The notes under the pieces were generated by a model. It searched no databases and was not told where the DNA came from. It was given only the letters and a program-made list of their open reading frames with translations. Below, one piece after another: positions 1 through 64,000 of a stretch of 64,000 bases of DNA. Both the position numbers and the translations under genes were made by a program. How positions within the stretch are numbered: position 1 is the stretch's first letter; each line of letters starts with the position of its first letter. The stretch is from Fragilariopsis cylindrus CCMP1102 (lineage: Eukaryota > Bacillariophyta > Bacillariophyceae > Bacillariales > Bacillariaceae), in contig FMBT01000331.1 of assembly GCA_900095095.1 (NCBI GenBank), positions 186,001-250,000 on the forward strand, in the 5' to 3' direction.

Positions 1-366
1 CATCGTTTCATCACTACTAGAAAGTAAGAGTTGTAATTTTATTTATTTGTTAAATGTACGTACTGTAGATACTATTATTAGTTTTGTTCGTTGCTTTATT
101 GCAAGTAGATTCGTGAAAGTTACAGTTTTTCCTATAATTAGATGTAAGATCATTAATTGATCCAACGCCTTGTACGTGTAGCGTTCCCCTATCTCCATTA
201 CGACCTTCATCCCTAAGTTTAGAGAGAGAGGTGGTCATCCTTGTAACTAATAAAGGGGTTGAAGGAAAAAATCTACTAATGATTGAAGGCCCAACATATG
301 CATTCGCCATCCATTACTTTTGTGCCTGTTTGGATTTCTTCTTTCGCTTCACAAGAAGTTTACCGT
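1..366. other. 3' flank of the ABCF gene, no gene seen
   Basis: AT-rich sequence downstream of the ABCF stop codon. The short open frames here have no recognisable domain and I consider them chance. Nothing else seen. Confidence 0.5.
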
Positions 367-3221
367 TTACCGTTTACCGGATACGACCGCTTTCTTATAT
401 GCCTCGAATGCAGCCTTGTTGCTACTACCTTGCAAAACTTGAACTTTACGGTTTTCGACTACCAATAAAGTGTTGCAAACACTTGTCAATAAGTGTTGGT
501 CGTGACTCACTAATAATACACCACCTCGAAAATTGCGGATGGCTTCGATTAAAGCTGCAGTCGTTTCTAGATCCAAATGATTCGTCGGTCATCCAATACT
601 AGCAAATGAGGTTTACGGTACATGGCTAAAGCCAAACATAAACGACACTTTTGTCCACCTGACATGGTATGTATTAATTGAACTGGCAACACCATTCCGC
701 CCAGACCAAAATTTGCTAAATAACGTCTTAATTCACCGATGTGGGTATTGCTACGATCTCCTGGATACCGATCGACCATTGTCGAAAGGGGTGTACCGTC
801 AGGATCAAGTTGCTCCAGCTGATGCTGTGCCAAATATTCAATCTTACATTGGGGATTAATTTTCGCTTCTCCTGACACTGGTTTTAGACCACCGACGCAT
901 AACTTAACGAGTGTACTGATGAAAGTAATTAAGATTGTGCCAAAAAAAAAGACAAGAAAAGTTAGCATTTCATTTGCGGGGGTGCAAGAGGGGGGGGGGG
1001 GGCAACAGAAACTTTAGTCCCAAGAAAAAAGAAACAAGATTTTTTGCATACCTCTTGCCACAACCGTTACGTCCTAAAAGTGCTACGCGTGAAGTCAGGT
1101 CAATAGTCAAATCGACATCTTCTAAGAGGATATCATTTTCATTGTATCCAAATTTCACTTGCTCAAGCTGGATCATCTCCTTATCGAATGAACCAGGATC
1201 GGGGAAGATTAAGACGACCTCTTCCTCCTCTTCAACTTCTTCTATCTCCTGAGCGACGATACCGTCTGAGGCTTTCCATTTTTTACCCTCCTGTGACATT
1301 ACACCAATCTTGTCAAGTTTTTTCTGCTTAGATTTACGTTGCCTACTAGCCTTAACACCATTTTCACCCGCCTGTGCATGCAGATCGATATATTTCTGTA
1401 AATGTGCTCGTTTCGCTTCCTGCTGTTCTCGTTGACGTGATTGACGGATCTTATTTTCAATAAGACAGATTCATAATTAGATATATCACCTTTGTATGTT
1501 GTTAAAGTACTACCATGGAAATGTACAACATCGGTTACAACTTCATCCAAGAAACAACGATCGTGAGAAACAACGACCAATGTTCCCGTAAAGTTTTTGT
1601 AAGATACCGTTCTAACCACAAAACTGCTTCCAATCTAAATGATTGTCGGTTCATCTAGTAGTAACAATGATGGGTTGGCAAACAATGCACACGATAATGA
1701 TACACGCATCCTCCATCCACCACTCAAAGCAGATGTTGGTTTATCTTGCATCTCAGGTGTAAATCCAAGTCCAGCTAGAACTTTTCTCGCTCGCGGCTCA
1801 GGATCCCACCTTCTACAGATTCAATTTCACTTAAACGATTATGCGCCCCGACCAATTGCTGCCTTAATTTCTTCCTTCGTTCTTCTTTATTAGCTTCAAT
1901 CTCAGCAGCTGTTTCCGTTGTTGTTTTAGTGGAGTCAGATGATTTAGTTTTCTTCTTCTTCTTATCTTTCAGCGCCTTCCTTTGTACCATTGTGAGTTTC
2001 TTACGATCCTTTAGACGTTGTCGTCGATCCTTGGGGGATTCTTTTGTTTTATTCTCATCGTCGTCGTTGTCTTTATCATCGCCATCGTTGCCATCGTTAT
2101 TGTCCTTGTCATCGTCGTCGACAATAGTCGTCGCAGTCGTCTCCAGGTTGTCAATTTTGTCAAGTTCTTTATCGATCCATTCAATATACTTTTTACATGA
2201 TTCACGTTTCACATCACTTTTTAATACGGTATCAACAGCGGACCAATATTACCAATAATTTCTTGTCTCACTAATAACATACGCACAGTTGTTGGTACAC
2301 CTCCATCATCCTCATCACAATCAATTTTACGTTGACTTAATGCTGTTAGGAATGTTGTTTTTCCACATCCATTTCTACCCATAAGTCCATACCGTCGTCC
2401 TCTTGCCAGTATTAAATTTGCACCAGATAATAAATTGGTCCACCACCACGAAGATTCGGCAATTCAAAATTGAGTAAACGTACATCTCTCATCTGTGCCT
2501 CATCAGATGCTGTTTCAGTTGCTTTGCCTAGTAAACGCTGTTCATTTTGTTGTTTGTCTTTATTGTCAGCACCGCCGTCGTCTTTCATATCAACAAACAT
2601 ATGCATCGCCTCATCGATTGCACGTTGTCGTTCTTCTTCTTCCATTTTGATTCTTATTTCCTTTTGTCGTACCTTTCTACGATCACGTTCGGACATAGCT
2701 TCAGTATCTGATACATCAATCATATTAGCAAAAAAGGATGCAATCTTACTGGTTCCAGCACCACCACCAGCATTATGTTCCTGCTGCTGACTAAACGATT
2801 CACCACCATTATTATCTTTAACACGCAATCCCGATGCAAAAGTCACCTCGTCTTGTTCCTTCATCGTTACTGTTTGACTTAGTTTCCGTAGCATTGGTGT
2901 ACTATCGTTATTACTGTTGACGTTGTCCATTTCATTATCGTTGTTGCTGCTGCTATTATTTGATTGGCTTATGTCTAATAAAGCGAAAAGACTTTCACAA
3001 ACTTCAACACCATCGATATTCCCTTCCTGTGACAATGCATCAACTAAAATTTCACGTACAGCATCTCGAGTATCTTCATCAAATGGATCTGCAGATAACA
3101 TTCCAGTTATATACTCCAACGTGTCCTCATCGATTTTTTCTTCTGCTGCTGCAAGTCCTACACTTGCCAACGCACCAGAAATGAAATCGGTGTTGTCGTC
3201 GTCGTCGTCATCGTCACTCAT
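367..3221 (-). CDS. ABC-F family ATPase, GCN20/ABCF3-like (frame-broken as given)
   Basis: This is a soluble twin-ATPase of the ABCF family, which acts on ribosomes in translation or translational control and does not transport. The acidic N-terminus (about residues 1-85, [13 protein letters not shown]...) resembles the ABCF3/GCN20 N-terminal domain. NBD1 follows, with Walker A GRNGCGKT (about 2370), signature LSGGWR (about 1715) and Walker B LLLLDEPT (about 1650). Then come SHDRCFL and a basic linker, and NBD2 with GRNGCGKS, signature MSGGQK (about 660), LLVLD and SHDQHLL. The NBD2 Walker A is split by a 136-nt GT-AG intron at 916-1051 (donor GTATGC; splicing restores GKSTLVKL) that carries a long G run near 990-1002. 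The frame breaks about seven times (near 2422, 2237, 1800, two near 1640, 1470 and 582). Each is explained by one missing base, most within homopolymers, and protein similarity continues across every break. It is either an active gene with consensus errors or a young pseudogene. The family assignment is firm. Confidence 0.9.
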
Positions 3222-3546
3222 CGTCTAGTCTAGTCTACTCTTGTCTACTCTACTCTATTCTTGTCTACTCTAGCTCTACAGTAGTCTAAGCATTCAAGTT
3301 GGGTTCAGTTGTAGTGAATAGTGAATTCTAAAGACAAATCACCACAAACTACGTGCAGCGGACGCACGTTATCCATTGTTTTTTACACACACGTACGCAA
3401 GGACATACCGACGACTGGCGTTGAAAACAATTTTTCAGTCCAAACGGGAATGCTTCCACGACTAGCCATATTCAGATAATTGTTTGTTGCACAAGATTTT
3501 AGAAACTGTTTATTTTTTATATATAACTGTATCTATCTATTGAGAA
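3222..3546. promoter_or_regulatory. Divergent intergenic region with a TCTACTC-rich tract
   Basis: This 325-bp gap separates the ABCF gene (minus) from the PDZ/PGPGW gene (plus), so it should hold both promoters. Next to the ABCF start, 3226-3285 holds degenerate repeats of TCTAGTC/TCTACTC. No firm TATA or initiator can be assigned. Confidence 0.4.
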
Positions 3547-5625
3547 ATGACGACGGTGGCAGACTGCACGATGACAACAACAACAACTTGCATGATGAAA
3601 CAGCAAGAGTTCAAACCAACGATGCCATCATTACCATCGTTCGAACCAGCAGCAGGTTTGGGACCAGAAGATAATTATAATACTGAATCGATTCGAGAAG
3701 AAAAAGAACAAAGAGCCTGCAAAATTAGTGTAACCGTTGTCGTTCCTCCCCATAACGATAACGGTGATGAACAATCTCATTATCCATGGTATTATGGATT
3801 GCATCTAGTAGATCGCACAATAATATGCGATGGCATCATGGCAAATGAAAAGACAGTCTGTGCGATCGGAAGAAGTCTTCAGACAACAACAACAACAACA
3901 ACAACAACAAACAAGGAAGACAACCACGATTGTCTTCTGAAAGGATCACCATTTCGGGAAGGAGATATTTTGACAACGGTGAACAACGCTAAAGTTAAAA
4001 ATGTGAAAATGGCAAACAATCGATTGGATCGTTCCAAGAACAATAACAAGAAAAATGGAGGATCCACCACTGTCACATTAGTGGTAGAACCATCAATGCA
4101 ACTACAAGAACAACAACAACAACTGTCGACGTCGACGCTGTTGTTATCATCATCGTCGGCTTCTTCTTCGTCATCATCATCATCATCATCCTCTTCTCTT
4201 CTTCTATAACTACTGACGACGAATCATTCAACGTAAATCCTGCAATTGTTCAAGCCTTTTGTCGCAAACCGACACCGGAAACGATGGTAGGGATAGGTTT
4301 TCATACAGTTAATGTTCCGACACCAACTTCTACTTCTGCTGTAGGTAAAGATAAAATAATGACTACTTCTGACTCTAATTCTAACAACAAAGGGGACGAT
4401 GAATCTGAAACAACTGCAACAACTGCTACTATGAACGATTTGACAGAATGATGAGCAGGATAGTTGGGACGAAGAGGAACAAGAAACAGAAGGAACTGAA
4501 GATCAAGAAAGGAAGACGTCACCAACGTCACTATCATCGTCATCGTCGTCGTCGATCTCTTTCTTACAAATCAATTACCTCGATCCTAATGGACTGCTTT
4601 CTCATTCTGTTTTGAACCAAGGTGATATGGTTTTGTTTATCAATGGAATATCTATGGAAGATACAACACCGGAAGACGCAGCATCGTTAGTGCAGAATTC
4701 CGAAGGCGGATTTGTTAATATCGTAGCATTAAATCCAAAATTATTAAAACTATATAGTCAAGAACAGGAAGAACAATCACAGATAGGCGAAAGTACCAAC
4801 CGTTTCCAACGATGGATGAAACATGCAAAACGAGCAGGAGTTGCTGTTGGGGGAGGTGCGATGGGTACGTCAATTGATCTAAAAACAGCATGGCAGAAAT
4901 GATTTAGAATGACGAATGTCAAGATACACGCTAACCCCGACATTCTTTTCTCTTCATTTATTCCCCTTCTTCTGGAACTACATTATATATTGTAGTGGGT
5001 GTCGGACTGGTGTTTATTCCAACATTACCTTTACCATTCGGAGAAGCTTTATTTTTAGGTGGTGTATCTGTGTTAGGGACGGAATTTGAGGCACCAAAAC
5101 GAGTAATGAAAAGTGCGAGGGACAAGTTAGAAAGTGTTGTGGGACGGAACGAAGAGAAAGATGAGAAGGAGGAAGAGGAGGAGGAGAAACTGGGAGAAAG
5201 TGATGGTAAGAGTGACAGGGAAGATGGTAGCAATAACAGCAACAACACAACTGCTTCTGTTATTGTTGCGGCTACTGCTACTGCTACTGCTACTGCTACT
5301 AACATATCAAATTGTGAAGAATCGTTATCAAAAGACTACGGCTTTATTCCATCTACTTGCCACCAGAACAATTCTGCTCCAAAAGATTGCTTCATAGCGG
5401 GTGACGATAGTAGGACCTATATCAAACAGAGGATACAGGTCCCACCGCCCGTACCAACTCTAATAGCAACAATAATAATGAATGTAATGACAATACTAAT
5501 ACCGGTAGCAACAGGAGAATAATGAAAGATCGAGTGCGTGGTTTTGGGCGCCAGTATGTTCTGCCATTTCTTGATCAAGTTGTTGGTGATCGTAAGGAGG
5601 TCAAGATAAAACAAGAACTTGTTTA
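3547..5625 (+). CDS. PDZ-domain protein with C-terminal PGPGW-type membrane segment (spliced, frame-broken)
   Basis: A likely membrane adaptor with two PDZ-like regions. The first is at about 3780-4020 (HYPWYYGLHLVD ... SPFREGDILTTVN). The second is at about 4550-4740 (YLDPNGLLSHSVLNQGDMV ... DTTPEDAASLV). After the exon ending GVAVGGGAM, a 131-nt intron at 4865-4995 (donor GTACGT) joins to VGVGLVFIPTLPLPFGEAL and LGTEFEAPKRVM, which matches the hydrophobic PGPGW transmembrane family (Pro-rich turn followed by TEFE). An acidic, Asn-rich tail ends in KIKQELV at 5625. Frame breaks near 4210, 4450 and 5445 interrupt otherwise continuous similarity; the first and third fit single missing bases, the middle one is a different shift. 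PDZ domains usually bind C-terminal peptides; the partner is unknown. Confidence 0.65.
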
Positions 5626-6586
5626 AAAGATTGAGGAAAGTGAACCAAAAGAGTAAAGAAATATATTTTCATGCAGCTGATACATTTTTGATTCGAATCA
5701 TCATAAGTGTTTTCTCTTCCATCTTTGAGACGAAGGTTACATTAGTTGATCTAAACTAGCAAACAACACGAGATTAAGTATGCAGTAGGACTCTGTCTAT
5801 AGAGATTTTTTGCTATATATAATATCTATAGAACATCTGTTGATGTTTTAAAATTTGGCTATTTTGTACCTCCACAGAAAGTAATTTGATACATTAAATT
5901 CCGTGAGCCGTAACTAGAAATTAAATTCCCAATTTCTTCTTTTTCGAAAAATAAATCGGTTCTTCTCATTTCTCACTTATTTTATTTATATCGTCCAGAA
6001 TTCCATTTTATAGATACACTTAGTGTAATTGTCTAAATAATGGAACGTAAAAAGGTGCGTCATGACAATAGTCTTATCTCTCGCAAATTTAAAAAGAAGG
6101 TAGGTGTCGAAGTCAAGAGGCTTAAATACGCTAATTTACATGCCATTCTTTACGAGAGAATTAACCGTAATGACGGGCACAATAAGTACGGCACTTTACA
6201 TGCCGTTCTTTTACGAAAGAATCAACAATACAGGCGACGTACGAAGACAATAGCTATATTTACAAGACAATAGCTAAACATAATAATATAATCCACTCTT
6301 CGGTCTCAGGACAACAATATCTTTCGCAAATTTCTTCTCTCGTTATGTGCATTCAGTCATACATGATGTAACAGTGGGATGTAATTGCTTACTGGATTAT
6401 GTGTCAACTCATGCAAGAACGCATCTACCAAAGGACGGCAGGTATTCACTTGTTTGTACAAGCTGTTTGTACAGGCACTACTTTTACAAAACATAGCATC
6501 TTAGAAACAAACCTCGTGTATTACTAGTATTGGTGTTGGAATCTATCTTTCATCTTTCTCGTCGTGGGCGGAAAACACTCTTAACC
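5626..6586. other. Intergenic, with a weak local duplication
   Basis: AT-rich spacer of about 960 bp. At 6137-6165 and 6197-6226 a stretch of about 28 bp (TTACATGCC.TTCTT..ACGA) occurs twice with mismatches. A 77-codon open frame spans it but has no recognisable features. The 3' end presumably carries the kinase promoter. Confidence 0.35.
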
Positions 6587-9042
6587 ATGGATCCATTCCG
6601 ATATGCCTACAATAGCGCAGATGATACCGATGGCCCTTCTCCTAATGCTACTGCTGCTACTAAAAAGGCAATGGCGGCGGCAAGAAGAGATCGAAATGAG
6701 AATGTCCGATACGAATATACACTACCGCCGTATTGCTTATCTGGAAAATCACAGCATGATCTACAAACACGGAGCAACAACAATAATAATAATACTAATA
6801 ATAACAGTACCCCTTCACTCCAACTTCCCAGTCATCTTTTCTCTATAGCTTCACTACAACCGGCTTCGCAGCAAGTACAACAACATCACCACCACTCCGA
6901 CCACCAGCAAGCGTGGCACATATCACAATCTCTGGATTCACCAATGGGCTGTAATCTAACGATGAATTCGCAGCATGTATCTACACCACTCTCGCGATGT
7001 TATGATAATGGTATGTATCATCAATCTGGTTATCAAGAAATATGGCATCAGCAGCAGTTTCAGCAGCAGCATCAACATATACAGATACAGCAGCAGCAGC
7101 AGCAGCAGCAGCATATTCTTTATCGTGATTCACATCAGGAGCAAAAATACCAAGATCAATGGAAGCGTTTTGAACACGATAAAAGTAAAGAAAGCCACAA
7201 CAAATATTATGACCGTGTTAGCTCCTGTACAAGTAGGACGAATACTACTAGTAGCCCCGCACGAAAATCTCACCATGATAAACACAAACTGCAAGGATCC
7301 CGCCATAATTATCTTACTCAGTTTAGTCAGGCGAGTACCACCAGCAAAGGGAGCAACACAGTCACTGCTACAAAATCTCTATTACTTCAACCGCCTGTAT
7401 CCTCGTTGTATTTCTCATCAAGAGAATCTCCATTATGGTCAGAATCACTCGCTCAAAGCATCTCAAACTCAATTCAACCATTGGTTCTAGATTTTCAGCA
7501 AGAAGAAAGGGGTATGATTTTCGATAATCAATACGATACTTCAGGTGTTTTCTCTTCATCACACATAACGCCGTTACCGATAATGTTATTACGTCCAGAA
7601 AACATCGCCATAGACTACAACAACAACAACAAGAATGGATTGGTTCTGGGATCCGGAACCTTTTCCGATGTGATTCGGGTCAGTTTGAGGGACACGATCT
7701 ACAACGGTAGCAACCACAGGAAGGATTCTAATCTAAATGAGAAGCAAGAACAAAAAAAACAGCAACCGTATAATCCGATTCGTCGCAATTACGCCCTGAA
7801 ACACCTAAAGGCGAATCTGCTACCAACAACGCCAGTCATACGCACTAGCACCAGCGTATCTACTATAATAATATCGCTTTGTTTGTTAAGGCTGCGTCCG
7901 AATTAGCTCGAGAAGCTTATTTGCTTTCGAGGATCCGTCACCCCCACGTCGTGCGTCTCGTTGGTACTCCAACAGATGGCGTCGTCGAATCGTTTCGTAC
8001 TGGAAGACGACATGATTCGTTCTTTTTGGTGATGGAATTGTTAAACGTGAAACCTTAGATGGTCGAATCAAGCGATGGAATCGAGAAGATCAAGAACAAC
8101 GGCAGTATCAGTATCAGGAACAACAAAAGGATGACGGTCGAGATCATAGTATCATTCGAAATGATAGTCGACGTCTATGCCATCTCCAAACTATAGAGCA
8201 ACTGATGATCTGTCGACAACTCTCCGACGCACTCGAATACATTCATTCAAATGCAATCGTGTATCGTGATTTGAAGCCTTCGAATATTGGGTTTCTTTCA
8301 ACCACAAACGAAACACCCGTTCACGTTAAGTTGCTCGATTTTGGTCTTGCACGAGAACTGCCGATACCAAGATCATCAACAACTACGATGACGACTTACG
8401 ATTCTATAGAACTTAATAATGATCATCATCACTCTAAAACTATTAGGGAGGGGGGTGGAACCACAACTGTTGTTCGATCGCCATCGCGTACGTTATCGTC
8501 GACACCGAAATCATCACCATCACGACAAGAACTTTTATCAGGAGTAAACGATTACCCATCATTGTCGACCTGTAATAGAAGTGCTCTGTCTCCTAAAACT
8601 ATACATCATACGACATGACTGGACTAGTCGGTACAATGCGATATATGGCACCAGAGGTTTGTTTGAATCAACGGTATGGGCTGGAATGTGATATATATTC
8701 GTGGAGTATTGTAGCATACGGAATATTAACTAAGCGAACGCCCTTTGAGGACATGACGCCTGATATGTACCAGTAATGGTTTGTAGAGGTGATTACCGTC
8801 CACCAATCATCGTGAGAACGACTAATTGTGACGCTCATAGTAGTCCTGCATGTAGTACGCATTCGCGACCAACCGTCCTTTCTAAGGAATACAAAGTACT
8901 TTTACAACAAACTTGGAAATCCGACCCTTCTAGGAGACTATCTTTCACGCAGATCAAACAGCAACTCGACCTTTTTTTGCTAAAGGAAAAATTGATGTAT
9001 GAATTATCGAAAGATTCAATGCTATCACCATCCTATATGTAA
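6587..9042 (+). CDS. Protein kinase with long Gln/Asn-rich N-terminus (frame-broken)
   Basis: A Ser/Thr-type eukaryotic protein kinase. I chose the ATG at 6587 (context ACCATGG). The first ~330 residues are low complexity, with polyQ near 7089-7111 and His/Ser/Asn tracts. The kinase domain follows in order: glycine loop LGSGTFSDV (about 7650), the ATP-binding Lys in YALKHL (about 7795), an alpha-C-like SELAREAYLL, the hinge VMELL, catalytic YRDLKPSNIGF (about 8262; Tyr replaces the usual His of HRD), LLDFGLAREL (about 8332), a long Ser-rich insert in the activation segment, GTMRYMAPEV (about 8632), CDIYSWSIVAYGILT and a C-lobe DPSRRLSF. Four breaks (near 7862, 8048, 8600 and 8776) each fit one missing base. 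Class is uncertain (TKL-like or unclassified). It could be a real gene with consensus errors. Confidence 0.8.
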
Positions 9043-9270
9043 TTGTAACAGATATTGTTTTGTAATAATCACATGTAAAATTATATAAATTAAAGACTGC
9101 ATGAATCACTTTGTGTAATATCGTAGAATACCATTTCCATTATTCTCCCGTTTCGCACCGGTTCCTGAAAAGTACGACGCCATTCTTTCTTCCTGGACGA
9201 CCTTGTCAACCAACCAAAACACCGATGAAACCATTCCCTATCACTTATCTTCATTTTTTCCTACTTATCA

Positions 9271-10127
9271 TCAAAGAAGAAGAGACAAAGAATTCAATGA
9301 GGAGAATACAGAACTATAGTAGGTAGAATCCGTTGCAGCATCATTGTCATCGCAACCATCATCGCAGATTGTGGATTTTTCATTCAAAGCTTTTTCACTC
9401 GTACGATAAGTAGTACTGTTCGGGTAGTGATGAACAGTAGTGCGCTTTAGATACAGATTCTTCAGTGCGTTGATTTCAAGTTTGATTGCTTTCCGGAAGA
9501 TACATCGATCAAGTTCTGGGGTAGCGGATGTCTCGAGTAGTTCAACCAACATAGAAATATTAGATAGCATGAGGTCTCTTGAGTATTTCCCTGGATCATC
9601 CAGATCAATATTAAGGCCCTTCCATGCGTTGACCTCCAGCTGAAAGGCTACGGCATCGACGTCGACGTCATAGTCGTTTTCAAGAGTTTCAATAGCAAAA
9701 ATACTTTCATCATATGGCCATGATCTAGTGCTTTCATCGCCATCGTCGTCATCATGCATATCCTTCAAAGGAACGAAGTCTTGTTGGTAGATTTTCTCCT
9801 GATCATCATCATCATCATCTAGATGTAGATGTAGATCTTTCAATACCTTTAGTTCCAATATGATTGCTTCCATAAGCGTGTGCATTGTTTGACTTCCAGC
9901 TTCTTCGGTAGTCGTAGTCTGATTCATTTCGGTTATTTCATCAAGTGCAGAAACGACCATGTCTGTTTGTATTCGCTCTCGAAAGGTGGTATCTTCGTTG
10001 TTCCAAGCAGCAATAGAGAAGCAGCCTTTAACTTTACTATCGTTGTTGTATTTCAGTGGAAATGGTTCGTCGCTGCTGCTTCTGCTACACTAGTAGCAGT
10101 CGAATGACGTTCTTGATGCATCGTCAT
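9271..10127 (-). CDS. Acidic protein of unknown function
   Basis: I do not recognise this protein. The longest clean frame is 9271-9960. Reading upstream, coding-like sequence continues to MTMHQERHS at 10127 if one missing base near 10065 is allowed. The product would be about 285 residues with Asp-rich tracts (DDDDDD near 9810) and predicted amphipathic helices. Two sections look alike: AFQLEVNAWKGLNIDL and AIKLEINALKNLYL, and more weakly AIILELKVLKDLHLHL near the N-terminus. This suggests a threefold helical repeat of the form [E/Q]LEVNALKxL. No signal peptide or membrane segment. It is convergent with the upstream kinase. Confidence 0.5.
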
Positions 10128-10966
10128 AATCCCGAAGCGCCCTTGCTATTCTTGTATATTGTCGTCGTCACTTCAAGCATATACACCAAGAGTTCTTGGT
10201 CGTCATTATGAAGAAGCAGTGAATTCCCCACTCAGATACAATTGTTCTTTAGGCGAATCCTTTTATCCTCGAAGGCTGTAAAAAAACGCAATTATTATCG
10301 AAGAGTTTAAAAAGTACAATTTCATCGTGTCACATATGTAACTCATGTGTGAACATGTACACGTGCTCTGATATAATATTTGCCGCGTGTAGAAGTCTTC
10401 GACTTTATACGACTTGTATGTGTGGTACACATGTGAGTGCTGCCGAAAACTATCCGTTTTACAATAGGTCAATTAAGAGTCCTGCTTAATTGTACTCTTA
10501 TTATTTGTTTTTGTCTATTGGTGGGTATTGAAGAGGATTATTCGATGGAACACTTCTCTGATTCACACAAGATATTCGACTACAGTACTTAGTAGGGGGT
10601 CGTTTGCATCTTCCCAGTCTCAAAGATGGATAACTGCTACCACAGTATGCAAACAAGAAGCTTATAACGACATCACTACAAAAGTCAATCAGTAGTCAAA
10701 TAACAAATAAACTAAGTAGAAATTATGAGAACTACCGGTAGCTAGTATAAAGTGATTCGGTGTGGTATCACATATGAGCGTAAGACCAACCTGTGATGTA
10801 GAATTATATAACATAATCACGGAGTACGGTAGTTTGAATGAGTCCTTGCAGAAAAGCACTCCAGTAACTTATACAAGATGGTAAAAGGAGGTTTATACAC
10901 CCTCTGTTACCAACTGCTACTTTTTGAAAATAACTCTTCAAACCATTTTATCATCGAGACTAACCG
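10128..10966. other. Intergenic, no gene seen
   Basis: About 840 bp between the acidic protein and the 3' end of the chitin synthase gene. Short frames only, without domains. No tRNA or repeat was recognised. Confidence 0.45.
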
Positions 10967-13824
10967 TCATATCAAAATCTTTGGCGTCTTCGCTAGTGGT
11001 GGGTTTTTCATTAGATTAGATCGCGTCATCTCGATAGTTCCAATTGTTTCGTTACTACCCGATTGTTTGATATTGCAACACCACGACTCGTAGTCAGATG
11101 AAATATATTCCATATTCAGGTATTCTTTGGTCTGAGTAGTATTGTCATTATTTTCATCCTCAACTCCATTAGTAGTCGGTTGCTGAAAGCCATAGCCATC
11201 ATTGTGATTTGATTTACGACCCCCAATGCAACTGAATGCACGACAAAATACCTCGATAAAAGACACCAGGTAAGATGAGGATAGAATCAAACTGTATACT
11301 ATGACAAAAATTTGGAACGTATTTCCGTAGAATTGCATAAGAACGATCACCAAAATGGCAACACCTACATTGAAACAAATGAGAAATTTTGCTACCTTAT
11401 TCCCATTTTCTTCGCGCTCCAAAGCCTTCTCAGATTCGTCCAACGAAGTACGCTCTCGATTACCCCAAGTCAAATCCGAAAGACGGGTAGTTGCGTAAGC
11501 AGGTAACCAGATAGTGAACCACACCATAAGTGGTAAAGCAAATGGAGCCGATGCGATCATATTCCAAAGACCAGTAAAATCACAGCAGCGAACAAATCCG
11601 TCCAGCATTCCAGCAAAAAAGGGAAGAAAACAAAAGATGATAAGGATTTTAACTACCAGAGGCGTCTCATCCCAACCCAACACCCAAACGATACAAAATG
11701 AATTTATGATGTACAGGACAACAACAATAAAGTTGATCCAGAGTACCTTCCAGATATCAAAACAACGAAAAGGAAGCACGAACAGATCGTTAGAGTGACT
11801 GTACATTTGACAAGCTCAAATACGAGGGAAATATTACTTACAGGTAAGAATAGCCATGCACGGTATGCAGAACTGGCATCATTCTCATATCGAGTTGGTT
11901 CCGTGTAACGAACAATCGATACTTCGTCTTGGATCGGTTTAGCCTTGGGCGTATGTCCAATAATAAATGATATATAGAGCGCCATGTAGATAGAGCCAAA
12001 AAGTATCCCGGTATAAAGATTGCGCGGTGTAGACTCAACTTCCAACAAGCTAAGAGTAGGATCGAACATCTTAGCAGGATTGCTTAATAAATCAGGTAGA
12101 AACAATCCGAAACGAAAGATCCAAACAATCAAAAGAGCGGGACCAAACAATCGAACAGTGAGACCTTGAAAAACGGCCAATACAACGAGACACCAAGAAA
12201 TGACCTTGTTGATTGGATCTTGGTTGGAGTTGCTAATGATACCTTCAGATAGCATCCATAAATATGTCGCGAAAGTTCCATTGAGCCATCGGCGTCGTTG
12301 TTTGACCAATTGTGAAAGTGGCTTCTCGGCTTCCATGTAGAAAATTGCGTCATGAACAAGACCCGTTTTTGACCAGCCTTCGGTAGGCATCACGGACTCG
12401 TCCTTGCTAGAACGTTTTGGTGGGAAAGCAATCAAAGTTCCTGGAATTCTATCTTCAACAAGTTCAACATTGCCAAGAATTAGACCCTTATTGCTTCGCG
12501 AGAACAGCTTAAAGTATTCATGCATTAGCCCCTCTTTGAGGCTGCCAAGCTTGTTGTAGCGGTATAAGCCACACGGACCAGGTATGACCTATAAATAAAT
12601 ATTAGCAGTGCAAAAAAGAAAAATAAGCATCAAAGAAAAACTGAACTTCCGATTCTATACAGGAGTAAAAGTTAAACTTACCTGCATCGCTCCCAAAGAA
12701 TCAAACACCTGCATAAAAGAAACGTTATCCACCTGTAACAGAATAATTGCCGGTAGCAAATAATGGCATGAGATAAATACAAATGGATAAAAAATTGCAT
12801 GCTAGACTACACAATATAACATACCTCAAATTCAAATCTTTGAAGCTGCCGTAGAAGAAAATCAAATGGTTTATAGCATAGCTCCCAATTGCCGTCTCCC
12901 TGTATGTCAGCAGGCATAGTTCGCTGTGTCCCTGTAACAGCATGAGTAGCAATATCATCGTCGAGTCTTTCCAATAGTTTCCGGACTGTGTCTCTCTCAA
13001 AGAACGTACCACAATCCGTGGCTAATGCATATTTACACCCAACTGCAGAGGCGTGAGGGCCTAGCCACCACTGTTGTGAGTTTGCCTTTCGATGATTGTT
13101 TTGCTTTACAACGAGAGAAAACCGCCCTTTTGGTTTTCAACAACAGGACGTCGTTTGTCTACAGACACTTCATCCGATGCGTGAATATAACAGTCTGAGT
13201 TCCTTTCATTCTGAGAAAGGGATTTAACGTCTCGTCACTTGAGGAGAAATCAACTCCGAACATATCTTGAAGAACTAATGCCATGGAATTTGATATAGCT
13301 CCCAGTCCATCCATGACAATAACACACTCTATTTTCCACCCGGGAGGCATTCTCTGACGAGATAGACCTCGAAGAGTGCGTTTCAGATCATTTCCTTCTT
13401 CATTGTAGCATGGGATAATTGCTGATACAACTTTATTACTGGTTGTAGCTTCATTCGATGCTAATAGACCAGGAAAATAGTCATGATCGGCGTCAGGATA
13501 ACGGGAGCTAACTCCAGTAACAGTCCACAAATTTTTCTCCCATTCGAATTGATATGATCCGCATTCAATATCAACTGGTTCATTCAACTTGTTGTCTTCG
13601 GATAATGAACTATTCGATTCTTCGAGTTTATCAAGGATTTGCTGCATTTGATTATTCTGATTATTCATATGTTTCCCCATCATTTCCATTGATGTTCGCA
13701 TCTCCTCAAGCTGTGCCGCCGCTTCCGATGATAGGAGACTCTCTCCATTCGATGCATCACCACCACCTGATTGACGGACCTTGATACGTCCAGAAACGCT
13801 CTTCTTTCTAGAAAAGAATTTCAT
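10967..13824 (-). CDS. Chitin synthase-like family-2 glycosyltransferase (spliced)
   Basis: A polytopic plasma-membrane enzyme expected to polymerise UDP-GlcNAc into chitin. The N-terminus (MKFFSRKKSV...) has a short coiled coil (EEMRTSMEMMGKHMN). The GT2 core follows: IIPCYNEEGNDLKRTLRGL, CVIVMDG, CYIHASDEV, ALATDCGTFF, VIPGPCGLYRY and the diagnostic QRRRWLNGT (about 12300). Then come several transmembrane helices and a cytosolic tail containing DLTWGNRERTS. Two introns join cleanly: 12733-12824 and 12589-12681, enclosing a 51-nt exon (VDNVSFMQVF...). A third candidate of 43 nt (11799-11841, donor GTAAGT) is needed but does not join in frame, so a base is wrong or the boundary differs. Two further one-base breaks lie near 13180 and 13105. 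Chitin synthases are known from diatoms, which spin or embed chitin in the wall. Confidence 0.88.
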
Positions 13825-13952
13825 GGTTGATAGTTTAAGCTCAAAGAATAAATCTATGGATTATTTCACTTTTTTTATGAACATACCTGCCTACAATTGT
13901 ATTGCAATATCGAAAGCTATTGTTTTTAAAGAAGAACTCGTTTGATTGGATC

Positions 13953-14040
13953 ATTCTTGCTTGAAAGTTATTCTGAAAAATCGATCACGTGCAACAAATA
14001 TTTGCTAGAAAAAGTCGACTATTCTTGCTTGAAAGTTATT
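13953..14040. repeat. 20-bp perfect direct repeat upstream of chitin synthase
   Basis: ATTCTTGCTTGAAAGTTATT occurs at 13953-13972 and again at 14021-14040, 68 bp apart, about 130-215 bp upstream of the chitin synthase start. This could be a duplicated regulatory site or the footprint of a small duplication. Confidence 0.7.
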
Positions 14041-14089
14041 TTATTAGTTGCTCAACGGGCAAGCAATGTGTAAAGAAATTTGAGTCAAT

Positions 14090-14275
14090 CCCATAACGTA
14101 GTCCGTGTGCCTCCACTTTATGATTTTTATCCCCATGAAGCAGTCCGTGTGCCTCGACTATATATTGAGTTATTCCCATAACTCAATACGTGTGCCTCAC
14201 TTAACTATCGAGCTATTCCCATGGTCCACGTGCCGCAACTTCATTAGTCTATCACTAGTTGTTATTTCCCATACC
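14090..14275. repeat. Degenerate ~40-bp tandem array (CCCAT...CGTGTGCCTC)
   Basis: Four to five imperfect units, each with TCCCAT(A/G) followed about 12-15 bp later by (T)CCGTGTGCCTC or a variant, and separated by AT-rich sequence. Cores lie near 14090, 14132, 14175 and 14218, with a partial unit near 14266. Each unit contains an E-box-like CACGTG/CGTGTG element. Confidence 0.6.
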
Positions 14276-14664
14276 GTATGTTTTTCTTTTCGGACAACAC
14301 CGACGTTTTACCAAATAAACGTGTCTACTTCTCCGTTGCGTTTCTGTCTTTCGTCGTGGTAATCAAACTACAGGATCAGCACAATAGTACAAGTAGCTTA
14401 CCTCTATTCCATTGTGGTGATCATAGCAAAAGATTGAACGTGTCAACTCATGTCTCACGTACCTACTATTACCATCGTAAACATTTTTGGAAAAAAAATT
14501 CGGAGAAAGATTTTCAATTTTCATCCATTCGAGGATTTGCCTCTTCCCCCGAAATAATATTTTAATCGAACGAGTCGTCGGCGTGAGGCGATATGTCAGA
14601 TTAATTATTGTTAGGCTCACTGGATGGATTCACGATTTGTTGAGATTTATTCAAACAAGATTGA

Positions 14665-15657
14665 ATGCAATTATCTATTACATCAGAAGAGAAAGGTACA
14701 AATGACGAGGATTATCTGCGTATGGATTACAACTCGGATCCCATTAGAGTTCGAAAGGAAGATCGGGGAGAAGTTGATGTTGATCTCCTTAATGATCCAC
14801 CAACATCTGCAAAAGACTTCTCTATGTTCCTCCATAAGTATTTCTATAATGATTCACCTAAAGGAGTAGAGAAACTGGTGCAATGGCTAGGCACGAATGG
14901 TGAAACCCTCTACGGATATTGTGAAACATATTTGGTAGCTGAGCGTGTATTGGATTTGATGGACGCAAATATAAAATCGACTCCATTTGTTTGGTGTTGT
15001 GTGCAATTGCTATTCAGATGCACTTGTGGAGTATTTTCAAAAGAAAGAGCGAATCGTATCAAAATCCGCATTGCTAATCACAAAGGAATTTCCACCCTTA
15101 TTCGAACAATCGACAATCACCCGAATGAAAGAATAATAGCAGCTCTATGGGATGTCATCCGGGATATTCTTGGTTGCGCAGAAGCGAGATCAGTCGTGGC
15201 ACAGGCGGAGAAAGCGTCGTGCATGGAATCGGCTCTACGATGTCTACCGCTAACAAAAAGTAACGGCAACAAAGCAGTCGAAATCGCTACTAAAATCCTT
15301 GATGCTGTATATTTCATCGTCAATGGAGAAAGTCAACCATTGCCCTCTGCGACTGATTTCTCAAATGATACGCCATTCGTAAGCGCTCGATTCTGCAACA
15401 TATTGATGGACTTTGTCCTCGTTCACAAGGATCCATGGTTAACAAATGAGAAAATTGTAGGAAAGCTCTTGAAAGTCCTTGGCGCTTGCTTACTAATTCC
15501 CAGTATCGCAAACGCACTCCAGGCAAATGATTACGAGGAAAAACTACGTCCAATCTGCGTGCATTGTGTACGGAACGTTCCCAGCATGAATGGAAATATT
15601 CACAAAGAATACGTCCATCTTCTTAATTTGCTGTTGAAACAAGATTATCTTCGTTGA
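14665..15657 (+). CDS. Unrecognised all-helical protein, possibly ARM-like
   Basis: The frame is clean over 330 residues. The start is uncertain: 14665, or the internal ATG at 14722 (MDYNSDPIRV). No signal peptide or membrane helix. The sequence is predicted mainly helical, with repeated short helix pairs such as GISTLIRTIDNHPNERIIAAL and VGKLLKVLGACLLIPSIANAL, reminiscent of an armadillo/HEAT solenoid. It could be a scaffold or binding protein, but I recognise no family. A 5' exon upstream cannot be excluded because the start lacks a strong context. Confidence 0.6.
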   Translation: MQLSITSEEKGTNDEDYLRMDYNSDPIRVRKEDRGEVDVDLLNDPPTSAKDFSMFLHKYFYNDSPKGVEKLVQWLGTNGETLYGYCETYLVAERVLDLMDANIKSTPFVWCCVQLLFRCTCGVFSKERANRIKIRIANHKGISTLIRTIDNHPNERIIAALWDVIRDILGCAEARSVVAQAEKASCMESALRCLPLTKSNGNKAVEIATKILDAVYFIVNGESQPLPSATDFSNDTPFVSARFCNILMDFVLVHKDPWLTNEKIVGKLLKVLGACLLIPSIANALQANDYEEKLRPICVHCVRNVPSMNGNIHKEYVHLLNLLLKQDYLR

Positions 15658-16321
15658 ACGATGATCTATATGATCGCAGCAACAAGTCTATATACATCTT
15701 TATTTCCAATGATGCAAGCACCGAGTTTCACTTCTTTATACCCTATTTTTTTATCCCTTTTACATTCTCATTATAATTAATTCATAACGATAATCTCGAT
15801 ACATTGAATACAAAATCACACTGCACATTTTTTTAAAGTCTTGCTATGACAGAGAACATCGTAGAATTTTCTCACTTGATTCATTCATTCGAGGCATTCG
15901 AGGATTCGCGGAGGTTTGATGATGAGGTTTTATTGTACCAGTATCTTTCGTCGTCGTCGATCGATAGGCATTCTTTATTGGGCGTGAATTTCATTCAACA
16001 TAAAAAAAAGAATGCAAATTGCGTTGGGTCCTTCAAAAATGAAGACTGACTTAGTCCTTTACGTTGGGTCCTTCAAAATTAAGACTGATTTAGTCCTTAA
16101 TTGAAAAATTGAAGTCGTGCTAAAAAGCAAAAATAAAAGATCCTCTCGTTAGATACTAGTAATAGTATCAGTATTCTCGTCATCGTGTTGGTCCATTGGC
16201 CATTGGCAATAGACTTGTAGAAGTAAAGTACAGTACACTGTACCTATACACGGAAAACGACTCACCCACTATACTTCCTTAAGAGCAAACCACACTTATC
16301 GCATCAACAACATCCATTATC
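15658..16321. other. Intergenic with a two-copy 40-bp tandem repeat
   Basis: Between the helical protein and the hydrolase. The sequence CGTTGGGTCCTTCAAAA followed by AAGACTGA.TTAGTCCTT is present at 16022-16060 and again at 16062-16099 (period 40). No gene seen. Confidence 0.55.
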
Positions 16322-18628
16322 ATGACTACCACTAATGGCGTAACATGGTCCATCGATGAATATTGTTCTACTAAGTTGAACGACGACCTTCTCGCCTTGA
16401 ATCTGAATCTGAATCTGAATCTGAATCGTGGCGATGATACTAATGCTGATGTTATTATTCGTGATGATGATTATTGGTCGATTGTATTAGGCAAGAATGA
16501 TGACGATGATAATAATAAAAACAATCGTCAATTCTTAACTGAATTGAATTTACCAGCAATACATCCATTTTGTATTAATAAATCAAATTTTATTGAGGAT
16601 AATAAAGAAAGTAATAATACTATTCCACCTATGGGATCATTAAATTTCTTGAATGAGATTTTTAAAGGAACGGAAGAAGAAGTCACAGGAACAGGCGGAA
16701 GCAATAATAATACTACTACTATTACTGATTTATTTCAAGCTATCACAACATTATGGTATTTAGTCGCACCAACTTTATTAGCAATGGGAGAATTATGGTT
16801 ACGATTATTTGCTGGTTTGTTTGGACCAATCGGAATTGTATACCTTGTCTATACAAATTCCAATACTACTACCAATAATACAAAAAAGTCGAAATCGAAA
16901 TCGAAACCACCAAAAATGTCAATATCATTTGGTATTATTCTAACCGTATCATCTACATTGATACTAATGACAGATACGTTATATGTATTACAAAATGGAC
17001 CATTGTATGGTATACTTTTATTTATAACATCAATTTGTTTATCAATTCGATTATGTTTAACTTATAATTTAAATATTACATCTGTCATTGTTGTACTACT
17101 GTGTTTATTATCAATTCATTTAATTACTACCGATGATAATGGTACTAGTGAGATACATTTTGGTTCTCCAATTGATACTGTTCGCATAAAGGATGGATTA
17201 TATTACAATACGAATAATAAATTAGTATCCAAAATTGTACAAAATTGGGTACCAAAACAATTACATGTGTATGATAAAGATCATGATGCAACATCATGGA
17301 TGCCAACAGGTGATTCACGTACGGGATTACCTTTTATACTAAACAAATACAGTATAGATGATGAACCAGATTGGGTTCGTGTTTTCTTAGAAGTTAATGG
17401 CAATGATAATGATGATGGTCATGATGATGATGACCATGATGACCATGATGACCATGATGACGATAAAAGTAACAAAGAATATATAGCAATTGATATCTCT
17501 TTTCCAAGTAGTAATAATATGGGCCATGATTGGACGAAACCAATATATTTTGTTTTACATGGATTACATGGTGGAACAAATGAAGAATATATCCGTGATT
17601 TAACAATCCGACGTAATAAAGAAGGTTCAACAGTAATTGTTATGATTGCACGTGGTTTAATGGATACACCTATTAAAGGATGGAATGTATTCCATGGTGC
17701 AAGAACGTCAGATGTACATACAGCCGCAAAAACAATCCGAAATAATGTTTTAGAAAAACATAACGCAAAAAATCAAAATCAAAAACAACAACAAATTTTA
17801 GTTGGAGTCGGATATTCGATGGGTGGAATCATTATGAGTAATTATGTTGCTAGTTATGGTGCAGATGTTCAATTTGATGCAGCTATCGCTGTTTCAGGTG
17901 GACTTGATATGAGATATCAAGCACATGCCTATCGTACACAACGATTATGGCAACCAATGCTTGCTGGTACATTACGGAGCGAATTTTTATTAGGTAAATT
18001 TGGTCATCGTGTCAAAGCTAAACTAACAAAATATGAATTCTTACAAATTATGAGAGCAACACATATTACTGTAAGTATTCATAGGTCAAGTCAAATCAAG
18101 TCAAGTCATGAACTATTAACTTAAATTCTGAACAACTCAAACACAGACATATCTCTCACCCAGGATTCTGCTCTATCTCTCACTTATCTTCCTTTCTCTC
18201 TGGCTTAAACTCGAGGGTTCATTCAGGATATTGATCGTTACGCTATTGTACCCTTGAATGGATTTGATGATGTTGATCACTATTATAGAGAAATGAGTGC
18301 CTTAGGGGATATCCCCCATGATGTTGATACGGACATCATACCCATGGAGAATACCGGTAAGATCCATACCGTAGCAATCCCACTATTGGTGGTACAGGCA
18401 TTGGATGATCCGTTAATAACATGGAGAGCCACTATACAAAATGAAGGATTTATGCATCCGAATAATCTTGTACAAAGTGGATCGGGCAATTTATTATTAT
18501 TGTTAACGAAGGAGGGTGGACATGTTGGTTGGCCACTTGGTGTATGGCCTGGTACAGCAAAATGGAAATGGATATCCGATGTCGTGATGAGTTTCGCACA
18601 ATCCGTGGATGAGGCTAAAAAAGAATAG
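16322..18628 (+). CDS. Alpha/beta hydrolase of the ABHD1/2/3-YheT type, membrane-anchored
   Basis: Two exons, 16322-18070 and 18227-18628. The 156-nt intron (GTAAGT...TTCAG) joins in frame to give 716 residues. The N-terminus is a repetitive Asn/Asp-rich region, then four or so hydrophobic helices (residues ~145-275). The hydrolase domain has VLHGLHGGTNEEY (oxyanion-hole HG), nucleophile elbow GYSMGG (Ser about 499), an acid in VQALDDPLI (about residue 641) and His in GGHVGWP (about 680), so the catalytic triad is complete. The family acts on lipids and esters (phospholipase or acyl-hydrolase activity in ABHD3; EMB8 in plants). Asp/His-rich tandem repeats (near 17410-17460) sit between membrane and catalytic parts. 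It converges with the EF-hand gene. Confidence 0.88.
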
Positions 18629-18947
18629 TAAAATAATGGATAGAAAGGAAAGAGAGAAATATACGATATGCTTACGTATTAATAGTAGTAGTAACTTGGC
18701 GGGTAGATCGTTGACTTTCTGTCTTTCTAAGACCTTAAGGAGCGAAGCTGCAGCTATTAAATAATAAGTTATATATAGTAGTAGTAACAGAAATATATAT
18801 AGCCTATATATATATACGATCATGAATTTGGATCGACAATTTGATTGTATTTCGAAAACAGTTTTTTATATTAGATTCTTCGTTATGACAAAGTATCATC
18901 GGATTAGATTCGATTCTTCGCTATAGTATATAGTATATAGTATTTAT

Positions 18948-19745
18948 TTATTTGTAATTCGGTCCCTCACCAATTGCTTGTCGTAATGCTGAATAACGTG
19001 CAAAGGCATCTCGTAATTCTTCTTTTTCAATCCGTTTATTTCCATCCATGTCTAACATCAAAAAGACACGATCAATAGCAGTTTCTGAAAATTTATCTGA
19101 TTCTAATACTTTCGTACGTTTCAAATGATTTTTTAATTCCTTGACATCAATGGATCCATCACCATTCACATCGACCGATTGAAAAACTTGATCGGCATCT
19201 TCATGAATTTCTTTGACAAATTCTGCATTGTAATTGCCTAATCCAGGCGCGCTTTGTAATGCTGCAAATAAGACCATCCCACCTTGAAATTCTTGACGTG
19301 ATATCTTACCATCATTATTCATATCCATTTTGGTAAAGATGGATTGAATCACTTTTTCAGTATATCCCACTGGTTTTAAATGATTGGTTAATTCATTTAA
19401 TTCTAAATATCCATTCCCATCTTTATCAATAATCGAAAAAATTACATCCGCATCACGATGCACTGATTCTATATTACTTGCTGTATCTTCTTCTTCTTCT
19501 TGGTCGTCGTCCCATACTGCTGCAGTAGAAAACAAAGGACTACTAATTCGAGAATATGGTGATGATGATGATAATAATGATGACGATGCAAGCGTAGCTG
19601 CCATCGGTAGCAATACTTGCTGCTTTTGCTTTGTACTTGCACTCGTACTCGTAGTAGATTGAATAACGAAACCGTAACAAGTAGTATGCGTAAAAGCAGC
19701 AGAGATGACGATTATAGCAGTCAGTGACGTGGGAGTGAATTTCAT
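18948..19745 (-). CDS. Four-EF-hand calcium-binding protein, probably plastid-targeted
   Basis: A 265-residue protein starting MKFTPTSLTA at 19745; I prefer this ATG to the one 14 codons upstream because it begins the signal peptide directly. The signal peptide ends near TCYG|FVIQS, with Phe at the predicted cleavage site, followed by a Ser/Thr-rich stretch. That is the diatom bipartite plastid pattern. Four EF-hand loops follow: DKDGNGYLELNE, DMNNDGKISRQE, DVNGDGSIDVKE and DMDGNKRIEKEE. The first three have canonical acidic ligands. The fourth has N-K-R in the middle and may bind weakly. Likely a stromal calcium sensor; targets unknown. Confidence 0.85.
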   Translation of the reverse strand: MKFTPTSLTAIIVISAAFTHTTCYGFVIQSTTSTSASTKQKQQVLLPMAATLASSSLLSSSSPYSRISSPLFSTAAVWDDDQEEEEDTASNIESVHRDADVIFSIIDKDGNGYLELNELTNHLKPVGYTEKVIQSIFTKMDMNNDGKISRQEFQGGMVLFAALQSAPGLGNYNAEFVKEIHEDADQVFQSVDVNGDGSIDVKELKNHLKRTKVLESDKFSETAIDRVFLMLDMDGNKRIEKEELRDAFARYSALRQAIGEGPNYK

Positions 19746-20398
19746 TTTGAATGCAGGTATGTGTATGCTGTGTAAATTGTTAATCAAGGCACTCTAAAAG
19801 AAAAATGGGTATTGTATCATTGTGAATGTATCTTCGAATCAATCAACAAGAATCAATAAAATCAATCAATCATTCGCTCGACTTTCTTCACATCATATTC
19901 GAGTTTTGCTTTGTTCGTCGTCAGACCAAAATCTGACAGACGAGGCAATGACACAATTTACGCCACACTACTCCGCCGTACAGTCGTTGAAAAACGACCA
20001 CGATTAAATACTGTACACTCAAAAAACGCGACGAGTACGCACTAGCTAACTTAGCGGTAATGTAGTACGTACTTCTTAAATTTCATTTCATTCTGTGAGT
20101 GACTATTTCTGTTCCAAGCAATGGTTGTACAGTATGCGTGCTTGCTTGCTTGCTTGTGGTTTCGCGAAGATCGATTTTCAAATTTAAAAAAAATCTTTTT
20201 TTTTCTTTTGAATTTCAAATTGCTTCCTCCTCGTCTCTCTTTTGCACATACTAGTACATACCGCAAGAACAAAGATGCAATCATCTACTACAGAACTAGT
20301 AGTATCAATCCCATTCGAACGTACAGTCCTAGTAAAACACTTTGTATATCATATTCAAGAAAGACAAGATAGACAGCAGAAACAAATACAGTACGATC
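19746..20398. promoter_or_regulatory. Divergent intergenic region
   Basis: This lies between the EF-hand gene (minus) and the methyltransferase-like gene (plus). It contains GCTTGCTTGCTTGCTTG near 20139-20155 and A/T homopolymers near 20180-20210. No gene seen. Confidence 0.4.
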
Positions 20399-22684
20399 AT
20401 GCTGGGTGGAACAAAACAACAACAACAAAGTCGAAGTCGAAGTCGAAATTTACTATCTATATCATTTGGTATTATAATTATTGGATCATGTATTTTATTT
20501 CAATTATTTTGGATGAAACAATTATTTACTGATAAAGAACGATATCAGTTTACTACTACTTCAACTACTGCAACAAGTACAAATAGTAGAAGAAGTTCCA
20601 TTATTGGGGGTGGGGGTGGCAGTGGCGACAACGATATGAATATGAATATGAATATGCCTGGTATTATGCGTGCAGGAGGAGCATCGTCGTCATCTTCGTC
20701 ATCATCATCATTCTTGTTGCCGAAACTGGACCATGCAGAAGCGACGACTCATCAAACTATACACCATGAAGAACAGCAGCAACAGATATCAAAGACTACT
20801 ACTTCTTCTAATACTAATACTAATGAATTGAAATCTTCGAAATCAAATTCATTATTAGATTTATCATTAATACGGAATGTCTTATTACGAGAAGCACCAT
20901 GGGCCGAATCACATGGTGCGAATCATCTGTCCTATTTAGGTGCCGGGATGTTATATTATGCAATGGCCTATTCCTTTCGATCACAAACTATTGTCGTGTT
21001 AGGATCCGGTGGTGGGTATGTTCCACGATTATTAAAACAAGCACAACGTGATTTACTCTCCGCTGGAATACGTCCTAATACTTATTCAGATTCAGATAGA
21101 AATCAAAAAGGTGGTTCTTATGAATTATATTTAGTCGATGCACATTTAGGTTCAGCGGGATGGGGATCCACATTTTATGCGGAAAATGAGAATACCACAA
21201 TGAAAAATGAATATTCCGATATTCATTATATATTCCAATTAACCGATGATGCTTATACCAATTATTTTCAACCCGAGAATTTTAAAATTGATTATTTACA
21301 TATCGATGCGGATCATGGATATGAACAAAGTTGGAAAGATTTTGATAATTATTCCAAATTACTAAGTGATAGAGCTGTAATAAGTTTTCATGATACATGT
21401 TATAATAATAGAACAAGAAATTGTCATGTGGATGGTGTACCAGAAACAATACAACAATTAAAGGAGGAAGCCTCCAACAGAGGATTACAAGTCATGGATA
21501 TGCATTATTTATATCGAGGTATTGCATTTGCAGTACGTGACGATGTCAAACAAGCATTAGAAACTCCCCGTGACCGTCGTATCAATTTTTGTGTCAATAA
21601 TGCGGATCTATTACAAACCACAGCGGATGGATTTACAAAAAATGATCGTATTGGTTCCTTATCAACATTAGGTGACTTTATGGAATGTACGAAAAGATAC
21701 AACACAACAGAATTATTATTAGCAAAATCTAAAATGATGAATAACAACAACAACAATATTAATGGTATTATGGCAATTTCTTGTCCTATACAAGGTTATA
21801 GAAGGAATCATATTACTGCAAGATGTGAAAAATGTATACCAGGTATGATAGGAAAAGATTGTGAAACATACAAATATGAATCAATTCGAAACCGATATCG
21901 ATATCGAAATGGAATTCGAAGTAGTGTTGACAAAGATACAGAAGAAGAGGAGGACGTTGATGATGATGATGATGATGCTATAAACATAGCAATTGGATGG
22001 TTAAGATCATTATCTATCAAATCAAAAGCAAAATATTCTACACCAACTCCAAGTAATTATTTAGAGGTAGGATCTAATGCCTGGATGGTATCATCAGAGA
22101 AGGCAATGACGTCGTCACAACTACTGTTTGGTTCTAGTGCAATGAAATCATTATCATCGACATCATCATCATTTGATTTCAGTAAGAATATCGGTGACGT
22201 TATTGTTGTAGATCCTATTTCAGTTATATCACCATTATGGATCGATCCATCTTTATCAAGTCGATATCGATACTTACCTTGTACCATAAAAGATGCAGTC
22301 AAATATGACCAAAAAGAACAAAACAAAACATCATCGTTGTCATCATCATTAGATTTGGATATGACTGATACCTTCATTTGTCTATCATGTGATGATTTAG
22401 TGATGGCAACAACAACTACTGCTAGTGGCAAATCCAAGTCTACTATGAAGGATTTTTTACAATCGACATTTCCCAACGTACGAACAATGATATTAGGAAT
22501 GATTGACGATGACGCAACAAACAAGAAAACAAACGACATGTTTTTGAGTGACCTAACAACAACGATATCCTCTATTGCTACAACGTCATCATGGCGGCTG
22601 GACAGGGATCTGACCATGTCTCGTGTGGTGGTGGTGGTGGTGGAAGTGGAAAAAGTGATGGTAGCAATAGTAGAAAGAGGATAG
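20399..22684 (+). CDS. Type II membrane protein with a class I methyltransferase-like domain
   Basis: A single 761-residue frame. The start at 20399 gives a short Arg/Gln-rich cytosolic end and one signal anchor (LLSISFGIIIIGSCILFQLF), as in Golgi enzymes. The lumenal part starts with Ser-rich linkers. A Rossmann methyltransferase-like domain covers about residues 160-390: VLGSGGGY (motif I, about 200), YLVDAHLG, DYLHIDADHGYEQSW (about 300) and ISFHDTCY, which resembles the Methyltransf_24 family. A Cys cluster (CPIQGYRRNHITARCEKC, about 460-480) looks EGF-like. A second region starting YLEVGSNAW (about 552) with VIVVDPISVI may be another, degenerate Rossmann fold. The substrate is unknown; secretory-pathway glycan methylation would fit. 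The last ~40 codons (VVVVVVEVEK) are low complexity and could be out of frame. Confidence 0.7.
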   Translation: MLGGTKQQQQSRSRSRNLLSISFGIIIIGSCILFQLFWMKQLFTDKERYQFTTTSTTATSTNSRRSSIIGGGGGSGDNDMNMNMNMPGIMRAGGASSSSSSSSSFLLPKLDHAEATTHQTIHHEEQQQQISKTTTSSNTNTNELKSSKSNSLLDLSLIRNVLLREAPWAESHGANHLSYLGAGMLYYAMAYSFRSQTIVVLGSGGGYVPRLLKQAQRDLLSAGIRPNTYSDSDRNQKGGSYELYLVDAHLGSAGWGSTFYAENENTTMKNEYSDIHYIFQLTDDAYTNYFQPENFKIDYLHIDADHGYEQSWKDFDNYSKLLSDRAVISFHDTCYNNRTRNCHVDGVPETIQQLKEEASNRGLQVMDMHYLYRGIAFAVRDDVKQALETPRDRRINFCVNNADLLQTTADGFTKNDRIGSLSTLGDFMECTKRYNTTELLLAKSKMMNNNNNNINGIMAISCPIQGYRRNHITARCEKCIPGMIGKDCETYKYESIRNRYRYRNGIRSSVDKDTEEEEDVDDDDDDAINIAIGWLRSLSIKSKAKYSTPTPSNYLEVGSNAWMVSSEKAMTSSQLLFGSSAMKSLSSTSSSFDFSKNIGDVIVVDPISVISPLWIDPSLSSRYRYLPCTIKDAVKYDQKEQNKTSSLSSSLDLDMTDTFICLSCDDLVMATTTTASGKSKSTMKDFLQSTFPNVRTMILGMIDDDATNKKTNDMFLSDLTTTISSIATTSSWRLDRDLTMSRVVVVVVEVEKVMVAIVERG

Positions 22685-23498
22685 TGTTATTGACACTAGT
22701 CGTAGAAAAAAGGAATGAAATGAACGGCAAGAAGAAAACAGAATAGGAGGTTGAGAGCGAAAGCGAGATTGGTTCTCCCTTTTTCTTATCCTGTGCACTG
22801 TAATAGTAATTTGTATATCTTGATACTCTATACTTGTGATACATATATATCGTATGCTTTCAATCTTTTAGAAGCTATCTCCATTTCTCTTTCAATTGAT
22901 ATCAAAGGATACCCCCCACATCCATTGCTCTTCTTATCGTTTTCCTTGCGGGATGTCTAAGAGTTCTCCATTCACATACACCAATCTCTGCCTTCCATAC
23001 ACTTTTCTGAGCATAACAGTTCCTTACTCCGACGATTGAAACGCCTGTACTATTTTTCCGGACTGGGGGGGGGCTCAGAGAAAATATGACGTTTCGCTTA
23101 AATTTTATTCCGCGAAAAAAGTATTAAGTCACGAGTTTAATACGACTCAGCTCAACGTCACAAGCAACATTCAACTGACACTTGAACAACATAAACAACA
23201 TTTGAATCGTCTTCAATTCTTCAAGAGAGAAATGAAACCATTGGATTGAATGCTGCTAATCTGCCTGAAAAGCATCAGCATAAGCAAGGTTTGGAGTTCA
23301 GTCCAGTCTGCATACTTGAAAACTTGTCGCCTGATTTGAAATACAACACTTGCAGTAATCGTATCGTATCGAATTGCTACGTTACGATTCATTCACTTTA
23401 CTTCACTTCAAACAAGAAAAGGGAAGGAATCGAAAGTAACTTTCGTCTTCCGTCGTCTTTTATCGTCGTTGTCGTCGTTCAATAACGGAAAAAACATC
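22685..23498. other. Intergenic, no gene seen
   Basis: About 810 bp between the methyltransferase-like gene and the carrier gene, both on plus. A G9 run occurs at 23066-23074. The last ~100 bp before the carrier ATG are TCGTCGTT-rich. No recognisable coding or RNA gene. Confidence 0.4.
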
Positions 23499-25301
23499 AT
23501 GACTATTAACAACAACAATAACAAAAACGCAAAAAACAATACAAATTCAAATTCAAATGAAGCATTAGCAGATGCATTCGCGGGTGTAATTGGAACATTA
23601 GTTTCATTATGGTGTTTTTATCCAATCGAAAGGATTAAAACAAATATCCAAGCAGGAAAGTCATTGAAACAACAACAGTCGTCAGGATCATCATCGTTAT
23701 CGTCATCTTCAGGATCGTCATCAGGATCACTACAACTACCAATAAAGGAAAAAATAAAAATAGTACTTCTAATAATTAAAAATTCATTTCGTGGATGTTT
23801 CACAAAAAGTTTACATGCCTCATCCTCCAGTTTTTGTTACTTTTATTTTTATTCATGGATTGTTTCTATTTATAATAATAATAATAATAATAATATCAAT
23901 GAAAGAAGAATAAGCAACAGCAACAGCAACAGCAACAGTAATGCGACAACAACAACCCCGTTACGACCATCCACACGATTAGTTTTATCGGCAATCGCAG
24001 CTATTATCAATACTTTGGTAACATTGCCATTAGATGTATTGTCATCGCAACAGACTGTTAATAATAATAATAATATGTTACTGAAAGATAAGAAGGAAAA
24101 GGAAGACGACGATGAGGTTGTTGATATAACAACGAATAATGATGCAATCATGTCGAAAACATGGGATTCAATCTCAATTAAAGCACCATCCTCATCAATA
24201 ACAACAAAAGCGACAACAGCGACAACAACTACAACGTATCAACAACAACAACATCAGCAGTCAACAGCTACGAGTTCGTCATCATCAGCATCAGCATCAG
24301 CATCGTCATCATCGACCGTTGAATTGGTATTCCATGAGACATGTTCGCGTTCTGAAGATATTTTTTCTCTCAACAGTCAAGATAACAATGGCGACGATGA
24401 TGAAGTCGAAGTAGAAACTGAAAACGAAAATGAAAATGAAGACGATGAAGACAAACATAATCTTAACACTAGCAATTGCAGCAGCAGCAATAATACAAGT
24501 AGTAGTAGTAACAGTAACAGTAACAGTAACAATAGTACTGTATCATCTACTAGTAATGAGGAATATATGATACGATGGAAACAACAACATAAATTAAAAC
24601 AACAAAGTCGATGTCATCAGCAACCCCAAAAAGAAAACAGAGATATACCACTCTGTAATATGACAGTTACGAAAAACATTACCTCCATGACTGCAAAAAC
24701 AACAACAACAACAACAATAAAGATCAAAACTTTCATCTCTGCATTTATTCGTCGTTATTCGAAACTATGGAAAGGATTAACACCTGCATTATTATTATGT
24801 AGTAATCCATCTATACATTATACTGTCTATGATGTATTAAAAACAAAATTATTGATGTCGAAACAACATAGTAGATCAAGATCATCATCAGGATCAAAAG
24901 GAGGAGGACAACAACAACAATTGTCTCTATCAGTATCCGATGCATTCATTTTAGGTCTATTATCAAAATTTGTTGCAACAATTGTAACATATCCATTAAT
25001 TCGTGCAAAAGTTTTATTAATGGTCGAAGAAGTAGGTAGTGAAGACAACAATGATTCGAATTCGAATTCGAATTTATTATCATCATCATCATTATGGTCT
25101 GTATTGAAAAAATCGTATTATAATGATGGTGATGGTGGAATTCAAGGTTTGTATAAGGGATGTAATTGGCAATTAATACATACACTATTAAAATCAGCAT
25201 TGATGATGACAATTCGTGAACAAATTACTGATAGATCTCGTTCATTGTTTGATGTTAAGACAAAAAAACAAACAAACAAACAAACAAAAGTGATTGAATG
25301 A
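23499..25301 (+). CDS. SLC25-type carrier, closest in pattern to peroxisomal adenine-nucleotide carriers
   Basis: A 600-residue membrane carrier; I chose the ATG at 23499 (MTINNNNNKN). All three signature half-repeats are present: YPIERIKTNIQ (about residue 42), LPLDVLSSQQ (about 178) and YPLIRAKVLL (about 500). The matching second helices include GLTPALLLCSNPSIHYTVYD and GLYKGCNWQLIHTLLKSALM. The wide spacing and the NPSIHYTVYD segment recall PMP34/PXN, which import ATP into peroxisomes in exchange for AMP. Normal carriers are ~300 residues. Here the doubling comes from Ser, Asn, Asp/Glu and Gln tracts inserted mainly between repeats 1-2 and 2-3 (24060-24700). The frame stays open through all of them. 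A mitochondrial location cannot be excluded. Confidence 0.82.
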   Translation: MTINNNNNKNAKNNTNSNSNEALADAFAGVIGTLVSLWCFYPIERIKTNIQAGKSLKQQQSSGSSSLSSSSGSSSGSLQLPIKEKIKIVLLIIKNSFRGCFTKSLHASSSSFCYFYFYSWIVSIYNNNNNNNINERRISNSNSNSNSNATTTTPLRPSTRLVLSAIAAIINTLVTLPLDVLSSQQTVNNNNNMLLKDKKEKEDDDEVVDITTNNDAIMSKTWDSISIKAPSSSITTKATTATTTTTYQQQQHQQSTATSSSSSASASASSSSTVELVFHETCSRSEDIFSLNSQDNNGDDDEVEVETENENENEDDEDKHNLNTSNCSSSNNTSSSSNSNSNSNNSTVSSTSNEEYMIRWKQQHKLKQQSRCHQQPQKENRDIPLCNMTVTKNITSMTAKTTTTTTIKIKTFISAFIRRYSKLWKGLTPALLLCSNPSIHYTVYDVLKTKLLMSKQHSRSRSSSGSKGGGQQQQLSLSVSDAFILGLLSKFVATIVTYPLIRAKVLLMVEEVGSEDNNDSNSNSNLLSSSSLWSVLKKSYYNDGDGGIQGLYKGCNWQLIHTLLKSALMMTIREQITDRSRSLFDVKTKKQTNKQTKVIE

Positions 25302-25716
25302 ATGAATATAAAAAGTAGAAGAAGAGCTGCATGATTGATCCCTTGCTACAGCTATCTATAGCAAAAACAAAATCGATTGTGTCATCCAGTCACATATAAT
25401 CGTATCTAAACAAAGTGCAGGAGATTCATTCATTCAAATTGATTCCTCGTATCTAAAGATACTGCTATACCTTTAATGTAAACTACTACCCAAAATAGTG
25501 TTATTTACAAAATGATATCTTATAGGCACGATTTTTAAAAAAAATTAATGCAAAATGAAAGTTTATATGAATTATAATAATGCTCTGCCAAAGGCTTCAT
25601 TTTTTCTTTATTAAGTGCTATATTTCAATCTTTGCCATGCATGTCTACCTTGCTTCTTTTATTGAAATCGGCAGAAACATAATGGCAGAGCGTATTTCTC
25701 TTTCTCACCCTCTCTT
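25302..25716. other. Convergent 3' intergenic region
   Basis: About 415 bp between the carrier 3' end (plus) and the 3' end of giant surface protein A (minus). AT-rich. No gene seen. Confidence 0.45.
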
Positions 25717-28700
25717 CTATACGATTGAGAAACTGGCCCTTTTCCCGTTATTGTCGGATCTTGTCGTCAAAATATCATTTCCCTCGTCACCTACTGCATA
25801 ATCGGGATCGTCCTTATAGTCACTTCCTAAGGCTGGTGCTGAAGTATTGTCAGTAAACAATGAGTCGGGAGGAGTTGCGACGCCAGACTGTACCATTTTA
25901 GCTGATTCGAACAACTTTAAGTCGTCCTCGTCGTCTTCATCTTCATATTTTTCCACGACTACGGCGGCTGTGTTAACGCCGTGAGAGAGCTTGTTTAGAT
26001 ATGTACCATGCCAACCACCAGGAGGGGACTTGCGCAAATCGATGTCCTCTACGGCGAATTGTTGTAGGTATGTAAAGATAGAATTCTTCTTATTTGTTTC
26101 AGACCGTTTTTTCGTACGATATCGAATGCAACAGCAGATGAAGAGAGCTAGAAACAATATCACCGAAGCACTAATGATAGAGTATAGAAGCTTTGGAGCC
26201 ATGCCACTCTGCACACTCGGGCCGAACCATTCCGAAGGTGCGGATGCAGAATCGTCGGCATTATCGTTAGGATTGGACGATTGCTTGCTCAAAGAGGGTT
26301 GGCTAGCCCCATTCTCTTGATTAAAAACCATTAGGAATATATCACTGTGCTCATATGGAGTGTCTCTAATTCGATGGAAGTCGCCGTTAGTATCACCGAA
26401 TACTACAGCATTACCATTTGTATCGGATGCAATTCCTCCACCACGAGCGATACGATCATCGCCATTTGATCCGACCTGTTTAGTCCAGATCTTATTTCCA
26501 CTATCTGTCTGTAGCATGGCGACGAATATGTCATCGCCGCCGGCACTTTCAGTAAATCCTTCCAATATCGCTCCGTTTTCGACGTCCCCGGCAATGTAAA
26601 TTCGACCTTGACCAGGAATAACGGCACATCCAAGAGCGACGGAAGCTGCCTCCTTTTCAGTACTACCAGAGGAGTGAGTCACTGCAAATTGTGTGGTCCA
26701 TAGAATTGCTAACGTATTGGTTTGGATTTTGGAGACAACGGCATGAACAGTAGCATCGCTATCAGATTTGATTACCGAGTCATCCATTTCGCCTCCTGTA
26801 GCGCCCACAATGTAAAAGGAGTTGCCATCATCTGGATCTGTACATACGTTCGATATCCAATCATCATCACCTGTGATCGATGAAAAGTATGCCACAGAAC
26901 GTGCTTCATCTCCTTCGGAAGCAAAAGAACCATTAGCTGTGCTAACTTTGGCCATTATGCCATCAAAGTCACCATCGCCGGATGAGGACAGAGTACTACC
27001 AACAACAATCAAAGCGTCCCCGTTGTCGACCATAGCCATACCAGAAACAAAGATAGACCTTTGGTTGGCAGTTTCCAAAGGCTTTCGCCAGTCTAGATTC
27101 ATAGTCGAATCTATAGAACCTGGAGGCATGTCATCGGCACGATTTATCGTGTGGCGTTCCACAAGAATTTCGTATTGAGTACCATACTTCACGACTCCCC
27201 CCGTAGTGAAATTTGGAAATTTTTTGCTATCGGCTTTTTCGAAGTCTGCTGAAACTTTATCGTCTCTTGATGCCAAAGAAACCACAAAGACCTGCTTGTT
27301 GTCGTTGGTTATTACTTGAATTGGATACTGGACTTTTTCATCATCAATCACGGCTCCTCCAACTAACTCGAACGACCCTCCATTATTCGCAAGATCTAAT
27401 ATCATACCATACTGTGTCGCACGGCGAGCGGTGCGTAAATCGTCCATAAGACCCGATTTTTCAGATGAACCCACAATAATCGCCTCTGATTTTCCATTAT
27501 AATCCGTTAAAGAAATAGCGCTACAAGCCTCAGGCGTTCTGTTCGTTCCATATATTTCTTCTTGCTTAAAATTCAACCTTGGTAAGGTAGCGACTGCAAA
27601 AAAGCATTGAGAAGATTGGGCTGATGCATAGGTTGCACCAGTCACATACATTGCGTTCGTGTACGAGTCGTATGTCATACCTCCAGCATACGATGGAGCG
27701 CCATAGTTAGATTGTATGGCCACACTGCTATCAGGGACGACACCATCACCATCGCCGGCCATATCGGGGGGATTGTCAACTTGGTTATCGTTTCCAACAC
27801 TCTCTCCTTGAGTCGTAGGAAAAAGAAAAGAACCATCTTTCTTGTTCACAGTCATGACCACTAAGTCTGGTGCATCGGGATTGCCTTCGTGTTGGTCGTA
27901 AAAGTTTCCTCCGGTTTCTGCATAAACGATAGCATTCCCGAACGAATCAACATCTAAACCTTGTCCGCACGCGAAACGATCATTTTCCGATGTTCCCATT
28001 TGTTGGATCCAATTCACTTCTCCCGTGCCACCATCCATTGAAGCGACGAAAATATCATCTTTACCGTACGATTTTTTCCCGTTACCGCCTTGCCCGTCCA
28101 TTTCAGCCCCGTCTTGGATCGTTCCACCCACGTACACGACATTACGTCCGTTTGAATCAGGAGTGACGGTACACGCTAATGCCTCCGCCTCAACTGGTCC
28201 ACCACCAGGCATCTTCATCGTAAAGTGTTTCAACCACATGGCACCTAGTGTTTTCAAATCGACCTTTGCGACGTACGCGTGAACAGACCCTTCTGGAGGT
28301 TGTTGGTCATCGGGGATGTCTCTTATTTTTCCCATAGTTTTTCCAACAACGTAAAATGCATCATGATCGAACCGATCATTACAAATATTTAATATCCAAT
28401 CATCTTTTTTGTTGACGGAATCTAATCGTGTCGTAGACTTATTTCCAATGGAAGGTACTAATAATTTACCATCTTCAGGATTTACTTTGAGGACAAACCC
28501 GTCCATATCTGCAACACCTTCATTGTCATTTACTTCGAAGACACCGCCCTGACCACGGGTACTACCAACGACCACGAGGACGTTACCATTACCAGCCATG
28601 ACCATCCCACCAACATCAAGACCTACATCGGTATCGACACCGAAATCAACGAACCAAGTATCGTCGAGAGTATTAGGAACTTCATCATTTTCGAGTACCA

Positions 28701-31476
28701 CAGGAGCGGCTTGTTTGGGTACATTGTTAACTTTATACTTATTGATCATCAAGAAAAAATCTGATCCATATTTTCGATTAACAGAATCCATAAATTTTGG
28801 ATAGCTGGTACCGGACGCGGTATATTCATCATTGATTTCAGTCCTTTTGGTAGCAATAGATGCAACAAATAAAGAATCCTTATCAAAAGGATGCGTTACA
28901 ACACTAACGGGATATACAGCAGGATAATTAACAATATGATTCCCCCCGATTAATTCGACGTCTGCATTCAATTGTAATATCAATCCACCAGCTTCGGCAT
29001 CGGATTCACCTTGTACCCATGATGATCCACCTGCACCACCTGCACCGAATTCGCCCTGATCGTCCATTTCTGCTACACCAATCGTATAAGCAGCATTCCT
29101 ATTCGTATCAAATGTAATAGCATTACAGGCTTCTTCTAAGTTTTGTGATCCACGTGGTGTACGTGTAATAAGATTCCCGTTATCTAAGTTAACAACACCA
29201 GTAAAACAAAGACTGGTCGGATTTAATCCTGAGTTTGTATCCATATATGTCGCGCCAGCTAACAGTACAGTGTTATCATAGGAATCGTATACGATCCCAC
29301 CCGCATATGCCGGTCCACTAATTTGTAATCCAATTGGGTTAAAAAAGTGTTCTTCTGAAAGTTCATCCAATACATCATCATCATCATCATCATCATCGTC
29401 GTCATCATCAACAACGACGTCATCAAATCTATCATCTTCACCTATCATGTCAGTGGGTTCACCGGTGGGATCTACTACGGGTGTATCTGCTGGTACATCA
29501 TCAATAATTTCATCATCATCAACAAAAAGTTCATCATCATCATCAATATCCATATCCATATTGGTTGGAGCAAAAGTGGGTTCACGTTCATCCTCAACAG
29601 CAACAGGAACAGGAACAGGATCATTATTTGATATTCCACCAACAAAATTAGAATCTTCAAATATAGTTCCTGTTGCTTCATCTAAGGACATAACAAACAT
29701 ATCTTCAACAACTTCATTTGCATCATTACCAGTATTTTCATCTGCTGATCTTGTTCGGTACATACTACCGGTAGTATCACCATAAATTATAGGATTACCT
29801 TTATTATCAATAGTTATACCTCCGTATCGTGCTACTCGATCATTACCTGTACTACCAAGTTGGGTCATCCATTCCACAGATTGAGTTGTTTTATTAATTT
29901 TAGTAATAAAAACATCATCTCCACCCTGTGATTGTTTAATAGTTGACCCTTGTACGATAGATGCATCCATATCAACAGTACCTGCAACGTAGATATAATC
30001 ACCATCCACAACACAACCCATTGCTGATCCGAATCCACTTTTACTACCACTAGTATCATCTTGATTTAATATCGCCCATTGCAATGTCCATAAATTATCA
30101 GAATCAGAAGAAGAACGATCCGATTTAACTTGTCGAATAAAAGGTTGTAAAGTTTTTGTGGGTAGTACCATAGTTGGATTATCACGCTGGATTGTGGTAA
30201 AGTCTGCTTGTTGTACACCAATATTACCCTCGGTGGCACCCACAATAAAAAAATGATCCGGATCATTCACATCATCACAGATACCAGTCACGATATCATC
30301 GGCAGCAGAACCTTCCCGTACACCATCCCCTAAAAATTCACCAGTCAATGGATCAATCACAGTAATAAATCCATCTTCATCATCACCTTCTGCTAAACCA
30401 TATCCTGGACCAATCCCACGTGTGGATCCCACCACAATCAATAAGGAATCATCTGTTGTCAAGGATGTTTTTTTATGAATAATACCACCAATATAGACTC
30501 TTGGTTTTGGATTCTCCGAAGATGGATCTAATGGAAATTCAGTCGTCCATTCTTTTGATATAGTTGTACTTGTTGTTCCAGATCCAGTGGAGATACCATC
30601 AAATTCTTCTTCACCACCACCAAATGGATCTATTGTTACTTCCGATATTTTAATTTTGGTGACATGAAAATCAAAGGAACTACCATAATGTTGATGTTTT
30701 AACCAATCCGGATATTTTTTTTGACTTTCCACAGTATTTTCAATAGAATCAATGGATGTGAGGGATGCAAAGTAGATGAAATCGTCATTAAATTTATCAG
30801 TGGTGACTGCCACTGGGTAGACAAATTGCGTAGTGGGATCATCTTTATCCACTAATGGTACCTTTTCCAAAACTGCACTTAAATTATTTTCATCTAATAT
30901 AGTGACCATCCCTTCTAATGGTATCGATGTATCCTGATTAATTATTCTTCTTTCTTTGGTACCCATCACAATTAATTGTGATATTGGAGTTGCTTTATGG
31001 ACTGTTAAGGCAGTACATGTTTCTTGTACTAAAGTACCATCAGTATTTAATTTTGATCCTCCAAAATCATTAATACCATCCTCAAATAATGAACCATCCT
31101 CATAGTATGAAAATACAATTGATGCGGTAAAGCAGGATGAACTTTTTGTGGTTTGTTCACCCGTACCAAATAATACTGCATCAGTAGCTTCACCATCTAC
31201 AAAATCAACAATATCTTGATTGTAATGTATACCTGTTATAAATAATGTCTCGTCATCTTTATCAAATACCATCCCACCAGCATAAAATGAACCCGACGAT
31301 GGTCCACTTTGTAATCCACTACTACCAATTGCATTTACTAGCACTACATTTGTGGTTGTCGTCGTTGAAAGAAACGATACTGATACCAATTGAACAAGAA
31401 GTAATAGTATTATACTACTACAACTACTACTACTACTTCTCGATGATAATTTCTTCGTCTTCATCGTCAGAGTCAT
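25717..31476 (-). CDS. Giant surface protein A: three ~550-residue beta-rich modules plus C-terminal membrane anchor
   Basis: A single uninterrupted frame of 1919 residues. A signal peptide (SSIILLLLVQLVSVSFL..., ending near VLVNA) is followed by three homologous modules starting near residues 52, 719 and 1259. Each opens with a YAGG(M/I)-[VT]-[FY]D and T/AG(I/A).Y pattern, then SCFxA, and a CxA[IL][ST] segment. Later landmarks are KYG[ST].F/Y, GSTRG(I/Q)G, DDxWI.N[VI]C.D, FY[IV]VG.T.G.[IM], GDD[VI]F[IV], NDR.A.G.G..[IV]D, and GDT[TN]G.[MF].R.R. The repeated short strands look like a beta-propeller of the SBBP/Kelch sort (inference). Modules 1 and 2 are separated by an Asp-rich linker (29390-29410). 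A transmembrane helix (LLYSIISASVILFLALFICC, about 1772) and a cytosolic tail with PPGGWHGTYLNKL follow. It is head-to-head with paralogue B. The product is probably a cell-surface or wall-membrane protein; the function is undescribed to my knowledge. Confidence 0.8.
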   Translation of the reverse strand: MTLTMKTKKLSSRSSSSSCSSIILLLLVQLVSVSFLSTTTTTNVVLVNAIGSSGLQSGPSSGSFYAGGMVFDKDDETLFITGIHYNQDIVDFVDGEATDAVLFGTGEQTTKSSSCFTASIVFSYYEDGSLFEDGINDFGGSKLNTDGTLVQETCTALTVHKATPISQLIVMGTKERRIINQDTSIPLEGMVTILDENNLSAVLEKVPLVDKDDPTTQFVYPVAVTTDKFNDDFIYFASLTSIDSIENTVESQKKYPDWLKHQHYGSSFDFHVTKIKISEVTIDPFGGGEEEFDGISTGSGTTSTTISKEWTTEFPLDPSSENPKPRVYIGGIIHKKTSLTTDDSLLIVVGSTRGIGPGYGLAEGDDEDGFITVIDPLTGEFLGDGVREGSAADDIVTGICDDVNDPDHFFIVGATEGNIGVQQADFTTIQRDNPTMVLPTKTLQPFIRQVKSDRSSSDSDNLWTLQWAILNQDDTSGSKSGFGSAMGCVVDGDYIYVAGTVDMDASIVQGSTIKQSQGGDDVFITKINKTTQSVEWMTQLGSTGNDRVARYGGITIDNKGNPIIYGDTTGSMYRTRSADENTGNDANEVVEDMFVMSLDEATGTIFEDSNFVGGISNNDPVPVPVAVEDEREPTFAPTNMDMDIDDDDELFVDDDEIIDDVPADTPVVDPTGEPTDMIGEDDRFDDVVVDDDDDDDDDDDDVLDELSEEHFFNPIGLQISGPAYAGGIVYDSYDNTVLLAGATYMDTNSGLNPTSLCFTGVVNLDNGNLITRTPRGSQNLEEACNAITFDTNRNAAYTIGVAEMDDQGEFGAGGAGGSSWVQGESDAEAGGLILQLNADVELIGGNHIVNYPAVYPVSVVTHPFDKDSLFVASIATKRTEINDEYTASGTSYPKFMDSVNRKYGSDFFLMINKYKVNNVPKQAAPVVLENDEVPNTLDDTWFVDFGVDTDVGLDVGGMVMAGNGNVLVVVGSTRGQGGVFEVNDNEGVADMDGFVLKVNPEDGKLLVPSIGNKSTTRLDSVNKKDDWILNICNDRFDHDAFYVVGKTMGKIRDIPDDQQPPEGSVHAYVAKVDLKTLGAMWLKHFTMKMPGGGPVEAEALACTVTPDSNGRNVVYVGGTIQDGAEMDGQGGNGKKSYGKDDIFVASMDGGTGEVNWIQQMGTSENDRFACGQGLDVDSFGNAIVYAETGGNFYDQHEGNPDAPDLVVMTVNKKDGSFLFPTTQGESVGNDNQVDNPPDMAGDGDGVVPDSSVAIQSNYGAPSYAGGMTYDSYTNAMYVTGATYASAQSSQCFFAVATLPRLNFKQEEIYGTNRTPEACSAISLTDYNGKSEAIIVGSSEKSGLMDDLRTARRATQYGMILDLANNGGSFELVGGAVIDDEKVQYPIQVITNDNKQVFVVSLASRDDKVSADFEKADSKKFPNFTTGGVVKYGTQYEILVERHTINRADDMPPGSIDSTMNLDWRKPLETANQRSIFVSGMAMVDNGDALIVVGSTLSSSGDGDFDGIMAKVSTANGSFASEGDEARSVAYFSSITGDDDWISNVCTDPDDGNSFYIVGATGGEMDDSVIKSDSDATVHAVVSKIQTNTLAILWTTQFAVTHSSGSTEKEAASVALGCAVIPGQGRIYIAGDVENGAILEGFTESAGGDDIFVAMLQTDSGNKIWTKQVGSNGDDRIARGGGIASDTNGNAVVFGDTNGDFHRIRDTPYEHSDIFLMVFNQENGASQPSLSKQSSNPNDNADDSASAPSEWFGPSVQSGMAPKLLYSIISASVILFLALFICCCIRYRTKKRSETNKKNSIFTYLQQFAVEDIDLRKSPPGGWHGTYLNKLSHGVNTAAVVVEKYEDEDDEDDLKLFESAKMVQSGVATPPDSLFTDNTSAPALGSDYKDDPDYAVGDEGNDILTTRSDNNGKRASFSIV

Positions 31477-31817
31477 TATTTATTTATTTCGTTTTGATTT
31501 GTTTTGATTCGTTTTGTTTTGTTTTGTTTTGTTTTCGTCGTCTGGTCAGACTTTGACTTTGACTTTGACTTTGGCTTGTGTTCCGTTGCCCGCCTTTTCA
31601 ATCTTTGTTTGTTTTTTTCTTTGTTTCTTTGTTTTGTTTTGTTTGCTTCTTAAACTGGACTCAATCAACTGTGTTGAAAAGCTTTTCAGAAACAAAACAA
31701 ACAAGAGTGACAGATATTATGCAGTTCAGATTTTTCTTTTGTGTTAATAATGCATCCACTAAGATAAGCAAGTGACCAAAACAAAAAAAATCTAAACGTT
31801 ACGTACAAAGAAATAAA

Positions 31818-32033
31818 TTTTCCTTTCGCGTTGATGACTCTACTGGAAGCATGCATAAAACGCTAGGCTATGTTGTATTGCAGTATGCACGACTCCTACA
31901 CTGCCTACTACCGTACAGATGTGCTTTTTTCCTTCGCTTTTGATCGATGACTAACTGGCGCATGCATAAACGGTAGTAAGTTGTATTACAGTATGCACGA
32001 CTCCTACTACTATATATTATGTGCATTTTTCAA
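31818..32033. repeat. ~108-bp diverged tandem duplication
   Basis: Two units share GATGACT..ACTGG, GCATGCATAAA, TTGTATT(G/A)CAGTATGCACG followed by ACTCCTAC, and a final GTGC(A/T)TTTTT. The first unit is about 31818-31925 and the second about 31926-32033. Several substitutions and small indels separate them. Confidence 0.65.
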
Positions 32034-32230
32034 TCACGACACGACGTGAAAATTCATAAAACTCAACGGCACGGCCATAATTGATGATAATATTATAGAA
32101 GAATTTTACTTACTAAATAAAGTTCGTAAAAATATTTATTTAAAATAGGCCGGAGTTATTTCGTTAAGAAAAATAGAAATAAAGAGGAGTTTTTATGAAT
32201 TTCAAATTCATTCTCTTTCAGAGCGAGCAG

Positions 32231-33187
32231 GAACATCCGCGATTTGAAAAAAATCCAAAATCAGCGATAATTCACAGCCCCCACCGCGCGAATTCAAAGT
32301 ACACTCGACTCATGAGTCCAGCACTCGACTCATCGCTCGACTCTGAGTCCAGCGCTCGACTCTCATGGGACTCAAATATCATTTAATTAACGAAAAAATC
32401 AACAAGTTTTCACTTGTATTCGTTGTTGAAATAGAAAATTATTTCCAAGGATACAGACAATGGGAATTTAATAAATCGAAGCTCCATCAATATTGCTCCA
32501 TTTACTACAAACTTTATAGACGAAATATTTCTGTTGGTACGCTTAATAAGGGAAAAACGTTTTGGTTGAATTTGGATATCTGGGGAAAATGCTATGAGTA
32601 TTTATATGGGTGGTAGGCAAATTTCGAATCGCCAGGAAGAGGTGTATAAGAGAGGTGAATTAAGAATTTAATAAACAAATTAGAGAAAAAGTACTGGTAC
32701 AGATGTCTCTATAACTGTTACATTAGTCAATGCGATGATTTTTACTTTTATTGTTACATTAAGAAAGGTCCCATTGTCAACGGGTATGTTGGACACGTTT
32801 TTTCAAAAATAAATATTATTCGTCTCTTTTACTAAGAGAAAGTTTATATTTAACACTAGACCAAATTAAACCGCAATTTTACGCATCTATTAACAGTAAC
32901 AAGAGCTTTCTTTTGAATCTACTCTTGTATTAAACAGACTAGTAAAGATGGAGATTCGATCCATTGTTTCTCCCATTGTCATGTTTTAATTATTAATTAT
33001 CAATTTTTTTAGATTTTATTATCATTCTACTCAAGAATATTTGATTCGTGAGTCGAGTGATCTCGACTCATCACTCGACTCTGAGTCGAGCTACTCGACT
33101 CAGAGTCGAGCCACTCGACTCATTTCGCGCGCGCTGGGGGGTATGATTTTTCGCTGATTTTCAATTTTTTTTAAATCGATGATGTTC
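32231..33187. mobile_element. Non-autonomous inverted-repeat (foldback/MITE-like) DNA element
   Basis: The two ends are inverted copies over about 140 bp. The left begins GAACATCCGCGATTT and the right end reads the same inwards as GAACATCATCGATTT. Both continue through AAAATCAGCGA, a C run and GCGCG, and then enter arrays of ACTCGACTC/GAGTCGAGT. The copies are roughly 80% alike by eye. CAG flanks both sides (32228-32230 and 33188-33190), a possible 3-bp target duplication. The ~670-bp centre is AT-rich and has only an 83-codon open frame (32365-32616) without any transposase motif. Superfamily is unassigned. It sits in the shared promoter region of A and B. Confidence 0.7.
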
Positions 33188-33610
33188 CAGTTCGGGAAAA
33201 TAACATGGTGAAGCGATGTATCATACCGTTAATATTATCTATCACCTGCGACGATGTGACGTGACCGCGTTTATCCCGCACCACGATCCAACCCACGATC
33301 CATCCTACAAATTTTATTACTGTGTACACTGTAACGGATCGATATTTTAGAAAAGGCACTATAGAAACAAGGGCCAAACTTTCAATTTCGCATACAGTAC
33401 AAGTACAATAAAAAGAAAGACTCAGTGTATCATATCTCTCTCTATTCTTCTTTCTTCAATCTATCTTAACCAAACTTGATTTCGAACACAAAACAACCCA
33501 ATTAAGAAGGCATTGCATCATCTAATAAACAAGGCACGAACGAAAGAGAACCAAACTTGATTTTGAACACAAAATAAAACCCATCAAGAAGGCGTCTAAA
33601 GAAAGAAATA

Positions 33611-36600
33611 ATGAGTCCCGCTATTAGTACACGTACTGCTTTTTCCTCCTCCTCATCCTCCGCCGCCGCCACCGTTGTTGTTGCTGTTGCATTGTCATCA
33701 TTATTATTATTAACACAACTATCAAGTAGTGTTGTTTTGGCGGATGGTTCATTTCAAAGTGGACCAAATAGTGGTGCAATATATGCAGGGGGATTAGATT
33801 ATATTGGTAATTCTATATATATAACTGGTATAACATACGATTACAGTTCAGAGGTAGCAAAAAAATCGTCCTGTTTTGTATCAAAAATGGATGCAACAAA
33901 ATTACAAAATCATAAAGAAGCGATATCATCACGTATTGGTAGTGGTGATGTAATGGAAGCATGTCATGGTATTTCATTATTACATGATCCATTAATTCCT
34001 ATATCAGGGGAATATAAACCATTTATGGTGGCCGGTACATCAGATCCTGGTGGTGTATATGGTTCAGTTGAAGAAGTACCATCTGGATTTTTAATGGCAC
34101 TCGATCCTTCATCAGATACAGAAGATTTTAAGATTGAAGCAGGATTATCTTTTGATGATGCTGGAGGAACGAATACTGTATCATATCCCGTCAGTATATT
34201 ATATGAATACAATACACGTGCCACTCAGGAAGAGATGATGGATGTAGAACGTCGTGTTGGACAAATTTTTATTGCAAGTTTAAGTAGTGTTGATTTAAAT
34301 TTATCATCGGATCATGAACAAGTACTTCAGGCGGCCCAAAAAAAAGGACAACCAGATCAACCAAATTGGATGAAATTTCGTAAATATGGCAAATCATTTG
34401 AAATGACAATCAATAGATTAACTACCCAACCTGACGACGATGGAATTGGTATTAAAATTGAAGAAGATTGGACAAAAACATATCCAATTGATATTGATCC
34501 AAATACAGGTGAAAAACCAGATGTATATTTAGGTGGTATGATATATAAAAAGATCATTGATCATCCAGGAACATCTGATGGTACATGGTTAGCAGATTTA
34601 GGCCTAGGTGGTGTTGGATCAATTGATGAAATATTAATTGTTGCTGGATCAACACGTGGTATGGGTATTGGATACGGTGATGCGACAGGTGATGATGAAG
34701 ATGGATTTATTTCTATTGTTTCTACAGTAAATGGCAGGCTTATTAATGAAGATGGTAATACATCCAACAAGAGGATTGGTACAGATGAAACTGATTTGAT
34801 ATTAGGTATTTGTGATGATCCAACTAATCCAAATGCATTCTATATCGTTGGTACGACTGCTGCAAAACCATCTGAAGGAATGGGTGGTAGAGTGGCGAGG
34901 ACTGTTGTTGTGACTGATGATGAGAGTTTACATGGATATATACAAAAAATTCAATTGGATACATTAGAAAAAATATGGGGTGCTCAGTGGGGTGCTAATC
35001 ATATGGGTGATAGAATGGAAAATAATAGTGGTGATGATAATTTTGGTGACGGTGAATTTGGTGAAGGTAGTAGACCAACTTTAACGGCTGGAATGGGCTG
35101 TCACGTTCTTAAAGATGGTAGTGTTTATGTTGCTGGGATTGTTGAAGATGGTGCACATATTAAAATGGATGAACGACATCGATCTACTCATAAAGGTGAT
35201 TCTATTGTAGCTGGTAAATTTGATGGCGAATCTGGACAAGTACAATGGATAACACAATTCGGATCGGATGATGGACATGAACAATTAGCACAATATAGTT
35301 CTGGTATTGCTGTTGATGAAAATGAAAATTTGATTTTGTATGGTGATACAACTGGATCGATGTATCGATCACGTTCTGATAGTAGTGATGGTTCATCTGA
35401 TATTTTCTTAACAACATTATCAAAAGAAGATGGTAGTCATCATACAATTGGTATGCCTGATGATGGTACAATTGCATTTGAAGATGAAAAATTTGCCGGT
35501 CTTGGTAGCGATTACAGTGGACTGTCCGGTGAAGAAAAGTGGAAGATGTATGAAGATGGTGATTGGGAAGGAGGTTCGAATGAGGGTAGTTTTGGAGAAA
35601 GAAACCGAGATGATGATCACTTCTTCATGGGTGGGCATCTTGGCGATGGTGATGGTAAAGGTGGAGATCATGATTATGGGGGATATGGTCCAAATGGTGA
35701 TGGATATGGTAGAGGATATAATAATGGACGATTCGGTATCCAATCAGGACCTAAATTAGGATCGACATTTGCTGGTGGAATGGCATACAATGCCGATGAA
35801 GATAGTGGTAAGTTATGAAAAAGAGTTTACATTTATGAGTACACGCAATTGGCACCTGTATCGGTGTGACGGGAGAGCATACTATTTACTGCTGCATCTT
35901 GCTCATCCAGTATCTATCTGTCTTCTATTGTTATACTTCTACTCTCCGCTTTAATAATAAATAACGATACATAATATAATATTCTGAAGTGTACTTGACC
36001 GGAATTTCATACGACGATTCGAATTCGCAATCAAATTGTATTCTAACGAAACTTCCTTTGGCGGGAGGTACCACCGAAGAATGGTCCGAAGCTACGGAAA
36101 GAACATTTGGAAGCTCTGATGTTATTGAATCCTGTAGCAGTATTGCACTCCATCGATATGGTGAAGTTGTTACAGTGGGTAATGGTAACAGCGGTAGCTC
36201 TTTAACGAAGGATAGTAGTTTGAATCTAGGTGGAGGATTCGCAATGGCGATCGACCGGAACAATCTTGGTCAAATCGATGCAACACCGTTAGTAACAAGA
36301 ACGCCCGACGATAAGATCCAATATCCCATTTCCGTCGTAAGTGATGGAGATGATTTGTACGTCGTGTCATTAACGACAACGGATAGCGAATATTCCAGAG
36401 AATTTAAACAGTTGATGTCGAATGGTGGTGACTACGGAGGTTTTTCTCCGAATTTTATCAATATGCAAGTATATGGCAGTAGTCTCGACATGACAGTTAC
36501 TAAGATAACACTTAAAGAACAGTTAATCGACGGTATCCCTGATGGAGAAATAACATTCACCACTGCTTGGAGCAAGGAATTTCCCGTATCTCCAGATGGT

Positions 36601-37976
36601 GATGGCTCCGGAATAATCCCCCATGTGTTCCTTGGTGGTGCTATCGTAAAGAAAAACCTAGGATACTTAGCTATTGCGGGCAGTACTCGTGGATTAGGTG
36701 AAGGATATGGCGCCGCGGTCGGTAGTGACGAAGACGGCTTTATAACTTTGCTCGATTTACAGACGGGAGAACTATCTGACGAAGTGGATCGAAATAATAT
36801 CCGAGAGGGTTCGGCGGAAGATGATATCGTTCTTGGGATCTGTCACGATCCTGCTGATGACGGCTCGTTTTACGTCGTAGGAGGAACGAAAGGAGTTATT
36901 GGAACACCAGGTACTACGAAGGATGTTCCTGAAGGATCGCTTCAAGCATTTATACGTAAAGTTGATGCCTATACTCTTGCCGAAATGTGGACGATACAAT
37001 GGGGTGCAATTAATAAGAACGGAGCATTGCAATCCTCACCCACTGTTGCAAAGGCATATGACTGTGCTGTTTCGGACGATGTTGTGTATGTAGCCGGTGT
37101 TGTAGATAACAATGCCGAGATAGTTAAAGGAGATTCTCCTCGTATGGCTCAAGGTGGAGACGATATTTGGGTTGGTGCAGTTAACGTGCAAGGGTGAGTA
37201 AAATTCTAAAGGAAAATGCATCGAGTATACCAGAATTAGACACGTCTCTTATAAAACGGATGCAAGTCTCTGACATAAATTTCGTGTTTGTTACTATTGT
37301 TTGTTTCTACAGAGGTGATGTGAAGTGGTTACGGCAAGCAGGTTCCCCTGGCAATGATCATATTGCTCCTCATGGAGGTTTGGCTATCAGCAAGAACGGT
37401 AATGTGATTGTCTTTGGTGACACAAATGGTGCATTCTATAGAGAACGTTCAGAATCCAGTACGAGTGATATGTTTGTCATGGAATTTGGTAAAAATGGTC
37501 TGCACAAACGTCACGTACGTGCTCCAATGAGAGACAATACACTAGCAACTGCTCCACCTGTAACTGCTCCACCTGCTGCTGCACCCGAGCCTACTGCTGG
37601 TCCTCCGACGGTCAAGGTGGAACCTGTCCAACTCGTGCCTGATTCTACCAACAGTAAAAGCGCTAAGGAGCCTGCAGCTAGTGGAAGTGAAGATAATAAG
37701 ATATCCACAGGAGCTCTTGCTAGTCTTCTTATTGCCGTTATCCTGCTACTGATTGCCCCCCTTTCATATTTCGTTTATCGCCGACTTGGATGTCGTCGTT
37801 CGAAAAAGACTATCGACATTGATGATAGTTATGGTCCGGATGGTTTGGTTGCAAACAAGAGTAGCAGTTACAGGGATCAGCCGCCACAGTCGGCATTTTC
37901 TAACGGAGGTTATGGGGATGATCCTCTTGGTGGATACTCAAGCAATCTAAAAGATAATGGAAAGCACGTAATTTAA
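33611..37976 (+). CDS. Giant surface protein B: two-module paralogue of A with C-terminal membrane anchor
   Basis: Three exons: 33611-35807, 35990-37193 and 37313-37976. The introns (182 and 119 nt; donors GTAAGT and GTGAGT) restore a 1354-residue frame. The signal peptide (SSLLLLTQLSSSVVLA) precedes FQSGPNSGAIYAGG, nearly the same as A's first module. Shared landmarks include GSTRGMGIGYGDATGDDEDG, LGICDDPTNPNAFYIVG, GDTTGSMYRSRS and NDHIAPHGG. A Gly/Asp/His-rich linker (about 35550-35740) separates the modules. Splicing at 35807/35990 rebuilds VYLTGISYDD, the same strand as YITGITYDY in module 1. After Ala/Pro-rich sequence (about 37540-37620), the anchor (LASLLIAVILLLIAPLSYFV) leads to a short Gly/Ser-rich tail. 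It diverges from A. Confidence 0.8.
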
Positions 37977-38538
37977 AAAATAAGTTAGTTGTGCTGGTCC
38001 TTCAGTTAGCGCAAAATGAATGTAAATAAAAGTATAAAACTGCATAACTCGCAATACATATCATATATAAATCATTACAGAAGGTAACAATAATAATTAC
38101 TTGAAATACTGTACATGGCATATTTATCTAAAATGATCTTAACTAGTAAACCATATGTTAAGTTAGCTAGCGAGGGAGAATTAATTCCTAGGAGAAGGTT
38201 TGAATAATGATTCCCAACTATTTTATTAATATGTGTAAGGAACACAAATTACTAGCCCAGAATCTGTACTATTTTTGTTTTATGTATTTATTGTACAGTA
38301 AATTATATTATATATACGTCATATGTATACAAAATGAAGCCAATGTCTAATGCATATTATGATACTTCGTGAAGATATAAGATGCGCTTTTTTTCTTCTT
38401 CTTCGTCATCGGTAGTCTTTTTTTAGTTTTTCCGATCTCCAATTCCGTAACAAGAATCCGAAGCGCTTGCTTTGCTGACCGTGTGTCGCCTATTATCGTC
38501 CAAACACCATCGAAGTAAATCATAGATTTCTAATATTT
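37977..38538. other. Convergent 3' intergenic region
   Basis: About 560 bp of AT-rich sequence between the 3' ends of protein B (plus) and the glycosyltransferase (minus). No gene seen. Confidence 0.45.
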
Positions 38539-40908
38539 CTAGTTCGAATCGACCAACGGGAGGAAGTCGTTTTCGTCGTGATTATTCGTCTCCTCGTTTT
38601 TGCTACCAGAGTCTTCGTTTCGTTTTTCTAATTCGGCTTGATAATGCTTCATTCGACTGACGACGCCACCAAGATATCCGGATTCCATCATAAAATCAGG
38701 ATTTATGAGTAATACTTCTGCTGATTCCAATTCTGGTACGGTCGAAAGTGATCCATCCATGCATCCAACCGGTCATGCTCATATAGGTTGGCTTTCCATG
38801 CTCGTTTTGAGATAAAGAAGATCGGTTCGATACTTCTGTATAAATGGATATATCATATCCATCATCTCCTTGGTAGAAAGCGGTATTGACGACTGATTCG
38901 AACGGCCAACGATCTTCATGATCACTACCGACTGAACCACTACCATCCGGTGCTTTTCCACGCCTTTGGATTGCTAATGAAATTGTTTCTCGGAAATCGA
39001 CTATATCGCTCACTTTAGAATAATCCATATACGTCCATGAAAAATACGTACCGGCGTCCATATCAGCGTCAAATATTTGAGGTAAAACAAATATACGATT
39101 TGTTTTACGGGCAATAGCAATTAGAATGGCTAAAGTCCATCGTAAGACAACTTTGTCATGGTATCGGTTCTGATGCGCTACTGAATAAAAGTTACTTCGT
39201 AGCTCACCATCCAACCAAAGATATTTTCTATAGGATTCACCACTACGTTCGTAATATCCAGCGGAATCGCACCCGGATGTACAGGAGTTCTGTCGTCGTT
39301 TTTATTATGGATGCTGCTGCTGCCGGGATGAGTCTTGAATCCATGATACGCACCTAATTCTTTCGCGATCATTTTTTTACCATGTGGCATTTGTAATGGT
39401 GCGTTGTTTAAAGTGTGAAGAGCTAACATTTGATGGGTCGGCATGGGTCGTTCATCAGCGACAACCTCGTGAGGGGAAAACATTTTTGCTATAAAGGGAT
39501 GTTGAATTGTTGGAGTTTCCGGTGGTCCATCTGGTTCAAATGTACCTCCAAAGTTGTATGTTACGTTATGATAGGTATGTTGGAATAGTCGATGAACTTC
39601 TGCAAGAACCCATTGATCGTGTGTATCCGGTTTCTCTTTTAACACGTCAAGACACACACGGAAGTATTCCTCTGAGTACTCATCTGCCTTAACTGCGTAC
39701 ACACCAATATTGGGTGCATTGTAATTATTTTGATGACCGGAAAAATATATATGCTTGCCTTCGTCGTCAGATTTTTGTTCTTCTTCTTGATTAGTAGTAT
39801 TATTATTATTAGTAGTATGCCGATTTTGAAACTCAATTAGATTTGTTTTCGGTGAACGGATCCACCAAACATCCATTTCGGTAAAGAAAAAATCAATACC
39901 ACGTTTTACTAATTCATGAGAGAGAATAACTTTTGTATTGGCCACAGCATTTTTTAAATTACCGGCATCCGCTTTCCATAAAATAACAGAATATCCATAC
40001 CGGCAGGCTAATTCGACCGATCGTGGATCGAGAGCCACTAAAAAGAAATGCTGGTTCGAAAATCCTACCGTTTCCTCCATCATTTGGAACACATCATGAA
40101 TCATATCTTGTACGTAACTGTAATCAGAAATAGTAAATGCCACCATATTAGTATCTGGTTCCGGAACGATCCGAGGAAATTCACCAGATAACAGTTCATC
40201 CAGTTGTTCCGTGGTACTTTTATTTTGTTCGACAGCTAAATCAAAACAGGTACGATACTCCACGTCCGATACTGTTGGTGGATATAAGTAATTCCTTTCT
40301 TCGATTGCGGAAGATTTGTTGTTGTTGTTGTGGTTGTTATTGTTTCCCATCGTACTATCTTTTTCCAAATATTCAATCCAATCTACAGGTATCTGATCAA
40401 ATGTTTCTACTGACCATTCTTCTTCTTGTATATCTTTGAATGATGGTGGAAATGGATATGATCGATATTTATTTTCTCTTCGAGCTGTCGTAAAACAATC
40501 TAAATTGTACGAAGAACAATCGGTTGCTAATCTCCAATGCGGGAGCTGTGTTTGTGTTTGTTCGTTATCATCATGCACCACCGTCGTCGTTGATCTCATT
40601 CGCAAAGAATGTTGTTGTTGCTCCTGATGTTCTTGCTGTGTTACAGAATTATTTTCAGAATCAGAATCAACATCAGTACCATCAGTAACATCAGCAACAT
40701 TGTTGTTGTTGTTGTTGTTGTTGTCACCGTATTCAATGATTTGACGAGATACCAATGCAGGTTTGATAGAACGTGATGAAAATAGAATCCCATGAGCGAG
40801 TATAGAAGTAAAAAGTAGAAGGATAAAGAGATTTCCTTTACCACTTTTATTTTTTCTCGTTGTTATTGTTGTTGCTGTTGCTGTTGCGGCACTTCTTGTT
40901 TCGGTCAT
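38539..40908 (-). CDS. GT77-like nucleotide-sugar glycosyltransferase, type II membrane protein
   Basis: A Golgi-type protein with a short cytosolic end, a signal anchor (LFILLLFTSILAHGILF) and a lumenal catalytic domain of the nucleotide-diphospho-sugar transferase family (PF03407). Visible parts are SVELACRYGYSVILWKADAG, ILSHELVKRGIDFFFTEMD with the DxD-like EMDVWW (about residue 343), NAPNIGVYAVKADEYS, DTHDQWVLAEV and a late HGFKTHPG. A C-terminal portion (TNRIFVLPQIFDADMDAG) resembles the conserved segment after the catalytic domain in plant GT77 arabinosyltransferases. The frame breaks near 39215 (fits one missing T in a run) and near 38750, with similarity continuing past both. Likely role: glycosylation of wall or adhesive proteins. 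The sugar is unknown. Confidence 0.78.
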
Positions 40909-41762
40909 CTTATTAGCTATCGTAAGGACTTTTTTGTCGTATTTTCTAAAGGTAGTACCAGACCGTCGGATTCAAACAAAATGTTTCTAACTACTACAGT
41001 AGAGAGAGGGTGAGGTGAGACTACAATAATCTGTTCCTTGTGGTTGCTTCAACGGTACACTACCTAGCTAATAGAATCGTTCTTGAAAGTCCTACAGTTT
41101 CTGTTCTACCCCACGGTTTCACTACTTCTATTCTCGTTCTCCAAAATCCTTCATTCAAATAAATTCACATACTTCTAGAAGTAAAGTTTTTGAAATGTTT
41201 GAATTGAGCACGGGTACGGGCAGGCGCATGTGCTGTCACGCCGCTCGAACGGTAATTTCGTTCACTTAACCCCGAAAATACGGGAAAAAGGAAAACTATT
41301 GTGGCGCGCCATAGGGGCGTCCAAGTATTTGACTGGTCAGTCTTATAAATCCTTATTACGTCCAATCCTTAACATAGCGTAAGTAAAGTAAACAACCGTT
41401 ACGATACTCTTTTTTTCATAGTATTCTTATTTTTAGCAAAATCAGTTAGAAAACAACTCGGGAAAATGAGATCTTATCGCAGAAATCATCGCTCACAAAA
41501 AGTCCAAGAAGTTGAGAAAAAATAAATTCACACAAAAATCATAATTTTTCACTATTGCTTGTTTTGGTACAAATAATACTGCAACGACTATCTACTAACT
41601 AGTACGTCCACAAGAAATTGTGTTTGGAAAAATCACTTTCCTCGTTGGACATATAAATGTTCAAAAGAACACGAACACGAATACTAGCAACGCGAACGAA
41701 CAAACAAACGACGCAATAAAACACCATCAATATACAATACAATCCAATACAATACAAATATC
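40909..41762. promoter_or_regulatory. Divergent intergenic region
   Basis: About 850 bp between the glycosyltransferase (minus) and the fasciclin gene (plus). The last ~120 bp before the FAS1 start are A- and C-rich (ACGAACAAACAAACGACG, then repeated AATACAAT), typical of a 5' leader. No gene seen. Confidence 0.45.
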
Positions 41763-42649
41763 ATGATGTGTTTGTTTTCACGATTAATATTTCTTTTGGT
41801 GTTGTTGATTAGTGCAACACCTTCTACAGCACAGTCTGTACCACCACTTGATGGAGATGGAATTGATACCGGAGATGCATGTCCCCCAACCGTTCCTGTA
41901 ACAGGAACGGATTGCAGTGAATCGATTCCTGCTGGTGCAAGTGAAGTATCATGTATGTACTTTGGATCTCTTCAATGTAATTGTGCCGGTCAAGATAATG
42001 ATGCATCGACTATCGGATGGAATTGTCGTGATTTAAATCCCGATGGTGATGGCAATGTTAATGTAACACCAATAACAACACCAGTTTCATCTCCTGTCGA
42101 AGAACCACCCATTACTGTTCCTAATGAAGAGGAGGAAGATAGCGAAGATGAAAGTAACGACATTTCAGAAGACGTTTCCGATGACGATACTGACGATGTT
42201 GATATTCCTAGTACTGCCATTGCAGCTGGTGTATTTGATACATTAGTCGCAGCATTAGGTGCAGCTGATTTAGTTGATGTATTATCAGGTGAAGGACCAT
42301 TTACTGTATTTGCACCAACTGATGATGCATTTGCTGCTCTTCCTGATGGATTAGTTACATGTTTATTAGAACCAGATAACAAAGGAGCATTAACATCCAT
42401 TTTGACGTATCATGTTGTTAGTGGTGAAATTTTATCAAAGGATTTAGTGAATGGGGCAGCTGTGGAAACTCTTCAAGGAGAAGATGTTACAGTTGATCTA
42501 AGTGATGGTGTTAAGATCAATGAATCCACTGTTGTTGTTACAGCCGACATCATTACTAGTAATGGTGTTATTCATGCTATTGATGCTGTTTTAGTCCCTC
42601 CATCAATTGATGTTCCTGCATTCTTTGAAACTTGTGGTGGTGATGGTGG

Positions 42650-42688
<39 letters not shown>

Positions 42689-45076
42689 CGACGATGACGA
42701 TGACGATGACGATACTGACGATGATATGGAATCACTTGTTGATATACCTAGTACTGCCAATGCAGCTGGTGTTTTCAATACATTAGTTGCTGCATTAGGT
42801 GCAGCTGGTTTAGTTGATGCATTATCAGGTGAAGGACCATTTACTGTATTTGCACCAACTGATGATGCATTTGCTGCATTACCTGAAGAACTTGTTACTT
42901 GTTTATTAGAACCAGATAACAAAGGAGCATTAACATCCATTTTGACGTATCATGTTGTTAGTGGTCAAGTTTTATCAACTGATTTAGAGGATGGTATGAC
43001 AGCAACAACTCTTCAAGGTGAAGACGTTACAGTTGATTTATCGGATGGTGTTATGATCAATGACTCTGAAGTTATTACGGCTGATATCCCTACAACAAAT
43101 GGTGTTATTCATGTTATTGATGCTGTTTTAGTACCATCATCTCTTGATGTTGCTGCATTCCTTGAAACATGCAGTGATTCTGATGACGATACTGACAATA
43201 TCTCATTTCCTCCCGTAATATCCCCGACAACTGCTCCAGCTGCAACTACAACTACACCGGTTAATCCTATTGTGGCAAATTCTCCTACATTGGGGGTTCC
43301 TTCATTTACTCCCGTATCGCCGACGACTGTTCCTGTTCAGACCAATTTACCATCGAAACAGCCCACAAATCCGCCTTCGTTGGCTCCTACTCAAGCCCCA
43401 ACGCAAGCACCAACAGCAGTTCCGTTTAATCCGCCAACTCTGCCTCCAACTTTACAGCCTAGTTTACCACCAACGGTCCCTCCAACGAGGAGTCCAACTG
43501 AACCGCCTACACGCTCACCAGCAAGTGCTCCGATATTACCAGTACCGTCAGTTCCAACTCCACCCACGGTAGCTCCGCCACCACCTAAGGATGATGTGCC
43601 ATATTATCCGTACATAAGGTCAAACTATGATAATACTTATTCTAGGCCTACGACACGTGAACCAACGCCGAAGCCTACACCCAGACCAAGTTTGGTTCCT
43701 ACGCCAAATCCAACTCCACTACCAACGCCCATTCCAACGCACAAGCCATCTCCAATGCCAACTAACAACCCGACTGAACGGCCATCGCCCGTGCCAACGC
43801 ACAAACCAACATTCAGGCCCACAGGTATTCCAACGGAACGACCTACCCCAATTCCAACAGACAGGCCTACGCCCGATCCGACGCCGCAGCCTACATATAA
43901 ACCAACTCCAATGCCAACTTCAAAGCCAAGGTATGTTTTTTTGTCACGTCGTTTTATTTGTTGAGAGCAAGCGAGAGAGAGAGAGAGAATCATATGCTTT
44001 TTCGCCTGAGCACATCACTTACTCATTCTTTATCTCTTTTCCCACTCACAACTCCACTATCATTTCACTCACAATTTCTCTTAAATTTTGTACACTGGTC
44101 TACGTTTCTTCTCGTCGAAATCAATTCAAATCAAATAAGACCTCGCGTACCTGATCCTACTAATAGGCCTTCTAACGGACCAACGAGAATTCCCACGAAT
44201 AATCCAACCGAACGGCCTACGCCTGTTCCTACTAACAGGCCCACCAATTTTCCAACCAGAATTCTAAATCAGCAGACTACGGGACAACCTAATGATAGTA
44301 CATCGAGAAGGCCATCGAGTAGGCCAACGAGAAGGCCATCGAGAAGTCCGACTAGACGGTAAGTTATTTGGTTGTAGTGTATGCTCGCACGACGTTCACT
44401 TCGTTATCTTTAAGAATCACTTAACTGACCTCAAATCTTTGTCCTACTGCAATATTTATTGCAACTTTGTCTTTGATTTGTCTAAATTAATGAAATCGCG
44501 CGAAGACCTACTGATAATAACAATAACAACATGAATAACATGAGCAACAGTAATAGCATGAGCAACAGTAATAGCATGAGCAACAGTAATAGCATGAGCA
44601 ACAGCAATAGCATGAGCAACAGCAATAGCATGAGCAACAGCAATAGCAAGAAGAATAACAATAAGAACATGAACAAAAGTAATAGCAAGAAGAATAACAA
44701 TAATAACAACATGAACAACAACATGAACAACAACATGAACAACAACATGAACAACAACATGAACAACAACATGAACAACAACATGAACAACAACATGAAC
44801 AACAACATGAATAATAATGGTAACCGTGGCATGAATAATAATAATAATGGTAACCGTGGCATGATGAATAATAATAACATGATGAATAATCAGTTTACGA
44901 ACTTTAATAATAGGTTCAATATGTTCAATAATAATAATCAGTTCACGAATTTTAATAATGGGTTCAATAATAACAATAAGTTCACTATGTTCAATAATAA
45001 TAATCAGTTCTTCCCGACTCCTTTATTCATTCCTAGATCCAATGGGAATCATGGCCGTAATGGCGCCATGGGATAG
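41763..45076 (+). CDS. Secreted double-fasciclin (FAS1) protein with Pro/Thr repeats and Asn/Met tail
   Basis: Three exons: 41763-43930, 44140-44358 and 44506-45076. The introns (209 and 147 nt) join in phase to give 985 residues. A signal peptide ([16 protein letters not shown]) and a Cys-rich N-terminal segment ([12 protein letters not shown] ... CNCAG) come first. Two FAS1 domains follow at residues ~146-280 and ~326-463, each with the H1 motif [22 protein letters not shown] and GVIHxIDAVLVP. They are joined by a poly-Asp linker, near-pure GAT/GAC repeats at 42650-42715. A Pro/Thr-rich region (PTP.PTP.P style) continues through exon 2, and exon 3 encodes (NNNM)n-type sequence. FAS1 domains mediate cell or matrix adhesion. 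No C-terminal anchor is visible, so it is probably matrix-bound or secreted. Confidence 0.85.
44535..44815 (+). repeat. Short tandem repeats encoding SNSM and NNNM units
   Basis: Within exon 3 of the FAS1 gene. First come about five 18-nt units of ATGAGCAACAGTAATAGC, then about nine 12-nt units of AACAACATGAAC. Unit length is a multiple of three throughout, so copy-number change would leave the frame intact. Confidence 0.85.
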
Positions 45077-45983
45077 AAAATCATGCAAGAGCAACAATTG
45101 GACTCAAGGAAATACTAAAAGCTTCGTTTTTTTATTAAATTAGACCCAGAAAAATATCTTAAGTTCAATTATCATGTTCTATGTTGAATGTTGTGTATAA
45201 CCAACATTTAAAATAATAATAATAGCGATAATAATGATCACCTACAATGACGACGAAAAGAGTTATGATTCCAATAAGGGCTGTTGTAGAAAGAAGAAGA
45301 AGAAAGAAATTGGCGCGTTCGGATGAATTTGTATTATATAGTTATCAACTAAATATATATATAATAATACGTATTAAAAAATCAACTAATCAAAACATAA
45401 ATAAAAATGTACCATATTACTACTTCAACTATAATATTATGTTGTTTGTTTACAAATCAGCAAAAATAATAATTCTATTCTTGATTATCAGGGGCAACCT
45501 GCTTTTCCTATTGAAGTGTCACTGAGCAGGAACCTGATCATGATGTCATGATACTATTGTCCAATGCTCTGATCATGCTGTCATCATTCATAGTCCTTTT
45601 TTCCTTAAAGTTACTAGCTAGCTAGCTATCTTCAGTACTGTCTGTACAAACTATGTTCAGAAAGCTATCGATCGTACTTTCGCTCAACTGAGAATGTTGA
45701 CGCCCCGCGTAAAAGAGTGCGTAAATAAAAATTGACATTACGCGTGGAAGTACAAAAATTTTGAAGAAAAAAATCGAAAACGACACAAAACCACATTCTA
45801 AATTCGAGATTTACTGACTACAGTACTTTGCACCTTTTGCGCCTTGGTATTATTGCAATGAACTAACTTAAGAATAGTCTAACTAGCTAGCTACTATTGC
45901 TGTTACGTATTTATTTAGAATACACCACAAGAAGCAACCATGACACAACAACAACAACGTCGTTGCTGTATTCCGCTTTTCTT
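45077..45983. other. Intergenic, no gene seen
   Basis: About 900 bp. CTGATCATG.TGTCAT occurs twice near 45535-45590. A 92-codon open frame (45247-45525) is Asn/Lys/Ile-rich and looks like chance. The upstream region of the plastid-targeted gene lies at its right end. Confidence 0.4.
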
Positions 45984-47321
45984 ATGTTAGTCGGGACAGT
46001 AGCGACTGCTTGTACGTCGATTCTTATATTGAGCATCGTCGCCGTCGATATTACCGTCGCCACCGCTTGGGTCTTACCAACTACGACACGGACGAGTACA
46101 AAGGCGAGTACGACACACAACGACAACACACGACAACCACTAAACAGTAACCATCACAATAACCAATATTGTCTCTTCTACTCAAACCGACGACAGCAAT
46201 CACATGCATCGTGTTTTCGTCTTTTTATGTCAATGGCTGAAGAAAAAACGACGTCAGAAGAAGAAACGAAATCATCATCATCATCGTCATCGCTGTCATT
46301 TCTTGACGACGAGGAATGGAAAATTGTAAAAGAGGTACACATACAGGCCACCGCCGCAGCCTTAGCAGATGAGAAAGAAGAAGAAAATGCATCATTTCAA
46401 AATGCAGCTGAAACAATCTTCCCCAGTTTGTCTCCTGCATTGATAATGAAATTACGCAATGGTGAAGAATTAATTGCAGTGAGTAAGAGTAAGGCAGAGG
46501 ATGATGATAATGATGACAAACAACTTTTAAATGTGTTTTTAGATTTATCAATGGCACTTAATGCAATGACCGATCGTCGTCTTGAGGATGCACGTAACAC
46601 ATTAGAACAATTATTGAATGCAGGTGAAATTAAAAAATTAGATGCATTAATTGGAAATTCTGCAAGGAAATCAAAACTGGATGTTGCATTCTTTCAGGTA
46701 TTACAAATGAATTTACGAGATGCATCCGTAGAAGCTCAACAAGCAGAAGCAGAAGCAGATGCAGTGGAAGCGAAAGCGGAGTAGAAGCAGCGGAAGTAGA
46801 AGGTGAAAATAATAAAGAAGGGGCAACAGCGTCCGCGAATAGGTATCAAATCTTACAACATATTTATACACGTTGTCAGGAAGAAGTAGAAAAGACTATT
46901 AATCCAGGAACAGCATTGTTAAACAAATTATTACGAACAGACGTTGATTCGATACGAACGAATCAATTAAATCATTATTTATTACCACCACCATCCACAA
47001 TTAAATCACCTGATGGGAAAGAAATAACTTTATCCGCCAACAGTAATAAAAAATCACTTGTATCACATACTGATTTTTGTGATGCTATTGGTATCGGTAT
47101 AAAACAAATTCGATCTGTTGAAAATCTGGTGCAACGAATGTCAATGCAGAAATTGCTGCCAACTTAGTCGAATCGATTCGTAAGGTTGCAATAGAAGCAC
47201 GATTTGTGATTGGAGAACATTATGGTGGAAATTCTACAGAGGTAATACAATTTGAAGAGTCATTAGAACCAGTATTCCGTCCACAACACCTGATAGTCCA
47301 TACATCCAAGGTGAATAATAG
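45984..47321 (+). CDS. Plastid-targeted protein of unknown function (frame-broken)
   Basis: I choose the ATG at 45984 because it yields a clean signal peptide (MLVGTVATACTSILILSIVA) ending at ITVATA|WVLP, with Trp at the cleavage site. This matches the bipartite plastid pattern of diatoms. The mature protein is helical and acidic, with NAAETIFPSLSPALIMKLRN, LLNVFLDLSMALNAMTD, ARNTLEQLLNAGE and a Gln/Ala/Glu-rich coiled coil. Beyond 46784 the similarity in style continues in another frame (YQILQHIYTRCQEEVEKTI, GTALLNKLLRTDV, HTDFCDAIGIGI, then EIAANLVESIRKV and RFVIGEHYGG). It ends near 47321 (PYIQGE). About three single missing bases (near 46784, 47130 and 47300) account for the breaks. No family recognised. 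Confidence 0.6.
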
Positions 47322-47511
47322 AATGAATGAATATAATATAATAAAATAAAAACAACAGCTCATACATGTATAGCTTCGAGTACGGCACGGGAAGGTGCCA
47401 AATGAGTAGTAATAACAACTTGTTTTGCTATTATCTTTATCTAGAACCTAAAAGAGATGAAATGAAAACAATTTGAACAGTAATAATAATAAATCAATTA
47501 AAATGCATGTA

Positions 47512-47761
47512 CAGTCTACTCGCGTTAAGAAATACAGGTAGTGTAAACCGATTTTTATGCATTTCTTATAGAGAGTGTGTTTGTTATGATTTCACGTACG
47601 GCTAGGGTTAGGGTGGTTAAGGCGATCAATGAGTTTTATCGTGATCCATTGAGTCAGTCACTACACGGGACCAACTACAGGCCAAATCACGTGTAAACCA
47701 ATCTGTGTATTTCATAGCGAGTGTATTTGTTAAATGTGTATTTCTTATCGCGAGTAGACTG
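47512..47761. mobile_element. Tc1/mariner-like MITE, 250 bp
   Basis: The left end begins CAGTCTACTCGCGTTAAGAA and the right end reads inward as CAGTCTACTCGCGATAAGAA. The inverted match extends about 26 bp with two differences. TA dinucleotides flank both sides (47510-47511 and 47762-47763), as expected for Tc1/mariner target duplication. There is no open frame of note inside. The centre carries AGGGTTAGGG (about 47604-47613) and two similar subterminal stretches (TGTGTTTGTTATG and TGTATTTGTTAAATG). Confidence 0.72.
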
Positions 47762-47941
47762 TAGTACATATCTATGTAGTAGAAGTCCTAGCAGATCGAA
47801 TGATCTTTATCTATTTACGGAGCATTAGATGGGGGTTAAGGTTACTTTAGTAGATTATTCGAGTTACAGGAGCTATTACCTTCAGGAGGAAGCTACAACA
47901 GTAACTTTTGTTTGTTTGGTTTATTTTAGGCACCGGCAAAG

Positions 47942-48193
47942 CTAATTTTCTGTTGCTATTGATGTGACAGACCTTGCTGTTGTGGTATTTGAATAGAGAT
48001 TATCCATCGCGCTACTCGTTATACCATTCATCATTGGATGATGGGAAAGAAAAAAAGTTAAGAATGCGTGATTGTTATTTCTCACTTCTTGAGTATTCAC
48101 ACAGTAATAAGTGACTTGACGAAATCCCATATTCTTTCTTTTATGGGTCATACGGATACGACCAACCCGGTGGGTTTTTTGGCAAGATGACAT
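47942..48193 (-). CDS. Small open frame, basic, unrecognised
   Basis: An 83-codon frame starting MSSCQKTHRVGRIRMTHK and continuing KRKNMGFRQVTYYCVN. The first half is rich in Lys/Arg and has a ribosomal-protein flavour. I cannot place it, and the second half (Ser/Thr/Asn) looks non-coding. It lies downstream of the thioredoxin stop. Treat it as doubtful. Confidence 0.25.
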   Translation of the reverse strand: MSSCQKTHRVGRIRMTHKRKNMGFRQVTYYCVNTQEVRNNNHAFLTFFLSHHPMMNGITSSAMDNLYSNTTTARSVTSIATEN

Positions 48194-48362
48194 TTATTAT
48201 TTTGTATGATAATGATACATCTACTACACTTTACAATTGTAGCACTGGAAAAACCATGATTCGATGGGCATAATAATTTGATTCTTAAAAAGTGCTTTTG
48301 TTTCGTCTCAACATAATGCAACTAACTCTGACGCCCCTGCTACTTCAAAGGAACGTAAAGTA

Positions 48363-49715
48363 TCATAATATACTAAGGAAAGACTCATCAGTGGTGAGAT
48401 CCTTTCTGTTTCTTTTTGACGTTGACGTTGTCTTTGCATTACCATCAGCATTGTTATCATCATTATTCGATTTGTGATGATGTGGTGACGTCGATAAAAC
48501 TTTAATAATACCTTCATCCATATCGTTATCTTTATTGTTCTTGTTATTCACACCATCATCGTCATTATTGTTGTTGTTAGATGGAGAAGATGGTGTTGTT
48601 GAATAATATACCTCACATTCACGATTTGCATACGATCGAATGATCCGTCTAAAATTTGAAAATTTATTCTTATTAATTTTCAATTCTTCTACTAAAGTGC
48701 TAGCAGAAGATGAAAATGAAGAAGAAGAAGAGACAGTACAAGTAGTACTCGTCAACTTATTATCATCATTGTGACAATCATTGTTGTAATATATATGTGC
48801 ATACGGTAAGGATGGTATATTTAATCCTTTATGCAAGTATGCATTATCTTTCGTTAATGGTACCTCAACAAATTTAACAACATCGGATGGAAATTCTTGT
48901 CCTAATCGATGATAATTCCCTTCAATGGACTTACATGCCTTACACCAAGTAGCATAAAAACGAACAACAACTATAGCAGAATCCTTTGCATCAACAACCT
49001 CATCCTTATATTGTTGTATATCAGTAACTTGAATCATTGGTGGTGGACGTGTACGACGACGGGTACTGTTGTTCGTACGTTTACTGCTTGTGCTTGTGCT
49101 TACACTTGTACTTGTACTTGCACTTGTGCTTGTAGCTGGTGTTGTTTTAGTTTTTGATATTATCGATAAAGGTGAGTATCCAGCATCAACATCATCCAGA
49201 TGATTTCGATCTTGATGGCATGTTTGTCTTTGTCTTTTTTGTGGAAACAATCTACGTTTTTGTTGTATAATCCTTGAGAAGAATCCACCCTTAACAGAAC
49301 TTCCTTCTCCTCCTCCTTCTCCTTCTCTTCTTCCACCAACCACCATTCGATTAAAAACAAGCAGGGGTGATTTTGTTGTTGTTTTAATACTACGATGATC
49401 CGTATTCGATTCAGGTGAAGGAGACGGATTCGTGATTCTACCAAAACGTCCATGTTCGCGTTTATTATTGGTAGTGTGCTGATGATGGTGAGAAGCCCTT
49501 GTTGTTGTTGTTGTTGTTAAGGATGTTGATGTTGTTGGAGGTGCTTGCCTTCGATGATGTGATGATGTTATTAAAAATAATGCATCAACAGTAATAAACA
49601 CATTATTATCACTATTGATCAAACCCGTTGATACTACCGCTACTGCTACTACTAGCAGTAGTAGCAATCCCAACGAGGAGTATTGGCATCGGAAAACAGC
49701 CAACAATTGATTCAT
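48363..49715 (-). CDS. Thioredoxin-domain protein, probably plastid-targeted
   Basis: A single 450-residue frame. The signal peptide (LGLLLLLVVAVAVVSTGLI) is followed by a likely cleavage at VDA|LFLITSS, with Leu-Phe at the site, and a long Ser/Thr/Arg-rich transit region. The thioredoxin fold lies at about residues 225-330: AIVVVRFYATWCKACKSIE (active site WCKAC, Cys about 257 and 260), VVKFVEVPLTKDN and the cis-Pro loop NIPSLPYAHIYY. The spacer Lys-Ala instead of Gly-Pro makes this an atypical thioredoxin, so its redox potential may differ. The C-terminal third is Asn/Asp/Ser low complexity with no known domain. No frame break. Confidence 0.8.
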   Translation of the reverse strand: MNQLLAVFRCQYSSLGLLLLLVVAVAVVSTGLINSDNNVFITVDALFLITSSHHRRQAPPTTSTSLTTTTTTRASHHHQHTTNNKREHGRFGRITNPSPSPESNTDHRSIKTTTKSPLLVFNRMVVGGRREGEGGGEGSSVKGGFFSRIIQQKRRLFPQKRQRQTCHQDRNHLDDVDAGYSPLSIISKTKTTPATSTSASTSTSVSTSTSSKRTNNSTRRRTRPPPMIQVTDIQQYKDEVVDAKDSAIVVVRFYATWCKACKSIEGNYHRLGQEFPSDVVKFVEVPLTKDNAYLHKGLNIPSLPYAHIYYNNDCHNDDNKLTSTTCTVSSSSSFSSSASTLVEELKINKNKFSNFRRIIRSYANRECEVYYSTTPSSPSNNNNNDDDGVNNKNNKDNDMDEGIIKVLSTSPHHHKSNNDDNNADGNAKTTSTSKRNRKDLTTDESFLSIL

Positions 49716-50668
49716 TATTTTAAGTTGTAGCTACGCACTGTTAAGATAATAAACAAATTACGTACTACTGTACGGGTAGGACTACTACTCGTAGTTTATG
49801 ATTAGTTCTTTAGAGACAGAAATGAATCAATCGATAACAAGATGATTGGTTGCTATGTATAATGGGATAGTAGTGGCAATCTCTTATTGCTCTGCGTAGA
49901 GTGAATGCGATACTAAAGATAGTAGTATTAGAATATTAATTTTGTGTGGTCGTCGTTTCTAAAATGCCATTGAATGGAAAAAATAAATGTCGTTATTTTT
50001 TACTGTATTAGATTTATGTGAAGTAAAGAATGTTTGTATGCTGTTTTTGTACGGTATATTTTGCTGCTTGGAAGTGCGACCCCGTACAGTAATACAGTAC
50101 AGCTGATTTGCTCTTTTGTTCGATTGATTCATTCGCTCGCACTTTCGAACTTCACACGACTTCTTGCGTTGGCGCTTGCTTTTATTTATGCATGATTGGT
50201 ATGGTGATGCTCTCCGTCACGACATAAACGACATCAACACGTCATGACATCGCACCTTGGCTGTTCACACAAAGAAAAACAATTATCAACATAGTTTCAT
50301 CGACTCAATCGACTAGTAAAACCTTTAAAAAAATTCAAACGTGGTGTCAATTCTGACATCTTTTTCAACCTACCTTTTTCAAAAAAAACTGACCTCCTTT
50401 TTTTCAAACGTGGTTTCTATTCTGTTTACACCACCGATTTACCGATTTGTACAGTATTTTATTTTCATCGATCACACATCCAAATAATAAGTTACTTTCG
50501 TAGAATAGATCATGAAGCTACCCAGGTGTGCTACCGGGGTATGACAGTACTTATTACAATACGATTCTCGCACTTCCTGTGTACATGTGTATGCTAAGTG
50601 AGCTAGATTACGACATCAATTTGCTTGCGTTTCGTAATTGAAAATTGTACCAACAGATACAGTAGTGG
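49716..50668. promoter_or_regulatory. Divergent intergenic region
   Basis: About 950 bp between the thioredoxin gene (minus) and the cupin/SET-like gene (plus). A two-copy motif of CTTTTT(T)CAAACGTGGT-type sequence lies near 50320-50420 (AAATTCAAACGTGGTGTCAATTCTG and TTTTCAAACGTGGTTTCTATTCTG). No gene seen. Confidence 0.45.
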
Positions 50669-51153
50669 ATGACAGACATGACGCCATCACAACAACGGCA
50701 ACGGCAACAACAACAACAACAACAACGGCAACAACCATTGTCATTGTCATTGTCGTCATTCTCATTCTTTGAACGTATCAATGATGTTGATACGTTATCA
50801 CCAGATGATTTTCTTGATCGATTTGAAAAATATGGTTTCTTTTGGTTTAAAGGTACTTCTTCCAGTAGTAGTACAAAGGGTGAAACAATACTTAATTTTA
50901 TCAAAGAACATGCCGTTGCTTGCGAAAAAAGTTGGACGGTAGAAAATCATGGAAATGGTAGTAGTAGTAGTAGTAGTAGTAGAGGTAGGGACAGTAGTGG
51001 TAACAGTAGTAGTAGTAATGGTAACAAGAAAAAGATGAAACAAATAACAACTCTTTCTTCTCCTCCTCCGAGAATTGTTACTCCTCAAACATTATGTAAT
51101 TTTACCGGAACAAATGAATCATTTTACGTATCGACAATCGTTCATCGGAAGCC

Positions 51154-51186
<33 letters not shown>

Positions 51187-52555
51187 TCAACACGAAAATG
51201 ACGGTGACGATGGCAGTGACGACAAGATTGATGATAATAATGATACTTCCCTGTCTAATGTGTCGTCATCGACGACGGCGTATCGTTGTTTGATAGATAT
51301 GCTTCCTAAATTTGATAATGTATTTGAAGACATTTATGAGACAGGTGATCCTTCCGGTTTGTGGATGTTTATCGGCCATCATGGTGTTTCATCGAGAAAT
51401 AATAATAATAGTAAAACTAAAAAGAAAAGTAATGGTGATGATGATGATGATGATGATGACGATGATAAAAAGAGGAAACGAAAACGATCCGATAACGCTA
51501 ACAATGCAAATGATAGTAATGATAATAATGACTCCATACCAATAACATCAAAGATGATTGGTCGTGCTGAGCATGTTGATGAAGTTACACATTCTGGTAC
51601 GTATCATATTCAGATTGCTGGAACAAAAACATGGTGGATCCGTCCACATCCAGATTGTTCCTTTTTGAATGAAGAACTATCATCATTAGTATCATCTTCT
51701 TCATCATCATCATTAGACAATACTAATCATAATAATAATAGTAATTGTTTTAGTAGAATGAAAATTAATGTTGAAGAAGGTGATGTCTTCGTTTTGAATA
51801 CAAAGATTTGGTACCACAATACTGAACTGGAATATACGCCTACCAAACTGTCGCCGAGCAACAACAACAACAACAACAATGAATCAAATTCAAATTCATC
51901 ATCAGGAGGAGAATGGTCGATCAGTATAGCACAAGATTTTTACTTACCCGTACCTTGTCCTAAAGATGTTTCAAAAGGCGACGTCGTCTATGGATTCGTT
52001 GATAATGACGACGATGACGATGATGATGACGAGAATAATATTGACGATGGGGATAATGACGAAATTCCGGATGAAATTCCAAGAAGTGATAGTCCCAATT
52101 GTGTTTTGGTTGAAATTGAGATGGGAGAATGTAACAACGATGATGATAATGATAGTGATAATGATGGTGAAAAAATTGCGCTAATCGCATTGCGTAATAT
52201 CATCGAGGGCGAATCACTGTCGATTGCATTTGACGATCAAGATGGGGGTGATGATCAATTAGGTAATGCAAATGAACAAATCGATCCACGAATTATTTCT
52301 GAACAGTATTGGACAACAAATCAAATTGTTTTACGGGGAGAAAATCGTATCCCCAATGATATACCAAGGAGTTATGAACCGAATTGTCAACTGATCGAAA
52401 TAGATGATACCGATGGTGGTGGTGGTAATGTTTGTTTAGCGTTACGTGCGCTGATGGATATTCCAATTGGAGGAGTCTTCTGTATCTCTCCTGACGATGA
52501 CGAAGAATATGAAGAAGTTGAAGTCGATCTTGGAACCGGTGAGCTAGTAACATAA
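50669..52555 (+). CDS. Cupin/JmjC-like protein with two C-terminal SET-like motifs
   Basis: A single 628-residue frame starting with a Gln/Arg tract. A central region reads like an Fe(II)-dependent cupin: GLWMFIGHHG, then HVDEVTHSGTYHIQIAGTK (HxD about residue 300, followed by the strand typical of JmjC-like folds) and KINVEEGDVFVLNTKIWYHN with a possible distal His. The C-terminal third has two copies of a SET-type segment: DEIPRSDSPNCVLVEIE (about 475) and NDIPRSYEPNCQLIEID (about 570). Each is followed by ALRNIIEGE or ALMDIPIGG, like the NHxCxPN...ALRDIxxGEEL tail of SET methyltransferases. The upstream SET core (cofactor motifs) is not visible. Asp, Ser, Asn and Gln repeats interrupt all domains. 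Function unknown. Confidence 0.6.
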
Positions 52556-52607
52556 AATGAACAACAATGAACAAGGAATGGAATAGAATATAGTAAGTAC
52601 TTGTGTC

Positions 52608-52790
52608 TTATGTTGTTGGGGGTGTGGTATGCATTGGAAAATAACAGTGCGACGTATCCTCCAAAATTTTAGTACTGAGTAAAATAAGAATTGAAGCACC
52701 AAATATCATAGAATAATACAGTCCATAGCTAGGACCTATATTCAGATCTTTTGTCATTACATTAGCTTCATTTTGACACCATACCTGCAT
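52608..52790 (-). CDS. Short open frame with one membrane helix, doubtful
   Basis: A 60-codon frame (MQVWCQNEANVMTK ...) with one hydrophobic helix, YGLYYSMIFGASILILLS. The frame remains open for a few codons upstream (PPEG). It could be the last exon of a small membrane protein or chance. No family recognised. Confidence 0.25.
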   Translation of the reverse strand: MQVWCQNEANVMTKDLNIGPSYGLYYSMIFGASILILLSTKILEDTSHCYFPMHTTPPTT

Positions 52791-53678
52791 ACCTTCTGGT
52801 GGGGTTCAAATATTACTTAGTCACGATCGAAAAATTATTAAATCACATATAAATACTTCGAAGTACTGTAATGATCATGACATAGTAATGTACGTACTTC
52901 AATAATCAATAGTCAATCAACTAATCAATTCTACTACTAAACCAAAATGGATGGAACTTAATATAAACAGTAGTGGAATTAATATGTAGTAACACTGCTG
53001 TAGTAGGTTAGCCTAAACAAAAAAATGAATGCAGTAGATATTGTAGGTTTGACTTTGATCAAACAAGACAAAAAGGACATCATGCAAAAAGACTACTCTC
53101 GGTGGGGGTCGAACCCACGACCTTGGGTTTATTAGACCCACGCTCTAACCAACTGAGCTACGAAAGCGGAATTATTTCATATACATTGTGGAATATTTAC
53201 AGTACATTCAATTAAGTTTTGATTGAATAGTCTTTTGGATTTACTAGCATTGTACGGTACATAACTTTTTTTGCAATCAAGTTACAACATACAAAAATAC
53301 AAGAATATCGATAAAAGATAAAAAGCAATAGATAATATCCAATGAAGAGTTGTGACACCACGATAGTCGATTTGGCATGTAGTAGCTAGAAACTAGCTAG
53401 CTAGTAGATCTACAACTGTCAACAGCAACCACGAAATTTCCATCATGAACAAATTACAAAACCTTGCTAAGCGAGACTACAGTACAAACTGTTCAATACA
53501 CTAATTTCGTGTTAATGTAATTTTCAATTATATTTTAGTTCAGATTTTATTTTTTTATGTACGTATGTATTATTAGTAGTTATTAGTGGAATAAATTTAT
53601 TTAAGAGCTCGTTTTGTTTTCATTTTCATTTTCGTTTTCATGTCGGATATTCAATTAATATATTATTATGTAAACGTT
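52791..53678. other. Intergenic with one tRNA gene
   Basis: About 890 bp of AT-rich sequence. The only recognisable feature is tRNA-Ile at 53094-53167. A palindromic CTAGCTAG-rich stretch lies at 53382-53405. Confidence 0.5.
53094..53167 (-). tRNA. tRNA-Ile (anticodon AAU)
   Basis: On the minus strand the cloverleaf folds completely: acceptor GCTTTCG/CGAGAGT (with G-T pairs), D arm GCTC...GAGC, anticodon arm TGGGT-CTAATAA-ACCCA, and T arm GTGGG-TTCGACC-CCCAC with an intact B box GGTTCGACC. The anticodon loop gives AAU, the standard eukaryotic Ile acceptor for AUU (A34 read as inosine). No intron. A TTTTT run right after the 3' end is a Pol III terminator. Confidence 0.93.
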
Positions 53679-56600
53679 CTACATTTTTGAAGAAGCGTAT
53701 CCACCGACACACGGTCCGCAATAATCCTTAGGATAGAAGCGAAGGGCGTCGGAATCAGGTTCAGGTACACAGAATGTCTTGTATCCATCACGAGCCGAAT
53801 AGTGACACACATGGACCTTGTCACTGGTAGGACCACAAGGGTAATCTTCAACAACACAAAAATGATCTTCTGCGTCATTAGTTTCAGCGTGTCCGGTCAA
53901 TGATTCAAATTCTTCCGTGCTTCCATCCTTGTTGTTGTTTTTGTTCTTGATCTTCTCGGCAAGGTTGCGTCGTACTAATCCATCCGGCAGACCACTATTG
54001 ATAGGAGGTGAAGTGGGTGGGATTGTGACAGACACTGCGTCTTCGGGACATGGATCTACACATGGCAATTTGAATGTATATTGGACGGTACGGCATTGGT
54101 CACCTGCGTGACAACATTCTGGAATTTCTGCATTATCAGTTTGATCCAAGAAGGGTGTAACATCACTGCAATCAGTCATCCAGATATTAATAACACTAAT
54201 CTTTGCGTTATGCATACATTGAGCCATGAATTCCATTTCAACTGCCTCCACGACGTTTTCTTCTTCCAAACATTCCGTCTCACCAAAGGATCCAGTGTGG
54301 TATTCGGTGAAAACACTCGAGACTGTGCTACCAAAAGTATTCACGACCTTGAATGCTACATGAGTAGTGTTCTGGAATGTGATAGTGATCGGTGATGCAG
54401 GGTACATTGTTTCTCCGTCGTTAGAAATCAAGATAGGTACGGATTCAGGACATGTTGGTGGAAGAATTAATTCGACGATCTCGCTTGGTTTCGAACTTGG
54501 TGTTAAAGTCGGACTAGAGGACGGCGAGGTAGTTGGAGTTGCGGTGGGAGTTGCAGAAGGCGAGGAAGTTGGAGTTGCGGTGGGAGTTGCAGAAGGCGAG
54601 GAGTTGGAGTTGCAGTGGGAGTTGCAGAAGGCGAGGAAGTTGGACTCGCACTAGGTTTGGTACTGTCAGTAGGAGACTCGGATGGTGCAGAACTTGGGAA
54701 GTAACTTCCACTAGGAGCAGCTGATGGTTCTCCACATTCGACAGTGACGGTTTCACAAGGAATTTCAACTCTGTATGCACAGAATTTGTAGTCACCACCC
54801 ATTTCGGACAAAGTATCAACATTACAGGCATCACATTGATCTGCTTCGAATTCTTCATCCATATACACGACGACAGTTGCGGTGGCAAATCCTTCAATAC
54901 ATTCACCTTTCACATCTTCAGAATCTCCAAAAGTGACGTTGCTCTTAATGATACAAGAATCCATACCGGCTTCGATGGCAAGGCCTGCTTCTTCGAGGAT
55001 CCAGTTTTGGTTAACAGTAAAGTCAACCATATCGTTGGCAAAGTTTTGGTTGTTGATCACGATAGCATTCACAGGCATTGGGATAGTTTCCATTTCATCT
55101 CCACCGGTTGTCATACAAATAGACTCAACAATCTTGGGTTCTGCAGGCATGTAACAATCGGTAGGCATCATAGATTGAGTTGGGTTGTTGGTAGGAGATT
55201 CAGAAGGAGAGGCACTTGGGCTGCTAGTTGGTCCCCCACTTGGCGAGGAGCTCGGCGAAGCGGATGGAGATCCGCTAGGACTTGCACTAGGACCAGAAGT
55301 TGGACTAGATGAGGGTGCAGAGCTAGGAGAGCTAGTTGGACCACCAGATGGTGCTGCACTTGGACTAGAGGTTGGACCACCAGTTGGTGCAGCAGTAGGC
55401 GAATCACTTGGAGAAGCGCTGGGACTAGAGGTTGGACCACCAGTTGGTGCAGCAGTAGGCGAGTCACTTGGAGAAGCGCTGGGCGACGACGTAGGTTTGC
55501 TGCTTGGTGATTCAGAGGGATTGGCTGTTGGGCCTGCTGTTGGATTGGTAGATGGACTAGCACTGGGACTTGCAGATGGCGCTGGACTCTTTGTTGGGCT
55601 ATCAGATGGCGCAGAACTAGGGAAGTAACTTCCACTAGGAGCTTCACTAGGTGATCCAGTGGGTGCTGAAGTGGGTGATGATGAAGGCGTGGCAGTTGGT
55701 GATTTAGACGGACTAGTGGTTGGGCCTCCTGTTGGTGAAGAAGTTGGTGATGCAGTAGGACCTGAACTTGGTGATGCAGTAGGCGAAGAACTTGGTGATG
55801 CAGTAGGCGAAGAACTTGGTGATGTAGTAGGACCCGAACTTGGCGACGCAGAAGGCGATGCAGTTGGCGAATCACTTGGTGCAGAACTTGGTGAGCTTGA
55901 TGGACCATCAGTTGGGGAAGAACTAGGCGAATCACTCGGAGATGCAGTTGGTGCTGACGATGGTCCATTACTTGGACTTGCGGATGGTGATGATGTTGGT
56001 CCTCCTGTAGGACCCGACGAAGGAGAGGCACTTGGTGATTCAGAAGGACTGGCCGTTGGGCCTGCCGTTGGATTGGCAGATGGACTAGCACTGGGACTTG
56101 CAGATGGCGCTGGACTCTTTGTTGGGCTATCAGATGGAGCAGAACTTGGGAAGTAACTTCCACTAGGAGCTGAACTAGGTTCACCACATTCGACAGCAAT
56201 TTGTTCGCAAGGGATTTCAACACGGTAGGCACAGAAGTCGTATTCACCACCCATCGAAGCGAGAGCATCGACGTCGCATGCTTCACATTCTTCTGGATCA
56301 AATGATGCATCCATGTAGACTACAATAGTGGCAGTAGCAATACCATCAAGGCAAACCCCGTCGAAGTCTTCCGTAGATCCCAAAGTCATGTCGCCCATCA
56401 CCATACATTCATCCATACCGCTTCGGACAGCCATACCACCTTCTGCAACCCACTTTTGACTGACTTGAAAGTCAATTTTTTCACCTTCTAGGCTTGTAAC
56501 AACAAGCGCATTTTCAGGCATAAGTGTGGTATCAACTACGACGTCACCAGACATACAAACTGAAGCTAATACTTTGGGTGGTGCTGGCATGTAACATGCG

Positions 56601-59296
56601 GTAGGCTGCATCGACTTGGTAGGATTAGCAGTTGGATTACTTGATGGACTTGCTGACGGACTTGAGGACGGCGAGGCACTTGGAGAAGCACTTGGAGAAG
56701 TGGTTGGTCCACCTGATGGCGATGCACTAGGAGAGGCACTTGGTCCACCTGTTGGACTATCAGATGGACTTGAAGACGGCGAAGCGGATGGAGATCCGCT
56801 GGGACTCGCACTAGGACCAGAAGTTGGACTAGATGAGGGTGCAGAGCTAGGAGAGCTTGTTGGACCACCAGATGGTGCCGCACTTGGACTAGAGGTTGGA
56901 CCACCAGTTGGTGCAGCAGTAGGCGAATCGCTTGGAGAAGCGCTGGGTGACGATGTAGGTTTGCTGCTTGGTGATTCAGAAGGATTGGCCGTTGGGCCTG
57001 CCGTTGGATTGGCAGATGGACTAGCACTGGGACTTGCAGATGGCGCTGGACTCTTTGTTGGGCTATCAGATGGAGCAGAACTTGGGAAGTAACTTCCACT
57101 AGGAGCTTCACTAGGTGATCCAGTGGGTGCTGAAGTGGGTGATGATGAAGGCGTGTCAGTTGGTGATTTAGACGGACTAGTGGTTGGACCTCCCGTTGGT
57201 GAAGAAGTTGGTGATGTAGTAGGACCTGAACTTGGTGATGCGGTAGGCGAAGAACTTGGAGATGTAGTAGGACCCGAACTTGGCGACGCAGAAGGCGATG
57301 CAGTTGGTGTCGACGACGGTGAGGCTGTTGGAGAACCTGTTGGTGAAGAACTGGGTAACATTGTAGGTGTCTTTGTTGGACCAGCAGTTGCACCACATTC
57401 AATCATTGGGTCACATGGAATAACCATTTCATATGCACAAGTACCAATCGTTGCAGAATTAATAGGGCTGCAAGCGTTTGGTGACAAGTGACTAGCTTTA
57501 TAATCAATTCCTCCCGAATGGGCTTCAACAATAACAGTTGCGATACCATTTACACATAATGCTTGGATAAAACCAGACTTGATGAATGTAGCACCACCAA
57601 CATCTTCAAAAGTTTTACATTCTAATTCACCAGTTTTTGGTTCCATGTAACTAACACTAACAGATGAGATATCGGAATCGTCTGACCATGTATTTTCAAT
57701 ATAAAATTCGACATTGTCAATATTCATAGATTGTTCATTGACCATAATTGGCATATCATCGTATAAGCAAACGGCTTCGTGTTCAACATCAGCAAGGACG
57801 ACCATAGGTCCATCTAAGCAATCAGGTGTTTCTGGTTTGCATACCGGTGTACATGGAACGACCAGGTAGAAAGCAACATAATCTTCTTGATTGGGTAAGG
57901 TACATGCCTCACATTGTTCAGCATCAAAATCATCAGCGGAACCAACATACAGGTATAATGCAATTTCTGCATATCCCATAGTACATTGTGCTGTGACTTC
58001 CATTTCAAAATTATAATCAACTTGAGGTGTTTCCATATCACATGTAAAATCATTTGATTCATCACGATAACCAACAGCCATCATTGGGATACCATCAGGA
58101 TTAAAAACTTGAGTGATCTTAACTTTAACATCATCGACGTTCTGGGCGATGATACTAACAGGTGGGATTTCAAAGTCTTCCACACCGGTATAAACACTAT
58201 CATTACCAGCAATCTCAGTGATCACTGGTAGTGAGTTTTCAACACATAGTGGAACAACAATTTCTTCGATGACCAAGCTTGGAGCAGACGTTGGACTGGG
58301 TGTATCACCGGTACAAACATCACCTTCCATACATGGGACGACAAATTCATACGAACAATGTCCCATACCATTCGGTACATCACATTCTTCAGGCTTGATG
58401 GATGAAATGAAATCAATTCCAGTAGAATGGATTTGAATACCAACTTCTGCTAATCCATTCACACATAATGCTTCAATAGCCGATGTGGATTCGAATCCAT
58501 CCATGTCTGTAAAGGTATCACATACGACATCACCATCAGTATTAATATAATGAATACTTAATGCAGAAACTGCATCAGTTGGCCATGTATTCTTAATAGT
58601 AAATTCAACTGAATTTTCTTTCAATCCTGTAGTTTCTGTCATGATTGGTGTCTCGTCGTACAGACAAGAATTTTCATGTTCAATATCAGCTAATGAAACA
58701 GTCGGTCCAGAAAAGCAATCAGGTGTTACTGGGTCACATACCGGTACACAAGGTACTGCAATGTAATACCCAACATAGTTGTTATCGGGTGCACTACATG
58801 CCTCACATTCTTCCACATCAAATGTATCGTCTGGTCCGACATATAAGTAAACACCAACTTCAGCATATCCATGAACACACTGTGCAGTATATTCTTGAGT
58901 AAAACCAAATTCGACAAGACCATCACCATCGGTGGGTGCATTCATATTACAAACTTCTTCACCTTCACCACCACCACCTAAAAGTACATCACGATAATGA
59001 ACCGCAATCATTGGTGTACCGGTATCCATCCATAATTGATTAATACTAAATGAAACAGTATCAACTTCTTGAGAGGTGATTTGAATTGCATCCTCAACAT
59101 AAGGATGTTCCTCAACATTACCAATCGTTTCTTTCCAAATTGGTGCAGTTAAGTGTAAACAATTCGTGTTGGCAACACCACTGGTTGTTGTAACATCAGC
59201 TGCTGCTGCTACAGATACAGAAGCGGCGGCAAAAAGGACGAGGGCTGCCATAACAGCCTTCGAAAAGGTAGTAGTGGTGGTAGTAGTAGTACGCAT
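53679..59296 (-). CDS. Secreted mucin-like protein: seven Cys-rich domains alternating with Ser/Pro repeats
   Basis: I choose MRTTTTTTTTFSKAV at 59296, which gives a direct signal peptide (AALVLFAAASVSVAAA). About 1870 residues follow. Seven related ~125-residue domains share a leading Cys, a VDF.[VI].Q.W core, C-x(n)-C.xG.A.[VI].[VI]Y, and a closing C.YxVxIPC. Four come in tandem (59170-57400); the order 1-2 resembles 3-4. Then Ser/Pro block 1 (57390-56620), domain 5 (56600-56180), Ser/Pro block 2 (56150-55180), domain 6 (55170-54730), a short block 3, domain 7 (54470-54040) and a Cys-rich tail (KVHVCHYSARDGYKTFCVPE ... YCGPCVGGY). The only frame break is near 54602, one missing T in a repeat. 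Ser/Thr/Pro blocks suit dense O-glycosylation. Likely an adhesive or wall protein. Confidence 0.8.
54690..57392. repeat. Long near-identical internal repeats of the mucin-like gene
   Basis: DNA of the Ser/Pro blocks is repeated almost exactly. GAAGTAACTTCCACTAGGA occurs near 54700, 55621, 56150 and 57088. The stretch about 55185-55640 closely matches about 56740-57100, and 55650-55860 matches 57110-57310. Short units encode SPSxSP and SPTxxP. The near identity suggests recent duplication or gene conversion, and it would also challenge an assembler. Confidence 0.85.
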
Positions 59297-60365
59297 ACTT
59301 TCTTGATATATAGTATAGTATACTCTTTTTGTTCTTGAAGTTAAAGGTTTTAACAGATTTGCTGTTATTAATTGTTGTTGTTTAGTAGTAACAATCCACC
59401 GGGTTTGCGAAGATTGTTTTTTTATGAAAAGATGGAATACTAACGTTAACGACGTAAAGAAAAGTAAGTTGTTGTGTACAAAATAATACATTTATCTAGA
59501 ATTCTGAAAGTTTCACTAGCTATTATCACGTGTTGTTCGCATTGTTTACATGCTTTTTAGAAAAGTAAGAAGGCTCCGCTTCGACATCACGACTACATTT
59601 TGTTGGTTGTATGTGTTGTTACTAGTTTGTTTAGACAAAACGGGTCATCATTATACCATAATACATTGGACATATCGAAAACGATGTTGCGAATAAGAAA
59701 GAGACATCGACATTCCATTCCTTGGCTTTAGCGTGTAGAGTGCTTGACTTAAATGTTAAATTTTACTTAGCCTTTTAAAATTATTTTATATAATATTATA
59801 TATGCCTCGCAAGATCAATATTACGTACTGTATTAAAAATAAATGCATCGATATCGTGGTTGTTGTCTTGATAGCCTAATATTATATATATTACAACATC
59901 CATATAACAATATACAGTATCATCATCATAGTATCGATCGTGGTTGAGTGAATGTCATACTAGGTACTAATGACGCTTCGACATTAGTCCATGACTTGTA
60001 AAATTAATAGAAGTACATAGGGTCTTCTTGAGCATAAGCGGAGAAAAGAAAAAAATACAGCATGATCACAAACAACAACATGATCCATTCTTGGTCATTC
60101 ATGATTCATTCATTCATTTATTTATTGCTTCATTTCATACCACAACACTTACCAAGAGTAAAACTAGAGTAAATCCCGAACCTCCCCGATTCGCACCAAA
60201 TAATTTAGAAAAAAAAGGAAAGAGAAGAGAAGAAAGAAGACAATAGGAGCTAGCGACAATATTGATAACGGCGAAATAGAGGAACAGCAGCTTGAGTTTA
60301 CTGCTGCTGCTGCTGCAAAGAACAGCAAGAAGATGAATATGATTTTAGTTATCGTATAATCTGGG
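59297..60365. other. Intergenic, no gene seen
   Basis: About 1.07 kb upstream of the mucin-like gene and downstream of the kinase locus. AT-rich, with CATTCATTCATT near 60110 and a CTGCTGCTGCTGCTG tract near 60301. No recognisable gene. Confidence 0.4.
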
Positions 60366-61450
60366 CTATATCCTAGCTTCTACTATTACTATTATTACTA
60401 TATCGCAACGAAATTCATCAATTATAATATAATATAAGCTGGCATGCCATCTTGAGTTTAATTCAAATATTGCGCATCGAACAAACAATTCACTAATTGG
60501 TGGTCTGAATTCGGCACCTCTTTGAAGGCATCGCTTCATGGTATGAATCATAGCCTTCCTATTTATTTTTCTTCTTGGATGAAATGTATGTCTTTAGGGA
60601 AGAAGGGAATGACGCATTTATCATCGAGAATAGCGTCGACGATTTGACTACTTCCTTCCAACTCTGCAAATGGTGACTTCCCGTATAATACACCATCTCG
60701 TAATAGTCTGCATCCCAATGACCAAATATCGGAAGGGCGTCCAAGTTTAATAATGAAGGGCTCTCCATCTCCATCTCCACCCTCATCATCATCAATGAAA
60801 GCTTCGGGGAGACATATAATGGGTCGTGCCGGCCATATTGCCTAAGGTAAATATGTGCTGCTGTGTCGTTACTGGCAATTCTCTCCTCCGAAATATCAAA
60901 AATCAATCAGCTTCCGAACACGACTAACAAAGACGAAGTTTGCTGGTTTTAAAATCTCGACGAATAATGTTGTTTTCTATGACACGACGACCCCACAGCA
61001 GTAACCAATTGCTTCCAATAAGATCGTAAGTCGTCCAAGTTGAGTGTGGTCGTTCTTGAAGAGCACAGCATTTGAGATCTTCCTGACTAAATTCTATAAC
61101 AACAAGAATTAATTTTCGTTCAAGATCAACCTGACTATCTATCATTTGAATGATGCCACAATCACACGTGTCTTGTAGTGATATCAATATACAAATCTCG
61201 TTTTTATAACCGTTAATGGTTTCTTCATCCACCCCTTCAACAAGCGTTATCTTCTTAACTGCGACAAACTGAACGTTCTTCGTTAGAATCAGAATTAGAA
61301 CTTTCAGCTTTGTGAACTTTACAACAAGATCCCTTCTCCACCATAAGTCATATCATGAAATAGTTGGAGTCGTTAACTCTTATGATCTTGTCTTCGTCCT
61401 CAAAGTCGTGTGCATTTTCGGTGGTAGACTTTGTGGTAGATGCACCCATA
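60366..61450 (-). pseudogene. MPS1/TTK-like protein kinase locus, heavily frame-broken
   Basis: Read in several frames, this locus follows MPS1/TTK (spindle-checkpoint) kinases. In order: IIRVNDSNYFM, a P-loop region GSCCKVHKAE, VQFVAVKKITLVEGVDEETI and NGYKNEICILISL (the ATP-binding Lys is followed by the MPS1-type NEI helix), LILVVIEFSQEDL, RRDFKPANFVFV for the catalytic loop, KLIDFDISE for the DFG segment (D-F-D), [23 protein letters not shown] and a C-lobe MIHTMKRCLQRGAEFRPPI. At least six frame changes occur within about 1 kb, the highest density in the window. The catalytic HRD reads RRD and DFG reads DFD. It may be a true pseudogene or a stretch of poor consensus. Upstream of 61450 no further exon is evident. 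Confidence 0.65.
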
Positions 61451-62324
61451 CCTGTTGTACCGAGCTTTATATAAGAAAAGGATAAAAAGACACAAATGGG
61501 TTAGATGAATATGATAATTTGAATATGACGATGACGGTGGCAATAGCGCCATTGATTTTCGGATGTGTGTGTGTGTGTTTGAAACGCAAATTTCGATACC
61601 AAATTAATACATAGCATAATATAAAATAACATTAACATAACTTACCTTCAACAAGGTCTGTTAGGTCGGATTCATTCTGGATTTCATTTCATTTCATGAT
61701 GGATGGATGGATGGATGGATAGAGAATTTTATGCTTGACAAGGCTAGCTAAAGCATCATCATCGGCACTGCTGTTTTCACAGTAACTACAGTAATGACAA
61801 TGCCTCTTTTGATTTTGTTTACTTAATTTAAAAAAAGAGAGTTTCAGATAGACAAAAAAAAAAGTGGAATCAAAGCGCGGATCTTGTAATTGCGCAAGAA
61901 TAAAATCTTATCGCGGACCAAAAATCACAAAAATTCAGATTTTTTTTCTCATCATCAATCAATCATTATTATTTGACTCGTATCTTCATCAATACTTGAC
62001 CAAAATGGAGAAACATTGAAGTATCAAAGAGACAAGAAGTGTTTTTGACTACAGTTGTGTATAAAAGTAGAGTACTTATGTACGTTGTACTTAGATGCGA
62101 ATAGAATCCTACCGTACTAACAATCTCAGATTTTTTTCATTTTTTACTTCTCATCGTCATCAATCAACATCTTCAAAATTACTAGACCAAAATGGATAAA
62201 AAAGAGAGTCTCAGATAGACATTGTTCCAGAGAAATTGACTGTATTCTTATACTTTTGCTTCGATTGAATTGCAACAGAAAAAGAGAGTCTCAGATAGTC
62301 TGAGAAAGACAAAAACAAAAAATC
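61451..62324. other. Intergenic with microsatellites and a repeated motif
   Basis: It contains (GT)n near 61562-61580 and (GGAT)n at 61698-61722. GAGAGT(T/C)TCAGATAGAC recurs near 61838, 62205 and 62283. AATCAACATC/AATCAATCATT followed by ACCAAAATGGA recurs near 61955-62010 and 62155-62195. The repeats run up to the tRNA-Ser gene. Confidence 0.5.
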
Positions 62325-62450
62325 CGACACCGGCAGGATTCGAACCTACGCTCGTGAAACGAAGTAGATTGTTCGTAGGAAGTGTAGTCTATGGACGTAC
62401 TGTGCTACCTCAATTCGAATCTACCGCCTTAACCGCTCGGCCACGGTGTC
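62325..62450 (-). tRNA. tRNA-Ser (anticodon CGA) with a 44-nt intron
   Basis: On the minus strand: acceptor GACACCG/CGGTGTC pairs perfectly, D arm GCCGAGCGGTTAAGGC, anticodon stem GTAGA/TCTAC with loop TTCGAA-A (anticodon CGA, reads UCG), a Ser-type variable arm TCGT-TTC-ACGA, and T arm GTAGG-TTCGAAT-CCTGC. The intron lies at the canonical place, one base after the anticodon, at 62370-62413. The mature length of 82 nt suits a type II tRNA. A T6 terminator follows the 3' end. Confidence 0.92.
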
Positions 62451-62604
62451 GTATGATATAAGCGACGGTTTTCACAACTATAAACTGGCAAAATAATATG
62501 TTTTTATTCGAGATTATTGTGTATGCTCGAATGAATCGATAATCATAGTAATATATATATATATATATATATATATATCAATTCTAGACCGATTTGGAGG
62601 AAGT
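62451..62604. repeat. (TA)n microsatellite between tRNA-Ser and the next gene
   Basis: An AT/TA run of about 27 bp lies at 62552-62578. Nothing else in this short gap. Confidence 0.8.
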
Positions 62605-64000
62605 TCAATTAGCGCCGTGAATCTTCCACAAATGCCGAGCAAACTGTTTCAATGGTTGATCAATGAAGCTGTCATCTATACTATCAATGTCGCACTCCTC
62701 ACAACCTACTTTGAAAGCATTTTTTACAAGTCTCTCGACTACATGCTTCGACTCGATGATACTTACCAAATTAATATGTTGCTGAAAATGACAACGTAGT
62801 AACTTCGATACCACTTCCGTCAGTTTAGCAAATTTTTCTCTAGTGACTGAAAGCATATACGTTTTCAAGTATTCCTGATCATCCTCGGTGAACTTTTTTC
62901 TGATGTTACAGATAGCATTACCCCGGAATTTTTCACTTTTTACCTCATTTCCGCCAGCAATCTTATCCTTCAAGTCGGTGCATATGCAATTCAGATATCT
63001 ATCTATCCTATTTATTGCATTCTCGCCAACCATACGATAGATATAGATTTTTTCCGCTGACTGAAGGATGGTCTTGAACACGGCGCACACAATGAGTTCG
63101 TTGTTTATTCGTGTACTTCCCGGTTGGAAAGTTTTCTCCCAAATCTTGTCAGTTGTGATGAAGTTGGAACTACATGCCGCGTCGGAAGCGTCCGAAGGAA
63201 GATCAGAACTTACGTCGTTGTTGTTGTTGTCATTGTCGTCACCATCATTGCCGTATGAAATCTCCGCTCCGACATTTTGAACAGCACCGGTTGGCCCCCA
63301 TACCCCGGCAGTGTCATCAAACTTTGGTCCTTCTGCATGGTCAATTCGTTTTTTACTTGTTCGTGGGATTGTACTTCGTGATCGTACAATTGGTTCAGCA
63401 GTCTTCTTTTCCTTCTCTTTCTTCTTATTTTCCTGAGAAGATCCACCGAATACACCCGTCCCTTGTGCGAATTCTGCATAATCAATTCGTTTTTTACTTG
63501 TTCGTGGGATTGTACTTCGTGATCGTACAATTGGTTCAGCAGTCTTCTTTTTCTTCTTTTTCTTCTTTTTCTTCTTCTTCTTCTTATTTTTCTGAGAAGA
63601 TCCACCGAATACACCCGTCCCTTGTGCGAACCCTAATGATACTAATCGTTCATGATTTCTTTTCATCTTTGCAAGTCGGAGTCTAGTTTTTGTTTTAGTT
63701 TAAAAAAGTGTAGAATGTGAGTGTGAGTTAGAGTGTGTGTACGTGTGGCAATTTTGTAGACAGACGAACAAACGAACAAACGAACAAGCAAACAAATGAA
63801 CAAGCAAACAAGCAAATCAACAAACGCACTTTTCATATTCAGATAGAACGATATTGTCATCGCCATCGACATTGCCGTCCATTTCACCATCGTCGTCATC
63901 GTCGTCTTCGTCACTACTATTTGCATTTCGAATCGATTTGTTTTGGCGTTCAAGGGTGGCGGCCTTTGATTTAAGACTAATGATCTCTAATTTCGGAGCT
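62605..64000 (-). CDS. Lys-rich protein of unknown function, 5' end beyond the window
   Basis: The main exon runs from 63658 to 62605. A probable upstream exon occupies 63830-64000 and runs off the edge (LEIISLKSKAATLERQNKS, then an Asp-rich stretch ending LSEYEK). The donor GTGCGT at 63829 and an acceptor AG at 63659 join them in phase (171-nt intron); the link is my inference. Otherwise the gene would begin MKRNHERLVS at 63666. Near the main-exon start, a ~45-residue unit (FAQGTGVFGGSSQ, poly-Lys, then AEPIVRSRSTIPRTSKKRID) is present twice. The rest is helical (KFTEDDQEYLKTYMLSVTRE) and ends KQFARHLWKIHGAN, with CEEC before it; a lone Cys/His pattern at the end hints at a degenerate zinc knuckle. 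The conserved C-terminal half has no family I recognise. Confidence 0.6.
63341..63631. repeat. Internal duplication with expanded poly-Lys tract
   Basis: TCAATTCGTTTTTTACTTGT and the ~60 bp after it occur at about 63341 and 63482. The following CTTCTT tract (encoding Lys on minus) is about 18 bp longer in the second copy. Then GAAGATCCACCGAATACACC closes each unit (about 63437 and 63597). Confidence 0.85.

Follow-up and report, generated by a model that had tools for sequence, protein, structure and literature searches.

The way in which diatoms perceive walls, surfaces and mates, or stay attached to them, is to our knowledge still largely open. The locus analyzed here carries two large divergent genes, designated A and B, that encode modular proteins with the build of membrane proteins. 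What kind of proteins are these, and does their head-to-head order make them a co-regulated pair? The window, i.e. the whole stretch of DNA that was analyzed, comprises 64,000 nucleotides of Fragilariopsis cylindrus (positions 186001-250000 of contig C770; the assembly totals 67.9 Mb in 818 contigs). Gene A is one unbroken frame of 1919 codons running from 31476 down to 25717. Gene B was reconstructed by removing two GT-AG introns (35808-35989 and 37194-37312), a splicing pattern deduced from the GT-AG consensus and the alignment of the modules. With these introns removed, the coordinates, strands and protein lengths given in the first-pass annotation were recovered (Table 1). Hydropathy profiles revealed a single signal-like N-terminal stretch and a single C-terminal helix in both proteins, in agreement with the signal peptide and the membrane helix previously attributed to them.

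Table 1. Features of genes A and B and of the region that separates them (positions in the window).
Feature	Position	Strand	Description
Gene A	25717..31476	-	single exon, 1919 aa; three propeller modules, acidic linkers, 135-aa cytosolic tail
A signal-peptide-like N-terminus	31333..31476	-	residues ~1-48; hydropathy; cleavage site set by eye
Module A1	29650..31317	-	residues 54-609; module alignment
Module A2	27814..29328	-	residues 717-1221; module alignment
Module A3	26293..27720	-	residues 1253-1728; beta-propeller in the AlphaFold model, best PDB match CylK
A transmembrane helix	26125..26181	-	residues 1766-1784; hydropathy 2.76
A conserved cytosolic signature	25972..26079	-	residues 1800-1835, around LQxF, DID, GGWHG[TA]Y; common to three more genes
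A hydrophobic C-terminus	25720..25734	-	SFSIV; possible PDZ ligand
Outer inverted-repeat element (foldback, MITE-like)	32224..33194		971 bp, 67-nt arms 82% complementary, CTCGACTC repeats
Inner repeat	32426..33001		~575 bp, nested in outer element, dispersed in genome
Gene B	33611..37976	+	three exons (33611-35807, 35990-37193, 37313-37976), 1354 aa; signal-peptide-like start, two propeller modules, TM helix
Module B1	33749..35449	+	residues 47-613; module alignment
Module B2	35735..37511	+	residues 709-1200; both introns fall inside
B transmembrane helix	37701..37757	+	residues 1264-1282; hydropathy 2.61
B cytosolic tail	37758..37976	+	72 aa, without GGWHGTY signature, ending GKHVI

The division of A into three modules and of B into two was confirmed by BLASTP, all ten pairs of modules matching each other (E values of about 1e-25 to 1e-87, 24-33% identity). 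The size of about 550 residues initially assigned to the module lies at the upper end of the measured range (476-567 residues). The sequence patterns proposed as landmarks were unevenly retained: by-eye counts in the module alignment located GSTRG in four of the five modules, but exact DDEDGF and exact GDTTGSMYR in two each, and NDR.A.GG in none in its exact form, with near forms in several. Judged from the alignment, four cysteines are steadier landmarks than these motifs, since all four were kept in eight of eight family modules (the five of A and B and three from family members located elsewhere in the genome). Eight further hand-picked motif columns were scored in the same eight modules; four were kept in all of them, three in seven and one in six.

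The AlphaFold model of A3, which was built on five sequences and has a pLDDT below 50 for 62 of the 476 residues, predicts a seven-bladed beta-propeller matching CylK in the PDB. When the module was cut into seven blades, blades 1, 4, 5, 6 and 7 each matched another blade (P < 0.001), and blades 2 and 3 had no match at this threshold. Two of the conserved cysteines fall in neighboring blades 1 and 2 and the other two in blades 5 and 6, so that two disulphides per module are likely. The propeller domain of CylK, a cyanobacterial alkylating enzyme (PDB 7ron, 7fh6), has the fold predicted for the modules and harbors Ca2+ at each blade junction; in the GGDD element of the modules, one Asp is retained in 8/8 and may bind Ca2+. 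Unlike CylK, A and B are built as membrane-anchored propeller strings, each module of which keeps four cysteines. The match to the CylK profile was lost once the row for B2 exon 2 joined the alignment, and protein A alone returned only three irrelevant weak matches from the PDB.

The Pfam SBBP model (PF06739, cut-off of 20.5 bits) was matched by A3 at 20.6 bits alone and 26 bits in a genome search, A3 being the only place in the whole genome where this model responded; scores for the whole protein A (18.3 bits) and for exon 1 of B (16 bits) were below the cut-off. The SBBP blade signature was matched in the last blades of the module, a feature shared with SBBP repeat proteins, including the LipL53 family (NF047494), whose model scored 37.7 bits on A3, far under its cut-off of 400. 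A and B differ from SBBP/LipL53 proteins by their type I membrane build, and only A3 reaches the Pfam cut-off. Thus, the profile matches and the model of A3 support the earlier assignment of the modules to a large SBBP-type propeller. The set of landmarks, which had been described as unfamiliar, indeed corresponds to no named family, but the fold is a known one; SBBP and CylK provide this fold and no function for A or B, leaving the modules outside families of known function. Integrin alpha chains likewise combine a seven-bladed ectodomain, of the FG-GAP type, with one transmembrane helix and a short tail. Unlike in these chains, FG-GAP was not listed by Pfam for A, B or four scanned modules (E values up to 10; the HMMER filters drop most weak matches). 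Matches of A and B to alanine racemase and Kelch models were weak, below the cut-off, and were rejected.

Relatives of the modules were also sought outside the diatom. Starting from short patterns or plain tblastn, searches that could miss distant relatives, we found none for B1 in phages or viral contigs, none for A1 in plasmids and none for an alignment of four modules in prokaryote genomes or viral contigs. PHROGs gave nothing useful for the modules. In a viral fold library, the best 50 rows matched the module at 9-16% identity, a likeness of fold alone. Among the matches listed, the best viral ones were predicted domains carried by giant-virus proteins with collagen repeats.

Searching the genome with A returned at least 18 stretches, and the same loci were recovered, together with a few weak matches, when the tail of A, B1, C356 or C108 was used as the query. 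Once C337/C680, C356/C65 and the mini-proteins of C356 and C76 had each been merged as a near-identical pair, at least six distinct genes were counted, a lower bound for a search that scores the best candidates: A (three modules), B (two), C337 (one), C108 (one seen), C356 (one) and a mini-protein devoid of propeller, which consists of a 194- or 193-residue frame with a transmembrane helix and a tail. In C108 no in-frame signal peptide was detected, and in the mini-protein no in-frame, cleavable one. The two copies of the latter (L033:5929-6513 and L034:6196-6777) are identical at 185 of 193 aligned residues. The C337/C680 pair is under purifying selection, uncorrected synonymous and non-synonymous divergence amounting to 0.20 and 0.011, respectively, over 1287 bp of the ectodomain; in the last exon (900 bp), the corresponding values were 0.077 and 0.010. 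The two loci (L029 and L030) have the same gene content, arranged in opposite orientation, and their propeller exons diverge by about 20% at synonymous sites; they may represent a segmental duplication instead of two alleles. In a genome search for silicon transporters, all 27 listed stretches exceeded the Pfam cut-off, and among 14 control genomes a single one matched, below it; this outcome supports a diatom host.

BLAST comparisons identified A2/A3 and B1/B2 as near pairs, with A1 nearest B2 and C337: A1 is closer to the C337 module (2e-76) than to A3 (3e-35) or A2 (1e-30). The tree also groups A1, B2 and C337, with no starred branch and long ends. The C356 module is the most distant (match to B1 at 0.002 to 3e-8). 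This kinship indicates that A and B did not arise by a simple recent duplication.

A short stretch adjoining the membrane on its cytosolic side is common to the tails of A, C337, C356 and the mini-protein; 15 of its positions are invariant, and GGWHG[TA]Y forms its core. The codon pattern of this core was detected at seven genomic places, all in these genes, and its reversed control at none (a core interrupted by an intron would escape detection). The cytosolic stretch is 46-57% identical to that of A in the three aligned relatives, in comparison to about 22-33% for the modules. B and C108 lack the signature, and the ends of their tails look alike by eye; the tails of A and B differ. The final residue is V or I in all six distinct proteins, which share descent and do not represent six independent events, and it follows an I, V, L, F or T residue. 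For comparison, 6 of 39 background open reading frames end in V or I, four of them with a hydrophobic residue or T in the preceding position; these frames (at least 200 residues from ATG) were collected mechanically from the window and seven loci, and some are not genes. Neither Pfam nor the PDB yielded a noteworthy match to the signature, and searches of prokaryote and viral contigs confirmed no relative of the tail. In the genome, C791 and C451 matched the tail weakly (E values of 0.6-0.7), and C139 matched the tail of B (0.004). Matches of C311 and C358 (0.002) were dropped, C311 being aspartic-protease-like by eye and matched over its membrane helix.

Does the head-to-head order imply co-regulation, as initially suggested? 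The start codons of A and B are separated by 2134 bp, in agreement with the 2.1 kb previously reported, but 971 bp of this region is an inverted-repeat element that contains a second repeat. At least 74 stretches of the genome match the latter, counting matches to itself, with 40 of the 316 candidates scored. Outside the outer element, about 750 bp adjoins A and about 420 bp adjoins B. The case for a shared bidirectional promoter is weakened by these nested repeats. Neither the ISIP1-type low-iron motif ACACGTGC nor CACGTG has a site in the 2134 bp. Because the repeats cut the shared region, A1 is nearer to C337 than to the other modules of A, and the cytosolic tails differ, the notion of a matched pair is unproven, and the head-to-head order by itself is no argument for co-regulation.

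Other genes of the window were observed beyond B. At 41688-43964, 3.7 kb from B, a frame encodes two fasciclin (FAS1) domains (Pfam, 1e-73), together with a long linker of poly-Asp and a C-terminus rich in Pro and Thr. At 53679-59491 lies the gene of a giant protein whose long repeats are of the PT type (Ser/Pro/Thr); domains containing cysteines also recur in it, as judged by eye. Its frames, 54503-59491 and 53679-54650, overlap, making an intron or a frame change likely. Two overlapping minus-strand frames lie at 38696-40971, the upstream one matching Nucleotid_trans (PF03407) and the other without a Pfam match.

Which function best accounts for this arrangement? Receptors with a cargo-binding propeller, such as sortilin/Vps10, operate in the secretory or endocytic system. 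A and B may similarly be intracellular sorting or nutrient-uptake receptors, with propellers binding cargo and the tail signature serving as a diatom-type trafficking signal; the conserved juxtamembrane signature and the propeller-less mini-protein would fit trafficking. The available description of ISIP1, a diatom low-iron surface protein, gives the same order of parts as in A and B, namely a signal peptide, a beta-propeller-like domain, a region predicted to be O-glycosylated, a transmembrane helix and a small tail with an endocytosis motif (PMC3491386). The same description sets the A/B family apart, since ISIP1 has one propeller-like domain, a cysteine-rich center and the endocytosis motif, whereas the family has one to three propellers, with four cysteines spread along each module, and lacks a generic endocytic motif common to its tails. 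YxxPhi, NPxY and dileucine signals are indeed not common to the six tails, single YxxPhi matches occurring in B, C356 and the mini-protein, and ACACGTGC, described as a low-iron motif of ISIP1 promoters (PMC3491386), has 0 sites between A and B. The missing shared motif argues against a standard endocytic receptor, yet does not demonstrate adhesion; together with the absent low-iron motif, it weakens the uptake reading. A sorting or uptake receptor is regarded as possible but unlikely.

The strings of several modules on acidic and Ser/Thr/Pro-containing linkers could also be passive spacers, without signaling, by which the frustule or its organic casing is tethered to the plasma membrane, and the nearby fasciclin and PT-repeat (54503-59491) proteins, both likely extracellular, would be in keeping with such a structural role. 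The better conservation of the cytosolic stretch relative to the modules and the existence of a tail-only paralogue suggest instead an active cytosolic partner, making a purely structural linker rather improbable. The closest solved relative, CylK, being an enzyme, A and B might be membrane-tethered enzymes relying on the same kind of propeller. However, catalysis by CylK is described as taking place at the interface of the propeller and an N-terminal Ca2+-binding domain (PMC8916777), which supplies Arg105, and Pfam reported no second credible domain in A or B. Enzymatic activity is regarded as very improbable.

We consider it probable, with substantial room for doubt, that A, B and their relatives are receptors or adhesion proteins of type I, with a rigid string of propellers outside and a docking tail inside. 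A conserved sexual diatom gene, Sro637_g179400, and its orthologues are described as encoding single-TM propeller proteins with a suggested receptor or adhesion role; in this description, the order of an unknown N-terminal domain, a transmembrane helix and a C-terminal propeller is the reverse of that of A and B (PMC8027222). As receptors or adhesion proteins, A and B would be single-pass proteins exposing three and two seven-bladed SBBP/CylK-type propellers, respectively, at the cell surface or in a lumen. Two disulphides would probably hold each propeller together, perhaps along with Ca2+ at the blade junctions, and the acidic or Ser/Pro-rich linkers would act as stalks. The propeller faces may bind a wall glycan, a matrix component or a partner-cell protein.

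Hydrophobic C-terminal ends in V or I can serve as PDZ ligands. On the cytosolic side, the GGWHG[TA]Y region of A and three other genes may dock a partner, such as a PDZ-type scaffold, with the V/I terminus present in all six proteins as a second docking element. The tail-only mini-protein would share this partner. A bolder and doubtful extension is that of a private diatom receptor family, in which the SBBP propeller known from bacteria was combined with two disulphides, module duplication and tail exchange; LQxF/DID/GGWHG[TA]Y plus the V/I end would then be a new cytosolic docking code, and the mini-protein its regulator or competitor.

In line with the earlier impression of an undescribed family, no description was found in the open-licence literature, as far as accessible, on diatom propellers, adhesion, SBBP or CylK, and no paper on SBBP in diatoms was found there; papers on SBBP propellers dealt mostly with Leptospira, judged by title. 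The accessible portions of PMC8027222, PMC12618581, PMC6678668, PMC3491386 and PMC8916777 do not describe this propeller family. Together, these results indicate a real and well-formed gene family that combines a known fold with an apparently new arrangement. Given its firm fold assignment and the short signature conserved in some of its inner tails, this small family offers a concrete handle on location and docking. If the receptor reading is true, these proteins would be, within the literature searched, the first described SBBP propellers in eukaryotic membrane receptors.
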